From an uncultured Oscillospiraceae bacterium (GTDB taxonomy: Bacteria; Bacillota; Clostridia; Oscillospirales; Oscillospiraceae), in contig CANRFC010000017.1 in NCBI GenBank assembly GCA_947629795.1, positions 1 to 54,662 of the forward strand: a DNA stretch of 54,662 bases. The letters are read 5' to 3'. Shown piece after piece: positions 1 through 54,662 of this stretch (its first letter is position 1; each line of letters begins with the position of its first letter). A model generated the notes under the pieces. The model made no database searches and was not told the DNA's origin. It saw only the letters and a program-made list of their open reading frames with translations. Position numbers and translations under genes: made by a program.

Positions 1-11
1 CGCAAACAGGG

Positions 12-54
12 CGAGAGGCCAACCCCTTTGGGCTGACCTCTCGTCTCTTTTTTT
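12..54 (+). terminator. Rho-independent terminator of an upstream gene
   Basis: A 7-bp stem (12-18 with 37-43) extended by an inner C/G stem is followed by a T-rich run ending near 54. It would end a transcript entering from the left edge, whose gene lies outside the window. Two more hairpins without T runs follow at 69-84 and 86-103. Confidence 0.8.
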
Positions 55-100
55 ACTCATTTTGCAACGGGCCCTTTCAGGCCCTTGGTGCGCGGGCGCA

Positions 101-304
101 CCAGGTATGGCAATATGTAGTGAACCACAAATTGTAGAATCCAAAGAATAAGGATATCCAAATTCTGTCGAACCCCAAGGGACATCTTGAAATTAAGACT
201 GCCCAGGTATGAAATATCAGGTGAACCACAAATCGTAGGATTGAAAGAATTGGAGTATCCAAAATTTGAAGAACCCAAAGGGATTTTTGAAAAACTGGAA
301 ATCT
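101..304. repeat. Imperfect tandem direct repeat, two units of about 102 bp
   Basis: Unit 1 (101-202) and unit 2 (203-304) both begin CCAGGTATG and share aligned blocks such as TGAACCACAAAT, TATCCAAA and AAGGGA in the same order. The region is AT-rich against a GC-rich neighbourhood and contains no credible gene. The period is a multiple of three, so the minus strand reads as a 34-residue degenerate repeat, but no start or ribosome-binding site supports translation. Nothing else is visible in this gene-free stretch besides the flanking terminator and promoter. Confidence 0.65.
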
Positions 305-312
305 CCAAATCC

Positions 313-342
313 TTGTAGATGTTCCCTCCCCTGTGGTATAAT
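313..342 (+). promoter_or_regulatory. Sigma-A promoter of the GTPase-NYN gene
   Basis: A -35 TTGTAG (313-318) and a perfect -10 TATAAT (337-342) are separated by 18 bp. They lie just upstream of an AAAGGAGG ribosome-binding site and the ATG at 373, which gives a short 5' leader. Confidence 0.75.
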
Positions 343-372
343 GACAAAAATACCCCAGAAAGGAGGTGCCCC

Positions 373-3003
373 ATGGATGACCTGACCCTGGGCATCCTGG
401 CCCACGTGGACGCGGGGAAGACCACCCTGTCCGAAGCACTGCTCTACACCGCCGGCGCTGTGCGGAAGCTGGGGCGGGTGGACCACGCCGACGCCTTTCT
501 GGACACCGACGCCCTGGAGAAGGAGCGGGGCATCACCATCTTCGCCAAGCAGGCGGTGCTGGAGACCGGAGATGTGCGCGTTACCCTCCTGGACACCCCC
601 GGCCACGCCGACTTTTCCGCCGAGGCCCAGCGGACCCTGGGGGTGCTGGACGCCGCCGTGCTGGTCATCTCCGCCCCCGACGGGGTGCGCAGCCACACCC
701 TGTCCCTGTGGCGGCTGCTCCGGCGCGCCGGGGTGCCCACCCTCCTCTTCCTCAACAAGCTGGACCAGCCCGGCGTGGACCCCGCCGCCCTGGAGGAGGC
801 CCTTCAGAGCCGGCTCAGTCCCGCCTGCCTTTCCTGGGCCGGCATCTGCTCCGGCGCCGCCGCCGAGGAGGCCGCCCTCACCGATGAGGACGCCATGGAG
901 GAGTACCTGTCCGCCGGGGCCCTCTCACAGAACACCCTCCGCCGGCTCTTCGCCCAGGGCAGGCTCTTCCCCTGTTTCTACGGCTCCGCCCTGAAGCTGG
1001 AGGGGGTGAAGGAGCTCCTCTCCGCCCTGCCGGAGCTCCTGCCCCGGCCCGTCTGGGGCGGGGAGTTCGCCGCCAAGGTCTTCAAGATCAGCCGGGACCA
1101 GGGCCAGCGGCTCACCCACCTGCGCATCACCGGGGGCGCCCTCCGGGTGAAGGACGTGGTGAACGGGGAGAAGGCCGACCAGCTCCGCATCTACTCCGGC
1201 GCCAAATTCACCGCCCCGGAGGCGGTGAGCGCCGGCACGGTGTGTGCCGTCACCGGTCTTTCCTCCACCTACCCCGGTCAGGCCCTGGGGGCCCAGGAGC
1301 CCTGGGCCGGGGCCATCGACCAGCCGCCCCTGGCCTATCAGCTCTTTCTTCCCCGGGAGGTGGACCCCCACGCCGCCCTTCCCAGGCTCCTGGAGCTGGG
1401 GGAGGAGGACCCTCAGCTGGACCTGGGCTGGGACAGCCGCCTGGGGGGCATCCAGGTCCGGCTCATGGGAGAGGTCCAGGCCGAGATCCTCCAGCGGCTC
1501 ATCCTAGATCGCTTCGGCTGGGCGGTGACCTTCGGCCCCGGCCGGGTGGTCTACCGGGAGACCATCGCCGCCCCGGTGGAAGGGGTGGGCCACTTCGAGC
1601 CCCTGCGGCACTACGCCGAGGTCCACCTGCTGCTGGAGCCCCTGCCCCCGGGCTCGGGGGTGGAGCTGGCCACCGTCTGCCCCACCGACCAGCTGGCGGT
1701 GAACTGGCAGCGGCTCATCCTCACCCACCTGGCCGAAAAGCCCCACCTGGGGGTCCTCACCGGCTCCCCCATCACCGACGTCCGCATCACCCTCCTCTCG
1801 GGCAAGGCCCACGAAAAGCACACCGAGGGGGGCGACTTCCGCCAGGCCACCTACCGGGCGGTGCGCCAGGGCCTCATGGGGGCCCGGAGCGTCCTGCTGG
1901 AGCCCTGGTACGCCTTTCGCCTGGAGCTCCCCGCCGGGCAGTTGGGCCGGGCCCTGGGCGACCTCCAGCGCATGGGGGGCGAGACCGACGCCCCCCAGAC
2001 CCTGGGGGAGGAGGCCGTCCTCACCGGCTTCGCCCCGGTCTCCGGCCTGCGGGACTACGCCGCCGAGGTGGCGGCCTACACCAGGGGCCAGGGCCGCCTG
2101 AGCTGCGAGAGCGCCGGCTGCCGCCCCTGTGCCGACCAGGAAAAGATCGTCTCCGAACTGGGCTACGACCCGGAGCGGGATGTGGACAACCCCGCCGGGT
2201 CCATTTTCTGTTCCCACGGCGCGGGCCACGAGGTGCCCTGGGATGAGGTCCCCCGGTGCGCCCATCTGCCCATGCTGGCGTCCCAAAACCGGGGGGAAGA
2301 GACGGCAAAAGCACCCCCATCGGGCCCCCAAAAAGGCCCCTCAGCCCCCCTTCCCGGGGGCCTGGAGCAGGACAAGGAGCTGCTGGACATCTTCCAGCGG
2401 ACCTACGGCGCCGTGAAGCCCCGCTCCTTCGATCCCGCCCCCAAGCCCCGGCGGACCTCCCTGTCCGACGGCCCGGTGGCGCTCAGAGAGACCGCCGCCT
2501 CGGGACCGGAGTACCTCCTGGTGGACGGGTACAACATCCTCTTCGCCTGGCCCGAGCTCAAGGCCCTGGCCCAGGAGAACCTGGACGCCGCCCGGAAGGC
2601 CCTGATGGACCTGCTCTCCAACTACCAGGGCTTTCGGAAAAACCGGGTCATCCTGGTCTTTGACGCCTACAAGGTCCCCCAGGGCACCGGCTCGGTGGTG
2701 AAGTATCACAACATCCACGTGGTCTACACTAAGGAGGCCGAGACCGCCGACAGCTATATCGAAAAGGCCAGCTATCAGCTCTCCAAAGAGAAGAACCGGG
2801 TGCGGGTGGCCACCTCCGACGCCGCCGAGCAGTTCATCATCCTGGGCCACGGGGCGCTGCGGGTCTCGGCCCAGGAGCTCTGGGAGGAGCTGAGCCAGAC
2901 CCGGGGGGAGATCGATGCCATCCTCCGGCGCAACAACCTGAAGCTCCCCGACGCCCAGGTCCGCTCCGCCTTCGAGCGGGCCAGGGAGAAAGGGAGAAAA
3001 TAA
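373..3003 (+). CDS. TetM/EF-G-like ribosomal GTPase with C-terminal Rae1/YacP-like NYN nuclease domain
   Basis: The 876-residue protein combines two ribosome-directed modules. The N-terminal part is a translation-factor GTPase of the TetM/TetO/EF-G type: P-loop AHVDAGKTT (about residues 10-18), RGITI switch I, DTPGHADF (74-81, with His78 at the catalytic position) and NKLD (128-131). EF-G-like domains II-V follow. A linker contains clustered cysteines (SCESAGCRPC and FCSHGAGHEVPW). Residues from about 713 onward match the NYN/PIN-like YacP (Rae1) fold, starting EYLLVDGYNILFAW with acidic Asp718 and Asn721. The ATG at 373 is chosen because it has an AAAGGAGG site at good spacing; the frame is open further upstream to 319 without one. 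TetM-like proteins release antibiotic or stalled complexes from the A site and Rae1 cleaves mRNA in the A site. The combined role is inferred. A tetracycline-resistance function cannot be assumed. Confidence 0.9.
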   Translation: MDDLTLGILAHVDAGKTTLSEALLYTAGAVRKLGRVDHADAFLDTDALEKERGITIFAKQAVLETGDVRVTLLDTPGHADFSAEAQRTLGVLDAAVLVISAPDGVRSHTLSLWRLLRRAGVPTLLFLNKLDQPGVDPAALEEALQSRLSPACLSWAGICSGAAAEEAALTDEDAMEEYLSAGALSQNTLRRLFAQGRLFPCFYGSALKLEGVKELLSALPELLPRPVWGGEFAAKVFKISRDQGQRLTHLRITGGALRVKDVVNGEKADQLRIYSGAKFTAPEAVSAGTVCAVTGLSSTYPGQALGAQEPWAGAIDQPPLAYQLFLPREVDPHAALPRLLELGEEDPQLDLGWDSRLGGIQVRLMGEVQAEILQRLILDRFGWAVTFGPGRVVYRETIAAPVEGVGHFEPLRHYAEVHLLLEPLPPGSGVELATVCPTDQLAVNWQRLILTHLAEKPHLGVLTGSPITDVRITLLSGKAHEKHTEGGDFRQATYRAVRQGLMGARSVLLEPWYAFRLELPAGQLGRALGDLQRMGGETDAPQTLGEEAVLTGFAPVSGLRDYAAEVAAYTRGQGRLSCESAGCRPCADQEKIVSELGYDPERDVDNPAGSIFCSHGAGHEVPWDEVPRCAHLPMLASQNRGEETAKAPPSGPQKGPSAPLPGGLEQDKELLDIFQRTYGAVKPRSFDPAPKPRRTSLSDGPVALRETAASGPEYLLVDGYNILFAWPELKALAQENLDAARKALMDLLSNYQGFRKNRVILVFDAYKVPQGTGSVVKYHNIHVVYTKEAETADSYIEKASYQLSKEKNRVRVATSDAAEQFIILGHGALRVSAQELWEELSQTRGEIDAILRRNNLKLPDAQVRSAFERAREKGRK

Positions 3004-3008
3004 CAGCG

Positions 3009-3040
3009 GAAAATCCGCCCTTTACGGGGGGCGGATTTTC
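3009..3040 (+). terminator. Stem-loop after the GTPase gene
   Basis: A perfect 12-bp stem (3009-3020 with 3029-3040) with an 8-nt loop lies six bases after the stop codon. The T run is part of the stem and no long U tail follows, so termination may be partial and may allow read-through into the dnaD-like gene. Confidence 0.6.
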
Positions 3041-3082
3041 GTGTAAAATAGGGAAAAAGACTGCCGAAAGGAGGGGAAGACC

Positions 3083-4069
3083 ATGCAAGGATGGATGCCG
3101 GGGGAGATCCTGTCCATGACCGCCCAGGCCGCTGACCGGCTCATCGCCGCCGGCAGCGGGGACGACGCTCTGCTCTACCTGTGGCTGCTGAAGAGCGGGG
3201 GGGAGTACGACGCCGTCCGCGCCGCCCACGCCCTGGGCTGGGACGCCGGCCGCTGCGACGAGAGCTTCCGCCGCCTGGTGGGCCAGGGCCTGGCCGACGA
3301 GAGCCGCCGGGCCGCCCCGCCCGTCCCCGCTCCCGCCGAGCCGCCGGAGTACTCCGCCGCCGATATCAAACGGGAGCTGGAAAACAGCGGCTCCCTCTTC
3401 CCCGGCCTGGTGCAGGAGGTCCAGCGGAAGCTGGGCAAGGTCCTCTCCACCGCCGACCTCAAGACCCTCTACGCCATCTACGACTTCACCGGCCTGCCCG
3501 CCGAGGTCATCCTTCTGGTGGTGAGCTGGTGCACCGAGGAGGCCCGCCGGAAGTACGGCGAGGGCCGCACCCCCCGCCTGCCCCAGATCGAGAAGGAGGC
3601 CCGCCGCTGGAAGGAGCGGGGGGTGGACACCCTGGAGACCGCCGAGCCCTATTTGAAGCGGCTCTCCGCCCTCCGGGACCGCACCGCCCAGGTCATGGCC
3701 CTGCTGGACATCCGGGACCGGCCCGCCGTGGCCCGGGAGCGGGAGTACATCGCCGCCTGGGTGGACATGGGCTTCCCCGACGAGTCCATCCGGGAGGCCT
3801 ACGAGCGCACCGTTTTGAAGAAGCAGAGCCTCAACTGGGCCTATATGAACTCCATCCTCTGCTCCTGGCACAAGAAGGGGCTCCACACCCCGGAGCAGAT
3901 CACCGCGGGGGACTCCCCCGTCCGCGCCCGAAGCGCCGCCCGGGGCAGGCCGGGGGCGGGAGCCACCGCCCCCCAGCCCATCACCCGCCGGGAGGCCGAT
4001 GAGCAGATCCGCCAGGACATGGATTGGGTACGGAAATTCGTGAAGGAACACAGCGGGGAGGGAACGTAA
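3083..4069 (+). CDS. DnaD/DnaB-like primosomal protein
   Basis: A 328-residue protein of the DnaD family, which remodels DNA and helps load the replicative helicase at oriC and restart sites in Firmicutes. An N-terminal winged-helix-like segment (about residues 5-85) precedes a DnaB_2/DnaD C-terminal domain. The latter is recognisable in the DFTGLPAEVILLVVSWC region (about 135-155) and in the late helix NWAYMNSILCSWHKKGL (about 250-270), which corresponds to the family's YWxxI-type DNA-binding segment. The tail is basic and low in complexity. An AAAGGAGG site precedes the ATG. The gene ends one base before the DnaC-like ATPase gene, so the two are almost certainly co-transcribed and act together in helicase loading. 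Confidence 0.85.
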   Translation: MQGWMPGEILSMTAQAADRLIAAGSGDDALLYLWLLKSGGEYDAVRAAHALGWDAGRCDESFRRLVGQGLADESRRAAPPVPAPAEPPEYSAADIKRELENSGSLFPGLVQEVQRKLGKVLSTADLKTLYAIYDFTGLPAEVILLVVSWCTEEARRKYGEGRTPRLPQIEKEARRWKERGVDTLETAEPYLKRLSALRDRTAQVMALLDIRDRPAVAREREYIAAWVDMGFPDESIREAYERTVLKKQSLNWAYMNSILCSWHKKGLHTPEQITAGDSPVRARSAARGRPGAGATAPQPITRREADEQIRQDMDWVRKFVKEHSGEGT

Positions 4070-4070
4070 A

Positions 4071-5075
4071 ATGGCATACGATGCAGCCGCCCTTCGCCGG
4101 GCGTCCCAACGTCTGAACGCCCAGAAGAAGTCCCGGCAGGACGCCCTGGAGCGCCGCCGCCGGGAGCTGTTCGCCCGCTGCCCCGAGCTGGGGGACATCG
4201 ACCGCCAACTCCGGGGGGCCATGCTGGACGTGGTCACCTCCTGTCTGAGGGCGGGCTCCGACCCCGGCCCCGCCCTGGCGGTGATCCGGGACGGCAACAT
4301 GGACCTCCAGCAGCGCCAGGCCCAGCTTCTCCGGGACCTGGGCTATCCCCCCGACGCCCTCCGGGAAGTGCCGGTGTGCAAGCTCTGCGGCGACGCGGGG
4401 TGGATCAAGGGGGAGATGTGCCAGTGCCTCAGGACCCTCTACATCGACGAGGCCGTCCGGGGCATCGGCCGGGACGTGGACGTGGAGAGTCAGACCTTCG
4501 ACGCCTTCTCCCTGGATTGGTACTCCCCCCTTCCCGCCCCCGACCGGGGGATCTCCCCCCGGGAGAACATGGAGAGTGTCCGGGAGATGTGCCGGATGTA
4601 CGCCGTGCGCTTCGGCCGCTTCCCGGTGAAGAACCTCTTCCTCACCGGGGACCCCGGCCTGGGCAAGACCTACCTGTCGGCCTGCATCGCCCGCACCGTG
4701 GCCGAGGAGGGCTTCTGGGCGGTGTACGACACCGCCATCCGCATCTTTTCCAAATTTGAGGAACAAAAATTCTCCAGAGACGTCCAAGAGGAGAGAGAGG
4801 CCAAGGACGAGACCCGCCGCTACCTGGCCTGCGACCTGCTCATCCTGGACGACCTGGGCAGCGAGATGACCACCCCCTTCGTCCAGTCCGCCCTCTACAC
4901 CCTGGTGGACGGCCGCCTGCGCCAGGGCAAGGCCACCGTCATCTCCTCCAACCTGACCCTGGAGGGCCTTGCCCAGCGCTACACCGGGCAGATCGCCTCC
5001 CGCATCCGGGGGGAGTACCGCACCCTGGAGTTCTTTGGAGAGGACGTCCGCCTCCAGCGCAAGAAACAGCTCTGA
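4071..5075 (+). CDS. DnaC/IstB-like AAA+ helicase-loader ATPase
   Basis: A 334-residue AAA+ ATPase resembling DnaC/DnaI, which delivers the replicative helicase onto DNA. The N-terminal half is helical and includes a zinc-binding-type cluster (Cys103, Cys106, Cys117, Cys119 in CKLCGDAGWIKGEMCQC), as in many clostridial DnaC homologs. Walker A is GDPGLGKTYL (Lys199, Thr200) and Walker B is LLILDDLG (Asp260, Asp261). A sensor-type ISSNL motif and an arginine-rich SRIRGEYRTLEF segment follow. Only one base separates it from the DnaD-like gene, which supports a primosome role rather than a transposon IstB role. No transposase is adjacent. Confidence 0.88.
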   Translation: MAYDAAALRRASQRLNAQKKSRQDALERRRRELFARCPELGDIDRQLRGAMLDVVTSCLRAGSDPGPALAVIRDGNMDLQQRQAQLLRDLGYPPDALREVPVCKLCGDAGWIKGEMCQCLRTLYIDEAVRGIGRDVDVESQTFDAFSLDWYSPLPAPDRGISPRENMESVREMCRMYAVRFGRFPVKNLFLTGDPGLGKTYLSACIARTVAEEGFWAVYDTAIRIFSKFEEQKFSRDVQEEREAKDETRRYLACDLLILDDLGSEMTTPFVQSALYTLVDGRLRQGKATVISSNLTLEGLAQRYTGQIASRIRGEYRTLEFFGEDVRLQRKKQL

Positions 5076-5089
5076 GGACCCGGAAACCA

Positions 5090-5118
5090 TTGCTTTTTTT
5101 CTCCAGGCGCGCTATAAT
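5090..5118 (+). promoter_or_regulatory. Sigma-A promoter of the SLH-protein gene
   Basis: TTGCTT (5090-5095) and TATAAT (5113-5118) are separated by exactly 17 bp. The promoter sits in the 116-bp gap after the dnaC-like gene and gives a leader of about 65 nt before the ATG at 5192. Confidence 0.85.
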
Positions 5119-5191
5119 GGGGAAGAAAATATCATCCGCCACAGGATATAGAGCTCAAAAAATCAGTTTGAAAAGATTTGGAGGGAACACT

Positions 5192-7549
5192 ATGAAGCTC
5201 AAACGGCTCTCCGCCCTGGGCCTGACCCTGGCTCTGTCCCTGTCCCTGGGGGTGACCGGAGCCTCGGCCGCCACCAACTACTATTTCGCCGACATTGAGA
5301 AGCACTGGGCCCGGGATTACATCCAGGAGATGCAGGAGAAGGGCCTGGCCGTGGGCTGGCAGTCCACCGATGAAAACGGCAACACCATCAACATCTTCCA
5401 GCCCGACGGGAAGATGACCGCCACCGAGACCCTGCTCTTCTGTGCCCGCTCCGCCCAGCTGGACAAGGCCACCCTGGACAAGATCGCCGCCGATCACCGC
5501 CAGGAGGTCTACGACGCCCTCCCCGCCGGCATCGCCGCCTGGAAGAGCGACCCCGCCCGGGAGCTGGCCGGCGCCATCCAGACCGGAGTGCTCACCCTCT
5601 CCGAGCTCAGCGACCTGGCCGAGGCCGACGTCCTGGGTTCCCAGATCTCCCGGGAGAAGGTGTGCATGTACCTGGTCCGGGCCATGCAGCTGGAGCCTCT
5701 GGCCAAGAGCCTGGCCACCTATTCCCTGAGCTATAAGGACGCCGACGACATCAGCCCCGAGTACCGCCCCTATGTCTACGTCCTCACCATGTACGGCGTG
5801 GTCAACGGCACCGACCAGGGAACCTTCAACCCCAAGGGCTGGGTGACCCGTGCCGAGATGACCACCATGCTCTCCCGGACCCTGAAGGCCATCGATGAGA
5901 TGGGCATCTCCCCCGAGCTCAGCGAGTACACCAGCTATGACTGGCGGGGCGGCGTGATCACCAACGTCACCGTGGGCAAGGGCGGCGCCGTGATCCTCAC
6001 CCTGAAGAGCGAGGTCTCGGGTACCAACAGCTACACCCTTCCCGCCGGCGTGGAGATCTACAAGGACAACATGCTGGGCGACTCTGACGACCTCCGTGCC
6101 GGCCAGTACGCCCGGCTGAACCTGAACTCCAACCACACCGTCTCCCAGGTCCGCCTGGGCGGCGCGGTGACGCAGCTCTCCGGCTCCATCTCCAGCCTGG
6201 CCGATGACCAGCTCTCCCTCCAGCTCACCAACGGCCTGACCCGCAACCTCATCATCGACCGCTTCACCGAGGTGGCCGTGGGCAATCAGGCCGGCGGCCG
6301 GGAGCTCATCGACCCCGAGGCCGGTTACACCACCGCCGTGTGCCAGGTGGACGCCATGGGCCACCTTGCCGCGGTGAAGTTCGCCGGCGGCACCCAGGAC
6401 GTGGAGGGCTTCCTCTCCGGCGTGACCACCTCCGGCGGCAGGACCACCCTCACCGCCCTGCGCTTTGACGGCGTTTCCTACACCTACGACGTGCCCGACG
6501 GCATCGCCGTGCTGCTGGACGGCGAGCTGAGCACTCTGGACAGGCTGAAGTCCGGCGTCTTCCTCACCCTCCGGGTGGGCATCGACGACAACTCCCTCTC
6601 CGGCGTGGTGGCTGAGACCGACAGCCGCTTCCACCAGGGCCCCATCACCGCCGTGGGTTCCATCGGCACCGCCAAGAGCATCACCCTCAAGGACGTCTTC
6701 TCCGGCAAGAGCGAGACCTACACCGTCAGCTCCTCCGCCGCCGTCACCTATGACGGGGAGGTCAAGAGCACCGCCGACGTGAGCAAGGGCTGGTACGTCA
6801 CCGTCAAGGAGTCCGACGGCGTCATCGGCGAGGTCTACGGCTTCCCCGGCACCGTTACCGTGGAGGGCACCATCACCGGCATCACCCTGGAGGAGACCAC
6901 CCTCCTGGAGGTCACCCGCAGCGACGGCGCCGGCGTGGCCCGCTACGAGCTGAACATCAGCGACCTGCCTGAGATCACCCGCTCCGGCAAGACCAGCACC
7001 GTGGATAAGCTCTCCGCCGGAGACACCGTGGTGGTCACCATCCGCAACAACAAGGTGGAGAAGATCGCCGCCACCCCCAGGAGCGCCGACCTCACCGGCA
7101 CCATCTCGGCCATCAACCGCACCCTCTCGGGCACCACCCTGGAGATCGTCTTTGCCGACGGCACCAGCAAGGCCTACGCCCTCACCAACGCCGTCTCCAT
7201 CACCCAGGACGGCCTGGCCATCAGCGCCGACAGCCTGAAGCTGGGCTTCACCGTGGGCCTGGTGGTGGACGGGGATAAGCTCATGAGCCTGGAGGTCACC
7301 GGCTCCACCTCCACCAGCGACTCCATCTCCGGTACGGTCTTCACCGTGGACACCACGGCCAAGACCATGACCATCAAGGTCGCCGACGGCGGCACCTACA
7401 CCGTCAACGTCAAGGACGCCACCTTCATGGAGCCCGCCACCGGCCGCACCAACCTGCGCCTGAGCGACTTCTCCTACGGCGACAAGGTCACCGTCTGGGG
7501 CTCCTTCGACAAGGGCGTCTACATCGCCACCAGCGTGGTCAAGGGCTGA
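5192..7549 (+). CDS. Secreted SLH-domain cell-surface protein
   Basis: A 785-residue exported protein. The ATG at 5192 is chosen because it follows a GGAGGG site and opens a textbook signal peptide (MKLKRLSALGLTLALSLS, cleavage near ASA-AT around residue 26). The frame extends upstream to 5090 but overlaps the promoter. Mature residues 28-60 (YFADIEKHWARDYI) and about 180-235 (YKDADD to TRAEMTTMLSR) are S-layer homology motifs, which bind pyruvylated secondary wall polymers. The remaining roughly 540 residues are beta-rich, with recurring threonine/valine-rich units of the type TxxGTITxI and DGxxxTYTV, and no recognisable catalytic site. It is probably a wall-anchored surface protein transcribed alone, since a promoter and a terminator flank it. 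Confidence 0.85.
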   Translation: MKLKRLSALGLTLALSLSLGVTGASAATNYYFADIEKHWARDYIQEMQEKGLAVGWQSTDENGNTINIFQPDGKMTATETLLFCARSAQLDKATLDKIAADHRQEVYDALPAGIAAWKSDPARELAGAIQTGVLTLSELSDLAEADVLGSQISREKVCMYLVRAMQLEPLAKSLATYSLSYKDADDISPEYRPYVYVLTMYGVVNGTDQGTFNPKGWVTRAEMTTMLSRTLKAIDEMGISPELSEYTSYDWRGGVITNVTVGKGGAVILTLKSEVSGTNSYTLPAGVEIYKDNMLGDSDDLRAGQYARLNLNSNHTVSQVRLGGAVTQLSGSISSLADDQLSLQLTNGLTRNLIIDRFTEVAVGNQAGGRELIDPEAGYTTAVCQVDAMGHLAAVKFAGGTQDVEGFLSGVTTSGGRTTLTALRFDGVSYTYDVPDGIAVLLDGELSTLDRLKSGVFLTLRVGIDDNSLSGVVAETDSRFHQGPITAVGSIGTAKSITLKDVFSGKSETYTVSSSAAVTYDGEVKSTADVSKGWYVTVKESDGVIGEVYGFPGTVTVEGTITGITLEETTLLEVTRSDGAGVARYELNISDLPEITRSGKTSTVDKLSAGDTVVVTIRNNKVEKIAATPRSADLTGTISAINRTLSGTTLEIVFADGTSKAYALTNAVSITQDGLAISADSLKLGFTVGLVVDGDKLMSLEVTGSTSTSDSISGTVFTVDTTAKTMTIKVADGGTYTVNVKDATFMEPATGRTNLRLSDFSYGDKVTVWGSFDKGVYIATSVVKG

Positions 7550-7603
7550 GCGATACCGCTTCATCCCCGGGGACCCGCCTGAGATCCCACAGTCCGTCGA
7601 ACC

Positions 7604-7649
7604 GTGAGGGGCTATTCTTCCCAAGTGGAGGAATGGCCCCTCACTTTTT
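7604..7649 (+). terminator. Strong rho-independent terminator
   Basis: GTGAGGGGC (from 7604) pairs perfectly with GCCCCTCAC (ending 7644), with an inner ATTCTTCC/GGAGGAAT stem and a TTTTT tail. It ends the SLH-protein transcript. The rest of the 7550-7811 gap holds only the zapA promoter. Confidence 0.92.
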
Positions 7650-7743
7650 CCGGGAATGGCGCGGCATGTGCAGATCAGGGGCGCGGAATGGGCCGGGACC
7701 GTAAAAATTTACCTCCCGGTAAGGAAAAAATCACATTTTCCTG

Positions 7744-7772
7744 TTCCTCAACCCCGGCGGCTGTGTTATAAT
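7744..7772 (+). promoter_or_regulatory. Probable promoter of zapA and the U32 gene
   Basis: A perfect TATAAT (7767-7772) lies 39 bp before the zapA ATG. The -35 at the standard 17-bp distance is weak (TTCCTC), so the call rests mainly on the -10. Confidence 0.6.
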
Positions 7773-7811
7773 ACTTTTAACCATGCAAAAATAGAGAAAG
7801 AGGGTCATCCT

Positions 7812-8129
7812 ATGAACAAGCTCACCGTGACCATCGCCGGACAGGAGTACACCCTGGTGGCCGGAGAGGACGCCGCCTACATGGAGAAGGTGGCCGCCCA
7901 CGTGGACCGGCAGGTGGAGGACGTGCTCCAGACCGCCCACGTCTCCCGCACCGACGCCGCCATCCTGGCTGCCCTCAACATCGCCGATGAGTACTACAAG
8001 GAGCAGGAGGCCGCCGAGAACCTCCGGGGCCAGCTCAAGCAGTATCTGGAGGAGGCCACCGACATGAAGCTCCAGATCTCCGAGCTCAAGCGCCAGCTCT
8101 TCGCCGCCCAGAACCAGGGGAAGAAGTAA
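7812..8129 (+). CDS. zapA: Cell division protein ZapA
   Basis: A 105-residue cytoplasmic protein that bundles FtsZ protofilaments at mid-cell. The N-terminal KLTVTIAGQEYTLVAGED strand pair and the VAAHVDRQVEDV helix are typical of ZapA. The C-terminal half (about residues 60-100) is a heptad-rich coiled coil used for dimer and tetramer formation. The length fits the family. I chose the ATG at 7812, following AAAGAGGG, over an upstream in-frame start that would overlap the promoter. The U32 gene begins one base after the stop, a pairing often seen in Clostridia. Confidence 0.9.
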   Translation: MNKLTVTIAGQEYTLVAGEDAAYMEKVAAHVDRQVEDVLQTAHVSRTDAAILAALNIADEYYKEQEAAENLRGQLKQYLEEATDMKLQISELKRQLFAAQNQGKK

Positions 8130-8130
8130 G

Positions 8131-10233
8131 ATGCTGGAGCTCCTCTCCCCCGCCGGGTCCATGGAGTCCCTGGTGGCCGCGGTACAGAACGGCGCCGACG
8201 CGGTCTACCTGGGTTTCGGGGACTTCAACGCCCGCCGCAACGCCCAGAACTTCACCGAGGCGGACTTCGCCTCGGCGGTGGACTATTGCCATCTTCGGGG
8301 GGTCAAGGTCTACCTGACCCTCAACACCCTCCTCACCGACCGGGAGCTGCCCCCCGCCGCCCGGCAGGCCGCCCTGGCCTCCGACCTGGGGGCCGACGCC
8401 GTGCTGGTCCAGGACCTGGGGGTCCTCCGGGCGGTGAAGCAGGCCGCCCCCGACCTGACCCTCCACGCCTCCACCCAGATGACCGTCCACAACCTGGACG
8501 GGGTGAAGCTCTGCGCCGATCTGGGCATGAAGCGGGCGGTGCTCTCCCGGGAGCTGCCCGCCTCGGAGATCGAGTATATCTGCGACCGCTCCCCCATCGA
8601 GATCGAGGTCTTCGGCCACGGGGCCCTGTGTATGTGCTACTCCGGCCAATGCTACTTCTCCGCCGTGGTGGGCCAGCGCAGCGGCAACCGGGGCCTGTGC
8701 GCCCAGCCCTGCCGCATGAAGTACGGCTGGAGCGGCAAGGCCGACTCCTACCCCCTCTCCCTCAAGGACGCCTGCCTGGCCGACCAGGTCCGCCGCCTGC
8801 GGAGGATGGGGGTGGCCTGTCTCAAGCTGGAGGGGCGGATGAAGCGGCCCGAGTACGTGGCCGTCATCACCCGCATCTACGCCGCCCTCATCAGGGAGGA
8901 CCGGCTGCCCACCGAGCAGGAGCTTGCCGACCTGGAGGCCGCCTTCTCCCGGGAGGGTTTTACCCAGGGCTACTTCCAGGACAAGACCGGCCCCGAGATG
9001 TTCGGCGTCCGCCCGGAAAAGGCCCCCGAGCCCAAGGAGCTCTTCGCCCAGGCCCGGCAGACCTACGTCAATCAGGAGAATCCCCTGGTGGATGTGACCT
9101 TTTACGCCCGCATCCGCAAGGGGGAGCCCGCCCAGGTAGCCGTCCGGGACGAGGACGGCAACACCCGGGCCGTGGCCGGGGAGGTCCCCGAGGCCGCCAT
9201 CAGCCGGGAGCTCACCGCCGATCAGGTGGTAAAGCAGCTCTCCCGCACCGGGGGCACCCCCTACCGCTGCCTGGAGGTGAAGACCCAGGTGGAGCCCGGG
9301 CTCAGCGTGCCCCTCTCCGCCCTCAACGCCCTGCGCCGCCAGGCCCTGGAGGAGCTCTCCCAGGTCCGGTCGGCCAAGCCTGCCCGCCGCCGGGGAGAGT
9401 TCCGCCCCGGCGCCCGGTATGAGGATCCCAAGGAGCCCCCCCTTCTCACCGTCTCGGTGACCAAGGCCGGGCAGATTAGCCGGGACCTCCTCCGCCTGGC
9501 CCCCGCCATTTTATACGTCCCGCTTGAGGTCCTGACAGAGACGGGCAGAGACGAAAAAGCGGGGGGTGGAAGCCTGAAATGGGCCTCTGAAAACACGAAG
9601 ATCGTGCCCGTCCTGCCCCCCATCATATGGGACCGGGAGCAGGAAAAAGTGAAGGAAATGCTGCAAAAATGCCGGGATATGGGCTGTAACGAGGCTCTTC
9701 TGGGCAATTTGGGGCAAATTGACCTGGTCAAGTCCCTGGGCCTGACCCCGAGGGCCGATTACGGCCTGAGCGTCTTCAACGCCCAAGCCTTAAAAGAGCT
9801 GAAACACCTGGGATTTGTGTCGGCAACCGCCTCTTTTGAGCTGAAATTGGCACAAATTCGGGACATTTCCAAGGCCATCCCCCTGGAGGCCATCGTCTAC
9901 GGCCGCCTTCCCCTGATGATCGTGGAGAACTGCATCATCAAGAACCACAACAAAAACTGCTCCTGCACCGGGGAAAACATGCTGACAGACCGAAAAGGCG
10001 AACGTTTTCCGGTCATCAAGGCCCCCGGCTGCCGCAACCAGATCCTGAACAGCAAAAAGCTCTTTTTGGCGGACAAAAGTGACTGGAAAGCCGCCGGATT
10101 GACCTATGCCAGGCTGTTTTTCACCACAGAGAGCCCCTGGGAGTGCGCCCAGGCCCTGGAGCGCTACCAGGGCCGGGGGGACTGGTCCCCCGCCCAGTTC
10201 ACCCGGGGCCTCTACTACCGGGGCGTGGAGTGA
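8131..10233 (+). CDS. U32 family protein (RlhA-like, with DUF3656-type middle domain)
   Basis: A 700-residue peptidase U32-type protein. The N-terminal barrel begins LELLSPAGSMESL and includes HASTQMTVHN. The family cysteine cluster lies in GALCMCYSGQC with RGLCAQPCRMKY after it (about residues 168-198), the Fe-S ligands in studied members. A DUF3656-like insertion follows, and the C-terminal part has further cysteines (CIIKNHNKNCSC, KAPGCRNQI). Characterised relatives act in tRNA/rRNA hydroxylation (TrhP, RlhA for 23S C2501) or ubiquinone synthesis (UbiU/V), rather than proteolysis. The long form with DUF3656 is closest to RlhA, so rRNA modification is the best guess. It is translated in tandem with zapA. 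Confidence 0.82.
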   Translation: MLELLSPAGSMESLVAAVQNGADAVYLGFGDFNARRNAQNFTEADFASAVDYCHLRGVKVYLTLNTLLTDRELPPAARQAALASDLGADAVLVQDLGVLRAVKQAAPDLTLHASTQMTVHNLDGVKLCADLGMKRAVLSRELPASEIEYICDRSPIEIEVFGHGALCMCYSGQCYFSAVVGQRSGNRGLCAQPCRMKYGWSGKADSYPLSLKDACLADQVRRLRRMGVACLKLEGRMKRPEYVAVITRIYAALIREDRLPTEQELADLEAAFSREGFTQGYFQDKTGPEMFGVRPEKAPEPKELFAQARQTYVNQENPLVDVTFYARIRKGEPAQVAVRDEDGNTRAVAGEVPEAAISRELTADQVVKQLSRTGGTPYRCLEVKTQVEPGLSVPLSALNALRRQALEELSQVRSAKPARRRGEFRPGARYEDPKEPPLLTVSVTKAGQISRDLLRLAPAILYVPLEVLTETGRDEKAGGGSLKWASENTKIVPVLPPIIWDREQEKVKEMLQKCRDMGCNEALLGNLGQIDLVKSLGLTPRADYGLSVFNAQALKELKHLGFVSATASFELKLAQIRDISKAIPLEAIVYGRLPLMIVENCIIKNHNKNCSCTGENMLTDRKGERFPVIKAPGCRNQILNSKKLFLADKSDWKAAGLTYARLFFTTESPWECAQALERYQGRGDWSPAQFTRGLYYRGVE

Positions 10234-10328
10234 AGGCGCCGGGCGGCGAGGGTGCCGGACGGCTGAGGGCGGTGCCCGCCGGTGGCGGGCTGTGGACCGA
10301 AATCAGAGATGAAGCGAGGATATGACAT

Positions 10329-10781
10329 ATGGAAATACAGATCAAGCCCCTCTCCCCGAAAATGGGACGGGAGATCCCCCTGCCCGCCTACGCCACGCCC
10401 GGCTCCGCGGGCATGGACCTGCGGGCCTGTATCGACGAGCCCCTGACCATCCCCGCCGGGGGCCGGGCCAAGGTCCCCGCCGGCTTCGCCATGGCTCTGC
10501 CGGGGCCGGAGTACGTGGCCCTGGTCTTTGCCCGGTCCGGCCTGGCCGTCAAGCACGGCGTGGCCCTGTCCAACGGCGTGGGCGTGGTGGACAGCGACTA
10601 CCGGGGGGAGGTCACCGTGGGTCTGATCAACCAGGGGCAGGAGAGCTACACCATCCAGCCCGGGGACCGGGTGGCCCAGATGGTCATCCTGCCTGTGGAG
10701 CAGGCCGCACTGATCCCGGTGGCCGAGCTGGACGAGACCCAGCGCGGCGCCGGCGGGTTCGGCTCCACCGGGAAGGCATAG
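10329..10781 (+). CDS. dut: dUTP diphosphatase (dUTPase)
   Basis: A 150-residue trimeric-type dUTPase that hydrolyses dUTP to dUMP and pyrophosphate, protecting DNA from uracil. All five family motifs are visible in order: PGSAGMDLRA (I), ARSGLA (II), GVVDSDYRGEV (III, with the catalytic Asp and substrate Tyr region), GDRVAQMVI (IV) and RGAGGFGSTGK (V, the arginine and glycine-rich lid). Length and motif spacing are normal. The ATG at 10329 follows GCGAGGA. A GC-rich 95-bp gap separates it from the U32 gene and contains a CCCGCC/GGCGGG hairpin. Confidence 0.96.
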   Translation: MEIQIKPLSPKMGREIPLPAYATPGSAGMDLRACIDEPLTIPAGGRAKVPAGFAMALPGPEYVALVFARSGLAVKHGVALSNGVGVVDSDYRGEVTVGLINQGQESYTIQPGDRVAQMVILPVEQAALIPVAELDETQRGAGGFGSTGKA

Positions 10782-10976
10782 TATGGCCCGTCGGCCCGGC
10801 GCGGGCCGGCACACGCCGGGGGAAGGGCCGCATCCGTAAGGCGGAAAGTCCGCCAACGGCCGCGCTCAGGACATCGGCCTCTGCGGAGCCGCGTTGGGCA
10901 GGCCCTTTGCAAGGGCGGGTGTCCCCATTCGCCCGGACGTTGTTTGACCTTATTGGCTCGAAAGAAGGAAAGGATC
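10782..10976 (+). other. Hairpin-rich intergenic element between dut and maf
   Basis: This 195-bp spacer has no convincing gene but is dense in inverted repeats. They include a perfect 6-bp stem with a 3-nt loop at 10840-10854 (GGCGGA AAG TCCGCC), enclosed by a GGCCG/CGGCC pair; a weaker stem around 10875-10891; and a perfect 6-bp stem with a TGC loop at 10902-10916. A GGGCG/CGCCC pair lies just after. It could be a structured RNA or a multicopy REP-like palindromic element. I do not recognise it as a named family. Confidence 0.5.
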
Positions 10977-11546
10977 ATGGACATTATCCTGGCCTCCCAG
11001 TCGCCCCGGCGGCGGGAGCTGCTGACCCAGATGGGGCTCACCTACCGGGTGCGCTCGGTGGACATTGACGAGCACATGGAGCGCGCCCTGGCTCCCGATA
11101 AGTTGGTGGAGACCATCTCCGCCGAGAAGGCGGCGGCCTGCGCCGCCCTGGAGGGCCCGGAGCCCCTCATCATCGCCGCCGACACGGTGGTGGCTCTGGA
11201 GGGGGCCGTGCTGGGCAAGCCCCACGACCGGGCGGACGCCCGGGACATGCTCTCCCGGCTCTCGGGCCGGCACCACCAGGTGTACACCGGGTTCACGGTG
11301 CGCCGGGGGGAGCGGGCGGTGACCCGCAGCGAGTGCACCGACGTGTACTTCCGGGCTCTGGAGGCGGAGGAGATCGCCGCCTACGTCGCCACCGGGGAGC
11401 CCATGGACAAGGCGGGGGCCTACGGCATCCAGGCCCTGGGGGCCTTGCTGGTGGAGGGCATCCGGGGGGACTATTTCAATGTCATGGGACTGCCGGTGTG
11501 CGCCCTGGGACAGGTTTTGCGCGGATTTGGAGTAACTTGCCTGTGA
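10977..11546 (+). CDS. maf: Maf family nucleoside triphosphate pyrophosphatase
   Basis: A 189-residue Maf protein, which hydrolyses non-canonical or methylated nucleoside triphosphates (dTTP/UTP in YhdE-like members) to monophosphates. Signatures are LASQSPRRRELL at residues 5-16, the ISAEKA and AADTVVALEG motifs (catalytic Asp about 67), LGKPHDRADA and the late GIQALGALLVEGIRGDYFNVMGLPV segment. The ATG at 10977 follows GGAAAGGA. The last codons overlap the GTG start of mreC by four bases (GTGA), so the two are translationally coupled. A maf-mreC-mreD arrangement is a classic Firmicute cluster linked to septum and shape genes. Confidence 0.95.
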   Translation: MDIILASQSPRRRELLTQMGLTYRVRSVDIDEHMERALAPDKLVETISAEKAAACAALEGPEPLIIAADTVVALEGAVLGKPHDRADARDMLSRLSGRHHQVYTGFTVRRGERAVTRSECTDVYFRALEAEEIAAYVATGEPMDKAGAYGIQALGALLVEGIRGDYFNVMGLPVCALGQVLRGFGVTCL

Positions 11547-12394
11547 AAGATTTTCTGAAAAACAACGGAGTGCTCATCCTCATCGCCGCCGTGCTGCTCT
11601 CTCTCATCACGGCGGTGGTCTCCTATACCTTCGGCGGAGTGGCCGATCCCATCACCAACGTGTTCGGGGTCATCGCCACCCCCTTCCGCAACGCCTTCCA
11701 CGCCATGGTGAGCTGGAGCGAGGGGGTGTACTCCGACACCTTCGAGCGGGAGAGCATGGAGGCCGAGCTCTCCGCCCTGAAAAAGGAGAACGCCCAGCTC
11801 AGGCGGCAGGCCCTGGACGTGGAGACCACCAAGCAGGAGAACGAGCGGCTGAAGACCTTGCTGGGCCTGCGCCAGGAGCGGCAGGATTTTGAGTGGACCG
11901 ACGCCAAGGTCACCGCCCACGGAAGCTACAACTGGGCTGCCACCCTCACGGTGAACAAGGGCACCGCCTCGGAGGTCCAGGTCGGGGACTGCGTGGTGGA
12001 CCAGTACGGCTACCTGGTGGGCGTGGTCAGTGTGACCGGGCTGAACTGGTCCACGGTGCGCACCGTGGTGGATGTGGACCTGGAGATGGGCGGGCTCATC
12101 GCCCGCACCGACGAGGCCGCCATCCTGGAGGGGGACTTCGCCCTCATGGGCCAGGGCAAGCTGAAGCTTACCTATCTCCCCGAGGACGCCGAGATCCTGC
12201 CGGGGGACACCATCCTCACCTCCGGGCTGAAGTCGGGAGACGAGGCCACCTATCCCGCGGGACTGGTGGTGGGTACGGTGGACCAGCTCCTGCGGGACGA
12301 GAGCGGCATGAGCGACTACGCCGTGCTCACCCCCTCCAGCGAGCTGAACGGGCTGGAGCAGGTGTTCATCATCACCGACTTCTCCCAGAATTGA
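11543..12394 (+). CDS. mreC: Rod shape-determining protein MreC
   Basis: A 283-residue bitopic membrane protein that scaffolds the elongasome (MreB, MreD, RodA, PBP2). A short cytoplasmic tail (VKDFLKNNG) precedes one transmembrane helix (about residues 9-31). A periplasm-facing coiled coil (about 70-105, MEAELSALKKENAQLRRQ) is followed by the paired beta-barrel domain, with the family motif VGVVSVTGLNWSTVRTVVD and a GDTILTSGL strand near the C-terminus. The GTG start at 11543 overlaps the maf stop codon (GTGA). The frame is open far upstream inside maf, but only this start gives the conserved N-terminus. Confidence 0.93.
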   Translation: MKDFLKNNGVLILIAAVLLSLITAVVSYTFGGVADPITNVFGVIATPFRNAFHAMVSWSEGVYSDTFERESMEAELSALKKENAQLRRQALDVETTKQENERLKTLLGLRQERQDFEWTDAKVTAHGSYNWAATLTVNKGTASEVQVGDCVVDQYGYLVGVVSVTGLNWSTVRTVVDVDLEMGGLIARTDEAAILEGDFALMGQGKLKLTYLPEDAEILPGDTILTSGLKSGDEATYPAGLVVGTVDQLLRDESGMSDYAVLTPSSELNGLEQVFIITDFSQN

Positions 12395-12413
12395 GGAGAG
12401 AGGGGGACAGGGC

Positions 12414-12926
12414 GTGACAAGACGGGATTTCCTGACCAAGTGGCTGGCCTACGCCCTGGCGCTGCTGCCGGTGTGGTGGCTGGAGAGCTTCGTATGCAGC
12501 CGGTTCACCGTGTGGGGGGTCCACCCCATGCTGCTGCCCCTGGCGGCGGTGGCGGTGGCCGTGCTGGAGGGAGGCACCGCCGGAGCGGGCTTCGGCCTGG
12601 CGGTGGGCATCCTCTGGGATGCCATGACCCCCGGGGTGCCGGGGTTTTCCGTTGTCCTGATGGCCTGCATCGGCCTGGGGGCGGGGCTGCTGGCCCAGTA
12701 TGCCCTCCGGCAGGACCTGCTGGGCTGTTTTTTGTGCTCTCTGGCGGCCCTGGCCGTCATCGACGGTGCCCGGGTGGGCCTGCGCCTTCTCTGGCGCACC
12801 GCCCCGGCGGCCGAGCTTTTCTCCCTGGCGGGGCGGGAGATCGCCTGGAGCCTGTGCTTCGTGCCCCTGGTGTATCTTCTCTTCCGCTGGGTCTTCCGGC
12901 GGGTGCCCAAGGCCACGGTCATCTGA
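12414..12926 (+). CDS. mreD: Rod shape-determining protein MreD
   Basis: A 170-residue, very hydrophobic protein with about five predicted transmembrane helices and the MreD-type motif VGILWDAMTPGVPGFSVV near residues 61-80. It belongs to the elongasome and bridges MreC and PBP2/RodA. The start is GTG at 12414 after a GAGGAGAGAGGGG purine-rich site. It lies 19 bp downstream of mreC and 18 bp upstream of the PBP2 gene, consistent with a single maf-mreC-mreD-mrdA operon. Sequence conservation in MreD is low, so the call leans on topology and position. Confidence 0.88.
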   Translation: MTRRDFLTKWLAYALALLPVWWLESFVCSRFTVWGVHPMLLPLAAVAVAVLEGGTAGAGFGLAVGILWDAMTPGVPGFSVVLMACIGLGAGLLAQYALRQDLLGCFLCSLAALAVIDGARVGLRLLWRTAPAAELFSLAGREIAWSLCFVPLVYLLFRWVFRRVPKATVI

Positions 12927-12944
12927 TACGAACAAGAGGTTTCT

Positions 12945-15011
12945 ATGGACGGAAAACAATTCACCCTGCGCGCCCGGCTGGTGCTGGTCTTGCTGGCGGC
13001 GGCCATGGCGGTGTTCATGGGGGTGCTTTACAACTTACAGATCGTGGAGGGGCCGAAGTTCCGGGAGCAGTCTGTCCGGACCATCGCCAACACGGTGACG
13101 GTGTCCGCCTCCAGGGGGAATATCCTGGACCGGGACGGCCGGATGCTGGCCACCAACCGCAGCACCTACCGGGTGAAGCTGGACACCAAGCTCATGGGAA
13201 AGGACGCCGAGCGCAACGCCATCCTCCTCAAGCTCCTGGAGATCTGCCGGGAGCAGGAGGTGGAGTGGAGCGACAGCCTTCCCATCAGTCAGGGGGATAT
13301 CCCGGTCTATACCACCGGAGCGCCCTTTGGGGAGGAGGATTCCCCCACCCAGCTGGAGAAGCTGGTGAAGAAGCTCAAGCCGAAGAACCTCCCCGAGGAG
13401 CCCTCGGCCGCCGAGCTCATCGCCGCCCTGCGCACCTCATTCAAGGTGGACGAAGCGGTGGGGGCGGTGGAGGGCCGGGCCCTGGTGGGGGTGCTGTATG
13501 AGCTGCAGCTGCGCGCGGAGGACATCTCCCGCACCGACTATATCTTCGCCCAGGACGTGGGCATCGGCTTCATCACCGCGGTGAAGGAGGCCGGGCTCAA
13601 GGGGGTGAGCATCGAGACCACCACCGTCCGGGAGTACGTCACCGACTCCATGGCCCACCTGCTGGGCAGCGTGGGAGCCATCTCCTCTGAGGATTGGGAC
13701 AGCTACCGGGAGAAGGGCTACGCCATGAACGCCATCGTGGGTAAGGACGGGGCCGAGCTGGCCTTTGAGGACATCCTCCGGGGCACCGCCGGGGTGAAGG
13801 ACGTGGAGCTCAACGAGAACGGGAAGATCATCTCGGAGAGCTGGCATGTGGACTCCGAGACCGGGGAGGAGCAGGCCCCCCGCCCCGGCGACAATGTGAT
13901 GCTCACCGTGGACCTGAAGCTCCAGGAGGTGGTGGAGCAGGCCCTGGAGCGCCACGTCCCCGGCATGACCGAGGAGACCGAGGGGGCGGCCTGCGTGGTC
14001 ACCGACATGACCGGCGGCATCCTGGCCATGGCCTCCTATCCCACCTATGACCTGTCCACCTACCGGCAGAACTTCAACGCCCTCCGGGACGATCCCCTCA
14101 AGCCCCTGATGAACCGGTGCCTCCAGGGGCTCTACGCCCCCGGCTCCACCATCAAGATGGCGGTGGCCGCCGGGGCCCTGGAGGAGGGGTTCATCACCCC
14201 CAGGGAGGAGATCCAGGACACCGGGCGGTATACCCACTACGAGCGCATCGAGGACCAGCCCATGTGCTGGTACTACCGGCAGTACGGCAGGACCCACGGC
14301 TGGGAGAACGTGTCCGAGGCCATCCGGGACTCCTGCAACGTGTTTTTCTACGAGACCGGCCTGCGCATGGGCATCGAGAAGATCGACACCTACGCCGCCC
14401 TGTTCGGCCTGGGCCGGACCACCGGGCTGGAGCTCTATGAGAAGCCGGGGGAGGTGGCCGGGCCCGAGACCAGCGCCGCCCACGGGCAGACCTGGTATGA
14501 GGGCGAGACCATGTACGCCGCCATCGGCCAGGGGAACACCCAGGTCACCCCGGTGCAGCTTGCCAACTACATCGCCACCCTGGTCAACGGCGGGGACAAC
14601 TACGCCACCCATCTGCTCAAGGCGGTGAAATCCAGCGACTTCACCCAGGTGGTGGAGGAGTATCAGCCCCAGCTCCGGGACCAGATCGGCCTGCAGGAGG
14701 ACAATCTGGAGGCGGTGAAGAAGGGCATGGGCATGGTGGCCAGCGAGGGCTCCGCCGCCGAGTACTTTGCCGACCTGCCGGTGAAGGTGGGGGCCAAGAC
14801 GGGCACCGCCCAGGTCTCCTCCGACAGCGAGGCCCACGCCATCCTGGTGGCCTTCGCCCCCTACGAAAACCCGGAGATCGCCATCTCCGTGGTGGTGGAG
14901 CACGGCGGGTCGGGCACCCTGGTGGCCGCCATCGCCGCCGAGATCTTCGACTATTATTTCTCCGCCCAGGACGGCAGCACCGCACCGGTGGAGAATACCC
15001 TGACAAAATAA
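12945..15011 (+). CDS. mrdA: Penicillin-binding protein 2 (class B transpeptidase of the elongasome)
   Basis: A 688-residue class B PBP that cross-links peptidoglycan during lateral wall growth. One N-terminal transmembrane anchor (about residues 10-30) is followed by the pedestal segment with SRGNILDRDGRMLATN. The transpeptidase domain has the SxxK motif STIK (Ser401 nucleophile, Lys404), the SxN motif SCN (463-465) and KTGTAQ (618-623). All catalytic residues are intact. It lacks a PASTA tail, which argues for PBP2 over the SpoVD/PBP2x type. Placement directly after mreD agrees. Confidence 0.93.
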   Translation: MDGKQFTLRARLVLVLLAAAMAVFMGVLYNLQIVEGPKFREQSVRTIANTVTVSASRGNILDRDGRMLATNRSTYRVKLDTKLMGKDAERNAILLKLLEICREQEVEWSDSLPISQGDIPVYTTGAPFGEEDSPTQLEKLVKKLKPKNLPEEPSAAELIAALRTSFKVDEAVGAVEGRALVGVLYELQLRAEDISRTDYIFAQDVGIGFITAVKEAGLKGVSIETTTVREYVTDSMAHLLGSVGAISSEDWDSYREKGYAMNAIVGKDGAELAFEDILRGTAGVKDVELNENGKIISESWHVDSETGEEQAPRPGDNVMLTVDLKLQEVVEQALERHVPGMTEETEGAACVVTDMTGGILAMASYPTYDLSTYRQNFNALRDDPLKPLMNRCLQGLYAPGSTIKMAVAAGALEEGFITPREEIQDTGRYTHYERIEDQPMCWYYRQYGRTHGWENVSEAIRDSCNVFFYETGLRMGIEKIDTYAALFGLGRTTGLELYEKPGEVAGPETSAAHGQTWYEGETMYAAIGQGNTQVTPVQLANYIATLVNGGDNYATHLLKAVKSSDFTQVVEEYQPQLRDQIGLQEDNLEAVKKGMGMVASEGSAAEYFADLPVKVGAKTGTAQVSSDSEAHAILVAFAPYENPEIAISVVVEHGGSGTLVAAIAAEIFDYYFSAQDGSTAPVENTLTK

Positions 15012-15033
15012 CGTGAGGATTGGATGATCGGAC

Positions 15034-16857
15034 ATGACAGAGGAAAGTTCACAGTGGTTTGACCCCGGCCAGCTCCAGTTTAAGCGCCCCTACGGGGCGG
15101 CGGAGTCGGGACAGCGGGTCCGTTTTACCGTCAAGCCCCTCAGGGCCCTGGGCTTTTCCAGGGCGGTGCTCACCGCACGGTGGGAGTTTGACGGCAACAG
15201 GATCACCGAGACCGTGCTGGGCTGGTCGGGGCTGGAAGGATTGCTGGACTGCTTCTCCGGGGAGCTGGACACGACGGGGTACACCGGCCTTGTGTGGTAC
15301 GCCATCCGGCTGGAGGGCTTTGGAGGGCGGTACGCCGTGACGCCTACCTATCAGCTCACCGTCAGCGAGGCGGGGGAGGAGGTCCCCGGCTGGTTCGGCG
15401 AGGGGGTCACCTACCAGATCTTCCCCGACCGCTTCCGCCGGCTGCGCGTCCCCGACCCCGCCGGCATGGTGGGGGGGCGCTGGGTCCACCAGGACTGGGC
15501 CGAGGAGCCGGTGTGGCAGCCCGACGAGCACGGGGAGATCCGCAACCGGGACTTCTTCGGCGGGTCCCTGGCGGGCATCGCGGAGAAGCTGCCCTACCTC
15601 AAGGGCCTGGGGGTGGGCACGGTCTACCTCTGCCCCATCTTCGAGGCCGCCGAGAACCACCGCTACGGCGCCGCCGACTACGAGAAGATCGACCCCATGC
15701 TGGGCTCCCGGGAGGACTTTGAGGCCCTGTGCCGCCGGGCCCACGAGCTGGGGATGCGGGTGATGCTGGATGGGGTGTTCAACCACACCGGCTACGTCTC
15801 CAAGTACTTCAACGGGGACGGCTTCTACCCCGATCTGGGCGCCCATCAGAGCGTGGAGTCCCCCTATTTTGGCTGGTTCGACTTCCAGCAGTGGCCCGAC
15901 CGGTACACCTCCTGGTGGGGCATCTACTCCATGCCCACCACCAACAAGATGAGCCACGAATGGCTGGAGTACATCACCGGAGAGAACGGCATCATCCGCT
16001 CCTGGCTCCGGGCGGGGGCCGACGGCTGGCGGCTGGACGTGGTGGATGAGCTGCCCGACTTTGTGGTGGAGGCCATCCACAAGGCTGCCCGGGCCGAGAA
16101 GCCGGACGCCGTCATCATCGGCGAGGTGTGGGAGGACGCCTCCCAGAAGATCGCCTACGACGTGCGCCGCCGGCACGTGCTGGGGGGGCACTGCGACGGG
16201 GTGATGAACTATCCCCTGAAAAACGCTCTGCTGGGCTTTTTGCTGGGGGGAGACGCCCACCACTTCAAAAACGACATGGAGATCCTCCGGCAGAACTATC
16301 CCCGCTGGGCCTTTTACTCCAATATGAACTCCCTGGACACCCACGACACCGTCCGGGCCGTCACCCTTCTGGGCCACGGCGGGGACGGGAAGGACCACGA
16401 CAGGGCCTGGCGCTCCGCCTACCGCCTGTCCGATGAGGAGCGGCGGCGGGGGGAGGCCTTGCTGAAGCTGGGGGCCTTGGTCCTCTACGCCTTCCCCGGC
16501 TCTCCCACCCTCTACTACGGCGACGAGGTGGCCCTGGAGGGCTTTGAGGACCCCTTCAACCGCCGGACCTTCCCCTGGGGAGAGGAGACCGGCGCCCTGA
16601 CGGACTTTTTTGCCCGGCTGGGCGCGGCCCGGAACGGCTCCGCCGCCCTCCGGAAGGGAGACCTGGACTGGCTCAAGTGCCAGGGGCGGTTCCTGTCCTT
16701 CCGGCGCACCTGGGAGGAGGAGACCGTGGTGGCGGCGGTGAACGCCGGAGACAAGCGCCAGGGCCTGCGCCTGCCCTGGGGGGGCGTGCTGGAATTGGAA
16801 GCCATGAGCGGCACACTGCTCTCCAAAAAGAACGGGAAAATCATTACAATTTTATGA
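15034..16857 (+). CDS. GH13 alpha-glucan hydrolase (neopullulanase / cyclomaltodextrinase-like)
   Basis: A 607-residue alpha-amylase-superfamily enzyme without a signal peptide, hence probably intracellular and acting on imported maltodextrins or cyclodextrins. An N-terminal beta-sandwich (about residues 1-115) precedes the GH13 barrel, which starts at VTYQIFPDRF. The catalytic triad is visible: nucleophile Asp335 in GWRLDVVDE, acid/base Glu364 in IIGEVWED and transition-state Asp438 in LDTHDTVR. The GVFNHTGYVSKYFN loop and the N-terminal sandwich resemble neopullulanase/cyclomaltodextrinase (GH13_20) rather than secreted alpha-amylase. The N-terminal domain is shorter than usual, so exact specificity is open. 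The stop codon sits inside a 13-bp inverted repeat. Confidence 0.88.
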   Translation: MTEESSQWFDPGQLQFKRPYGAAESGQRVRFTVKPLRALGFSRAVLTARWEFDGNRITETVLGWSGLEGLLDCFSGELDTTGYTGLVWYAIRLEGFGGRYAVTPTYQLTVSEAGEEVPGWFGEGVTYQIFPDRFRRLRVPDPAGMVGGRWVHQDWAEEPVWQPDEHGEIRNRDFFGGSLAGIAEKLPYLKGLGVGTVYLCPIFEAAENHRYGAADYEKIDPMLGSREDFEALCRRAHELGMRVMLDGVFNHTGYVSKYFNGDGFYPDLGAHQSVESPYFGWFDFQQWPDRYTSWWGIYSMPTTNKMSHEWLEYITGENGIIRSWLRAGADGWRLDVVDELPDFVVEAIHKAARAEKPDAVIIGEVWEDASQKIAYDVRRRHVLGGHCDGVMNYPLKNALLGFLLGGDAHHFKNDMEILRQNYPRWAFYSNMNSLDTHDTVRAVTLLGHGGDGKDHDRAWRSAYRLSDEERRRGEALLKLGALVLYAFPGSPTLYYGDEVALEGFEDPFNRRTFPWGEETGALTDFFARLGAARNGSAALRKGDLDWLKCQGRFLSFRRTWEEETVVAAVNAGDKRQGLRLPWGGVLELEAMSGTLLSKKNGKIITIL

Positions 16858-16883
16858 ATTCGGGTCCCAGTTCATAAAATTGT
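16846..16883. repeat. Perfect 13-bp AT-rich inverted repeat spanning the GH13 stop codon
   Basis: ACAATTTTATGAA (16846-16858) is exactly repeated in inverse at 16871-16883, with a 12-nt loop. The TGA stop of the GH13 gene lies in the left arm. It could fold as a terminator-like hairpin, although the stem is AT-rich and has no clear T tail, or serve as a regulator binding site ahead of marR. Confidence 0.8.
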
Positions 16884-16981
16884 TAAATTTGCATGATAGG
16901 ATAACTCCACCTCATGAAGGATTATTTCCAGTTGAGGAAGTTTTTGGGTGAATTGGAAACGATTTATGAATTTTTTGCCGA

Positions 16982-17015
16982 ATTTCTTGACGAAATCGAA
17001 ACATTGGGGTATTCT
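16982..17015 (+). promoter_or_regulatory. marR promoter with overlapping palindrome
   Basis: TTGACG (16987-16992) and TATTCT (17010-17015) are spaced by 17 bp, 36 bp before the marR ATG. The inverted repeat ATTTC-TTGAC-GAAAT (16982-16996) covers the -35, the usual place for an autorepressor site. That it is a MarR operator is inferred from position only. The rest of the 16884-16981 gap is AT-rich with no gene. Confidence 0.72.
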
Positions 17016-17051
17016 TGATTCACACCGGAAAACATAGAAGGAGGAAAAGAC

Positions 17052-17480
17052 ATGGAACCCATCCTGATGTACTATCTGCGGGTAAGCCAGCATCTGTCTC
17101 AGCAGTTCCGCCACCACTTCGGCCAGATGAACCTGACCTTCCCCCAGGCCCTGACCCTCAGTGTTCTGGGCGCCGAGGGCCCCATGCCCATCAGCAAGCT
17201 GGCCGAGCGCACGGGCAGCGCCAACTCCACCGTTTCCGGCATTATGGACCGGCTGGAGAAGCTGGATCTGGCCAAGCGCACCCGTTCGGAGAGCGACCGG
17301 CGGGTGATCTACGTGGAGGCCACGCCCAAGTACCAGAAGCTCCGCAAGAAGGCCGAGACCGGCGTCAACGAGTATTTTGACTCCCTTCTGGAGAACCTGA
17401 GCGAGGACGAGCGCGCCACCATCGTCAAGAGCTTCCAGTATCTGGACAAGGTCCTGATGGACGCGGAAAAGAAGAAGTAA
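17052..17480 (+). CDS. MarR family winged-helix transcriptional regulator
   Basis: A 142-residue dimeric regulator. Helices flank a winged helix-turn-helix in which MPISKLAERTGSANSTVSGI (about residues 46-66) is the DNA-recognition part and RTRSESDRRVIYV (about 77-90) is the wing with its typical Asp-Arg-Arg. The C-terminal helices (about 95-142) form the dimer interface. An AGAAGGAGG site precedes the ATG. The likely target is its own promoter, where a palindrome overlaps the -35. The inducing ligand cannot be told, and the downstream gene is not a typical MarR target. Confidence 0.9.
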   Translation: MEPILMYYLRVSQHLSQQFRHHFGQMNLTFPQALTLSVLGAEGPMPISKLAERTGSANSTVSGIMDRLEKLDLAKRTRSESDRRVIYVEATPKYQKLRKKAETGVNEYFDSLLENLSEDERATIVKSFQYLDKVLMDAEKKK

Positions 17481-17520
17481 GGCCCCGGCGGAGGACCTTA
17501 CAGGGAAGGAGGCGCCGTGC

Positions 17521-18636
17521 GTGCGCTCATCCTACGGATACGATTCATACCGGGGCAGAGGAGGGGCCCGGCTCTTCCTCAAGGTCCTCATCGGCATTCT
17601 GGCGGTGGTCCTGCTTCTGGCCATCGTGTTTTTCTTCTGGGCGCAGAAGTACATGGTCTACGGCGACGACGGCAAGGCCCATCTGGAGCTGCCCTGGTTC
17701 CAGGAGAAGGAGACTCCCGCCCCCACGCCTCCTGTGAGCAGCCAGAGCGTGGTGGTGGTCACTGCCAGCCCTACACCCGAGCCCACGCCCACCCCTCAGC
17801 CCACCGCGGCCGTCCTGCCCCTGTCTGAGAGCTACCTCACCGGCGAGCCCCTGCCTGCCGCGGTGACCGGGGGGGAGTATACCGCCGGCCTCCTGGACAT
17901 GAAGGGGGACGACGGGATGCTGCACTACGTCTCTGACCTGAAGGCGGCCAAGGATATGGGGACCTCGGATGCCACTCCCGGCCGGAACGAGGCCATCCGG
18001 ACCCTCTCCGCCGGGGAGTTCCCCCTCATCGCCCGGGTGTCCTGTTTCCGGGACAACCGGGTGCCCCGGAACGACCACAGCATGTCCCTGCGCTCCACCC
18101 TGGGCAACTGGCTGGATGCGGAGAAGAACCGCTGGACCAACCCCTCCTCGGAGAAGACCCGGAACTACGTCTCGGGCATCTGCGGCGAGCTGGCCGCCCT
18201 GGGCTTTGACGAGATCCTGCTGGACAACGCCTGCTACCCCACCAACGGCAACACCGGCATCATCGTGGTGGGGGAGAGCTACGACCCCGACCACCTGGAC
18301 GTGGCGGTGGGACAGTTCTATGAGGCGGTGCGCACCGCCCTGGCGGCCTATCCCGGGGTGAAGCTGTCCATCGTGGCCGACCCGGAGAGCATCGCCGAGG
18401 ACGGCGCCCACACCGGGCAGACCCTGGCCCTTTTGAAGGAGTACGCTTACCGGGTATATGTGCGCACCGAGGACGCCGCCGCCCTCCAGGCCGCCCAGGC
18501 GGCCCTGGTACAGGCGGGGCTGGAGGAGAGCCAGGTGGTGAGCTACCACCCCCTCTATCCCGACGCCCCCGCTCTGGCTGCCGCCGGCGGCGAGGCCACC
18601 TATCTGACCGGCGGCGAAGCGAGCCCCGCCGCGTAA
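17521..18636 (+). CDS. Membrane-anchored putative glycoside hydrolase (DUF4015-like)
   Basis: A 371-residue protein with a basic cytoplasmic tail and one transmembrane helix (about residues 20-42, VLIGILAVVLLLAIVFFF). A Pro/Thr-rich linker (TPEPTPTPQPT, about 82-92) leads to an extracellular domain of about 270 residues. That domain resembles the DUF4015 putative glycoside hydrolase barrel: it has a GLLDMKGDDG start, RVSCFRDNRVP and the strand GFDEILLDNACYP, where Asp/Glu would sit in the active site. The substrate is unknown. GTG at 17521 is chosen because AAGGAGG lies eight bases upstream. It sits 40 bp after marR and ends in a strong terminator, so marR and this gene may form one transcript. 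Confidence 0.72.
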   Translation: MRSSYGYDSYRGRGGARLFLKVLIGILAVVLLLAIVFFFWAQKYMVYGDDGKAHLELPWFQEKETPAPTPPVSSQSVVVVTASPTPEPTPTPQPTAAVLPLSESYLTGEPLPAAVTGGEYTAGLLDMKGDDGMLHYVSDLKAAKDMGTSDATPGRNEAIRTLSAGEFPLIARVSCFRDNRVPRNDHSMSLRSTLGNWLDAEKNRWTNPSSEKTRNYVSGICGELAALGFDEILLDNACYPTNGNTGIIVVGESYDPDHLDVAVGQFYEAVRTALAAYPGVKLSIVADPESIAEDGAHTGQTLALLKEYAYRVYVRTEDAAALQAAQAALVQAGLEESQVVSYHPLYPDAPALAAAGGEATYLTGGEASPAA

Positions 18637-18657
18637 AGAAAACAGCGAAAACTCATA

Positions 18658-18694
18658 AGATCAGGGTGCTTTTTGGCACCTTGATCTTTTTCTT
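18658..18694 (+). terminator. Rho-independent terminator
   Basis: A 12-bp stem (AGATCAGGGTGC with GCACCTTGATCT, one G-T wobble) carries a TTTTTG loop and a TTTTCTT tail. It ends the marR/DUF4015 transcript and insulates the ATPase operon. Confidence 0.92.
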
Positions 18695-18768
18695 ATCATA
18701 ATAGTGATAATCGTGAAAAAAGTGACAAAAACTACCTATGAAAATGTTTGAGAAACTGGAAAATATTC

Positions 18769-18797
18769 TTGAAATCCACCCCCCGTTCGGGTATGAT
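18769..18797 (+). promoter_or_regulatory. Promoter of the V-type ATPase operon
   Basis: TTGAAA (18769-18774), a 17-bp spacer and TATGAT (18792-18797) lie 58 bp before the first ATPase cistron. The preceding 18695-18768 stretch is AT-rich and may act as an UP-type element; no other structure is seen. Confidence 0.82.
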
Positions 18798-18854
18798 AGG
18801 GAATAGCAGAGATCCTGCGGACGAGACAAAAATCCCTGAGAGGAAAGCGGTGAT

Positions 18855-19172
18855 ATGATGTCAATGGACGCGATCAAGCAGGTGACGGACAGCGAGGCCC
18901 AGGCCAGGGAGATCAAGGCCCAGGCCCAAGCCCAGGCCCAGACCCTTCTGGCCCAGGCCAGGAAGGACGCCCAGGCGGCCCTGGAGCAGGCCAAAAAGGA
19001 CGCCCAGGCCCAGGTCAAGGCCCTGATGGAGCGCACCGAGGCCCAGGCCGGGGAGGAGCTCCAGAAGACCCTGGCAGGCTTTGACGCCCAGTGTCAGGCC
19101 CTGAAGGACCGGGCCGGGGAGCACATGGACCAGGCCGCGGCGCTGATCGTCGGAAGGGTCGTGAAAAGCTGA
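18855..19172 (+). CDS. V/A-type ATPase peripheral stalk subunit (AtpH/NtpF-like)
   Basis: A 105-residue, almost entirely helical protein rich in Ala, Gln, Glu and Lys, with a QAQAQAQ run and repeated QARKDAQ/QAKKDAQ heptads forming a long coiled coil (about residues 15-75). It matches the G/H subunit that pairs with subunit E in the peripheral stalk of V/A-ATPases. Such coiled coils evolve fast, so identity rests on operon position ahead of subunit I. The tandem ATGATG allows a start at 18855 or 18858, after GAGAGGAAA. The stop lies one base from subunit I. Confidence 0.82.
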   Translation: MMSMDAIKQVTDSEAQAREIKAQAQAQAQTLLAQARKDAQAALEQAKKDAQAQVKALMERTEAQAGEELQKTLAGFDAQCQALKDRAGEHMDQAAALIVGRVVKS

Positions 19173-19173
19173 T

Positions 19174-21150
19174 ATGTCCATCGTCAAAATGAAACACCTG
19201 CGGCTCATCGGCCTGAAGGACCGGCGGGAAGACCTGCTCCGGGCGCTTCAGCACCTGGGGAGCGTGCAGATCACCCTCCCCGACGCCGAGGACGCCGAGG
19301 AGTGGGCCAAGCTGGTCCCCGCCCAGAGCGGCGACCTGGACCGGGCCCGGCAGGACCGCGCTGTGCTGGACAAGGCCATCCAGGCCCTGAAGACCGCCGT
19401 TCCCGAGAAGGGCGGACTTCTGGAGCCCTTGCCCCAGGTCAGCGAGAAGGAGCTCTTTGACGACGGGGCCTACGCCGCCGCCCTGGCCCAGGCCGGGGAG
19501 ATCGGCGGGGCGCTGGACCGGGCCAATGCCATCCGGGCCGAGCTGCCCAAGCTGGCCGCCCAGCGGGCTTCTCTGGCGCCCTGGCTGGGGCTGGACGTGC
19601 CCCTGGAGACATCCTCCACCAAGGACGTGACGGTGGCCTTCGCCTCGGTGCTGCCCACCGCCGACTGGAGCGCGGTCACCGCCGCCGTGGAGGAGGCCAG
19701 CGAGCTGGCGCAGCTCACCCAGGCGGGGCGTGACCGGGACGGGCAGTACTTCCTGCTGGTGTGCCACAACAGCGCCCAGGAGGCCGTTCTGGAGGCCCTG
19801 AAGCCCTTCGGCTACGCCGCTGCCCCCCTCCGGGGCTGGACCGGCACCGCCGCCGAGAACGACGCCCGGCTGGCCGGGGAGGAGGACAAGCTCCGCAGGG
19901 AGCTGGACGCCCTCACCGCCCAGGTGGAGGGCGCCGCCGCCCACCGCCGGGAGCTGAAGCTGGCAGCCGACCGGGCAGCCCAGGAGATCGGCAAGGGAGA
20001 GGACCGGGAAAAGCTCCTCCAGACCGAGAAGACCTACTTCCTGGAGGGCTGGTTCCCCGCCGAAGACCAGAAAAAGGTGGAGGAGGTCCTGAAAGCCTGC
20101 CCCTGTGCTTACGAGGTCTCTGACCCCACCGAGGAGGAGTACCCCCAGGTCCCCATCAAGCTCAAAAATAACCCGGTGACCGCCCCCTTCAGCGTCATCA
20201 CCGAAATGTACTCCATGCCCGCCTACGGCAGCGTGGACCCCAACCCTCTGATGGCGCCCTTCTTCATCCTGTTCTTCGGCTTTATGATGAACGACATCGG
20301 CTACGGCCTGCTGATGGCCATCGGCACCGCCGTCTACCTGAAGCTGAAGCGCCCCAAGGGGAACACCAGGAACATGATGTCCATGTTCTTTATGTGCGGC
20401 ATCAGCTCCATCTTCTGGGGCTGTCTGACGGGGAGCTTTTTCGGGGACTTCCTCCCCAAGCTCTTCGCCCTCACCGGGGTGGCCGACGACTTTGTGTGGT
20501 TCTGGCCCCCCCTCTTCACCCCCATCAACGACATTATCATGGTAATGATCGGCGCCATGGTGTTGGGGGTCATCCAGGTTTTCACCGGCATGGCGGTGAG
20601 CGTGGTGGAAAAATTCCGCCACGGCCACGTCCTGGACGCCGTCACCCAGGAGATCGCCTGGTGGTGCATCCTGCTGGGAGCGGCGGCGGCCATCTGCGGT
20701 AATGTGGCAGCCGGGTTGCCCGCCGCATTGGGTACGGTGGGGATCGCAGTGCTGGTGCTGGGCGCGGCGCTGCTGCCGGTGGGCAGCATCATCCGCTCCA
20801 AAAGCCCTTTGGGCGCCGTCACCTGGCTCTGGGATGCCTACCAGAGCATCTCCGGCTACTTCAGCGATATCCTGTCCTACCTGCGGCTCATGGCCCTGAT
20901 GATGGCAGGCTCCATCATCGCCTCGGTGTTCAACACCCTGGGGTCGGTGTTCGGCCTGGTGCCCTTTCTTATCGTGGCCCTTATCGGCAACGTTTTGAAC
21001 CTGGTGCTCAACCTGCTGGGCTGCTATGTCCACACCATGCGTCTGCAATGCCTGGAGTTTTTCGGGCGGTTCTATCAGGACGGGGGCAAGCCCTTCCGTC
21101 CGCTGGCAGTAGAAACGAAATATGTAGATATTTTGAAGGAGGAAATGTAA
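19174..21150 (+). CDS. V/A-type ATPase subunit I (a-like stator)
   Basis: A 658-residue membrane stator subunit. The N-terminal cytoplasmic half (about residues 1-340) has alpha/beta and coiled-coil segments that hold the peripheral stalks. The C-terminal half has about seven to eight transmembrane helices that form the ion half-channels against the K ring. The motif YFSDILSYLRLMALMM contains Arg571, the position expected for the arginine that releases the ring carboxylate. The length is usual for bacterial NtpI. Translation is tight: subunit H ends one base before and subunit K begins one base after. The length and family fit leave little doubt. Confidence 0.94.
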   Translation: MSIVKMKHLRLIGLKDRREDLLRALQHLGSVQITLPDAEDAEEWAKLVPAQSGDLDRARQDRAVLDKAIQALKTAVPEKGGLLEPLPQVSEKELFDDGAYAAALAQAGEIGGALDRANAIRAELPKLAAQRASLAPWLGLDVPLETSSTKDVTVAFASVLPTADWSAVTAAVEEASELAQLTQAGRDRDGQYFLLVCHNSAQEAVLEALKPFGYAAAPLRGWTGTAAENDARLAGEEDKLRRELDALTAQVEGAAAHRRELKLAADRAAQEIGKGEDREKLLQTEKTYFLEGWFPAEDQKKVEEVLKACPCAYEVSDPTEEEYPQVPIKLKNNPVTAPFSVITEMYSMPAYGSVDPNPLMAPFFILFFGFMMNDIGYGLLMAIGTAVYLKLKRPKGNTRNMMSMFFMCGISSIFWGCLTGSFFGDFLPKLFALTGVADDFVWFWPPLFTPINDIIMVMIGAMVLGVIQVFTGMAVSVVEKFRHGHVLDAVTQEIAWWCILLGAAAAICGNVAAGLPAALGTVGIAVLVLGAALLPVGSIIRSKSPLGAVTWLWDAYQSISGYFSDILSYLRLMALMMAGSIIASVFNTLGSVFGLVPFLIVALIGNVLNLVLNLLGCYVHTMRLQCLEFFGRFYQDGGKPFRPLAVETKYVDILKEEM

Positions 21151-21151
21151 A

Positions 21152-21640
21152 ATGGTTGAATTTTTTGAGATGTGCGGCGGTCAGGCCCTGGCCTTTATCG
21201 GCTTCGCCCTGGCCATCGGCCTGTGCTGCATCGGCTCCGCCAAGGGCACCGGCATGGTGGGCGAGGCGGCCACCGGCGTCCTGGCTGAGACTCCTGAGCA
21301 CTTTACCAAGTGCATGATCCTCCAGGCCCTCCCCGGCACCCAGGGCCTTTACGGCATCGCCGCCGGGTTCTTCGGCCTGTTCACCCTGGGCTTCTTCTCC
21401 GGCAATCCCGCCCAGCTCACCGTGGCCGACGGAATGTCCGTCCTGTTCGCCTGCCTGCCCATCATGCTGGGCGGCCTGCTCTCCGCCATCGCCCAGGGCC
21501 GGGTGGCCGCCGCCTCCATCAACATCGTCGCCAAGAAGCCCGACGACTACATGAAGGGCGTTATCATGTGCGGCATCGTGGAGTTCTACGCCATTCTGTC
21601 TCTGGTGGGTACCATCCTGCTGCTGATGAACGCCCTCTGA
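21152..21640 (+). CDS. V/A-type ATPase rotor ring subunit K (four-helix proteolipid)
   Basis: A 162-residue proteolipid with two fused hairpins (four transmembrane helices), as in Enterococcus hirae NtpK. The ion carboxylate Glu144 is only in the second hairpin (GIVEFYAILS). The residues known to bind Na+ in NtpK are all present: Thr63 and Gln64 in LPGTQGLYG, Gln115 in AIAQGRVAAA and Glu144. This suggests a Na+-coupled rather than H+-coupled enzyme, an inference from residue identity. It starts one base after subunit I with an AAGGAGGAAA site. Confidence 0.95.
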   Translation: MVEFFEMCGGQALAFIGFALAIGLCCIGSAKGTGMVGEAATGVLAETPEHFTKCMILQALPGTQGLYGIAAGFFGLFTLGFFSGNPAQLTVADGMSVLFACLPIMLGGLLSAIAQGRVAAASINIVAKKPDDYMKGVIMCGIVEFYAILSLVGTILLLMNAL

Positions 21641-21654
21641 GCGGAGGGATACCC

Positions 21655-22344
21655 ATGGACGGAATCGAAAAGATCACCCAGCGGCTGAACGCCGACGCCC
21701 GGGCCGAGGCCGAGGCCATCCTGGCCCAGGCCCGCTCCGAGGCCCAGGCCGTGGCCGACCAGGCCGCCGACCAGGCCCGGAAGGAGACCGCCGACATCCT
21801 CTTCGCCGGGGAGGCCCAGGCCGGCGCCTACACCCGGCGGGTGGCCTCCATGGCCCAGCTGGAGGGCCGCAAGCGCCTTCTGGGGGCCAAGCAGGAGTGC
21901 ATCACCATGGCCTTCGACAAGGCCCTGGAGAAGCTCCTTGCCCTCCCCGAGGAGGAGTATATCGACCTGCTGGCCCGCTTGGCGGCCTCTGCCGCCGTCA
22001 CCGGCCGGGAGAAGGTCCTGCTCAACGACCACGACCAGAAGAAGGTGGGCAAGGCCGTGGTGGCCAAGGCCAACGAGCTCTTGGCCAAGGCCGTGGCCCC
22101 CAAGCTCCCCGAGGAGCTCACCGAGTCCAAGGCGGGGGCCATCCTGGACAAGGTGGTCACCGCCGGCTCCGCCCTCCTGGCGGGCACCGGGATGCTCACC
22201 CTGGGCGAGGAGACCCGCCCCATCTGCGGCGGCTTCATCCTGGAGTCCGAGGGCGTGGAGCTCAACTGCGCCTTTGAGACCCTGGTGCGCCTGTCCCGCC
22301 CCGAGCTGGAGCGGCAGGTGGCCGGCGCCCTCTTTGACGCCTGA
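21655..22344 (+). CDS. V/A-type ATPase peripheral stalk subunit E
   Basis: A 229-residue subunit with a long N-terminal Ala/Glu/Gln-rich coiled coil (about residues 10-95, AEAEAILAQARSEAQAV) that pairs with the H-type subunit. The globular C-terminal domain contacts the A3B3 head and carries the family-like strand GGFILESEGVELNCAFETLV near residues 192-212. I chose the ATG at 21655, after GGAGGG and 14 bp past subunit K. The frame stays open well upstream inside K, but that is a shadow. Confidence 0.93.
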   Translation: MDGIEKITQRLNADARAEAEAILAQARSEAQAVADQAADQARKETADILFAGEAQAGAYTRRVASMAQLEGRKRLLGAKQECITMAFDKALEKLLALPEEEYIDLLARLAASAAVTGREKVLLNDHDQKKVGKAVVAKANELLAKAVAPKLPEELTESKAGAILDKVVTAGSALLAGTGMLTLGEETRPICGGFILESEGVELNCAFETLVRLSRPELERQVAGALFDA

Positions 22345-22365
22345 GACCGGGGAAAGGAGAAGGCT

Positions 22366-23355
22366 GTGAAGGATACGGATTATCTCACCATCTCCGCCCG
22401 GGTCCGGGTCTGGGAGACCAGACTGCTCACCGCCGAGCGCCGGGAGAGGATGATCGACGCCCGCACCCCCGAAGAGGCCCTGAAGGTCCTCACCGAGTGC
22501 GGCTACCCCGAGCCCGAGAGTGCCGCCCTCCCCGCCGTGGACCGGGCCCTGACCCGGGGGCGGCAGGCTCTGTTCGCCGAGCTGAAGAAGGCGGTGCCTG
22601 AGCCCGGCCTGGTGGAGGTCTTCCAGATCAAGTACGACACCCACAACGCCAAGGTCCTCCTGAAGGCCGCCGCCATGGGGGAGGACCCCGGCCGGCTGCT
22701 CATGGAGGGGGGCCGCTACGACCCCCACACCCTGGCCCAGGCCCTGGCCGACCGGGACACGGAAAAGCTCAGCCCGGTCTTTCTGGATGCCTATGAGCAG
22801 GCCAAGGCCGTCCTGGCCGACACCGGAGACCCCCAGCGGGCCGACCTGATCCTGGACGCCGCCTGCTACGCCGAAATGTCCATCGCCGCCCAGAAGACGG
22901 GCAGCGGGTTTTTGAAGGGTTACGTGCGGCTGTCGGTGGACGCCGCCAACCTCCGGGCGCTGGTGCGCTGCCTGCGCGCCGGGGCCGGCCAAGAGCTGAA
23001 AAAGGCTGCCCTCCTCCCCGGCGGAGACGTTCCTACCACTGCTCTGCTGGAGGTCAAGGGGGAGGACCTGCCCGCCAGGTACAAAAACACCCCCCTGGAG
23101 AAGGCCGCCCTGCTGGGCGCGGAGGCCGCCAGGCCCGGCGAGGGTTCCCTTACCGAGATGGAGCGCGCCTGTGACAACGCCCTGGTGGGCTACCTCGCCC
23201 AGGCCAGGCGCATCCCCTTCGGGGAGCAGCCGGTGGTGGGCTATCTCTGCGCCCGGGAGGCCGAGGCCACCACGGTCCGGACCATCCTGGCCCTGCGCAA
23301 TGCCGGCCTCGCCGGGGACGCCATTCGGGAAAGGCTGGGTGAGAGCTATGTCTGA
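22366..23355 (+). CDS. V/A-type ATPase subunit C (d-like rotor socket)
   Basis: A 329-residue subunit that couples the central stalk D/F to the K ring. It is an all-helical protein with the V-ATPase C/d-type segments ARVRVWETRLLTAERRERM (near residues 8-27), DTHNAKVLLKAA and the C-terminal FGEQPVVGYLCAREAEATTVR. The start is GTG at 22366, following GGAAAGGAGAAGG. The last eight bases overlap the start of subunit F, a sign of coupled translation. Confidence 0.92.
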   Translation: MKDTDYLTISARVRVWETRLLTAERRERMIDARTPEEALKVLTECGYPEPESAALPAVDRALTRGRQALFAELKKAVPEPGLVEVFQIKYDTHNAKVLLKAAAMGEDPGRLLMEGGRYDPHTLAQALADRDTEKLSPVFLDAYEQAKAVLADTGDPQRADLILDAACYAEMSIAAQKTGSGFLKGYVRLSVDAANLRALVRCLRAGAGQELKKAALLPGGDVPTTALLEVKGEDLPARYKNTPLEKAALLGAEAARPGEGSLTEMERACDNALVGYLAQARRIPFGEQPVVGYLCAREAEATTVRTILALRNAGLAGDAIRERLGESYV

Positions 23356-23662
23356 GTATAAGATCGCCGCCATCGGCGACCGGGACAGCGTCATGGGCTT
23401 CCGGGCCCTGGGGCTGGAGGTGGTCCCCGCGGAGGACCCGGAGGGGGCCAAGGCCGCCCTCCACCGCCTGGCCAAGGAGAACTACGCCATCATCTACCTC
23501 ACCGAGGGCCTGGCCCAGCACATGGCGCCCGAGATCGCCCGGTACAAGGACGCGGTGACCCCCGCCGTCATTCTCATCCCCGGCCGGGAGGGGAGCCTGG
23601 GCATCGGCCTGGACGCGGTGAAGACCGCCGTGGAGCGGGCCGTGGGCGCGGATATCCTGTAA
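23348..23662 (+). CDS. V/A-type ATPase central stalk subunit F
   Basis: A 104-residue Rossmann-like subunit of the rotary shaft. It begins YKIAAIGDRDSVMGFRALGLE, the family hallmark, and includes YAIIYLTEGLAQ and a VILIPGREGSLGIGLD loop before the C-terminal helix that wraps subunit D. The ATG at 23348 overlaps the C-subunit stop by eight bases; an upstream in-frame extension falls inside subunit C and is discarded. Confidence 0.94.
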   Translation: MSEYKIAAIGDRDSVMGFRALGLEVVPAEDPEGAKAALHRLAKENYAIIYLTEGLAQHMAPEIARYKDAVTPAVILIPGREGSLGIGLDAVKTAVERAVGADIL

Positions 23663-23687
23663 CGCCCACCCGGGAAAGGAGTTTCTC

Positions 23688-23885
23688 ATGATAGATCCCT
23701 CCGGTTTGCAGAAAGGCAAGATGAACGCCGAGCTCATCACCGGCGAGACCCAGCCCTACCTCACCGGGGCCGAAAAGAAGGCCCTTCGGGAGGCGGAGAG
23801 GGCGGAGGCAGCCTTCCGGGCCTCCAAGGGCTATGAGCCCCAGGGCTTCTGGGCACGGCTGAAACGAAAGTTTTTTAAAAAGTAA
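23688..23885 (+). CDS. Small uncharacterised protein inside the ATPase operon
   Basis: A 65-residue protein of unknown function between subunits F and A. It has a clear GGAAAGGAG site eight bases before the ATG. It is hydrophilic: residues 28-45 form a charged Ala/Glu helix (EKKALREAERAEAAF) and the last 13 residues are strongly basic (WARLKRKFFKK), which could bind a membrane or nucleic acid. No known ATPase subunit matches. Its tight placement, good ribosome site and composition like that of its neighbours argue that it is expressed. Confidence 0.65.
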   Translation: MIDPSGLQKGKMNAELITGETQPYLTGAEKKALREAERAEAAFRASKGYEPQGFWARLKRKFFKK

Positions 23886-23915
23886 CTCACCTTACGACGA
23901 AAGAAGGTCGAAAAT

Positions 23916-25691
23916 TTGAGTGGAAAAGTTGTGAAGGTCTCAGGTCCCCTGGTGGTGGCCACCGGCCTGGCCGACGCCAACATGGCCGACGTGGTCCGGG
24001 TGGGCCCCCAGCGGCTCATCGGCGAGATCCTGACCATGAACGGCGACTCGGCCTCCATCCAGGTCTACGAGGAGACCTCCGGCCTGGGCCCCGGCGCCGA
24101 GGTGGTCACCACCGGCGCTCCCCTCAGCGTGGAGCTGGGCCCCGGCCTCATTGAGAACATCTACGACGGCATCCAGCGCCCCCTGGAGGAGATCATGCAC
24201 CAGGCCGGCGCCAACATCACCCGGGGCATCGAGCTGCCCGGCCTGAGCCGGGAGAAGAAGTGGGAATTCACCCCCACCGTGAAGTCCGGGGACAAGGTGG
24301 TGGGGGGCGACGTCATCGGCACCGTGCCCGAGACCGTGTCCGTCCTCCACAAGATCATGGTGCCCCCCAACCTCCGGGGGACCATCCTGTCCATCCAGGC
24401 CGGGGAGTACACCGTCACCGACCCCATCGGCGTGCTGGTGGACGACCAGGGGGAGCGCCATGAGCTGAAGCTGATGCAGAAGTGGCCTGTCCGCGTGGGC
24501 CGGCCCTACAAGCACAAGTACCCCCCCAAGACCCCGCTGCTCTCCGGGCAGCGCATCGTGGACACCTTCTTCCCCGTGGCCAAGGGTGGCACCGCCGCCA
24601 TCCCCGGGCCCTTCGGCTCGGGCAAGACCGTCATGCAGCACCAGATGGCCAAGTGGTCCGACGTGGATATCGTCATCTACATCGGCTGCGGCGAGCGGGG
24701 CAACGAGATGACCGACGTGCTCCGGGAGTTCCCCGAGCTGGTGGACCCCCGCAATGGCGAGCCCCTGATGAAGCGGACGGTACTCATCGCCAACACCTCG
24801 GATATGCCCGTGGCCGCCCGGGAGGCGTCCATCTACACCGGCATTACCATCGCCGAGTACTTCCGGGACATGGGCTATGACGTGGCCGTCATCGCCGACT
24901 CCACCTCCCGCTGGGCCGAGGCTTTGCGTGAGATGTCCGGCCGGCTGGAGGAGATGCCCGGCGAGGAGGGCTATCCCGCCTACCTCTCCTCCCGCCTGAG
25001 CCAGTTCTACGAGCGCTCCGGCGTGGTGGAGTGCCTGGGCTCCGATGAAGAGCGCCGGGGCAGCCTCACCGCCATCGGCGCCGTGTCTCCGCCCGGCGGC
25101 GACCTGTCCGAGCCTGTGAGCCAGGCCACCATGCGGATCGTCAAGGTCTTCTGGGCCCTGGACGCCTCCCTGGCCTACCGCCGGCACTTCCCCGCCATCA
25201 ACTGGCTGACCTCCCACTCCCTGTACCTGGACTCCCTCAAGCCCTGGTACGACGCCAACCTGGGGGAGCAGTTCATGCGCAACCGCAACAAGGCCATGGC
25301 CATCCTCCAGGAGGAGGCCAGCCTCAACGAGATCGTCCAGCTGGTGGGCAAGGACTCCCTGTCCCCCGCCGACCAGCTCACCCTGGAGACCGCCAAGATG
25401 GTCCGGGAGGACTTCCTCCAGCAGAACGGCTTCCTGGAGGTGGACTGGTACTCCAGCTACGAGCGGCAGGACAAGATGCTCCAGATGATCCTGGACTACG
25501 ACAGCCGCTGCCGGGAGGCCATCGCCAAGGGCGCCCGCACCGCCGACCTCTTCGAGATCCCCTTCCGGGAGAAGATGGGCCGGGCCAAGAGCGTGCCCGA
25601 CGCTGACTTCCCCGCGGTCTACGCCGAGATGGCCAAAGAGATGGAAGCGGAGATCGACGCCGCTGCGGCGAAGGGAGGCGAGGACGCATGA
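23916..25691 (+). CDS. V/A-type ATPase catalytic subunit A
   Basis: A 591-residue catalytic subunit that hydrolyses or makes ATP at the A/B interface. The N-terminal beta-barrel ([13 protein letters not shown]) is followed by the V-type non-homologous insert (about residues 110-200). Walker A is [12 protein letters not shown] (about 230-241), then the GCGERGNEM motif carrying the catalytic glutamate, and the [19 protein letters not shown] segment. The start is TTG at 23916, since it gives the conserved N-terminus and follows AAAGAAGG; the next in-frame GTG would cut into the first strand. It overlaps subunit B by four bases (ATGA). Confidence 0.96.
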
Positions 25692-27067
25692 TCCGGGAAT
25701 ACAAGACGATCCAGGAGGTCAACGGCCCCCTGATGGTGGTCAAGAAGGTCCAGGGCGTCACCTACGACGAGCTGGGCGAGATCGAGCTGCCCGACGGCAC
25801 CATCCGCCACTGCAAGGTGCTGGAGGTCAACGGAGACGACGCGGTGGTCCAGCTCTTCGAGGCCTCCGCCGGTATCAACCTCCGGGACTCCAAGGTCCGC
25901 TTCCTGGGCCATCCCCTGCAGCTGGGAGTCTCCGGCGAGATGCTGGGCCGGGTCTTCAACGGCATGGGCCGGCCCATCGACGGCGGGCCCGACATCCTCC
26001 CCGAGGAGTACCGGGACATCAACGGCCTGCCCATGAACCCCGCCGCCCGGGACTACCCCAACGAGTTCATCCAGACCGGCGTGTCGGCCATCGACGGCTT
26101 GAACACCCTGGTCCGGGGCCAGAAGCTGCCCATCTTCTCGGGCTCCGGCCTGCCCCACGCCGCCCTGGCCGCCCAGATCGCCCGCCAGGCCAAGGTGCTG
26201 GACGGGGCCTCCAACTTCGCCGTGGTCTTCGCCGCCATCGGCATCACCTTCGAGGAGTCCAACTACTTTGTGGAGGAGTTCAACCGCACCGGGGCCATCG
26301 ACCGCACGGTCCTGTTCACCAACCTGGCCAACGACCCCGCCGTGGAGCGCATCGCCACCCCCCGCATGGCCCTCACCGCCGCCGAGTACCTGGCCTTTGA
26401 GAAGGACATGCACGTGCTGGTCATCATGACCGACATAACCAACTATGCCGAGGCCCTCCGGGAGGTCTCCGCCGCCAAGAAGGAGGTCCCCGGCCGCCGG
26501 GGCTACCCCGGCTACCTCTACACCGACCTGGCCACCATGTACGAGCGGGCGGGCCGGCAGCTGGGGAAGAAGGGCTCCATCACCATGATCCCCATCCTCA
26601 CCATGCCCGAGGACGACAAGACCCACCCCATCCCCGACCTCACCGGCTATATCACCGAGGGGCAGATCATTCTCAGCCGGGAGCTCCACCGCAAGGGCAT
26701 CTATCCCCCCATCGATGTGCTCCCCTCCCTGTCCCGTCTGAAGGAGAAGGGCATCGGCCAGGGCAAGACCCGTGCCGACCACTCCGGCGTGATGAACCAG
26801 CTCTTCGCCGCCTACTCCACCGGCAAGGAGAACAAGGAGCTCATGTCCATCCTGGGCGAGGCCGCCCTGAGCCCCACCGACCTGCGCTACGCCCAGTTCG
26901 CCGACGAGTTCGAGCAGCGCTATGTCGCCCAGGGCCAGGACGAGGACCGCTCCATTATCCAGACCATGGACATCGGCTGGGACCTGCTCTCCATCCTCCC
27001 CAAGGCCGAGCTCAAGCGCATCAAGCCCGAATTCATCGAGCAATATCTGCCCAAGAAGGAGGGCTGA
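25688..27067 (+). CDS. V/A-type ATPase regulatory subunit B
   Basis: A 459-residue non-catalytic nucleotide-binding-fold subunit. It has the N-terminal [14 protein letters not shown] barrel, the B-type degenerate P-loop region [19 protein letters not shown] (about residues 151-169), [14 protein letters not shown] and the [16 protein letters not shown] segment. The length matches NtpB. It starts in the ATGA overlap with the A subunit and ends four bases before the subunit D ATG. Confidence 0.96.
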
Positions 27068-27071
27068 GCCC

Positions 27072-27767
27072 ATGCCCGCCTTGAATGTGAACCCCACCCG
27101 CATGGAGCTCACCCGCCTGAAGACCCGTCTGCGCACCGCCACCCGGGGCCACAAGCTCCTCAAGGACAAGCGGGACGAGCTGATGAAGCAGTTCCTGGAC
27201 GTGGTGCGGGAGAACCGGGAGCTCCGGAAAAAGGTGGAGGAGGGCCTGGAGCGGGCCAACGCCGGCTTTGCCGCCGCCGGGGCGGTCATGTCCCCCCAGA
27301 TGCTGGAGCAGGCCCTCATGTATCCCAAGGCCTCTGTGAGCCTGGATATGACCTTCCAGAACATCATGTCGGTGGACGTGCCCGCCTACCACTTCCACAC
27401 CGCCGCCGGCGCCGTGGGGGCCCCCTACGGCTTCGCCCAGACCAGCGGCGAGCTGGATGACGCGGTGGACGCCCTCTCGGAGGTCTTCCAGGACATGCTG
27501 AAGCTGGCCCAGGTGGAAAAGACCTCCCAGCTCCTGGCCCAGGAGATCGAGAAGACCCGCCGCCGGGTCAACGCCCTGGAGTATGTGAAGATCCCCCAGA
27601 TGCAGGAGGCCATCAAGTATATCACCATGAAGCTGGACGAAAATGAGCGGGCCTCCACCATCCGGCTGATGAAGGTGAAGGACATGCTCCTCAAGGAGGC
27701 CATCGAGGACCGCAGAGCCGCCGACCAGGCCGCCGTGGAGACCTTTACTCCCCCTGCCGAGGCCTGA
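27072..27767 (+). CDS. V/A-type ATPase central shaft subunit D
   Basis: A 231-residue subunit forming the antiparallel coiled-coil shaft inside the A3B3 head. The N-terminal helix (NPTRMELTRLKTRLRTATRGHKLLKDKRDELM, about residues 6-38, quoted only as its family opening) and the C-terminal helix (about 150-205, RRRVNALEYVKIP) are the paired coil. The start at 27072 lies four bases after subunit B; the frame extends upstream only as a shadow in B. It is the last cistron before the terminator. Confidence 0.95.
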   Translation: MPALNVNPTRMELTRLKTRLRTATRGHKLLKDKRDELMKQFLDVVRENRELRKKVEEGLERANAGFAAAGAVMSPQMLEQALMYPKASVSLDMTFQNIMSVDVPAYHFHTAAGAVGAPYGFAQTSGELDDAVDALSEVFQDMLKLAQVEKTSQLLAQEIEKTRRRVNALEYVKIPQMQEAIKYITMKLDENERASTIRLMKVKDMLLKEAIEDRRAADQAAVETFTPPAEA

Positions 27768-27781
27768 TCTCCCTCAAAAAA

Positions 27782-27822
27782 GCAAAGGAAAAGGACGCCT
27801 TCCCGGCGTCCTTTCCTTTTGC
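27782..27822. terminator. Terminator of the ATPase operon, probably bidirectional
   Basis: A long stem (GCAAAGGAAAAGGACGCC against GGCGTCCTTTCCTTTTGC, minor bulging) with a TTCCC loop lies 14 bases after subunit D. Both flanks are A/T-rich, so it can also end the convergent minus-strand gene at 27827. Confidence 0.88.
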
Positions 27823-27826
27823 CCAC

Positions 27827-28510
27827 CTACCGCCGGGCCAGCAAAGCCCAGATTTGCCGGGCCTGGGCTTCGCACCGCCCGGCCAGAGCGGGCAGGAGCT
27901 CCCCCAGCAAGGGGTCCCCGGCCTCCGCTCCCGCCCGGCGCAGCTGACCGGCCAGGGAGCGCTCCTCCCGATAGCGCTCCCGCAGGGACTGGGCCAGGGG
28001 AACCCGCACAGGCACTGGGTTTGTGGGCTGCTTGAATTCCTTCCCGGTGAGAAGGAACAGGGCCGCTGAGAGCTCCCGGACCTGCCGTGCTTTCTCCCGC
28101 TCCAGAGCCCCCAGGGCGCCCAGGCCCCACCGCAGCTCCAGGGCCCGGTAGCTCTGACGCCCCTGCGCCATCCGCCGCAGCGCGTCTGCAATTCCTTGGG
28201 GCACAGGGCTTTTCGGGCTTTGGACGGCAGGCGCCAGGGCCGCAAGCTCGCCCATGGGAGGCACCTCCCGGTGTCTCTCCGTCTCTCCGGGATCCGGCGG
28301 GTCTGACCCGGCGATCCCTTGGGGCACAAGGGGCCCCAGGTCCTCGCGGGTTGGCGGCTGCGGCGCTTCAGACCCCGGTGGCGCCGGGTCCGGGGGATCC
28401 AGGGTAAAGGGGCAGTCGGGCCGGTCCTGGGGCATCACCCGCCGCCACACCCGCTCAAAGGCCGCCCGGTCCAGTTCCTCTCCCCAGGGGGGGAGCCGTG
28501 TCTCGTCCAT
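27827..28510 (-). CDS. Hypothetical protein, proline-rich N-terminus and helical C-terminus
   Basis: A 227-residue protein I cannot assign. Residues 1-100 are Pro/Glu-rich and contain two related LVPQGIA/PVPQGIAD units (about 61-67 and 103-109). Residues 110-227 are strongly helical with regular Arg/Glu/Ala spacing (YRALELRWGLGALGALEREKA), loosely like a ferritin-type helical bundle, but no metal ligand pattern is convincing. There is no signal peptide or membrane segment. A GGAGGTGCGCAA site precedes the ATG. It converges on the ATPase operon. Codon usage is like that of its GC-rich neighbours. Confidence 0.7.
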   Translation of the reverse strand: MDETRLPPWGEELDRAAFERVWRRVMPQDRPDCPFTLDPPDPAPPGSEAPQPPTREDLGPLVPQGIAGSDPPDPGETERHREVPPMGELAALAPAVQSPKSPVPQGIADALRRMAQGRQSYRALELRWGLGALGALEREKARQVRELSAALFLLTGKEFKQPTNPVPVRVPLAQSLRERYREERSLAGQLRRAGAEAGDPLLGELLPALAGRCEAQARQIWALLARR

Positions 28511-28586
28511 TTGCGCACCTCCAGTTTCGTTTTCTCCTCCATCCTATGCGCCGACTGGAAAAAGGCTTCAAATGGGCAAAAAAGGG

Positions 28587-28615
28587 TTGACAAGCCCGTA
28601 AGTTTTGGGTATAAT
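28587..28615 (+). promoter_or_regulatory. Perfect consensus promoter of the tRNA pair
   Basis: TTGACA (28587-28592), a 17-bp spacer and TATAAT (28610-28615) stand 13 bp before the first tRNA. This matches the full sigma-A consensus, as expected for stable RNA. Confidence 0.95.
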
Positions 28616-28628
28616 AACACCTGCGTTT

Positions 28629-28705
28629 GGACGATTAGCTCAGCTGGTATGAGCATCCGCTTGACGTGCGGGAGGTCACAGGTTCGAGTCCTGTATCGTC
28701 CACCA
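28629..28705 (+). tRNA. tRNA-Val (anticodon GAC)
   Basis: All four arms fold. The acceptor GGACGAT pairs perfectly with ATCGTCC. The anticodon stem encloses TTGACGT (anticodon GAC, valine), and the T-arm is ACAGG-TTCGAGT-CCTGT. The discriminator A and an encoded CCA end at 28705. Confidence 0.97.
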
Positions 28706-28732
28706 AAGCCTGGGCCGGCGTCCAGGCAATAT

Positions 28733-28808
28733 GCGGCTTTAGCTCATCTGGTAGAGCGCCACCTTGCCAAGGTGGAGGTAGCGAGTTCGAGCCTCGTAAG
28801 CCGCTCCA
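28733..28808 (+). tRNA. tRNA-Gly (anticodon GCC)
   Basis: The acceptor GCGGCTT pairs with AAGCCGC. The anticodon stem CCACC/GGTGG encloses TTGCCAA (anticodon GCC, glycine), and the T-loop is TTCGAGC. The discriminator T and CCA are encoded. It shares the promoter with tRNA-Val, 27 bp upstream. Confidence 0.97.
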
Positions 28809-28811
28809 AAG

Positions 28812-28846
28812 AAACCGGAGGATCCCAAAGGATCCCCCGGTTTTTC
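28812..28846 (+). terminator. Terminator of the tRNA pair
   Basis: AAACCGGAGGATCC pairs with GGATCCCCCGGTTT (one mismatch) and runs into TTTTTCTT, just after the tRNA-Gly CCA. The stretch to 28937 holds nothing else I can see. Base composition drops from here on. Confidence 0.9.
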
Positions 28847-28937
28847 TTGTTATTTTTATTTGTCGGTCGGCGCTGCCCTTTGCATGGGGGATACGCCGTG
28901 CCAGATGCTGCCGTTGGGGCGGCTGGATCTCCGTTGT

Positions 28938-29801
28938 TCAGAGACCAAAGAACCTGGCGGCGTTGTTCCCCAGGACGTCGTCGATGACTTCCTCCCGGAT
29001 GACCGAGCGATGGAGGGCAATGGCGTCCTTCATCGCAGTCACGGGGTACGCCGAGCCGAACAATACCTTTTCGGGGATCCAATAGTTGGCCGCCGCGGCA
29101 TAATCCCGGCTCCCCGGCACATTCATCAGGTAGAGGTCCGGCGAGATATAGACATTGGGGCATTTGAACGCCACATGGGAGATCTCCGTCACCCACGGCC
29201 AAGCGGCATGGCCCACCGCGATCTTCAGGTCAGGGAAGTCGCCGGCGACGTTTTCGATGTACTCCGGCTTGAGATAGCGATGGCTCGGAGCAGTAAAGCC
29301 GCCGCAGGAAAGCAGGAGCGGCACATGCTCCTTCTGGCAGTGAGCATAGATGGGATAGATGGATCTGTCATCCGGAACGGTCGGGTTGAAGCGGAAGCCG
29401 GGCTCCACGATCACAGCCTTGCAGGGGCCGTGGAGCACATATTTTTCGATCATATCGATGGATGCATCCGCATTGAGGAGGTCCATTCCCACCACACCGA
29501 TGATACGGTCTCCATAGCGCTCATGGAGCCGGATCAAGTCGTCGTTATCCATGTGCAGATCCCGGCTGCTCCCGGTGGCCAGCCCCCCGGGGGAAAAGCG
29601 GATCGGGACGACTGCCTTATCCACCCCTGCCTCATCCATTTCCTTCAGGAACAGGCCCATGTCCTTTTGAAGGGCAGAGGGAGGAACTGTCATTCCAAAG
29701 CGCTTGCTGAAGCCGGTCACATTTTCCGCAATGAACAGATCGCACAGCTGCGGGTCCAGAAAGCCGCCGAAGGGCGGGCGGCAGCGAAAGTCGATGATCA
29801 T
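28938..29801 (-). CDS. Amidohydrolase-2-fold protein lacking the usual metal ligands
   Basis: A 287-residue TIM-barrel-type protein resembling the Amidohydrolase_2 / decarboxylase superfamily. The order of motifs fits: first strand MIIDFRCRPP, central helix-strand units, IAVGHAAWPWVTE (the His-containing strand) and VLFGSAYPV near the end. However, the first-strand HxH metal pair is replaced by Arg-Cys-Arg and the final-strand Asp (normally GSD) is Ala, so a classical metal-dependent hydrolase is doubtful. The start at 29801 follows AAGAGGA; the frame runs further upstream into the regulator gene. It is the last gene of the minus-strand operon, 47 bp after the Crp/Fnr-like gene. Its substrate is unknown. 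Confidence 0.78.
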   Translation of the reverse strand: MIIDFRCRPPFGGFLDPQLCDLFIAENVTGFSKRFGMTVPPSALQKDMGLFLKEMDEAGVDKAVVPIRFSPGGLATGSSRDLHMDNDDLIRLHERYGDRIIGVVGMDLLNADASIDMIEKYVLHGPCKAVIVEPGFRFNPTVPDDRSIYPIYAHCQKEHVPLLLSCGGFTAPSHRYLKPEYIENVAGDFPDLKIAVGHAAWPWVTEISHVAFKCPNVYISPDLYLMNVPGSRDYAAAANYWIPEKVLFGSAYPVTAMKDAIALHRSVIREEVIDDVLGNNAARFFGL

Positions 29802-29848
29802 GATCCATTCCTCTTTTCTGTGTCTGCGGTCATAACAGACACCGTCTT

Positions 29849-30520
29849 TTATTTGCAATACTCGGATGTGTGTGCCTTCAGGCTGTCGGCATCCATGACG
29901 TAGAGTTTTCCTCTGGAGGTAGCCACGATCCCCTCCTCCCGCAATTCGGCGAGACATCTTGCGACACTGACACGTGATGCGCCCACGATGGAGGCAATAT
30001 CCTTTTGCTCCAGATTCACACACCGCTTTTTGTTGGGCAGGTAATAGAGATAGGTATAGAGCAGATTGCAGACCCGTGTGCGAACCGTTTCATAGGCGGA
30101 CGTCGTGGCGTTGAACAGCAGCAGATTGGACCAGCGGCAATAGTGATCGATGCACTCGCAGGCGATCTCGGGGTGCTCCATCATGATCTGGCGAAAGACC
30201 TCCGTGGAAAAGGAGAGCGTGACCACCTCGCTCATCGCCTTTTGCAGGATGGAGTGCTCCAGATAAAAGTCCTGCTCGCTGCAGATCAGGGGAAATATCC
30301 CGCCCTGCCCCCAGAAGGCAAATATTTTATCCTCCCCGCTGTCATGGACGACGGAGACCTGCGTCAGGCCGGAAACGATATAGTACACCTTTTTGATCGT
30401 GGAGCCCGGATCCCCGAGATACGTCTGGCTGTGAAAATGCTCCACAATATGCGGATAAGAGCGCAAAACTTCCTCAAATTCCGAAAACTCATCGATAAAA
30501 AAGTATCTGGTCAACATCAT
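29849..30520 (-). CDS. Crp/Fnr family transcriptional regulator
   Basis: A 223-residue regulator with an N-terminal cyclic-nucleotide-binding-type beta roll (about residues 20-115, with VYYIVSGLTQVSVVHDSGE) and a dimer helix. A C-terminal winged helix follows, with recognition part DIASIVGASRVSVARCLAELREEGIV. The effector pocket lacks the cAMP phosphate-binding RSE-type motif, and there is no FNR-type N-terminal cysteine cluster. It may therefore sense a small organic ligand, as CprK does. The start at 30520 (ATGATG) has an AGGAG site; a TTG nine codons upstream has none. A palindrome in the operon's promoter region is a plausible binding site. Confidence 0.88.
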   Translation of the reverse strand: MMLTRYFFIDEFSEFEEVLRSYPHIVEHFHSQTYLGDPGSTIKKVYYIVSGLTQVSVVHDSGEDKIFAFWGQGGIFPLICSEQDFYLEHSILQKAMSEVVTLSFSTEVFRQIMMEHPEIACECIDHYCRWSNLLLFNATTSAYETVRTRVCNLLYTYLYYLPNKKRCVNLEQKDIASIVGASRVSVARCLAELREEGIVATSRGKLYVMDADSLKAHTSEYCK

Positions 30521-30609
30521 AGTGCGCCGGACTCCTCTCTGGAGCAATGTAATCTGGAAATAGTTGGGTCATATCCAAGGGCAGGAGGGCCTTTGGGACT
30601 ATTATTATA

Positions 30610-31590
30610 TCATACCTCCCCCACCCTGTGGCAGGCGACCCAATGCGCTCCGTCAACTTTTTTCAGTTCCGGGCTGACCGTCCTGCATTCCTCTGTGGCA
30701 TAGGGGCAGCGGGTGTGAAAATGGCAGCCGCTGGGCGGGTCCACCGGGTTGGGGATCTCCCCCTGCAGGAAGACCCGTTCATTCCGCACGTGGATATCCG
30801 GGATCGGGATCGCGGACATCAGCGCCCGGGTGTACGGGTGAAGAGGCCGGTCGAACAGGTCCTTTTTTGAGGCCCGCTCTACGATCTTTCCCAGGTACAT
30901 CACCGCAATGGTCTCGCACAGGTATTTGACCACGCTCAGATCGTGGGAGATGAACAGATAGGACACCCCTGTTTTCCGCTGCATCTGTTTCATAAGGTTG
31001 AGTACCTGGGAGCGGACAGAGACATCCAGCGCGGAAACCGGCTCGTCACACACGACGAACTTCGGGTCGGTCACCATCGCCCGGGCGATGACGACACGCT
31101 GACGCTGCCCGCCGGACAGCTCATGGGGATATTTGTAGAGCTGCTGTTCCGACATTCCCACCTCGTTCAGGATGTCCCGCACCCGCTCCATCTTTTCCCC
31201 CTCGCTCATCCCGCCCTGGATGTCCAGCGGCGCTTTGACTGAGGCACAGATGTTCATGCGGGGATTCAGGGAGGCATAGGGGTCCTGGAAGATCATCTGC
31301 ATCTCCTTGCGCAGCGGACGCATCTGTTTGAGACTGTATCCTTCGATATGTACGCCGTTAAAAACGACGCTGCCCTCGGTGACCGAGTGGAGCCGGAGGA
31401 CGGTCCTTCCCAGTGTGGATTTCCCGCAGCCGCTCTCGCCCACCAGGCCGTAGATCTCGCCCACGTGGATCTGAAGGTCCACGCCGTCTACGGCTTTCAG
31501 AGTCTTTCTGTTGCTTGCCATCAGGTTGTTGCCGATGGGGAAGTGCTTCTTTACACCCTGAATATCCAGCAAAATATCACCGTGCTCCAT
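30610..31590 (-). CDS. Peptide/oligopeptide ABC importer ATPase (OppF/DppF-like)
   Basis: A 326-residue ABC ATPase energising the importer. Walker A is [15 protein letters not shown], the signature LSGGQRQRV and Walker B FVVCDEPVSALDVS. The C-terminal oligopeptide-transporter extension includes the cysteine-containing GCHFHTRCPYATEEC segment. The ATG at 31590 is chosen because GGAGG stands nine bases upstream; it overlaps the end of the OppD-like gene by 14 bases. It pairs with the preceding ATPase, giving the usual two-ATPase Opp/Dpp arrangement. Confidence 0.93.
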   Translation of the reverse strand: MEHGDILLDIQGVKKHFPIGNNLMASNRKTLKAVDGVDLQIHVGEIYGLVGESGCGKSTLGRTVLRLHSVTEGSVVFNGVHIEGYSLKQMRPLRKEMQMIFQDPYASLNPRMNICASVKAPLDIQGGMSEGEKMERVRDILNEVGMSEQQLYKYPHELSGGQRQRVVIARAMVTDPKFVVCDEPVSALDVSVRSQVLNLMKQMQRKTGVSYLFISHDLSVVKYLCETIAVMYLGKIVERASKKDLFDRPLHPYTRALMSAIPIPDIHVRNERVFLQGEIPNPVDPPSGCHFHTRCPYATEECRTVSPELKKVDGAHWVACHRVGEV

Positions 31591-32578
31591 GTGTCTCAAC
31601 CTCCAATTCACCCAAACGGCAGCAGCGAACGGAATGGTGTTCCGCGATGCCGGTCAGCTGCGGGGCCTGCGCTGCACACACATCCTGCGCATAGGGACAC
31701 CGGTTGGCAAACCGGCAGCCCATCCCGAATTCATTGAGCGCGGGGACCACCCCCTCGATGGTGAACAGCTCCTCACTGTCGTCCGCATCCAGACGGGGGA
31801 TCGATTTCAGCAGGCCCTTGGTGTACGGATGCGTCGGATGGTCAAAGACATCTTCCGCCGTTCCGTATTCTACGATCTCGCCCGCATACATGACCATGAC
31901 CTGGTCTGCCATTTCCGCTACAACGCCCATATCGTGAGTGATGAGCAGGATGGCCGTGTTCAGTTTCGTTTTCAGCTGGCGCATCTCGTGCAGGATCTGT
32001 GCCTGGATGGTCACATCCAAAGCGGTAGTGGGTTCATCTGCAATCAGCAGATCCGGGTCACAGGAGAGCGCCATGGCGATCATGACCCTTTGGCGCATAC
32101 CGCCGGAGAGCTGATGCGGATATTCCTCCATCCGCTGCCTGGGAAGGGGGATGCCCACCAATTCCAGCATATCCACGGACTTCTCATAGGCTTCTGCCTT
32201 GGATATCTTGCTGTGGACCCGGTACATTTCGACCAATTGTTTTCCGATGGTATGGACAGGATTCAGCGCAGTCATGGGGTCCTGAAAGATCATGGATATT
32301 TGATTTCCCCGGACCTGCCGGATCTCCTTTTCGCTCATTTTGAGGATATCCCTGCCGCCCAGCAGGATCTCGCCTTTGGAAATGACGCTGTTCTCCTTGG
32401 GAAGCAGGCGCATGATGGAAGTGGCGGTCACGCTCTTTCCGCACCCGCTTTCTCCCACGATGGCCAGTACGCTTCCCCGCTCAATGGTAAAGTCAATGTC
32501 GTGGACCGCGGTAAAGCGATGCTTCTCCATCAGAAAATCGACCTGCAGGTCTTTGACCTGAAGCAATGTGTCACTCAC
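31577..32578 (-). CDS. Peptide/oligopeptide ABC importer ATPase (OppD/DppD-like)
   Basis: A 333-residue ABC ATPase with Walker [15 protein letters not shown], signature LSGGMRQRV, Walker [15 protein letters not shown] and the H-loop [13 protein letters not shown]. The C-terminal extension carries the clustered cysteines [15 protein letters not shown], found in this family and reported to bind Fe-S in some OppD proteins. It lies 12 bp after the permease gene. Confidence 0.94.
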
Positions 32579-32590
32579 TCTACTCCCTCC

Positions 32591-33451
32591 CTACCGTCTC
32601 ATTTTGGGATCGAAGGCGTCCCGGATCCCCTCGCCCACCAGGTTGATGGACACCACTGTGACCAGCAGGACCAGGGCGGCCGGGACCCACATCCAGGGCT
32701 TGCTGGTCAGCACGTCCAGTTTCTGCGCCGCGTAGATGATGTTGCCCCAGGACGCCTGGGGCGCTTTGATGCCGGCGCCCAGGAAGCTCAGAGAGGACTC
32801 GGAGATGATGGCGTTGGAAATACTGAACGCCAGCGAGACCCACAGGGGGGAGATGGCGTTGGGCAGGATGTATTTCGCAATGATCTTTGGGCTGCTTGTG
32901 CCAATGGCAATGGCGGCCTCCACGTATTCCTTGCTCCGGGCTGCCATGACGCTGCCGTAGAGCAGCTTACAGTGTCTGGTCCAGCCCATTATCCCGATCG
33001 CAAAGATGACAGTACCTGCTGAGGGCTCCAGGACCGTGATCAGGACCAAAGTCAGGATCATGGAGGGAAAGGCCATGAACATCTCACAGATCCGCATGAT
33101 GATGGCTCCCACCTTGCCCTGGTAATACCCGGCGATCACGCCCAGGGGCACGCCGATGGAAACGCTCATCAGCGTGGCGCAGACGCCCACGAACATGGAC
33201 ACCCGTCCTCCGTATAGGATGCGGGCAAACAGATCCCGGCCGATCTCGTCCGTGCCCAGGATATGGGCCGCCGACGGCCCCTTCGCCATAGCAAGGTAAT
33301 CGCTGGTGTTGGGGTCCAAATCCAAAACGGCCGGAAGGATCAGGATGCACAGCACCTCCAGGAGGAAGATGATCAGAGCTGCCAATGCTGCCTTGTGGTG
33401 GACGAATTTTTTCAAAAAGGCCAAAAAGCCGTTCTTGTTTTTCACTTCCAT
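32591..33451 (-). CDS. Peptide ABC importer permease (OppC/DppC-like)
   Basis: A 286-residue inner-membrane permease with an N-terminal cytoplasmic/TM segment typical of DppC/OppC and six transmembrane helices in total. The loop motif HILGTDEIGRDLFARILYGGRVS and the EAA-type coupling loop EAAIAIGTSSPKIIAKYILPN contact the ATPases. It overlaps none of its neighbours but is spaced by only 4 bp from the other permease gene. Confidence 0.93.
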   Translation of the reverse strand: MEVKNKNGFLAFLKKFVHHKAALAALIIFLLEVLCILILPAVLDLDPNTSDYLAMAKGPSAAHILGTDEIGRDLFARILYGGRVSMFVGVCATLMSVSIGVPLGVIAGYYQGKVGAIIMRICEMFMAFPSMILTLVLITVLEPSAGTVIFAIGIMGWTRHCKLLYGSVMAARSKEYVEAAIAIGTSSPKIIAKYILPNAISPLWVSLAFSISNAIISESSLSFLGAGIKAPQASWGNIIYAAQKLDVLTSKPWMWVPAALVLLVTVVSINLVGEGIRDAFDPKMRR

Positions 33452-33455
33452 CGGC

Positions 33456-34415
33456 TCAGTTCTCCTTTGACAGTCTGGGATCGATCAGCAGATAGATGAA
33501 ATCCATCGCGATATTTGTCAGAAGCACAACGACGCAGATGACCACCGCTGCGGCCATGATCACGTTGTAATCCCGGTCGTTGATGCTGCTGATGATCAGG
33601 CTTCCCATGCCGGGCCAGCTGAAGATCTGCTCAATGACCACAGAGCCGCCCACCAGAAAGGGAACGGAAAGGCTGATGGTGGTCACGATGGGGATCAGCG
33701 CATTCCGGAGCGCGTGTCCCACCAGGACCGCACGCTCGGCAAGCCCCTTGGACCGCGCAGTCTTGATATAATCCTCGTTCATGACCTCCAGGACTGCACT
33801 GCGGGTCTGCTTCAGAAGACTTCCGACCAACTGAAGGCCGGCGATCAGGACCGGGAGCACCAGATGGTGGATCAGGTCCCCCAGCGTATGGGCCTGGTTC
33901 GCTGAGTACATTCCCTGTGTCGGGAACCATCCCAACCGGACCGCGAAGATGTAAATGGCAAACAGGCACAGGATGAAGCCGGGCATTGATGAGCTGACGA
34001 ACGCCAGGGCCGAGGAGAGGTTGTCCCATATGGAATAGGGCTTATAGGCGGACATTACGCCCAGGGGAACACTGATACAGACGGCCAGGATCATGGCGGT
34101 AAACGTCAGCAGCAGGGTAGGGCCGATCCGCTGGCGGATCATATCAGCTACCGGCACATTATATTTCGAAGACATTCCCATATCTCCGTGCACAAAAGCG
34201 GTCAGCCAGTTCCAATAGCGGACCGGGATCGGCTGGTCCAGGCCCATCTCGTGCAGCAGCGCATCATACGTTTCCTGAGACATGGATATCTCGTCGGACA
34301 GGATCACGTCAAGCGCATTGCCCTTGACCATGTTTGAGAGCGAAAACACGAAAAACGTCAGTGCAAACAGGATCACGACCGCAAACAGAAGTTTGCCGAT
34401 CATTTTCTTCACCAT
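33456..34415 (-). CDS. Peptide ABC importer permease (OppB/DppB-like)
   Basis: A 319-residue permease with six transmembrane helices. It has the DppB-type opening (KMIGKLLFAVVILFALTFFVF), the MGLDQPIPVRYWNWL periplasmic segment and the coupling loop NEDYIKTARSKGLAERAVLVGHALRNA with its EAA-like AR-KGL core. The preceding 104-bp gap to the binding-protein gene holds a strong stem-loop. Confidence 0.93.
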   Translation of the reverse strand: MVKKMIGKLLFAVVILFALTFFVFSLSNMVKGNALDVILSDEISMSQETYDALLHEMGLDQPIPVRYWNWLTAFVHGDMGMSSKYNVPVADMIRQRIGPTLLLTFTAMILAVCISVPLGVMSAYKPYSIWDNLSSALAFVSSSMPGFILCLFAIYIFAVRLGWFPTQGMYSANQAHTLGDLIHHLVLPVLIAGLQLVGSLLKQTRSAVLEVMNEDYIKTARSKGLAERAVLVGHALRNALIPIVTTISLSVPFLVGGSVVIEQIFSWPGMGSLIISSINDRDYNVIMAAAVVICVVVLLTNIAMDFIYLLIDPRLSKEN

Positions 34416-34433
34416 TTCAGTTCCCCCTTTTTA

Positions 34434-34483
34434 ATAAAACGGAAGTTCAAGCCGCCGAAGGCGGCTTGAAACCTCCGTTTTAT
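34434..34483 (-). other. Long intercistronic stem-loop between SBP and permease genes
   Basis: A perfect 11-bp stem (34446-34456 with 34460-34470) with a GAA loop sits inside an outer ATAAAACGGA/TCCGTTTTAT stem. On the minus strand it follows the binding-protein gene and is succeeded by a short T-containing run. Such structures often stabilise the upstream SBP message or partially terminate it, giving more SBP than permease. Confidence 0.85.
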
Positions 34484-34519
34484 CCGGCTATTACGATTGT
34501 GAAGGCCTTATGCCGTAAA

Positions 34520-36121
34520 TCAGGACACGACCCAGGTATACGCGCGGTTGCCAATGTCGCGCACGCCGGACAGCCGTGCGGAGTGGACGATATAGTTGGA
34601 AGTCGTATAGAGGAAGATCCAGGGGCAGGTATCCCAGTAGATCTGCTGCAGCTCGTGGATCAGCTCCAGCTTTTCCGCTTCATCCTGGCAGAAATCGATC
34701 TTGTCGCTCAGGACCTTGATGGTATCATCGTCTGTGTGGGTCATGGTGCCGGTGACCGGAGCAAACCGGGCAGAGTGGGCGGTGGGGGAGAACTTGGTGT
34801 TGTTGGAAACGAGGCAGGCATCCAGCTCGCCGCTCATCTGATCGGCAAAGGTGGTGGTGCTGACCAGAATGTCGCACTTCACTCCGCCCTCGGCCAGCAT
34901 CTGCTGGATAATGGCCGCCATGTTCTGCCTGGACTCGGAGCAGCCCAGCTTGATCACGGTGTTCTCAAAATCAAAGCCCTCTGCCTCCAGCATCGCCACG
35001 GCGGTCTCCACGTCTCTGGTGTGGGTGTACTCCATGAAATAGTCCTGGGTGCTCAAGAGGGGATCGCCGGCGACTTCGTAATCATCGCCGCACATGGCCT
35101 GCCCGATGATGTCCTTGTCGATCAGGAGGTCAAATGCCTTGCGGACGTTGGTGTTGAACCGCTCGTTGTTGATGGCGATGGAGGTCAGCTGGCGGCAGGC
35201 GGGGTCCACTTCAAAGTGGATGCCGTTTTGCCCGTCGATCTGTTGACGCACCTCGGTGGTGACGCTGGGATAGTAGTTGTCGATCTCGCCGTTGAGCAGC
35301 GCGTTGGCGGCGTTGGCCTGGGAGACCACGATAAAGGTCAGGTTCTCAAAGCTGGGCGCCCCCAGGTAAAAGTCGGGATTCGCCTTCAGGACGATCTGCT
35401 CACCCTTGACCGGCTCGTCCACGAAAGTGCAGCAGCCGTTGCCGACGGGATGGTTCCAGAAGTCGTGGTCTCCCAGCTCGCTGACCGGGATGTCCTCCAG
35501 CAGATGCTTGGGCATGGCCCGGTAGAAGTAGCTGGATGTACCGGTGAAGGTGACCACTGCCATGGGCGTTTTCCAGTAGATGTTGAACGTATACTCGTCC
35601 ACATATTCAACGCCCAGTTCCTGCCCTTCCTCACGCAGACCGGTGTCGCTGGTCCCCTGCATCTGGGCCATATAGTAAGTGGACTCGTAGACGCCGAAGT
35701 CGGGGTCCGTCAGAGTCTCCAGGGTCCAGACCCAGTCCTCGGCGGTGCAGGGCTCGCCGTCCGTCCACTTGCAGTTGGGATTCAGATGGATGGTCCATTT
35801 ATAGCCGTCCTCCAGAACGTCGATGGACTCCGCCGCGCGATAGTAGATCTCGGTGCCCACCTGGACCAGGGTCTCAAACAGGCAGTCTTCCACATTCATC
35901 CAGGCACCGTCTGTCTCACTCAGCAGCATCAGGCTGCCCCAGGTGCTGCTCTGACCGATGACGATGTCCTTGCTGCCGCTCCCGGTGGGGGCGACAGAGG
36001 CCTCGACGGATCCGGGATCTGCGGCGCTTGCGGTGGGGGCCGACTCGTTCTCCTTGCCGCATCCGGTCAGGCAGCCCAGAAGCAGCGACAGGCTCAGTGT
36101 AAAGGCAAAAATACGTTTCAT
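34520..36121 (-). CDS. Peptide-type ABC transporter substrate-binding lipoprotein (SBP family 5)
   Basis: A 533-residue extracytoplasmic lipoprotein that captures the substrate for the importer. The signal peptide MKRIFAFTLSLSLLLG ends in the lipobox LTGC with the lipidated Cys21. The mature protein is of the SBP_bac_5 (OppA/DppA) type, with KWTIHLNPNCKWTDGEPCTAEDWVWTL (only its WTDGEPCTAEDWV core is the diagnostic part) and the hinge region near KAFDLLIDKDIIGQAM. Ligands of this family range from peptides to opines, nickel chelates and small amino-acid derivatives, so specificity cannot be read from sequence. It lies 18 bp after the ATC-hydrolase-like gene. Confidence 0.93.
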   Translation of the reverse strand: MKRIFAFTLSLSLLLGCLTGCGKENESAPTASAADPGSVEASVAPTGSGSKDIVIGQSSTWGSLMLLSETDGAWMNVEDCLFETLVQVGTEIYYRAAESIDVLEDGYKWTIHLNPNCKWTDGEPCTAEDWVWTLETLTDPDFGVYESTYYMAQMQGTSDTGLREEGQELGVEYVDEYTFNIYWKTPMAVVTFTGTSSYFYRAMPKHLLEDIPVSELGDHDFWNHPVGNGCCTFVDEPVKGEQIVLKANPDFYLGAPSFENLTFIVVSQANAANALLNGEIDNYYPSVTTEVRQQIDGQNGIHFEVDPACRQLTSIAINNERFNTNVRKAFDLLIDKDIIGQAMCGDDYEVAGDPLLSTQDYFMEYTHTRDVETAVAMLEAEGFDFENTVIKLGCSESRQNMAAIIQQMLAEGGVKCDILVSTTTFADQMSGELDACLVSNNTKFSPTAHSARFAPVTGTMTHTDDDTIKVLSDKIDFCQDEAEKLELIHELQQIYWDTCPWIFLYTTSNYIVHSARLSGVRDIGNRAYTWVVS

Positions 36122-36139
36122 TTTCTGTTCCTCCCAAAG

Positions 36140-36853
36140 TTACTCTCGTGTTGCGTCAAAAAAGACGCCGAAGTTGGTCCCCTTATATTTGGCGACCTCG
36201 TCCCAGTCTTCCTGTCCGTATTCCTGAATGAAGTCGTCCTTTACGCGATCGGCGATCGCAGCGCCCTTCTCGTCAAAGATGGCCACCAGGGCCTCCCGCA
36301 TGGAGAAGTAGAAGTTGGCAACGATGTAGGGGAAGGGACCGGCGTGGTCGTAGAACTGGCTGAGCTTTTTGCCCGGGTCCACATTGACGTTCATGACGCG
36401 GTGGACACAGAAATCATCCTTTTGCATCTTGGTGTGGTCCACGTTATAGTCGATCTCCGGATTGAATCCGCCGCAGACGTAAATGTCAATGTGCTGGCAG
36501 TAGGTGTCAATGGCATCCTGGCTCGCGCCCATTGCAAGGAACTGGTTGCCCACCGGGCAGGAGTGGACATGACTGATGTAGTGAGGACTGTAAGAGATCT
36601 TATCCGACGAGCCCGGTTCATCGATGGCCTTCATCGCCTCAGAGGGGATCACCTCATGAAAGCGGATGTAATTCTCATATGTCATATCCAGACCCTCACG
36701 GATGCATCGCTGCGCGATCCGCTCGCCACGCTGGTTGGCATAGTGCCGGAAGCCGTAAAGAAATGCGTTGCGTCCCTGCTCGCCAAATTCCTCCGTAAGG
36801 TACTGGTGGAATTTCGCGGACAAAAACGCGGACATCTTCAGCGTAAATGCCAT
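36140..36853 (-). CDS. L-2-amino-thiazoline-4-carboxylate (ATC) hydrolase-like protein
   Basis: A 237-residue cytoplasmic protein resembling the ATC hydrolase family, whose founding members open the thiazoline ring of ATC to S-carbamoyl-cysteine. Recognisable parts are the N-terminal helical region with GEQGRNAFLYGFRHYANQRGER (about residues 25-45) and the core HSCPVGNQF-x-MG, followed by YCQHIDIYVCGGFNPEID and KDDFCVHRV (about 98-155). The conserved Cys, His, Glu/Asp and GFNP positions of the family are present. It is the first gene of the minus-strand operon, directly ahead of the binding protein. The family is broad, so the substrate may be a different heterocycle or amide. Confidence 0.68.
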   Translation of the reverse strand: MAFTLKMSAFLSAKFHQYLTEEFGEQGRNAFLYGFRHYANQRGERIAQRCIREGLDMTYENYIRFHEVIPSEAMKAIDEPGSSDKISYSPHYISHVHSCPVGNQFLAMGASQDAIDTYCQHIDIYVCGGFNPEIDYNVDHTKMQKDDFCVHRVMNVNVDPGKKLSQFYDHAGPFPYIVANFYFSMREALVAIFDEKGAAIADRVKDDFIQEYGQEDWDEVAKYKGTNFGVFFDATRE

Positions 36854-36919
36854 TCTGTATTTCCTCCCCCTATTTTTACTTTTATCGCCGTTCCAAGCTC
36901 TTTTTCTTGGATGGGTTGC

Positions 36920-36961
36920 ATTGTAGCATACCGCGGAAACGGTGTAAGTATCAGGTGATAC
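36920..36961 (-). promoter_or_regulatory. Promoter of the ATC-hydrolase/ABC operon with Crp/Fnr-type palindrome
   Basis: On the minus strand TTACAC (36947-36942) and TACAAT (36925-36920) are 16 bp apart. Immediately upstream is GTATCA-GG-TGATAC (36948-36961), a perfect 6-bp inverted repeat. With a start site about seven bases after the -10, its centre falls near -41.5, the class II activator position. Binding by the operon's own Crp/Fnr-like protein is inferred. Confidence 0.62.
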
Positions 36962-36999
36962 GTAGAAAAGAAAAAAGTATTCCTATGTATCAAATGTAC

Positions 37000-37029
37000 T
37001 TGTTTGCCGGGGGAAACACATTTTATAAT
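37000..37029 (+). promoter_or_regulatory. Promoter of the C-S lyase gene
   Basis: TTGTTT (37000-37005) and a perfect TATAAT (37024-37029) are spaced by 18 bp, facing right toward the lyase ATG at 37073. It shares the divergent spacer with the minus-strand operon promoter. Confidence 0.75.
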
Positions 37030-37072
37030 ACGGAAATACGATATGCTGCCGCAGAGGGAGGCCCTGTTGAAT

Positions 37073-38203
37073 ATGGACTATGATTTTACAAGTGTGCTGT
37101 CCAGAAAGGATACCGGCTCAGCAAAATGGAACAATATGTACGCCCATTCCCCACATGTCCCCGAGGGGGTGATTCCCCTTTCTCTGGCTGATATGGAGCT
37201 GAAAAATCCGCCCCAGATCGCGGAGGGCGTGGGCGCCTATTTGAGATCCATGAATCTGGGCTATACCAAGCCGACAGAACGCTTTTACCAGGCGATCATG
37301 GACTGGCAGAAACGAAGGAATGGCTGGAATGTCCGGCCGGAATGGATCGTGGATTATCCCGGCGTGATCCCGGCCCTGTTTCATTTGATCCGATTCCTCA
37401 CGGAACCGGGAGACGGGGTCATTCTCATGACGCCGGTATACTATCCCTTTTACGAAGCGGTCCGCAGCTGTGGAAGGTCGCTGGTGGAAAGCGAACTGCT
37501 CTATCAAAATGGCGCGTACACCATTGATTTCGATGACCTGGAGAAAAAGGCCAAAGGACCCCGTAACAAGGTCCTTCTGCTGTGCAGCCCCCACAACCCG
37601 GTGGGACGTCTCTGGACTCGTGATGAATTGGAGCGGATCGGAGATATTTGCCTGAAACACGGCGTCCGCATTGTTTCAGATGAGATCCATTCTGACCTCG
37701 TTCTCTCATCGCGCAGGCATATTCCGATCGCCTCTCTGTCTGACAAGCTGGCCGGGATCACGATAACCTGCAATGCGCCCAGTAAAACCTTCAACCTGGC
37801 TGGTTTTATCACCTCGTATCTCATCATACCTGACGCTGAAGTAAGAGACATGGTGCTCACCCGCCGCCGGCAGGAGGCTGTTTTCAACTGCAATCTTGCC
37901 GGATATCGGGCTTTGGAAATTGCCTATCAGGAGTGCGAGGACTGGCTGGAAGAACTGCTTGTCCTTCTGCGGCGGAACAAACAGCTGGTCACAGACTTCC
38001 TGGCGGAAAATATCCCTCAGATCAAGCCGGTTGAATTGGAAGCGACCTATCTCATGTGGCTGGATTGCAGCGGGCTCGGACTGTCAGGCAAAGAACTGGA
38101 TGACTTTATGCAGGACGAGGCGTATTGGTTTACCGATGGCGGCTCGATTTTCGGCGCATGCGGACAGACCTTTCAGCGGATCAATATGCAGACGGCAAGG
38201 TAG
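37073..38203 (+). CDS. PLP-dependent MalY/PatB-type C-S beta-lyase, C-terminally truncated
   Basis: A 376-residue fold-type I aminotransferase-like enzyme of the MalY/PatB (cystathionine/cysteine-conjugate beta-lyase) group. It begins YDFTSVLSRKDTGSAKWN, as PatB does, and has SLADMELKNPP, VVDYPGVIPAL-like GVIPALFHLI, CSPHNPVGRLW, VSDEIHSDL and the cofactor lysine Lys238 in NAPSKTFNLAG. Known relatives cleave C-S bonds to give a thiol, pyruvate and ammonia. The C-terminus breaks off after QTFQRINMQ, where homologs continue for about 25-30 residues. From there the DNA belongs to an adhesin gene, so this copy is truncated. ATG 37073 is chosen; TTG 37067 is nearer the GGGAGG site. Confidence 0.85.
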   Translation: MDYDFTSVLSRKDTGSAKWNNMYAHSPHVPEGVIPLSLADMELKNPPQIAEGVGAYLRSMNLGYTKPTERFYQAIMDWQKRRNGWNVRPEWIVDYPGVIPALFHLIRFLTEPGDGVILMTPVYYPFYEAVRSCGRSLVESELLYQNGAYTIDFDDLEKKAKGPRNKVLLLCSPHNPVGRLWTRDELERIGDICLKHGVRIVSDEIHSDLVLSSRRHIPIASLSDKLAGITITCNAPSKTFNLAGFITSYLIIPDAEVRDMVLTRRRQEAVFNCNLAGYRALEIAYQECEDWLEELLVLLRRNKQLVTDFLAENIPQIKPVELEATYLMWLDCSGLGLSGKELDDFMQDEAYWFTDGGSIFGACGQTFQRINMQTAR

Positions 38204-38205
38204 TG
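38175..38205. other. Junction of lyase 3' end with adhesin gene interior
   Basis: Within about 30 bases two unrelated coding sequences meet: the lyase ends out of register with its family after QRIN, and a SpaA-type adhesin frame begins mid-domain at DGKVVDAAGG. Neither gene is whole. No integrase, attachment site or insertion-sequence end is visible, so this is a recombination scar or an assembly chimera. Confidence 0.75.
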
Positions 38206-39525
38206 GACGCGGCAGGCGGCAAGCTGTCCTCCAATGGCCTGTACTGGACCAATTCGGAGGGTCAGATCATCCTGTCCGGTATCACAGGCACTGTCATCGT
38301 GACTGAGGTGGAAAGCATCCCGGGGTTCACGATTGACCCCAACACCCAGAGCCAGACGGTTGTTATCAACCCGGATGATACCCAGCACCTCTATTTCTAT
38401 AACTCGCCTCGAAGCGGCGTCTTGATCCACAAAGTCGATTCGGTCACCGGCCGCGGAATCCCCTCGGTCACATTTTTGGTCTACGATGGGAAGATGAACC
38501 CCGTTGATCAGGTGACCACCGACCAGAACGGATACGCCTATATCGAGAATCTGGGTTTCTCAGGCAAGCTCTACCTGCGTGAGCTGGAGGTTAAGGGCTA
38601 TGTGCTGGACACCGCATTGAAAACCGTGTATGTGAAGGCGGGCGAAACCGTTGAGGTCACATGGGAAAACACCCCCATCACCGGTCAGATTCAGATTTGG
38701 AAAAAGTCTGCGGACGACAACGCGATCAATGGGTTCCCTGCCGGTACGCCGCTGGAGGGCGCTGTTTTTGAGATCTACGACAAATCCAATCGTCTGGTAG
38801 ATACCGTCAAGAGCAACAGCCGGGGCCTGGCCGTGTCCAAACAGCTCCCCTTGGGCCGCTATACGGTAAAAGAGGTGACCAGTCCGGCATTTTACAGCCC
38901 TGCCGCCGAGACGACCACAGTTTATCTGGAGCATGAGGGCCAGATTGTGCAGATCGAGGTTTTGAACAAGAGCGTCTACACCCATGTATCTGTGCAGAAG
39001 AGCGGCTATACTCAGGTAGTCCCTGGCCAGTCTATCCGGTACACCTTCAAGGAGATCGGCAACAACTCCACGGTGCCGCTGGACAACTTCTTCTGGCGCG
39101 ATACGCTGCCCACCGATGCGGTGCGTCTGGACAAGATCACTACTGGCACATGGTCGGCTAAGCTGACCTACAAAGTGGTCTTCCGCACCAACATCAATAG
39201 TAACTATCGCACACTGGCGGACAATCTGGATACCCAGCGCAGCTATACTCTGGATGCCTCGCCTGCGGCCCTGGGTTTGGCCAGCAACGAGTATGTCACT
39301 GAAGTGATGTGCCTGTTTGGGCGGGTGCCTGCGGGCTTTAAGCAGGCGCAGACCCCGTATATCTACTGCAATGTCCTTCCGAGCCTTACCCATGAGTACC
39401 GGTTTACCAACAAGACTGATGTTGGCGGTACTTGGCAAGGACAGTGGATCATGGCCAACGACCGGTGGGTGACCATCGTCTACAAGGGCGGTCCCACCCC
39501 CACGCTGCCCAGAACGGGCTATTGA
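38191..39525 (+). pseudogene. SpaA/Cna-type surface adhesin, 5'-truncated fragment
   Basis: This is the 3' part (about 444 codons) of an ICE-type SpaA-like adhesin. Three Cna-B/SpaA-type beta units can be seen: VLIHKVDSVTGRGIPSVTFLVYD, IQIWKKSADDNAINGFPAGTPLEGAVFEIYD and VSVQKSGYTQVVPGQSI (only their lead motifs are given), each with the Lys and Glu (e.g. LRELEV, TVKEVT) used for isopeptide bonds. There is no start codon or ribosome site of its own: the frame is continuous from inside the lyase gene. The C-terminus is TPTLPRTGY followed directly by the stop. It has the LPxTG-like motif but not the hydrophobic segment and basic tail needed by sortase. Confidence 0.8.
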
Positions 39526-39543
39526 TTTCAAACACGCACAGTT

Positions 39544-39573
39544 GGGCAGGGCGGCTACATAGCCGCCCTGCCC
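39544..39573 (+). other. Perfect 13-bp intercistronic stem-loop
   Basis: GGGCAGGGCGGCT pairs without mismatch with AGCCGCCCTGCCC around an ACAT loop, between the adhesin and the VirB6-like gene. No T run follows, so it looks more like an mRNA-stabilising element than a terminator. Confidence 0.85.
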
Positions 39574-39593
39574 GGCACATGAGGTAATGTTCA

Positions 39594-41732
39594 ATGTTAG
39601 ATTGGATTTTTGAAGGTGCAGCAAACTGGGTGGCCAGTATCATGACTCAGATCATGGACGCCGTTTCGGGCCTGTTTCTGGAGGCACTCGGGACGGACAT
39701 GACGGCCATGGAGGAGTATTTCCCCTTTGCCGTCAGTGCCTACACCGTGGTGCAATACATGGCATGGGCGTTGCTGTTCCTGATTGTGGCATGGCAGCTG
39801 TTTCGAGCATTTGGCGGGCCGCTCACCGAAGCGGAAAGCCCTCTGCAGCTGCTGGCCCGCGGCGGAATCTTCGCCATCCTGATTACATACGCAAAACCGA
39901 TCTTCAGCCTTTTGCTGGATATTGCCCGCGCCCCCTATACCGCCCTGATGGACGCATCCATGACGCCAAGCAATTTTACCTTCGCCGGTATCCAGCAGAC
40001 TTTGAGTAATGGGCTGACCACCATCGTATCAGTTGCCACCGTTGTGGGCCTGATCCTGCTCATCATTCTGATGATCGCTCTGGCCTGGAACTACTTCAAG
40101 CTCCTGCTGGAGACGGTGGAGCGCTATGTATTGGTGGGCGTTCTCTGCTATACCTCGCCGCTGGCCTATGCCATGGGCGCGTCCAAGGCGACTTCCCGAG
40201 TCTTTCAGTCCTGGTGTCGGATGGTGGGATCCCAGCTGTTGCTGCTGGTTCTCAATGTCTGGTTTCTGCGGGCATTCGATTCCTCGGTAGGCCAGTTCGT
40301 TGCCAATGGCGGCGCATTGACCTCCGGGCAGGGCAGTATCTTCCTGTGGTTATTCTGCGCCTTGGCGCTTCTGAAGATTGCCCAGAAGTGTGACAGTTAT
40401 CTGGCTGCCTTGGGCCTCTCCGTCGCGCAGACCGGCAGCAGCATGGGCATTGAGATGCTGATGGCCGCCCGCGTACTCACCGGTTTTTCCAAAGGCGGCG
40501 GGAGTGCCGCGTCTATGTTCGGCGGTACGGGCAAAGCCAGCTCTGCCGCGGGAGGTGCAGCTGCTACGGCTGCGGGCGGCGGCATAGGCGGGTTCTTCTC
40601 CGGCTTTGCCAGCCGATATAAGCCAAACAGCTTTGTCCGCGATGCTGTGGTCGATGGCGGCTCCCGCATGGGCGCCGGCGGCAGCGTCGGATTTGTGGGC
40701 CGTACTTTCGGTGGCATGGCCGCACGCAACGGCGCGACCCTGACGGCAGAGTCCGTGTCCTCGGTGGCCAGCCGCCCGCCCAAGGTCTCCGGCACCATTG
40801 CCGGCGAGATCGCAGACCGCAGTCTGCCGGGCTATATGCCGCAGTTTGCCAACGGATCGGCGGGCAGCATAAAGTATTCCGACACGCAGATCACCGGCGG
40901 GCATATCAGCACTAAGGCCGTAGGCCCAGACGGGAAGCAGGCCAATGTAGAGCTGTTCAGCGCAGCCCAATACGAGCGACCGGACAGTCCATACAAACAG
41001 GTACAGGCCGCAGACGGCAGCATGTGGTACCAGATGGCCTCCGGCGAGGGAATGGGCGCATTTTATGCCGCACCGAACTTTACCGGTGATCCCTCTGAGG
41101 CATCCCAGGTATCTGCTGCATTTCCAAGCGCACCGCAGGATACGATGCTTCGCACGGTGGACGAAGGTACAATGGAGGCCAGCTACCCGGATGGCAGCAA
41201 TGCCCTGTGGTACAGCAGCGCTTTTTATCAGGAGCCGGATGCACCCCATGAGATCATGCAGGGTTCTGATGGCCTGAGCTGGTATGCCATGACACCCCAG
41301 GCATCGCCTCCCCAGTTTGAAGCAGGCGATGCGGCTGCGCCCTTCAATCAGGCGCAGTTCCATCAGTTTATGCCCGGTTTCGGACAGGAGATCACTACGG
41401 TGGACGCCTCCCGCGTCGATGACGGCGTACTGGAGGTACGCCATGCGGATGGGTCTGGGACTGCATTCTACGACCGTACCCGGTATCAGCCCCCCAGAGG
41501 CGATTACCATGTCTATGAAGACAGCAGCGGCAGTCAGTGGTATGCAATCCCCGGTGTGGCCTCTGTGGAGCGCCGGCCGGTCTATCAGGACGGCAAGCCC
41601 GTCTATGATGGGGACTCTCTGCGGACAGTCAATGTGGAGTCCGTCCGCTATCCTTCCACCCCCAGCAAGTTTGCCCCCACACCTAAGCAGCGGCAGGCCA
41701 ATGACCGCAAGCCGCCGAAACGCAAAAACTGA
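39594..41732 (+). CDS. VirB6/TrbL-like conjugation channel protein with C-terminal repeats
   Basis: A 712-residue polytopic protein of a type IV secretion system. Residues 1-265 hold about six hydrophobic segments with the TrbL/VirB6 pattern (WALLFLIVAWQLFRAFGG, LILLIILMIALAWNYFKLLLETVERYVLVG is the central pair). A Gly/Ala-rich linker (about 290-340) follows. The hydrophilic C-terminal half has three repeats of about 85-95 residues, each with a Y-x-x-P segment and a DGS-x-WY or SGSQWY motif (about 460-690). These have no function I can name. The protein would form the inner-membrane part of the mating channel, with the tail probably inside or outside as an adaptor. It is followed by another perfect stem-loop. 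Confidence 0.85.
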   Translation: MLDWIFEGAANWVASIMTQIMDAVSGLFLEALGTDMTAMEEYFPFAVSAYTVVQYMAWALLFLIVAWQLFRAFGGPLTEAESPLQLLARGGIFAILITYAKPIFSLLLDIARAPYTALMDASMTPSNFTFAGIQQTLSNGLTTIVSVATVVGLILLIILMIALAWNYFKLLLETVERYVLVGVLCYTSPLAYAMGASKATSRVFQSWCRMVGSQLLLLVLNVWFLRAFDSSVGQFVANGGALTSGQGSIFLWLFCALALLKIAQKCDSYLAALGLSVAQTGSSMGIEMLMAARVLTGFSKGGGSAASMFGGTGKASSAAGGAAATAAGGGIGGFFSGFASRYKPNSFVRDAVVDGGSRMGAGGSVGFVGRTFGGMAARNGATLTAESVSSVASRPPKVSGTIAGEIADRSLPGYMPQFANGSAGSIKYSDTQITGGHISTKAVGPDGKQANVELFSAAQYERPDSPYKQVQAADGSMWYQMASGEGMGAFYAAPNFTGDPSEASQVSAAFPSAPQDTMLRTVDEGTMEASYPDGSNALWYSSAFYQEPDAPHEIMQGSDGLSWYAMTPQASPPQFEAGDAAAPFNQAQFHQFMPGFGQEITTVDASRVDDGVLEVRHADGSGTAFYDRTRYQPPRGDYHVYEDSSGSQWYAIPGVASVERRPVYQDGKPVYDGDSLRTVNVESVRYPSTPSKFAPTPKQRQANDRKPPKRKN

Positions 41733-41738
41733 TCAACG

Positions 41739-41766
41739 GCCCGCACATCTCAACCGATGTGCGGGC
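41739..41766 (+). other. Perfect 11-bp intercistronic stem-loop
   Basis: GCCCGCACATC pairs exactly with GATGTGCGGGC around TCAACC, seven bases after the VirB6-like stop and before the next ribosome site. It lacks a T tail. Confidence 0.85.
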
Positions 41767-41795
41767 TGTCCAATTTCTATAAAGGAGGTGGCTCT

Positions 41796-43298
41796 ATGTC
41801 CGATGAACAGCAGCGTTTTGGTGATGGTCAGGACGATTATCTGAAGGGTGCGCGAAAGGCAGCGGAAGCCGCCAGAAAAGCGGGGACAGCCTCTGCAAAG
41901 GCCGCAGGAGCCGCAGCTGGTGAGGCAACTGCAAATGCGGCAGCCGCTACCGTACAGGCCGGTGTGCAGGGCGGCAAGGCTGCGGCTGAAATTGCAACTG
42001 GCACTGCAGCAGGCGGCCCATGGGGTGCGATATTATCGGCAGCCTGGTCCTTGCGGCATACGCTCTTTAAGATTTTGATCTTCATCTGCCTGTTTTTGCT
42101 TTTGATTATCGTAGGCGTTGTGTCGCTGCCCTCTATCGTGTTCAACAATATCTTCCATACCGATCCAAGCAGTGTGGATCCCAATGCGCCAACGAGCGTT
42201 ACCGCCAGCTTCGATGATGCGTCCGGCGTAGTGTCCGACTGCATCCAGAACGGTTACGATATGGCGCTGGCCCGGGTAGAGCAGATCATCACTGAGGGCG
42301 GCTATGACTATGACCTATCCATGGACGCTCTGGTCAACAATGGCCTGATCTCCACCGATTACGATACCTGTTATACGCTGGCGGCCTACTCAGCCTCCAT
42401 GCAGCAGCGCGGCACTACCAAGGCGGATATGAAGGCCAAACTGGATGCAGTTGCCGGACAAATGTTTGCTGTTACCTATGAAGTGAAGGAAACAACAAAA
42501 ACTGTGCAGCCGGAGGTTGCAGAGGGTGAGGAACCGGGTGAGCCGGAGGAAGTCATTGTTCAGTATGTGGTCTGTACCATCCACCCCTTTGACCAGTCAG
42601 TGATCTTAACGGCTTTCGGCATCGACACCTCTGCCCAGTATGACCAGTTTGGCATCACCTACGGTGAGGCTATCATCAACATGTCCAACGCTTTGAAGAT
42701 GACCATGTACGGAACCTTATCCAACGGCTCGGTACCGCCCATCACCGATGCGGAGCTGAATGCCTTTTTGAACAGCCTGACCTGCAGCGGTACACGGAAG
42801 GAACTGATGCGCGCCGCCCTGTCCCTGGTAGGCCGTGTCCCGTATTTCTGGGGCGGCAAGAGCGCTCCCGGCTGGAATGAGGCATGGAACACGCCCAGAT
42901 TGGTGACCTCAGCAGGCTCCAGCAGCACCGGTACCATCCGGCCCTATGGGCTTGACTGCTCCGGATTTACGCAGTGGGTCTATCAGACCGCGCTGGGCGT
43001 GACCCTGTATGACGGGACATGGAATCAGTGGGATGCGACCTTTGCTATCACCGAGGACGAGCTGCTGCCTGGTGATCTGGGATTTATGGCGGCGCCGGGA
43101 ACGGTGCCTGTCAACCATGTGTTGCTCTACGCTGGGAAGGACGCCGACGGAAAGCAGCTGTGGGTCCACTGCACCAGCGGTTCAGGCGTGGTACTGAACT
43201 CACCGACCTATGTGACCCAGTTCCGCCGAAGGAAAGATATCGACTTGGAAGCAGACTTTATGCCTGCGCCGATAGAACAAGGAGTCAACGATGGCTGA
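41796..43298 (+). CDS. Conjugation-associated NlpC/P60 peptidoglycan hydrolase (VirB1-like)
   Basis: A 500-residue protein that probably opens the wall for the transfer channel. Residues 15-80 are an Ala/Gly/Lys-rich cytoplasmic region. One transmembrane helix follows (about 90-115, ILIFICLFLLLIIVGVVSL), then a helical linker. The C-terminal NlpC/P60 domain has the catalytic Cys388 (YGLDCSGF), His441 (VNHVLLYAG) and a further polar His458 (LWVHC). The start at 41796 follows AAAGGAGG; the frame extends upstream into the hairpin. It overlaps the next gene by eight bases. Confidence 0.88.
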   Translation: MSDEQQRFGDGQDDYLKGARKAAEAARKAGTASAKAAGAAAGEATANAAAATVQAGVQGGKAAAEIATGTAAGGPWGAILSAAWSLRHTLFKILIFICLFLLLIIVGVVSLPSIVFNNIFHTDPSSVDPNAPTSVTASFDDASGVVSDCIQNGYDMALARVEQIITEGGYDYDLSMDALVNNGLISTDYDTCYTLAAYSASMQQRGTTKADMKAKLDAVAGQMFAVTYEVKETTKTVQPEVAEGEEPGEPEEVIVQYVVCTIHPFDQSVILTAFGIDTSAQYDQFGITYGEAIINMSNALKMTMYGTLSNGSVPPITDAELNAFLNSLTCSGTRKELMRAALSLVGRVPYFWGGKSAPGWNEAWNTPRLVTSAGSSSTGTIRPYGLDCSGFTQWVYQTALGVTLYDGTWNQWDATFAITEDELLPGDLGFMAAPGTVPVNHVLLYAGKDADGKQLWVHCTSGSGVVLNSPTYVTQFRRRKDIDLEADFMPAPIEQGVNDG

Positions 43299-43737
43299 GG
43301 ACAGAGAATATACCAACATTTACACGATACCACCCAACTACACCGATTCCGGCAAGCTGCTGGGCGGTATGCTGGAAACACGCAATACCGTGGAAGCAGG
43401 TATCCTGCTTGTTTTAGTGGGCTACCCGGAGCTGATGTGGCTCCACCTACCGGTGACGGCCAAGGTGGTTGTCATGACTATAACCCTGCTGCCGCTTGGC
43501 GTCTTTGCCCTGATGGGCCTGGGCGGCGACTCACTGCTCCAGTATGTTTCGCACATGATCCTTTTCCTGGTGCGGCGACGGCAGCTTCACTATAGGAGGA
43601 TCGGATATCATTATGGCACAAACACGAAAAAGAACCGCCCACCCAAGAGGCAAGCGGGTAAGCCCACCGTCAAAGGAAAAGCTGGAGTTCGTTCAGGACT
43701 TCATTCCACTCAAAGAGATCAAAAACGGCATCATTGA
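43291..43737 (+). CDS. PrgI family membrane protein of the conjugation machinery
   Basis: A 148-residue protein. YTIPPNYTDSGKLLGGMLETRNTVEAG (lead motif IPPNYTDSGKLLGG) and two transmembrane helices (about residues 37-75, LVLVGYPELMWL and ITLLPLGVFALMGLG) are typical of the PrgI/VirB3-like family that sits next to VirB4. The C-terminus is very basic (KKNRPPKRQAGKPTVKGKA). Its last 125 bases overlap the 5' end of virB4 in another frame, so the basic tail is coded on DNA that also codes the VirB4 N-terminus. Confidence 0.82.
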   Translation: MAEDREYTNIYTIPPNYTDSGKLLGGMLETRNTVEAGILLVLVGYPELMWLHLPVTAKVVVMTITLLPLGVFALMGLGGDSLLQYVSHMILFLVRRRQLHYRRIGYHYGTNTKKNRPPKRQAGKPTVKGKAGVRSGLHSTQRDQKRHH

Positions 43738-46198
43738 GACGACGGATGGGCGGTTCATCAAAATCTTGGAGATCGAGCCAATCAACTTTCTGCTCCGGTC
43801 AGATGAAGAGCAGTGGGGAATCATCTCCACCTTTGCCAGCTGGCTGAAAATATCCCCTATGCGCCTTCAATTCAAATCCATCACCCGGAAGGCGGACTCC
43901 GACCAGTATGTGGCCGGCCTTCAGGCGGATTTGGAGCAGGAGGATGTGGAGGCCTGCCGCAAACTTGGCGAAGGCACCATCCAGTTCATTCGGGAGGAAG
44001 GCAGCCGAGAGGCGTTGTCCCGCCGGTTTTTCTTAATCTTTCAGTATGAGGCCCCCTCCGGGCGGCGGCAGATGGATCCCGACTATGGCGAGATCTACTC
44101 TGCCCTTCAGGTAGTGACCCAGAATGCCCGCACCTATTTCGCCCAATGCGGCAATAACATCGTGCAGCCCAAGGACGAAGATGCCTTTGCAGCGGAAGTG
44201 CTGTATATGTATTTCAACCGCCGATCCTGTGTTAATGATCCCTTTCAAGACCGCCTGAACCGAGTAGTAGTGGATGCTATGGCCGCAAAGAAACGCATTG
44301 TAGGCATTGATCCTGTACCTCATATTCGGGCGGCCAACTTCATTGCACCGCGGGGCCTTGATTTGACCCACCCCGGCTACCTGATTATGGACGGCACCTA
44401 CTACACCTACCTATACATCCGAAAAAACGGCTTTCCCCAGACGGTTCGAGGTGGCTGGATGTCGGCGCTCATCAACGCTGGCGAGGGTGTGGACATCGAC
44501 CTGCACCTGCGCCGGGAAATCCGGGGCAAGACCATTGACCGGGTTGCCCAGCGGATCCGGCTCAACCGCACCAAGCTGCGGGAATTGCAAGACACCTCCA
44601 CCGACTATGAGGAGCTGGCCGGTTCTATCCAAGCCGGCTATTACATCAAGCAGGGCCTGTCCAGCCGGAATGAGGATTTGTTCTACATGTCGGTGTTCAT
44701 CACCCTGTCCGCCGCCAGCTATGAGGAGCTGCAGTGGCGCAAGCAGCAGATGACCGACCTGATGAAGTCCATGGACATCCAGGTCGCGGACTGCATGTTC
44801 CAGCAGGAAGCTGCCCTGCGCTCTACCATGCCCTTCCTCTACATGGATGCCAGTCTGGAGCGCAAGTCAAAGCGCAATGTGCTCACCAGCGGTGCAGCCT
44901 CCACCTACATGTTTACCAGCTTCGAGCTGTCCGATGACAACGGCATCCTGCTTGGCCTCAACCGCCACAACAACTCGCTGTGCATCGTGGATCCGTTTAA
45001 CACCAAGGTGAACAAGAACGCCAACTTCACCATCTGCGGCACCTCCGGGGCGGGCAAGACCTACACCATGCAGGTCATGGCCCTGCGGATGCGAATGCGG
45101 GGCATCCAGTGCTTTATCTTGGCGCCCCTGAAAGGTCATGAGTTCAAACGGGCCTGCCATAAGGTGGGCGGTGCCTACATCAAGCTGGCCCCCGGCTCCA
45201 CCGCCTGTATCAATGTCATGGAGATTCGTCCTACCCTTACGCCGGAGATGGAATTGATCGATGAGTTGGATTATAGCGACATCGACTCTATGCTCGCACG
45301 GAAAATACAGCAGCTGATGATCTTCTTCTCTTTGCTGATCCCTGACATGAGCAATGAGGAGGAGCAGATGCTGGACGAGGCGCTGATCAAAACCTACTCC
45401 CAATTTGGCATCACCCATGATAACGCCTCGCTCTATACCGATGCCAACCGGACAGCCATGAAGACCATGCCCATCTTGGGCGACCTCTACGAAAACCTGA
45501 AGGAGAATCCTTTGACCACCCGATTGGCCACCATCGTCAGTCGGTTCGTCACCGGCAGCGCCCAGAGCTTTAACCGGCAGACCAATGTGGATCTGAGCAA
45601 CAAGTACATTGTGTTGGATATTTCCGAACTGAAGGGCAAGCTGCTGCCGGTAGGCATGATGATCGCCCTGGACTATGTATGGGATCAGGTAAAGGCCGAC
45701 CGCACCAAGCGAAAAATGGTGTTCATTGACGAGATCTGGAAGCTGATCGGCGGTGCCGCCAACAAGCAGGCGGCTGAGTTCTGCTTGGAGATTTTCAAGA
45801 TCATCCGCGGCTATGGCGGCGGGGCATTGGCCGCCACCCAGGATTTGTCCGACTTTTTTGGGCTGGAGGACGGCCGCTATGGACGGGCGATCCTCAACAA
45901 CAGCAAGACCAAGATCATCCTCAATCTGGAGCCGGACGAAGCCGAGTATGTCAAGGATGTCCTCAAGCTGACCCGCACCGAGATCCGCAGCATCACCCAG
46001 TTTGAGCGCGGCGAGGCGCTGATCTCCAGCAACAGCAATAAGGTCCCGGTGGTCATCAAAGCATCCAAGGAAGAGCAGCAGATGATCACCACCGACCGGG
46101 CCGAACTTGAGGCCATGCTGGCGGAAATGCAGGCCGTGGCCAATCTGGCCGAGCAGAGCTGTATCCCCGCTGACGAGGTGGATACGGAAAACGCATAA
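43613..46198 (+). CDS. VirB4/TraE-family conjugation ATPase
   Basis: An 861-residue ATPase that powers the type IV secretion channel. The N-terminal VirB4 domain (about residues 30-420) precedes the RecA-like motor with Walker A GTSGAGKTYT (Lys482, Thr483) and Walker B KMVFIDEIWK (Asp706, Glu707). ATQDLSDFF and NSKTKIILNLEPDEAEYV follow, as expected of the family. The start at 43613 has a TAGGAGGA site 12 bases upstream and lies inside the prgI-like gene; a later start would remove family residues. Length is normal. Confidence 0.93.
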   Translation: MAQTRKRTAHPRGKRVSPPSKEKLEFVQDFIPLKEIKNGIIETTDGRFIKILEIEPINFLLRSDEEQWGIISTFASWLKISPMRLQFKSITRKADSDQYVAGLQADLEQEDVEACRKLGEGTIQFIREEGSREALSRRFFLIFQYEAPSGRRQMDPDYGEIYSALQVVTQNARTYFAQCGNNIVQPKDEDAFAAEVLYMYFNRRSCVNDPFQDRLNRVVVDAMAAKKRIVGIDPVPHIRAANFIAPRGLDLTHPGYLIMDGTYYTYLYIRKNGFPQTVRGGWMSALINAGEGVDIDLHLRREIRGKTIDRVAQRIRLNRTKLRELQDTSTDYEELAGSIQAGYYIKQGLSSRNEDLFYMSVFITLSAASYEELQWRKQQMTDLMKSMDIQVADCMFQQEAALRSTMPFLYMDASLERKSKRNVLTSGAASTYMFTSFELSDDNGILLGLNRHNNSLCIVDPFNTKVNKNANFTICGTSGAGKTYTMQVMALRMRMRGIQCFILAPLKGHEFKRACHKVGGAYIKLAPGSTACINVMEIRPTLTPEMELIDELDYSDIDSMLARKIQQLMIFFSLLIPDMSNEEEQMLDEALIKTYSQFGITHDNASLYTDANRTAMKTMPILGDLYENLKENPLTTRLATIVSRFVTGSAQSFNRQTNVDLSNKYIVLDISELKGKLLPVGMMIALDYVWDQVKADRTKRKMVFIDEIWKLIGGAANKQAAEFCLEIFKIIRGYGGGALAATQDLSDFFGLEDGRYGRAILNNSKTKIILNLEPDEAEYVKDVLKLTRTEIRSITQFERGEALISSNSNKVPVVIKASKEEQQMITTDRAELEAMLAEMQAVANLAEQSCIPADEVDTENA

Positions 46199-46250
46199 AT
46201 CACTCAGACACGCATTTATCCCACTATACGCACAAAAGCGAGGTGAACCT

Positions 46251-46790
46251 ATGTTATTGCAGGAAGAACAGTACATCATCCACTGGCTGACGCAGTACGG
46301 GGCGCTGACCAAGGCGCAGGTGGTCCGGCTGCTGAAGGACAAATCTCCACAGACCGCTGAGAAGATCATCCGTGGACTCAAGCGAGAGCTGATGATCCAC
46401 GACATTGCCGGCGGCTATTATCTTGGCGTCGATCCCATGTGCCAGCCGGAGCAGCGAATCATTTTAGCGGTGTGGGTGCTGCTCCAGTTCATTGACCATG
46501 TGGAGCCGATGGCCCATTATCCGGCTACCTATCCCTCACAGATTTTCTTTCTCAAAGAGGATATGGGCTATGAGATCGTGGTGCTCTACGACGGAGAGCA
46601 GCATTTGGCTCGGCTGCTCCAGCCTCAGGAGGATCTGCGGTATATCTTTGTGCTGCCTAAGATTTCCATGGCACAGGAACTGGTGCTCCCCAATGTGCCT
46701 TGCCTGTTTGCCACGGTGGACTACAACGGTCAGGAAGTGCCGGATGTACGATTCTATACGGAAGGAGGAGAAACGGATGGGGCAGTCTGA
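46251..46790 (+). CDS. ICE-associated winged-helix protein (DUF5697-like)
   Basis: A 179-residue protein of a family (DUF5697-like) seen in clostridial conjugative elements. The N-terminus (about residues 5-55) reads as a winged helix-turn-helix: IIHWLTQYGALTKAQVVRLL followed by AEKIIRGLKRELMI. The rest is mixed alpha/beta with an IFFLKEDMGYEIVVLYDGE strand region. A role in regulation or as a transfer accessory is a guess. The start at 46251 follows GCGAGGTGA, and its end overlaps the next gene by 14 bases. Confidence 0.7.
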   Translation: MLLQEEQYIIHWLTQYGALTKAQVVRLLKDKSPQTAEKIIRGLKRELMIHDIAGGYYLGVDPMCQPEQRIILAVWVLLQFIDHVEPMAHYPATYPSQIFFLKEDMGYEIVVLYDGEQHLARLLQPQEDLRYIFVLPKISMAQELVLPNVPCLFATVDYNGQEVPDVRFYTEGGETDGAV

Positions 46791-47457
46791 TTTTCTTCGC
46801 AGCATCGCATCAGCGAAAGACCGCCTGCGGCGTGCCGAGATAGAACTGATACGCACAAAAGAGCTGGCGCTTCAAAACGACATGGCAGGCGCCTTTGGAA
46901 CGGCCTTTGCCTTTGAGGCTGAGGTGGAAAAGCTGGCTCTGCTGGCCAGAAGCATTCCGGCCTATACAGGGCATCCCCTGGCACAGGAAAAAATGGACGC
47001 TGTTTTGCAGGCTGCATTCCCAATAGAGATGGGCTACACGCAGGAAGGCTGGTTCTGCCTGCGGATCCCCGCGCTCCTCCCCAAAAAAGGGAACGGCTCC
47101 CCGGTCTACATCCAGCAGGTACTCTACCCAGCTATGGGACGGTTCTTTCAAGGAAAGGTGCCGGCCAGCTACTCCGACTGCGTGCTGATCTACCGCCATG
47201 TTTATGACAGCACCCGCCCGGAGCGGGCTTGGCGCGACCACGACAACATCGAGCAGAATATGGTAACGGATATCATCACCCTCTACCTGCTACCCGATGA
47301 CGCTCCCGCCCGGTGCGCACACTTCTATTGCAGCGCCGCCGGACCGGCAGACTGCACGGAGGTCTATGTGGTACCCCTGGAGCAGTTTTCCTCTTGGATC
47401 TATGCCGCATTTCACGATGGATTGAAGGAGGTGACGCTCTATGAAAACCGGGCATAA
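46777..47457 (+). CDS. ICE-associated protein (DUF6100-like)
   Basis: A 226-residue protein of unknown function that accompanies the previous gene in clostridial ICEs (DUF6100-like). The N-terminal 50 residues form a charged helix (LRSIASAKDRLRRAEIELIR). The middle contains YTQEGWFCLRIPALLPKKG, and the C-terminal half has alternating strands with a conserved-looking LIYRHVYDSTRPERAWRDHD (motif core HVYDSTRPERAWRDHD). There is no membrane segment. The ATG at 46777 follows GAAGGAGGAG. Confidence 0.68.
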   Translation: MGQSDFLRSIASAKDRLRRAEIELIRTKELALQNDMAGAFGTAFAFEAEVEKLALLARSIPAYTGHPLAQEKMDAVLQAAFPIEMGYTQEGWFCLRIPALLPKKGNGSPVYIQQVLYPAMGRFFQGKVPASYSDCVLIYRHVYDSTRPERAWRDHDNIEQNMVTDIITLYLLPDDAPARCAHFYCSAAGPADCTEVYVVPLEQFSSWIYAAFHDGLKEVTLYENRA

Positions 47458-47635
47458 GGTTGGGAAAAAGGTAAGTATGAAAGGCCGAAATTTTCCGCCG
47501 TCCAATCACCTACAGTTCAAACACCGGAAAATCCCTGAAAAACCAAGGGGCCGGCGCCATGATGAAGGGCCGGATTGCGGCAAAGAGAGGATGAGAGATG
47601 CCGCAAATCAGGATGAGGCGGAGGTCCAGAAATGA
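47441..47635 (+). CDS. Small basic ICE protein, doubtful
   Basis: A 64-residue highly basic ORF (MKTGHKVGKKVSMKGRNF start) with no recognised family. It overlaps the preceding gene by 17 bases and the following one by four (ATGA), and has AAGGAGGTGA ten bases before its ATG. The coupling geometry suggests it is translated, at least to re-initiate the next gene. Confidence 0.45.
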   Translation: MKTGHKVGKKVSMKGRNFPPSNHLQFKHRKIPEKPRGRRHDEGPDCGKERMRDAANQDEAEVQK

Positions 47636-48786
47636 TCACACTCCGCCCGGGCAGTCATGCGTATCGCCTCCTGCTGCTCCTGTCTGCTGCCGGCGAATTT
47701 CCAACACGCTCACTGCACCTGTTGGGCAGTGTCCGCACTCTGGGAGCGCTGGTGCATCGGCTGGAGCAGACCCAACGCTTCCGCACTGAGGATGGGACGG
47801 ACCTTGGCTGCTGCAGAATGCTTTCCGTCAGTGGAAAGCGGGACAAACGCACCATCCGTCTTTACAAAAACGCGCTCCCACTCCTGCAGGCTCTCCACCC
47901 GGCAGCCCTGGAGCAATACCTCACACTTTCAGGCGGGCATCGGTTCTCCGGCAGTGACGCCCACATACAGCGCAACCACCGAGTGGCGGAAACACTGGCG
48001 GTATGCCTGGAAGCCGGCATTGAGTTTCGACCCTATATCCTACCGGCCTTGCAGAAACAGCGCATCGCCCAAATCGTGCCTGCGTCACCCGCATTCTATA
48101 TCGCTCGGTCGTTGAAGCGCTTGGATAGTACGGAGATGAACAAGACTATCTTCACCCGCTTAACCGGAGCGTTGTTTGCTTATGAGACCTGCTGGGCTGT
48201 TTACAATACCCGCGGAGCCGTCATGAAATGGAGCGGAATGGGCGAGTTCAAAACTGCGCAGCACCTTGCGGAGCTGGCCCGGATGAACGCCGGCCTCCCG
48301 CGGGCAGACCATGCGCTGCTCCTGGGTGAAAGTATGGATGTTGCATTGCGCACCATGGAGGAGTCGGATAAAAGCCGGCGCATGGAACTGCGTTTTGACC
48401 GCATCTACCCGCATGTCCATTTCGTCCCGCTGAACCCGCAAGGAATCCGGCTGCTGAAGATCCTGACGCGCTCAGACTGGAACGAACAAATACTCTCGGC
48501 GGTATTCCCGCCGGAGTGGCGCGCCATCGGCCCTGGCATTCTGGAGCACGACGCTCAACGGGAGGGAACCTTCATCCTCTCCTATCTGGACGGAGACCTG
48601 GCACGACTCCTGCGCCTGCGACAAGCATTAGAGCACAGCGACGCCCCCTGTGAGGTGGTGTGTTTCCCTTGGCAAACGGGATTTGTTCGGGCGTATCTTG
48701 GCGACCGTGTGACTCTGCGGGAAATAGACATGGATGCACTGGAAACGGCCTTGGATTTAGCAGAGCCGGAAGATGGGGAGCCATGA
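47632..48786 (+). CDS. Conserved ICE protein of unknown function with winged-helix-like N-terminus
   Basis: A 384-residue cytoplasmic protein I cannot name. The first 55 residues (YRLLLLLSAAGEFPTRSL then LGALVHRLEQTQRF) look like a winged helix. The middle has helices rich in Arg and Leu, and FDRIYPHVHFVPLNPQGI starts a C-terminal alpha/beta region of about 120 residues. It resembles, in layout only, replication-relaxation-type proteins of clostridial plasmids and ICEs. It starts in the ATGA overlap of the small ORF and is followed by the coupling protein. Confidence 0.65.
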   Translation: MITLRPGSHAYRLLLLLSAAGEFPTRSLHLLGSVRTLGALVHRLEQTQRFRTEDGTDLGCCRMLSVSGKRDKRTIRLYKNALPLLQALHPAALEQYLTLSGGHRFSGSDAHIQRNHRVAETLAVCLEAGIEFRPYILPALQKQRIAQIVPASPAFYIARSLKRLDSTEMNKTIFTRLTGALFAYETCWAVYNTRGAVMKWSGMGEFKTAQHLAELARMNAGLPRADHALLLGESMDVALRTMEESDKSRRMELRFDRIYPHVHFVPLNPQGIRLLKILTRSDWNEQILSAVFPPEWRAIGPGILEHDAQREGTFILSYLDGDLARLLRLRQALEHSDAPCEVVCFPWQTGFVRAYLGDRVTLREIDMDALETALDLAEPEDGEP

Positions 48787-48800
48787 GAGGAGGTTTTGCC

Positions 48801-50714
48801 TTGAGAAATAGCCGTACCCGCACCATCGCCATTGCCATTGCCGTCATACTGGGATTGGCCGCACTGCTCTACTTGGGCGGATTGGTCTGCCAGTTGCTGA
48901 CTGAGTATCAAATCTGGCTGGCCAGCGGCGGTATGCAGGGACAGTCCCAAATCGGTGACATCCAGTTCGGACCGTTTGCGTGCTGGCGCCATGCGCTCAC
49001 GCTATCCGGCTTGAGATACACCGGCTTGGTGCTTCTGATAGGCGGCAGCATCTATGCCTTTGTCCGGCTCTATGATCGGTTTGGGAGCCGTGACTTCGAT
49101 GACCGCAACTTTGCACGCAGCCAGCGTGGTACCTATGGTACCGCAGGGTGGATGGATGAGAAAGAACTGCGCGCTGTTTTGGAGGTGGCCAGCCCGCAAA
49201 AAGCCAAAGGCATCATACTGGGCCAGAACGACCGAGGCAGCGTGATCTGCCTGCCGGAGGATACCAGGCTCAACAAGCACATTGCGGTGTTCGGCGCCAG
49301 CGGGACCATGAAGTCCAGAGGCGTTATCCGTCCAGCACTGTTTCAAAGCATCCGGCGCGGAGAGTCGGTGGTGGTCACAGACCCAAAATCCGAAATCTAC
49401 TCCGATACAGTGGAGCTATTCCGAAAACACGGCTACACCGTCCGCGTGTACAATCTGCTCCAGCCCGAACTGAGCGATTCTTGGAACTGTATGTTCGACT
49501 TGGGTGGTGATACCCTGATGGCCCAAGTGCTGACCGATGTCATCATCGCCAATACGAAAGGGGACGGTAAAGGGGATCATTTCTGGGACAACGGAGAAGC
49601 CAACCTGCTCAAAAGCCTGATCCTTTATGTGGATCTGGACTCTACCCGCCGCCCGGAAGAGCGCAATCTGCCTGCTGTTTACCAAATGCTGACCCAGAAC
49701 TCGGAAAAGCAGCTCACCGCCCTTTTCGACCGTCTGCCCTTGGACCACCCGGCCCGGGCGCCGTACAGCCTGTTCAGCCAGGCCAGTGATACGGTGCGGG
49801 CCGGTATTGTTTTGGGGCTGGGTACCCGATTACAGGTACTCCAAAGCGAAGCGGTCCGGCGCATCACCCGCCAGTCCGACATTGACCTTGCCCTTCCCGG
49901 GCAGACCAAATGCGTATATTACATCATCCTGGACGACCAGAACTCCTCCCTTGAGTTTCTGTCGTCCCTTTTCTTTGCTTTTCTTTTCATTAAACTCGTC
50001 CGCTATGCAGACAGCACGCCGGAGCAACGATGCAAAATCCCTGTCAACATCATCCTTGAGGAGGCAAATAACATCGGCGTGATTCCGGATTTTTCGAGGC
50101 GGCTCAGTACCATCAGGTCGAGGGCCCTCCAAGTTCTATTGTGCTGTCAAAACCTTCCGCAAATTCAAAACAGATACCCCGATAACCTATGGGCCGAACT
50201 GATCGGCAATGCGGATACCCAGCTGATGCTGGGCTGTACCGACGATGTGACGGCGGAGTATTTCAGCGCCCGAAGCGGAGACATGACGGTGGAGGTCAAT
50301 TCCACCATGACGACCCGGCAGAGCATCGCCATCGCCCAGATTATCCCCCAGTACCGATATACGGAAGGCCTTGGCCGGCGCCGTCTGCTCACCCCCGATG
50401 AGGTGCTTCGTCTGCCCAACGACCAGCTGCTGATCGTCATCCGCGGTCAGAAGGTGCTGCGGGCAAAGAAGTTTGATTATACCGGCCATCCTTACGCCAA
50501 GGAATGCGTCAAGGCCAGTATTCGGGATTATCCCTCTATCCAGCATGGATCCGGTGTATCGCAAGAATCTGCGCCCCAGCCACCGGAAGCGGAGCAGGAA
50601 TCCGTCTGTACGGAAACAGTGGAAAGCTCTCCGCCCCCGACAGTGCCACCACCAAAGCCCGCCAAGCGTAGGCCGGTTCTTTACGAAAGCGCAAAACCGC
50701 CTACAGACTTCTGA
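48801..50714 (+). CDS. VirD4/TraG-type coupling protein (T4CP)
   Basis: A 637-residue membrane ATPase that links the relaxosome to the VirB channel. Two N-terminal transmembrane helices (about residues 9-33 and 68-88) precede the motor domain. Walker A is GASGTMKSRG (Lys171), followed by VVTDPKSEIYSDT, a TraG hallmark, and Walker B-like VNIILEEANNIGVIPDF. The C-terminus is Pro-rich. TTG at 48801 is chosen because AGGAGG stands seven bases upstream. An ATG at 48783 in the same frame, overlapping the previous stop as ATGA, is the alternative and would add six residues. Confidence 0.92.
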   Translation: MRNSRTRTIAIAIAVILGLAALLYLGGLVCQLLTEYQIWLASGGMQGQSQIGDIQFGPFACWRHALTLSGLRYTGLVLLIGGSIYAFVRLYDRFGSRDFDDRNFARSQRGTYGTAGWMDEKELRAVLEVASPQKAKGIILGQNDRGSVICLPEDTRLNKHIAVFGASGTMKSRGVIRPALFQSIRRGESVVVTDPKSEIYSDTVELFRKHGYTVRVYNLLQPELSDSWNCMFDLGGDTLMAQVLTDVIIANTKGDGKGDHFWDNGEANLLKSLILYVDLDSTRRPEERNLPAVYQMLTQNSEKQLTALFDRLPLDHPARAPYSLFSQASDTVRAGIVLGLGTRLQVLQSEAVRRITRQSDIDLALPGQTKCVYYIILDDQNSSLEFLSSLFFAFLFIKLVRYADSTPEQRCKIPVNIILEEANNIGVIPDFSRRLSTIRSRALQVLLCCQNLPQIQNRYPDNLWAELIGNADTQLMLGCTDDVTAEYFSARSGDMTVEVNSTMTTRQSIAIAQIIPQYRYTEGLGRRRLLTPDEVLRLPNDQLLIVIRGQKVLRAKKFDYTGHPYAKECVKASIRDYPSIQHGSGVSQESAPQPPEAEQESVCTETVESSPPPTVPPPKPAKRRPVLYESAKPPTDF

Positions 50715-50753
50715 CCTATACCATTTCGTCAATCATAAAGGAGGAAACAAACC

Positions 50754-52199
50754 ATGGCACGAACCAAAAAAGACACCAAAGCAGAAACCCCGACCGAGCA
50801 GGAGCTGCTGGCTCAGGCCGCTGCCGAAGCTGACCTGCCGCCCAGTGACCCGCCCCCGGAGGGCGAGTTTGACGCACAGACGCTCGCCGACCTGGAGCTG
50901 GGCGCAGCTGCATCGCTGGATCCTGATGCACCCCAGACGGAGGGAGAACTGGATCCTGGCAGCGGGCAGCTGCCCCAAACTGACCCGGAACTCGGCGAAG
51001 GCGCGGAGCGCCATGATGCCGGGCCGGCGGATCATCCTGATTCGCCCCAGACCGACTTGGAATCCGATGGGGATAGGGTACCTTCCGCCGCAGAGTTCGT
51101 CGGTATCTCCCAAACTGACTTAGAAACGGCAGAAGGGGCTGAAGACCGGCCGGATCCTGAGGGAAAAACTGCCGCTCCCCAGACTGACACGGAAACTCCG
51201 CCTGATGAGGGCGTGACTGGGTCTGAATCCGAAGAGGGCTCTGAAAATCCCCATACTGACCCTGAGCAGCCCAAAAGCAGGCTCCGGATGCCTGGCCGGC
51301 GTGGCCAGCGCGTAGTTTCTATTGACGCCGAGCGCACCGTGGAAACCGATACGGACAAGCTGCGCAGCGATCTGCTGGATCTGGTGGAGTCCCTCAAGGG
51401 GAAAAAGATTCTCACCGGCACCATCCAAGGCGTAGAGCGGCTGGCAGACAACCCGGAGATGTCCTATGCCGTCACCTACCACGGCGACTACAAGATCATC
51501 ATTCCGGTGCTGGAGGCCGTTGAGGAACCGGAGGACTACCGCGACCAGCCCAGAGGCGATGTGCTTCACTACCTGCTCAACAAGCGTTTGGGCGCCGAGG
51601 TGGACTACATCGTCAAGGGGATCGACCAGGAAAGCGGCATCGTGGCGGCCAGCCGATTGGAAGCCATGGCCCTGAAGCGGCGTGAGTATTACTTCCGCAC
51701 CGACCGGGACGGCAACTATCAGATATATGCGGGTATCCGTGCAGAAGCTCGGGTGGTCTCCGTGATCCGGGCAGGTATCTTCGTGGATCTGTTTGGTGCG
51801 GAATGCTATATCCCCTTGCGGGAGCTGTCCTACCAGCGCTGGGTAGACGCCACTGCCCACTACCAACCCGGCCAGCGTGTTCTGGTAAAGGTACTGGAGG
51901 TGGATCGCAGCAACCGTGATAAGCTGCAGGTATCTGCCTCTGTCAAGCAGGCGGGCGAAAACCCGTATGAGAAGGCGCTGAAGAAGTACGCGGTGGGCAA
52001 CCGGTATGTGGGTACGGTTAGTATGGTGGACACCACCGGCGTGTTCGTCTCTTTGGACGGCGGTATCGACTGCCTCTGCACCTACCCCAAGCGGGGCCGC
52101 CCGCCCCGCGGATGCCGTGTCACGGTCCGCATCCTCGGCATCAATCATGAGAGCAACCGCATCTGGGGCGTCATCACCCATATGTCCACGGTGCGCTGA
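50754..52199 (+). CDS. S1-domain RNA-binding protein with acidic PQTD-repeat N-terminus
   Basis: A 481-residue protein with two contrasting halves. Residues 1-178 are acidic and disordered, with six to seven copies of a PQTDxE-type motif (at about 60, 75, 98, 119, 142 and 166), roughly 20-24 residues apart. Residues 190-481 contain S1/OB-fold units: KILTGTIQGVERLADN (about 212), a canonical one at ARVVSVIRAGIFVDLFGAE (about 330-400) and YVGTVSMVDTTGVFVSLDGG (about 415-481). S1 domains bind single-stranded nucleic acid. A role in ICE RNA or transfer-strand handling is plausible but unproven. AAAGGAGG precedes the ATG. Confidence 0.82.
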   Translation: MARTKKDTKAETPTEQELLAQAAAEADLPPSDPPPEGEFDAQTLADLELGAAASLDPDAPQTEGELDPGSGQLPQTDPELGEGAERHDAGPADHPDSPQTDLESDGDRVPSAAEFVGISQTDLETAEGAEDRPDPEGKTAAPQTDTETPPDEGVTGSESEEGSENPHTDPEQPKSRLRMPGRRGQRVVSIDAERTVETDTDKLRSDLLDLVESLKGKKILTGTIQGVERLADNPEMSYAVTYHGDYKIIIPVLEAVEEPEDYRDQPRGDVLHYLLNKRLGAEVDYIVKGIDQESGIVAASRLEAMALKRREYYFRTDRDGNYQIYAGIRAEARVVSVIRAGIFVDLFGAECYIPLRELSYQRWVDATAHYQPGQRVLVKVLEVDRSNRDKLQVSASVKQAGENPYEKALKKYAVGNRYVGTVSMVDTTGVFVSLDGGIDCLCTYPKRGRPPRGCRVTVRILGINHESNRIWGVITHMSTVR

Positions 52200-52212
52200 G
52201 GAGGTAAAAAAG

Positions 52213-52746
52213 ATGAATCGGAAATCTCGCTTTTCTCTCATGCTGGTACTGGTTTTGGCTTTGTCTCTGGCCATGAGTACCGTTGCTTTCGCAGACACTG
52301 ACGGTACCGAGCCGAAAATTACCCAGCAGCCCGATCAGCTGGTTCTGCAACTCGGTGCCCGCTGGGCGGGAGTGGAGTTTGAACTGCGCACCGATGCCGG
52401 CATCTTCCCCATGCCGGTCGTGGTGGACGAGTCAGGTGTTCTGCGCATGGACCTGGGCGGCAGCACCACTTATACGCTCAGCTGTTTGAACTCTACAGTC
52501 CCGATTCCGGACCCGACTGTCACCACGGATCCGGATGATCAGCCGCAGCCCAACCCGACAGTGCCCGAGCAGAACGATCCGATCCCATCCCAACCTCAGC
52601 CGCAGAAAACCGCGCTACCGCTGCCGGCCATTATTTTCTTCGTCGGTTTGGCCGCCGCAGTGGCCGGTTTGGTTATGCTCCGTATCTCCAAACAGCGCCG
52701 CGAAGCCGCCTATGAGGAGTGGGATGATGACGAAGACGAGCCGTGA
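52213..52746 (+). CDS. Secreted, C-terminally membrane-anchored ICE protein
   Basis: A 177-residue exported protein with signal peptide MNRKSRFSLMLVLVLALSLA (cleavage near AFA-DT, about residue 28). It continues with a beta-type domain of about 75 residues (DQLVLQLGARWAGVEF), a Pro/Gln-rich stalk (about 105-130) and a C-terminal transmembrane helix (about 140-160, PAIIFFVGLAAAVAGLVML) ending in a basic then acidic tail. ALPLP before the helix is not a sortase motif. GAGGAGG lies close before the ATG. The function is unknown; such proteins close the transfer operon in related elements. Confidence 0.75.
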   Translation: MNRKSRFSLMLVLVLALSLAMSTVAFADTDGTEPKITQQPDQLVLQLGARWAGVEFELRTDAGIFPMPVVVDESGVLRMDLGGSTTYTLSCLNSTVPIPDPTVTTDPDDQPQPNPTVPEQNDPIPSQPQPQKTALPLPAIIFFVGLAAAVAGLVMLRISKQRREAAYEEWDDDEDEP

Positions 52747-52819
52747 AACTGACTTTGTTTTCCTATACTGACTTTGGCACTAAAAGTATGAATAAACCGT
52801 GTATTTTCAAGGCTTTTCG

Positions 52820-52848
52820 TTGACTTTCAAGGCGATTTATGGTAATAT
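52820..52848 (+). promoter_or_regulatory. Promoter of the structured RNA / DUF3268-gene transcript
   Basis: TTGACT (52820-52825), a 17-bp spacer and TAATAT (52843-52848) stand immediately upstream of the structured region. The transcript would start around 52855, at the base of its closing stem. The 52747-52819 stretch is AT-rich with no other signal. Confidence 0.78.
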
Positions 52849-52857
52849 TTATTTGTA

Positions 52858-53099
52858 ACAAGACATTGCGCTCAGGCTTTCGATACGCCAGGGCGCCCTG
52901 ACGGCAGACCCACTGAAATATGGTGGGAAATCGTTACGGATCCGCTGCTCAGTCGGATCCATACAGCGCAGGTCTTGTCGCTAAAAATTGTAGCCGGAAG
53001 GCTGCTGAAATACAGTGCAGAGTCAATGGCTGGGTGCGACACCACTACCCCAGCACTTGGCTCTGCATTGTCTTTTTTCGGCAGCCTTCCGGCTTTTTT
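52858..53099 (+). ncRNA. Large structured leader RNA (DUF3268-motif-like candidate)
   Basis: A two-part RNA lies between the promoter and the DUF3268-type gene. Part 1 (52858-52978) is closed by ACAAGAC/GTCTTGT and GCGCT/AGCGC stems, and inside are three hairpins: about 52886-52905, 52909-52927 (CCCAC/GTGGG) and 52938-52960 (GGATCCG/CGGATCC). Part 2 (52992-53099) is a long hairpin with a 15-of-16-bp outer stem, an 11-bp inner stem (53012-53022 with 53061-53071) and a TTTTTT run at its 3' side, like a terminator. The ribosome site comes straight after it. A DUF3268 RNA motif has been described upstream of such genes; I match it by gene context, not by a model search. Attenuation or an independent small RNA are both possible. 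Confidence 0.72.
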
Positions 53100-53121
53100 C
53101 GTTTTTCAGGAGGTTTTGATT

Positions 53122-53601
53122 ATGAAATGTAAATCCAATCGCGGACAGATACATACGCAACAGGGAACTGGGCAGGTTCGGTGCCATTGCGGCCGACCGG
53201 CTATTCTGCGCAGCGCGGAGGGAATCTGCAAGACCCATCGGCCTGGCGCCATGGTCTATGTATGCTCCAATTACCCCGCCTGCAATTCCTTTGTCATGGC
53301 CCACCCGGGAACCCAGGAGCCCATGGGTACCTTGGCAACACCGGAGCTAAGGCGTCTGCGTTATGAAGCCCATCAGCAGTTTGACCAGCTCCACAAGTCC
53401 GGTTTGATGAGCAGGCAGGAAGCGTACCGGTGGCTGGCCTGCATGGTGCAGGCGCCCATGTCCCACGCCCATATCGGGCATCTTGGCGAGTATTACTGCA
53501 AGGTCGTGATCCAAGAGAGCAAAAAGCTGCTGGACCAGCGGCTCAGACCGACAGTGTTAGGAAAGGTTTCGGGAGGTGAATGTTATGCTGTCGCTCACTG
53601 A
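53122..53601 (+). CDS. Zinc-finger-containing protein (DUF3268-like)
   Basis: A 159-residue protein. The N-terminal 60 residues hold a cysteine array (VRCHCGRPA, GICKTH, VYVCSNYPACNSF) that fits a small zinc ribbon as in DUF3268. The rest is helical, with LRRLRYEAHQQFDQLHKSGLMSRQEAYRWLA (core RYEAHQQFDQLHKSGLMSR) and a late MSHAHIGHLGEYYCK. A nucleic-acid-binding role is likely. The ATG follows CAGGAGG and comes 22 bases after the structured leader. Its end overlaps the sigma-like gene by 17 bases. Confidence 0.82.
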   Translation: MKCKSNRGQIHTQQGTGQVRCHCGRPAILRSAEGICKTHRPGAMVYVCSNYPACNSFVMAHPGTQEPMGTLATPELRRLRYEAHQQFDQLHKSGLMSRQEAYRWLACMVQAPMSHAHIGHLGEYYCKVVIQESKKLLDQRLRPTVLGKVSGGECYAVAH

Positions 53602-54124
53602 AGAGCAGCGAGTAAAGGTTGAGGAAAATATGGGCCTTGTAGGAAAAGTAATTCAAGACTGCGTCCATACCTTGGACAAGGGCTGCATCTATGACTACGA
53701 TGACCTGTTCCAGATTGGATGTATTGGCCTGTGCAAAGCGGCTCAGACCGACCGGCCTGGGCACAAAGGTGCCTTCTCCACCTACGCTTATCTGCTGATC
53801 CGCAATGAGATCTACACCCAACTGGAGTACGCCACCCGTCGCGGGCGGGAACAGGCCACAGATCCGGCGGAGTTGCCCTGCCGCACGGAACCGCAAAGTC
53901 CGGAGCAGACCGAATCCTGCGAGGCCCTGCTTGGAATATTGGATCAGGCAGAGTCCGTAGCGACTGGAGTTACGCTGAAAGGCGTGCAGGCCATCCGGTT
54001 GCTGGCCAATGGCTACAGCAACCGGGAGATCGGTGAACGCTTCGGCGTCCCCGCCAACCATGTGACGGCATGGGTGGCCAAGGCGAGGAAATTGATTGCA
54101 CAGCAGTGTGCAGCATACTCTTGA
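53585..54124 (+). CDS. RNA polymerase sigma-70-like factor of the ICE
   Basis: A 179-residue sigma factor-like protein. Region 2 is clear: YDYDDLFQIGCIGLCKAAQ (about residues 38-56), then GAFSTYAYLLIRNEIYTQLE, which would bind the -10 element and the core enzyme. The C-terminal region 4-like helix-turn-helix is AIRLLANGYSNREIGERFGVPANHVTAWVAKAR (core NREIGERFGVPANHV). It lacks region 1 and most of region 3, as alternative factors do. ATG at 53585 follows GGGAGG. Co-translation with the zinc-finger gene suggests both respond to the leader RNA. Confidence 0.85.
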   Translation: MLSLTEEQRVKVEENMGLVGKVIQDCVHTLDKGCIYDYDDLFQIGCIGLCKAAQTDRPGHKGAFSTYAYLLIRNEIYTQLEYATRRGREQATDPAELPCRTEPQSPEQTESCEALLGILDQAESVATGVTLKGVQAIRLLANGYSNREIGERFGVPANHVTAWVAKARKLIAQQCAAYS

Positions 54125-54165
54125 ACTGCTTGGTCGTCACCGCTGTTATCGTTTTTTGTGGACTT

Positions 54166-54198
54166 TTGAAAACGGATATGGTGTACATATAATGTACA
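54166..54198 (+). promoter_or_regulatory. Promoter with palindromic operator over the -10
   Basis: TTGAAA (54166-54171) and TATAAT (54188-54193) are 16 bp apart. The inverted repeat TGTACAT-ATA-ATGTACA (54182-54198) covers the whole -10, a repressor-type layout. The rightward transcript has no gene of its own here and runs antisense into the 3' end of the luxR fragment; the intended gene may lie beyond the nearby junction. Confidence 0.65.
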
Positions 54199-54270
54199 GC
54201 TATGCGAAAATACTGATATCTATATTCCTCTTTGCGGAAAAGCGGCAAGGCGAAATGCCGAAATCAGCCC

Positions 54271-54462
54271 TTAGCTCGGCTTTTCTTCCTCCTGCTTTTT
54301 CATCAGCGTCGCATAGCGCAGCAGCTGCTTTCGGGAGGAAACGCCCAGCTTGTTATAGATGTTTTTGTTGTGGAATTTTAGCGTGTTTTCTGAAATCCCA
54401 AGAATTGCAATGATCTCTTTCGCACTTTTCCCATCCAGGTAAAGCGCAAAGATCTGGGCTAC
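54271..54462 (-). pseudogene. LuxR-type regulator, C-terminal HTH fragment only
   Basis: The minus strand codes 63 residues of a LuxR/GerE helix-turn-helix: VAQIFALYLDGKSAKEIIAI followed by LGISENTLKFHNKNIYNKLG and a short tail, then a stop. The frame has no start codon, and upstream of about 54462 the sequence becomes that of an unrelated relaxase gene with an in-frame stop soon after. Everything N-terminal of the HTH, including any sensor domain, is missing. Confidence 0.8.
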
Positions 54463-54465
54463 GGT

Positions 54466-54662
54466 ATAAATCCGGATAAGACTGAGAACGGCGAGTTGAT
54501 TTCATCTTACGAATGTGACCCTGAAACTGCGGACGCGGAATTTTTGCTTTCAAAGAAGCGATACAAAACACTCACCGGCAGGACGCAGGACAGCGATGTG
54601 ATCGCCTACCAGATACGGCAATCCTTCAAGCCGGGAGAGGTCACGCCGGAGGAAGCCAACCG
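54466..54662 (+). CDS. Relaxase (mobilisation nuclease) fragment, cut at both ends
   Basis: Sixty-five codons running off the right edge match the N-terminal part of clostridial Tn1549-type relaxases: INPDKTENGELISSYECDP, then AEFLLSKKRYKTLTGRT and DVIAYQIRQSFKPGEVTPEE. The protein would nick oriT and pilot the transferred strand. The first 30-40 residues, with the start codon, are absent: upstream lies the luxR fragment. The histidine-triad region, if present, is beyond the window. Confidence 0.85.
   Translation, partial: MNPDKTENGELISSYECDPETADAEFLLSKKRYKTLTGRTQDSDVIAYQIRQSFKPGEVTPEEAN

Follow-up and report, generated by a model that had tools for sequence, protein, structure and literature searches.

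The stretch of DNA analysed here (the window, 54,662 nucleotides) carries close to its start, on the forward strand, a gene at 373..3003 that codes for a protein of 876 amino acids in which an EF-G-type GTPase is fused to a Rae1-like nuclease domain, as shown by the open reading frame, the Pfam matches and an upstream AGGAGGT. The frame is single and uninterrupted to 3003 and offers two starts, 319 and 373, of which ATG 373 is the likely one because AGGAGGT precedes it at 361-367 and relatives start at the same point. A possible extended -10 promoter, TGGTATAAT (334..342, forward strand), was recognised by reading of the sequence and is absent from the promoter scan's list. Immediately upstream of this putative promoter lie two 71-base copies of a direct repeat (112-182 and 213-283), 77% identical and 101 bases apart. 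The flanking genes in the window code for DnaD-like and DnaC-like proteins, an SLH protein, ZapA and a U32 peptidase, a set that does not recur consistently at the loci of relatives, where we found no conserved neighbours pointing to ribosome rescue. A conserved operon partner was rejected: clustering of three neighbours per side brought out none that was consistent, the largest cluster having members at varying offsets in 20 loci. The window also holds, well away from the fusion gene, conjugative element genes (38125-53601), coding for a SpaA-fold protein, an NlpC/P60 protein, a TraG-type ATPase and a T4SS coupling protein; there, a DUF3268 RNA (Rfam RF02966, 80.4 bits) at 52857-52973 directly precedes a DUF3268 zinc-finger gene at 52975-53601.

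All four Pfam domains were found in one polypeptide, with E-values of 1.3e-47 for GTP_EFTU, 1.2e-17 for EFG_IV, 1.9e-13 for EFG_C and 2.8e-50 for NYN_YacP, in agreement with an earlier sequence-only reading that had described an EF-G/TetM-type GTPase with a C-terminal Rae1/YacP-like NYN domain. The G domain (residues 5-224, 385..1044) retains its P-loop, switch and NKxD motifs, with D13, K16, T55, D74, H78, K129 and D131 nearly or fully invariant in the alignment. It is followed by EF-G domain IV (residues 390-504, 1540..1884), including the tip AHEKHTEGGDFR (residues 479-490, 1807..1842), by domain V (residues 507-589, 1891..2139) and by a C-terminal extension of the GTPase common to unfused relatives (residues 575-631, 2095..2265). 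Both the domain order and the GTPase motifs are those of the EF-G-type superfamily. A linker (residues 641-708, 2293..2496) with a conserved helix (residues 664-678, 2362..2406) leads to the NYN_YacP domain (residues 715-856, 2515..2940). By sequence, the first 590 residues are nearest to the solved structures of TetO, TetM and EF-G, and residues 714-864 to those of YacP (5mq8, 5mq9). Structure prediction, which the same reading had proposed as a check, gave an undocked AlphaFold model that is confident for both the GTPase and the NYN modules; the linker is mostly disordered in it, with pLDDT below 50 outside the helix. Linker length varies among fusions (median 78 residues), and the helix is conserved (of 102 distinct fusions, 98 have E669 and 96 have I673); the VIA rows bear on the protein outside its NYN part. 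The linker had also been described as cysteine-rich, a claim that did not survive: the invariant C586 and C613 belong to the GTPase's C-terminal extension and occur in all 104 fused and all 22 unfused records. C578 occurs in 75 of the 104 fused records, and the residues printed at that site for unfused ones are L, F, A and R.

The fusion is neither an assembly artefact nor a chance joining, since one open reading frame holds both modules in 25 long-frame loci among 40 fetched regions, the remaining 15 being separate rae1 genes, and in 76 of 80 loci of a second set. The four exceptions in that set are L139, cut off by the end of its contig, L175, whose modules fall in two frames, and two loci without NYN, L171 (a Bifidobacterium-labelled MAG) and L172 (Collinsella tanakaei). 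At L175 (6084-8640) the GTPase (672 aa) and NYN (197 aa) lie in overlapping frames, by sequencing error, frameshift or a split gene. At L076 (7773-11951, genome G263) a frame of 1392 aa places about 500 residues ahead of the GTPase, either a further fusion or a misread start.

Judged by its sequence, the GTPase module is a subfamily of its own, apart from TetM/O/W and EF-G. Its domain IV tip reads AHEKHTEGGDFR, whereas that of TetM, TetO and TetW reads YYSPVSTPADFR, with only DFR in common, and the tip residues H483, T484, G486, G487, D488 and R490 are present in all 104 fused and 22 unfused records. In a tree of 65 sequences, fused and unfused members form one group (support 98/95) apart from TetM/O/W and EF-G; the program flagged the branches that connect EF-G and Tet as long. 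Identity to TetM, TetO and TetW is only about 29-31%, and the fusion differs from them further by its C-terminal extension and NYN domain; EF-G shares 27% identity in the alignment, has other tip loops and likewise lacks both additions. The window protein reaches 374 bits with the NCBIfam model tet_protect, about half the cut-off of 775, and six unfused members score 381-460, whereas the Tet(M) control, at 880, lies above it. On present evidence the protein should not be filed as a tetracycline-resistance protein. Some public records call relatives Tet, and one relative is named “translation factor GTPase family protein”. The organism's own genome encodes other EF-G-like proteins besides the fusion. 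Relatives of the GTPase occur in many Ligilactobacillus salivarius plasmid records; one unfused member (L206, 4977-6911), 47.5% identical to the window's GTPase and annotated as Tet, has rpsN and an IS3 transposase as neighbours.

The NYN domain scores 171 bits against the PF05991 profile (curated cut-off 24.6) and is 46% identical to B. subtilis Rae1 over 128 residues, which bears out the kinship with Rae1 claimed from sequence. Conservation of the active-site acids across homologs, proposed as a check, was found throughout: D718, D764, D793 and D816, together with N721, are invariant in 102 of 102 distinct fusions, and three of the acids align with those of B. subtilis Rae1, as does the fourth (TSD). 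The setting is different. B. subtilis Rae1 is a protein of 170 aa encoded in the mrnC-rlmB-rae1-sigH operon, whereas here the domain is the C-terminus of an 876-aa GTPase encoded elsewhere in the genome; the description of Rae1-type proteins as small, stand-alone products of the rlmB-sigH operon thus does not fit the fusion.

The fusion is the only NYN_YacP protein of its own genome. The domain was detected in 172 of 395 genomes drawn from the order, in 250 of 393 from the class and in 138 of 249 from the phylum, 17 of the last with frames of at least 800 aa. Among the matches listed for the order, five frames are shorter than 800 aa (G320, G282, G124, G154 and G372), G320 and G282 being cut upstream by contig ends. 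The class draw comprises 130 genomes with the fusion, 113 with a separate NYN gene only and 7 that broken frames or contig ends leave unassigned (G437, G545, G560, G572, G619, G643 and G675). The fused class consists of 127 genomes in which an NYN match accompanies a GTPase frame of 780 aa or more, in some of which the NYN frame is unlisted and the long GTPase frame was taken as proxy, and of G512, G713 and G584, assigned by their NYN frame; G577 and G464, counted as fused, look damaged. Separate NYN frames measure 160-251 aa, except for one of 342 in G667. A GTPase profile built from the 23 fused rows of alignment A1 matched 163 of the same 393 genomes at E 1e-150. The subfamily's GTPase is a separate gene in 22 of the 113 separate-rae1 genomes (651-700 aa in the 13 frames listed), no family GTPase was found at that threshold in the other 91, and 6 GTPase-positive genomes had no NYN match, so that each partner can do without the other. 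Five class-draw genomes gave multiple NYN matches and were rechecked together with three from the order; among them, only G665 combines the fusion with an intact separate rae1, and G745 has short broken pieces. Whether fusion genomes lack a separate rae1, as the sequence-only reading had asked, has an answer in the class sample: an intact separate gene is present in 1 of 130, and the two forms are in near mutual exclusion. In the sampled genomes, much of the clostridia appears to keep Rae1 in this fused form as a rule. Among 72,556 plasmid records, 24 carry an NYN domain, including two fusions seen by name (Monoglobus, Agathobacter). Two faecal contigs labelled “Bacteriophage sp.” (MT835563.1, 5427-7958, and MT835514.1, 15276-17759) match 95-96% of the fusion protein at 55% and 46% identity, respectively, as cargo, prophage flank or bacterial contamination.

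At 14 of 15 fetched separate-rae1 loci the gene lies between rlmB and sigH, with mrnC upstream (the exception is L081), and rlmB and sigH are 612-723 bases apart, counted between aligned stretches. We picked 27 well-assembled and widely spread fusion genomes, in each of which rlmB could be located; sigH was within reach (1.5 kb flank) in 15 and was not found beside rlmB in the other 12, which leaves 15 slots that can be judged. One of the 15 recognisable slots, that of G665, contains an intact rae1; the other 14 do not. Leaving aside two gaps of 15-16 bases, we searched the other twelve for rae1 remnants, with 120 base-shuffled gaps as control. Clear remnants on the strand of rlmB came from G745 (1.7e-15; contig C56, 81209-81444), G416 (1.1e-13) and G507 (8.7e-14), against a best shuffled value of 0.055; at these loci (L226, L228 and L236) decayed pieces of rae1 lie between rlmB and sigH. 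The gap of G679 gave a weak match on the right strand (2.0e-4), which is unconvincing because matches in G562 (1.7e-4) and G757 (4.6e-4), rejected as likely chance for lying on the wrong strand, reach similar E-values. That of G578 gave 0.018, and the remaining five searched gaps had no rae1-like match at 0.05. In the organism's own genome, rlmB is on another contig, and the 12 kb retrieved there contains neither sigH nor mrnC. In slots that can be judged, a genome with the fusion has usually lost its separate rae1, an argument for the fused NYN domain performing the job of Rae1.

The trees are compatible with a single origin of the fusion. In the GTPase tree, one side (98/86) consists of 19 unfused members, and three further unfused ones are nested among the fused, namely those of Collinsella, the Bifidobacterium-labelled MAG and a Ligilactobacillus salivarius plasmid, the fused sequences and these three being grouped at 86/65. 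Constraining the fused GTPases to be exclusive costs 31.6 log units and is not rejected (AU p 0.085). The topology suggests that the three nested copies have likely lost their NYN domain; the Collinsella genome has another NYN_YacP and the Bifidobacterium-labelled MAG has none. In the NYN tree, a clade (99/98) unites 14 of the 16 separate sequences, and the other two, L081 and L091, group with the fused ones; a fused-only constraint is again not rejected (AU p 0.207). The L081 gene (7787-8308, genome G595) is a separate NYN outside the rlmB operon whose sequence groups with fused NYN domains, and the GTPase of that genome lies unfused on a different contig; the pair may be a former fusion that has split.

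The architecture itself is already in print. Atkinson et al. (2015; PMC4342817) describe a YacP-like NYN domain gained by the Tet proteins of ten Clostridiales species and propose that RNase activity takes part in resistance; the literature listings searched gave no second report of the fusion. Their proteins share the architecture and the bacterial group of ours, a match made by text description only, and they are classed there as Tet resistance proteins, whereas we find a separate subfamily that lacks the Tet tip and stands in for rae1. In the genomes sampled, the fusion has a broader distribution, and tells more, than that publication conveys.

EF-G-type factors place domain IV in the ribosomal A site. 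Rae1, in turn, is described in the accounts consulted as an A-site endoribonuclease whose access may rise on ribosome stalling (PMC6613710, PMC12320835, PMC10100781). We lean, though only slightly, towards a GTPase with a housekeeping role that is directed to the ribosome and has the Rae1-type mRNA endonuclease of the cell attached by a flexible tether. This reading combines the EF-G fold and sequence, the kinship with Rae1, the invariant acids, the near mutual exclusion and the loss from the rlmB-sigH slot with the 22 of 113 separate-rae1 genomes that carry the GTPase unfused and the description of Rae1 as acting in the A site. The protein would probably act on paused ribosomes rather than in resistance, and rescue by mRNA cutting is a plausible predicted role. 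In such a scheme, whose order of events, trigger and coupling to GTP we infer, the EF-G-like module would enter the open A site of paused ribosomes, domain IV would leave after GTP hydrolysis, and the tethered NYN domain would cut the mRNA in the vacated site or, alternatively, mRNA on a neighbouring ribosome; the cut would free the ribosome for rescue. Three points speak against it: each partner can do without the other across the class sample, the gene lacks conserved neighbours that hint at rescue, and domain IV and NYN would be competitors for one site. As the two domains cannot share one A site, they would have to act sequentially or in trans, which a tether of about 78 residues could permit.

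Several other explanations have to be weighed. An improbable one, albeit the best of them, is RNA maturation or ribosome assembly, where the GTPase would check or help the ribosome and NYN would trim rRNA or tRNA. NYN domains have been proposed to act in rRNA and tRNA maturation (Anantharaman and Aravind, as cited in PMC4342817), and the separate rae1 adjoins mrnC and rlmB, both acting on rRNA; however, Rae1 is described as a translation-dependent mRNA endonuclease (PMC6613710, PMC12320835 and PMC10100781, as consulted) and the GTPase has an EF-G-type domain IV. We consider it quite unlikely that the protein protects against tetracycline or another A-site drug while also cutting stalled mRNA, a variant of which the sequence-only reading had considered and which Atkinson et al. 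suggested. The tip that, according to their text, dislodges tetracycline in Tet proteins (PMC4342817) is replaced here, one fused and six unfused members score 374-460 bits against the cut-off of 775 (Tet(M), 880), the identity to Tet proteins is low, and the fusion is present in one copy per fusion genome, common in the class sample and rare among plasmid records. About as unlikely is a joining of the modules just for joint expression or ribosome targeting, with a nuclease outside the control of the GTPase. A variable and mostly disordered linker, and modules found apart in other genomes, would suit it; yet the fusion is kept in 130 of the 250 class-sample NYN genomes and the linker helix is conserved. 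That NYN is inactive and merely binds RNA or the ribosome is very improbable: no activity assay of the fusion was found in the literature searched, but its four acids and N721 are invariant and the fusion goes with loss of the separate rae1.

A housekeeping GTPase carrying Rae1 would have consequences beyond this protein. A fusion that displaced the free Rae1 makes an EF-G-like GTPase a candidate for the partner that brings Rae1 to paused ribosomes, and the question of how Rae1 gains access to them becomes testable with one protein. More tentatively, and with some doubt on our part, the partners would be separate in some clostridia and one protein in many, followed by the decay of free rae1, and the fused form would identify the GTPase with which Rae1 is partnered. 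Clostridial records of “tetracycline ribosomal protection” may, in turn, be housekeeping factors, which would inflate counts of resistance genes.
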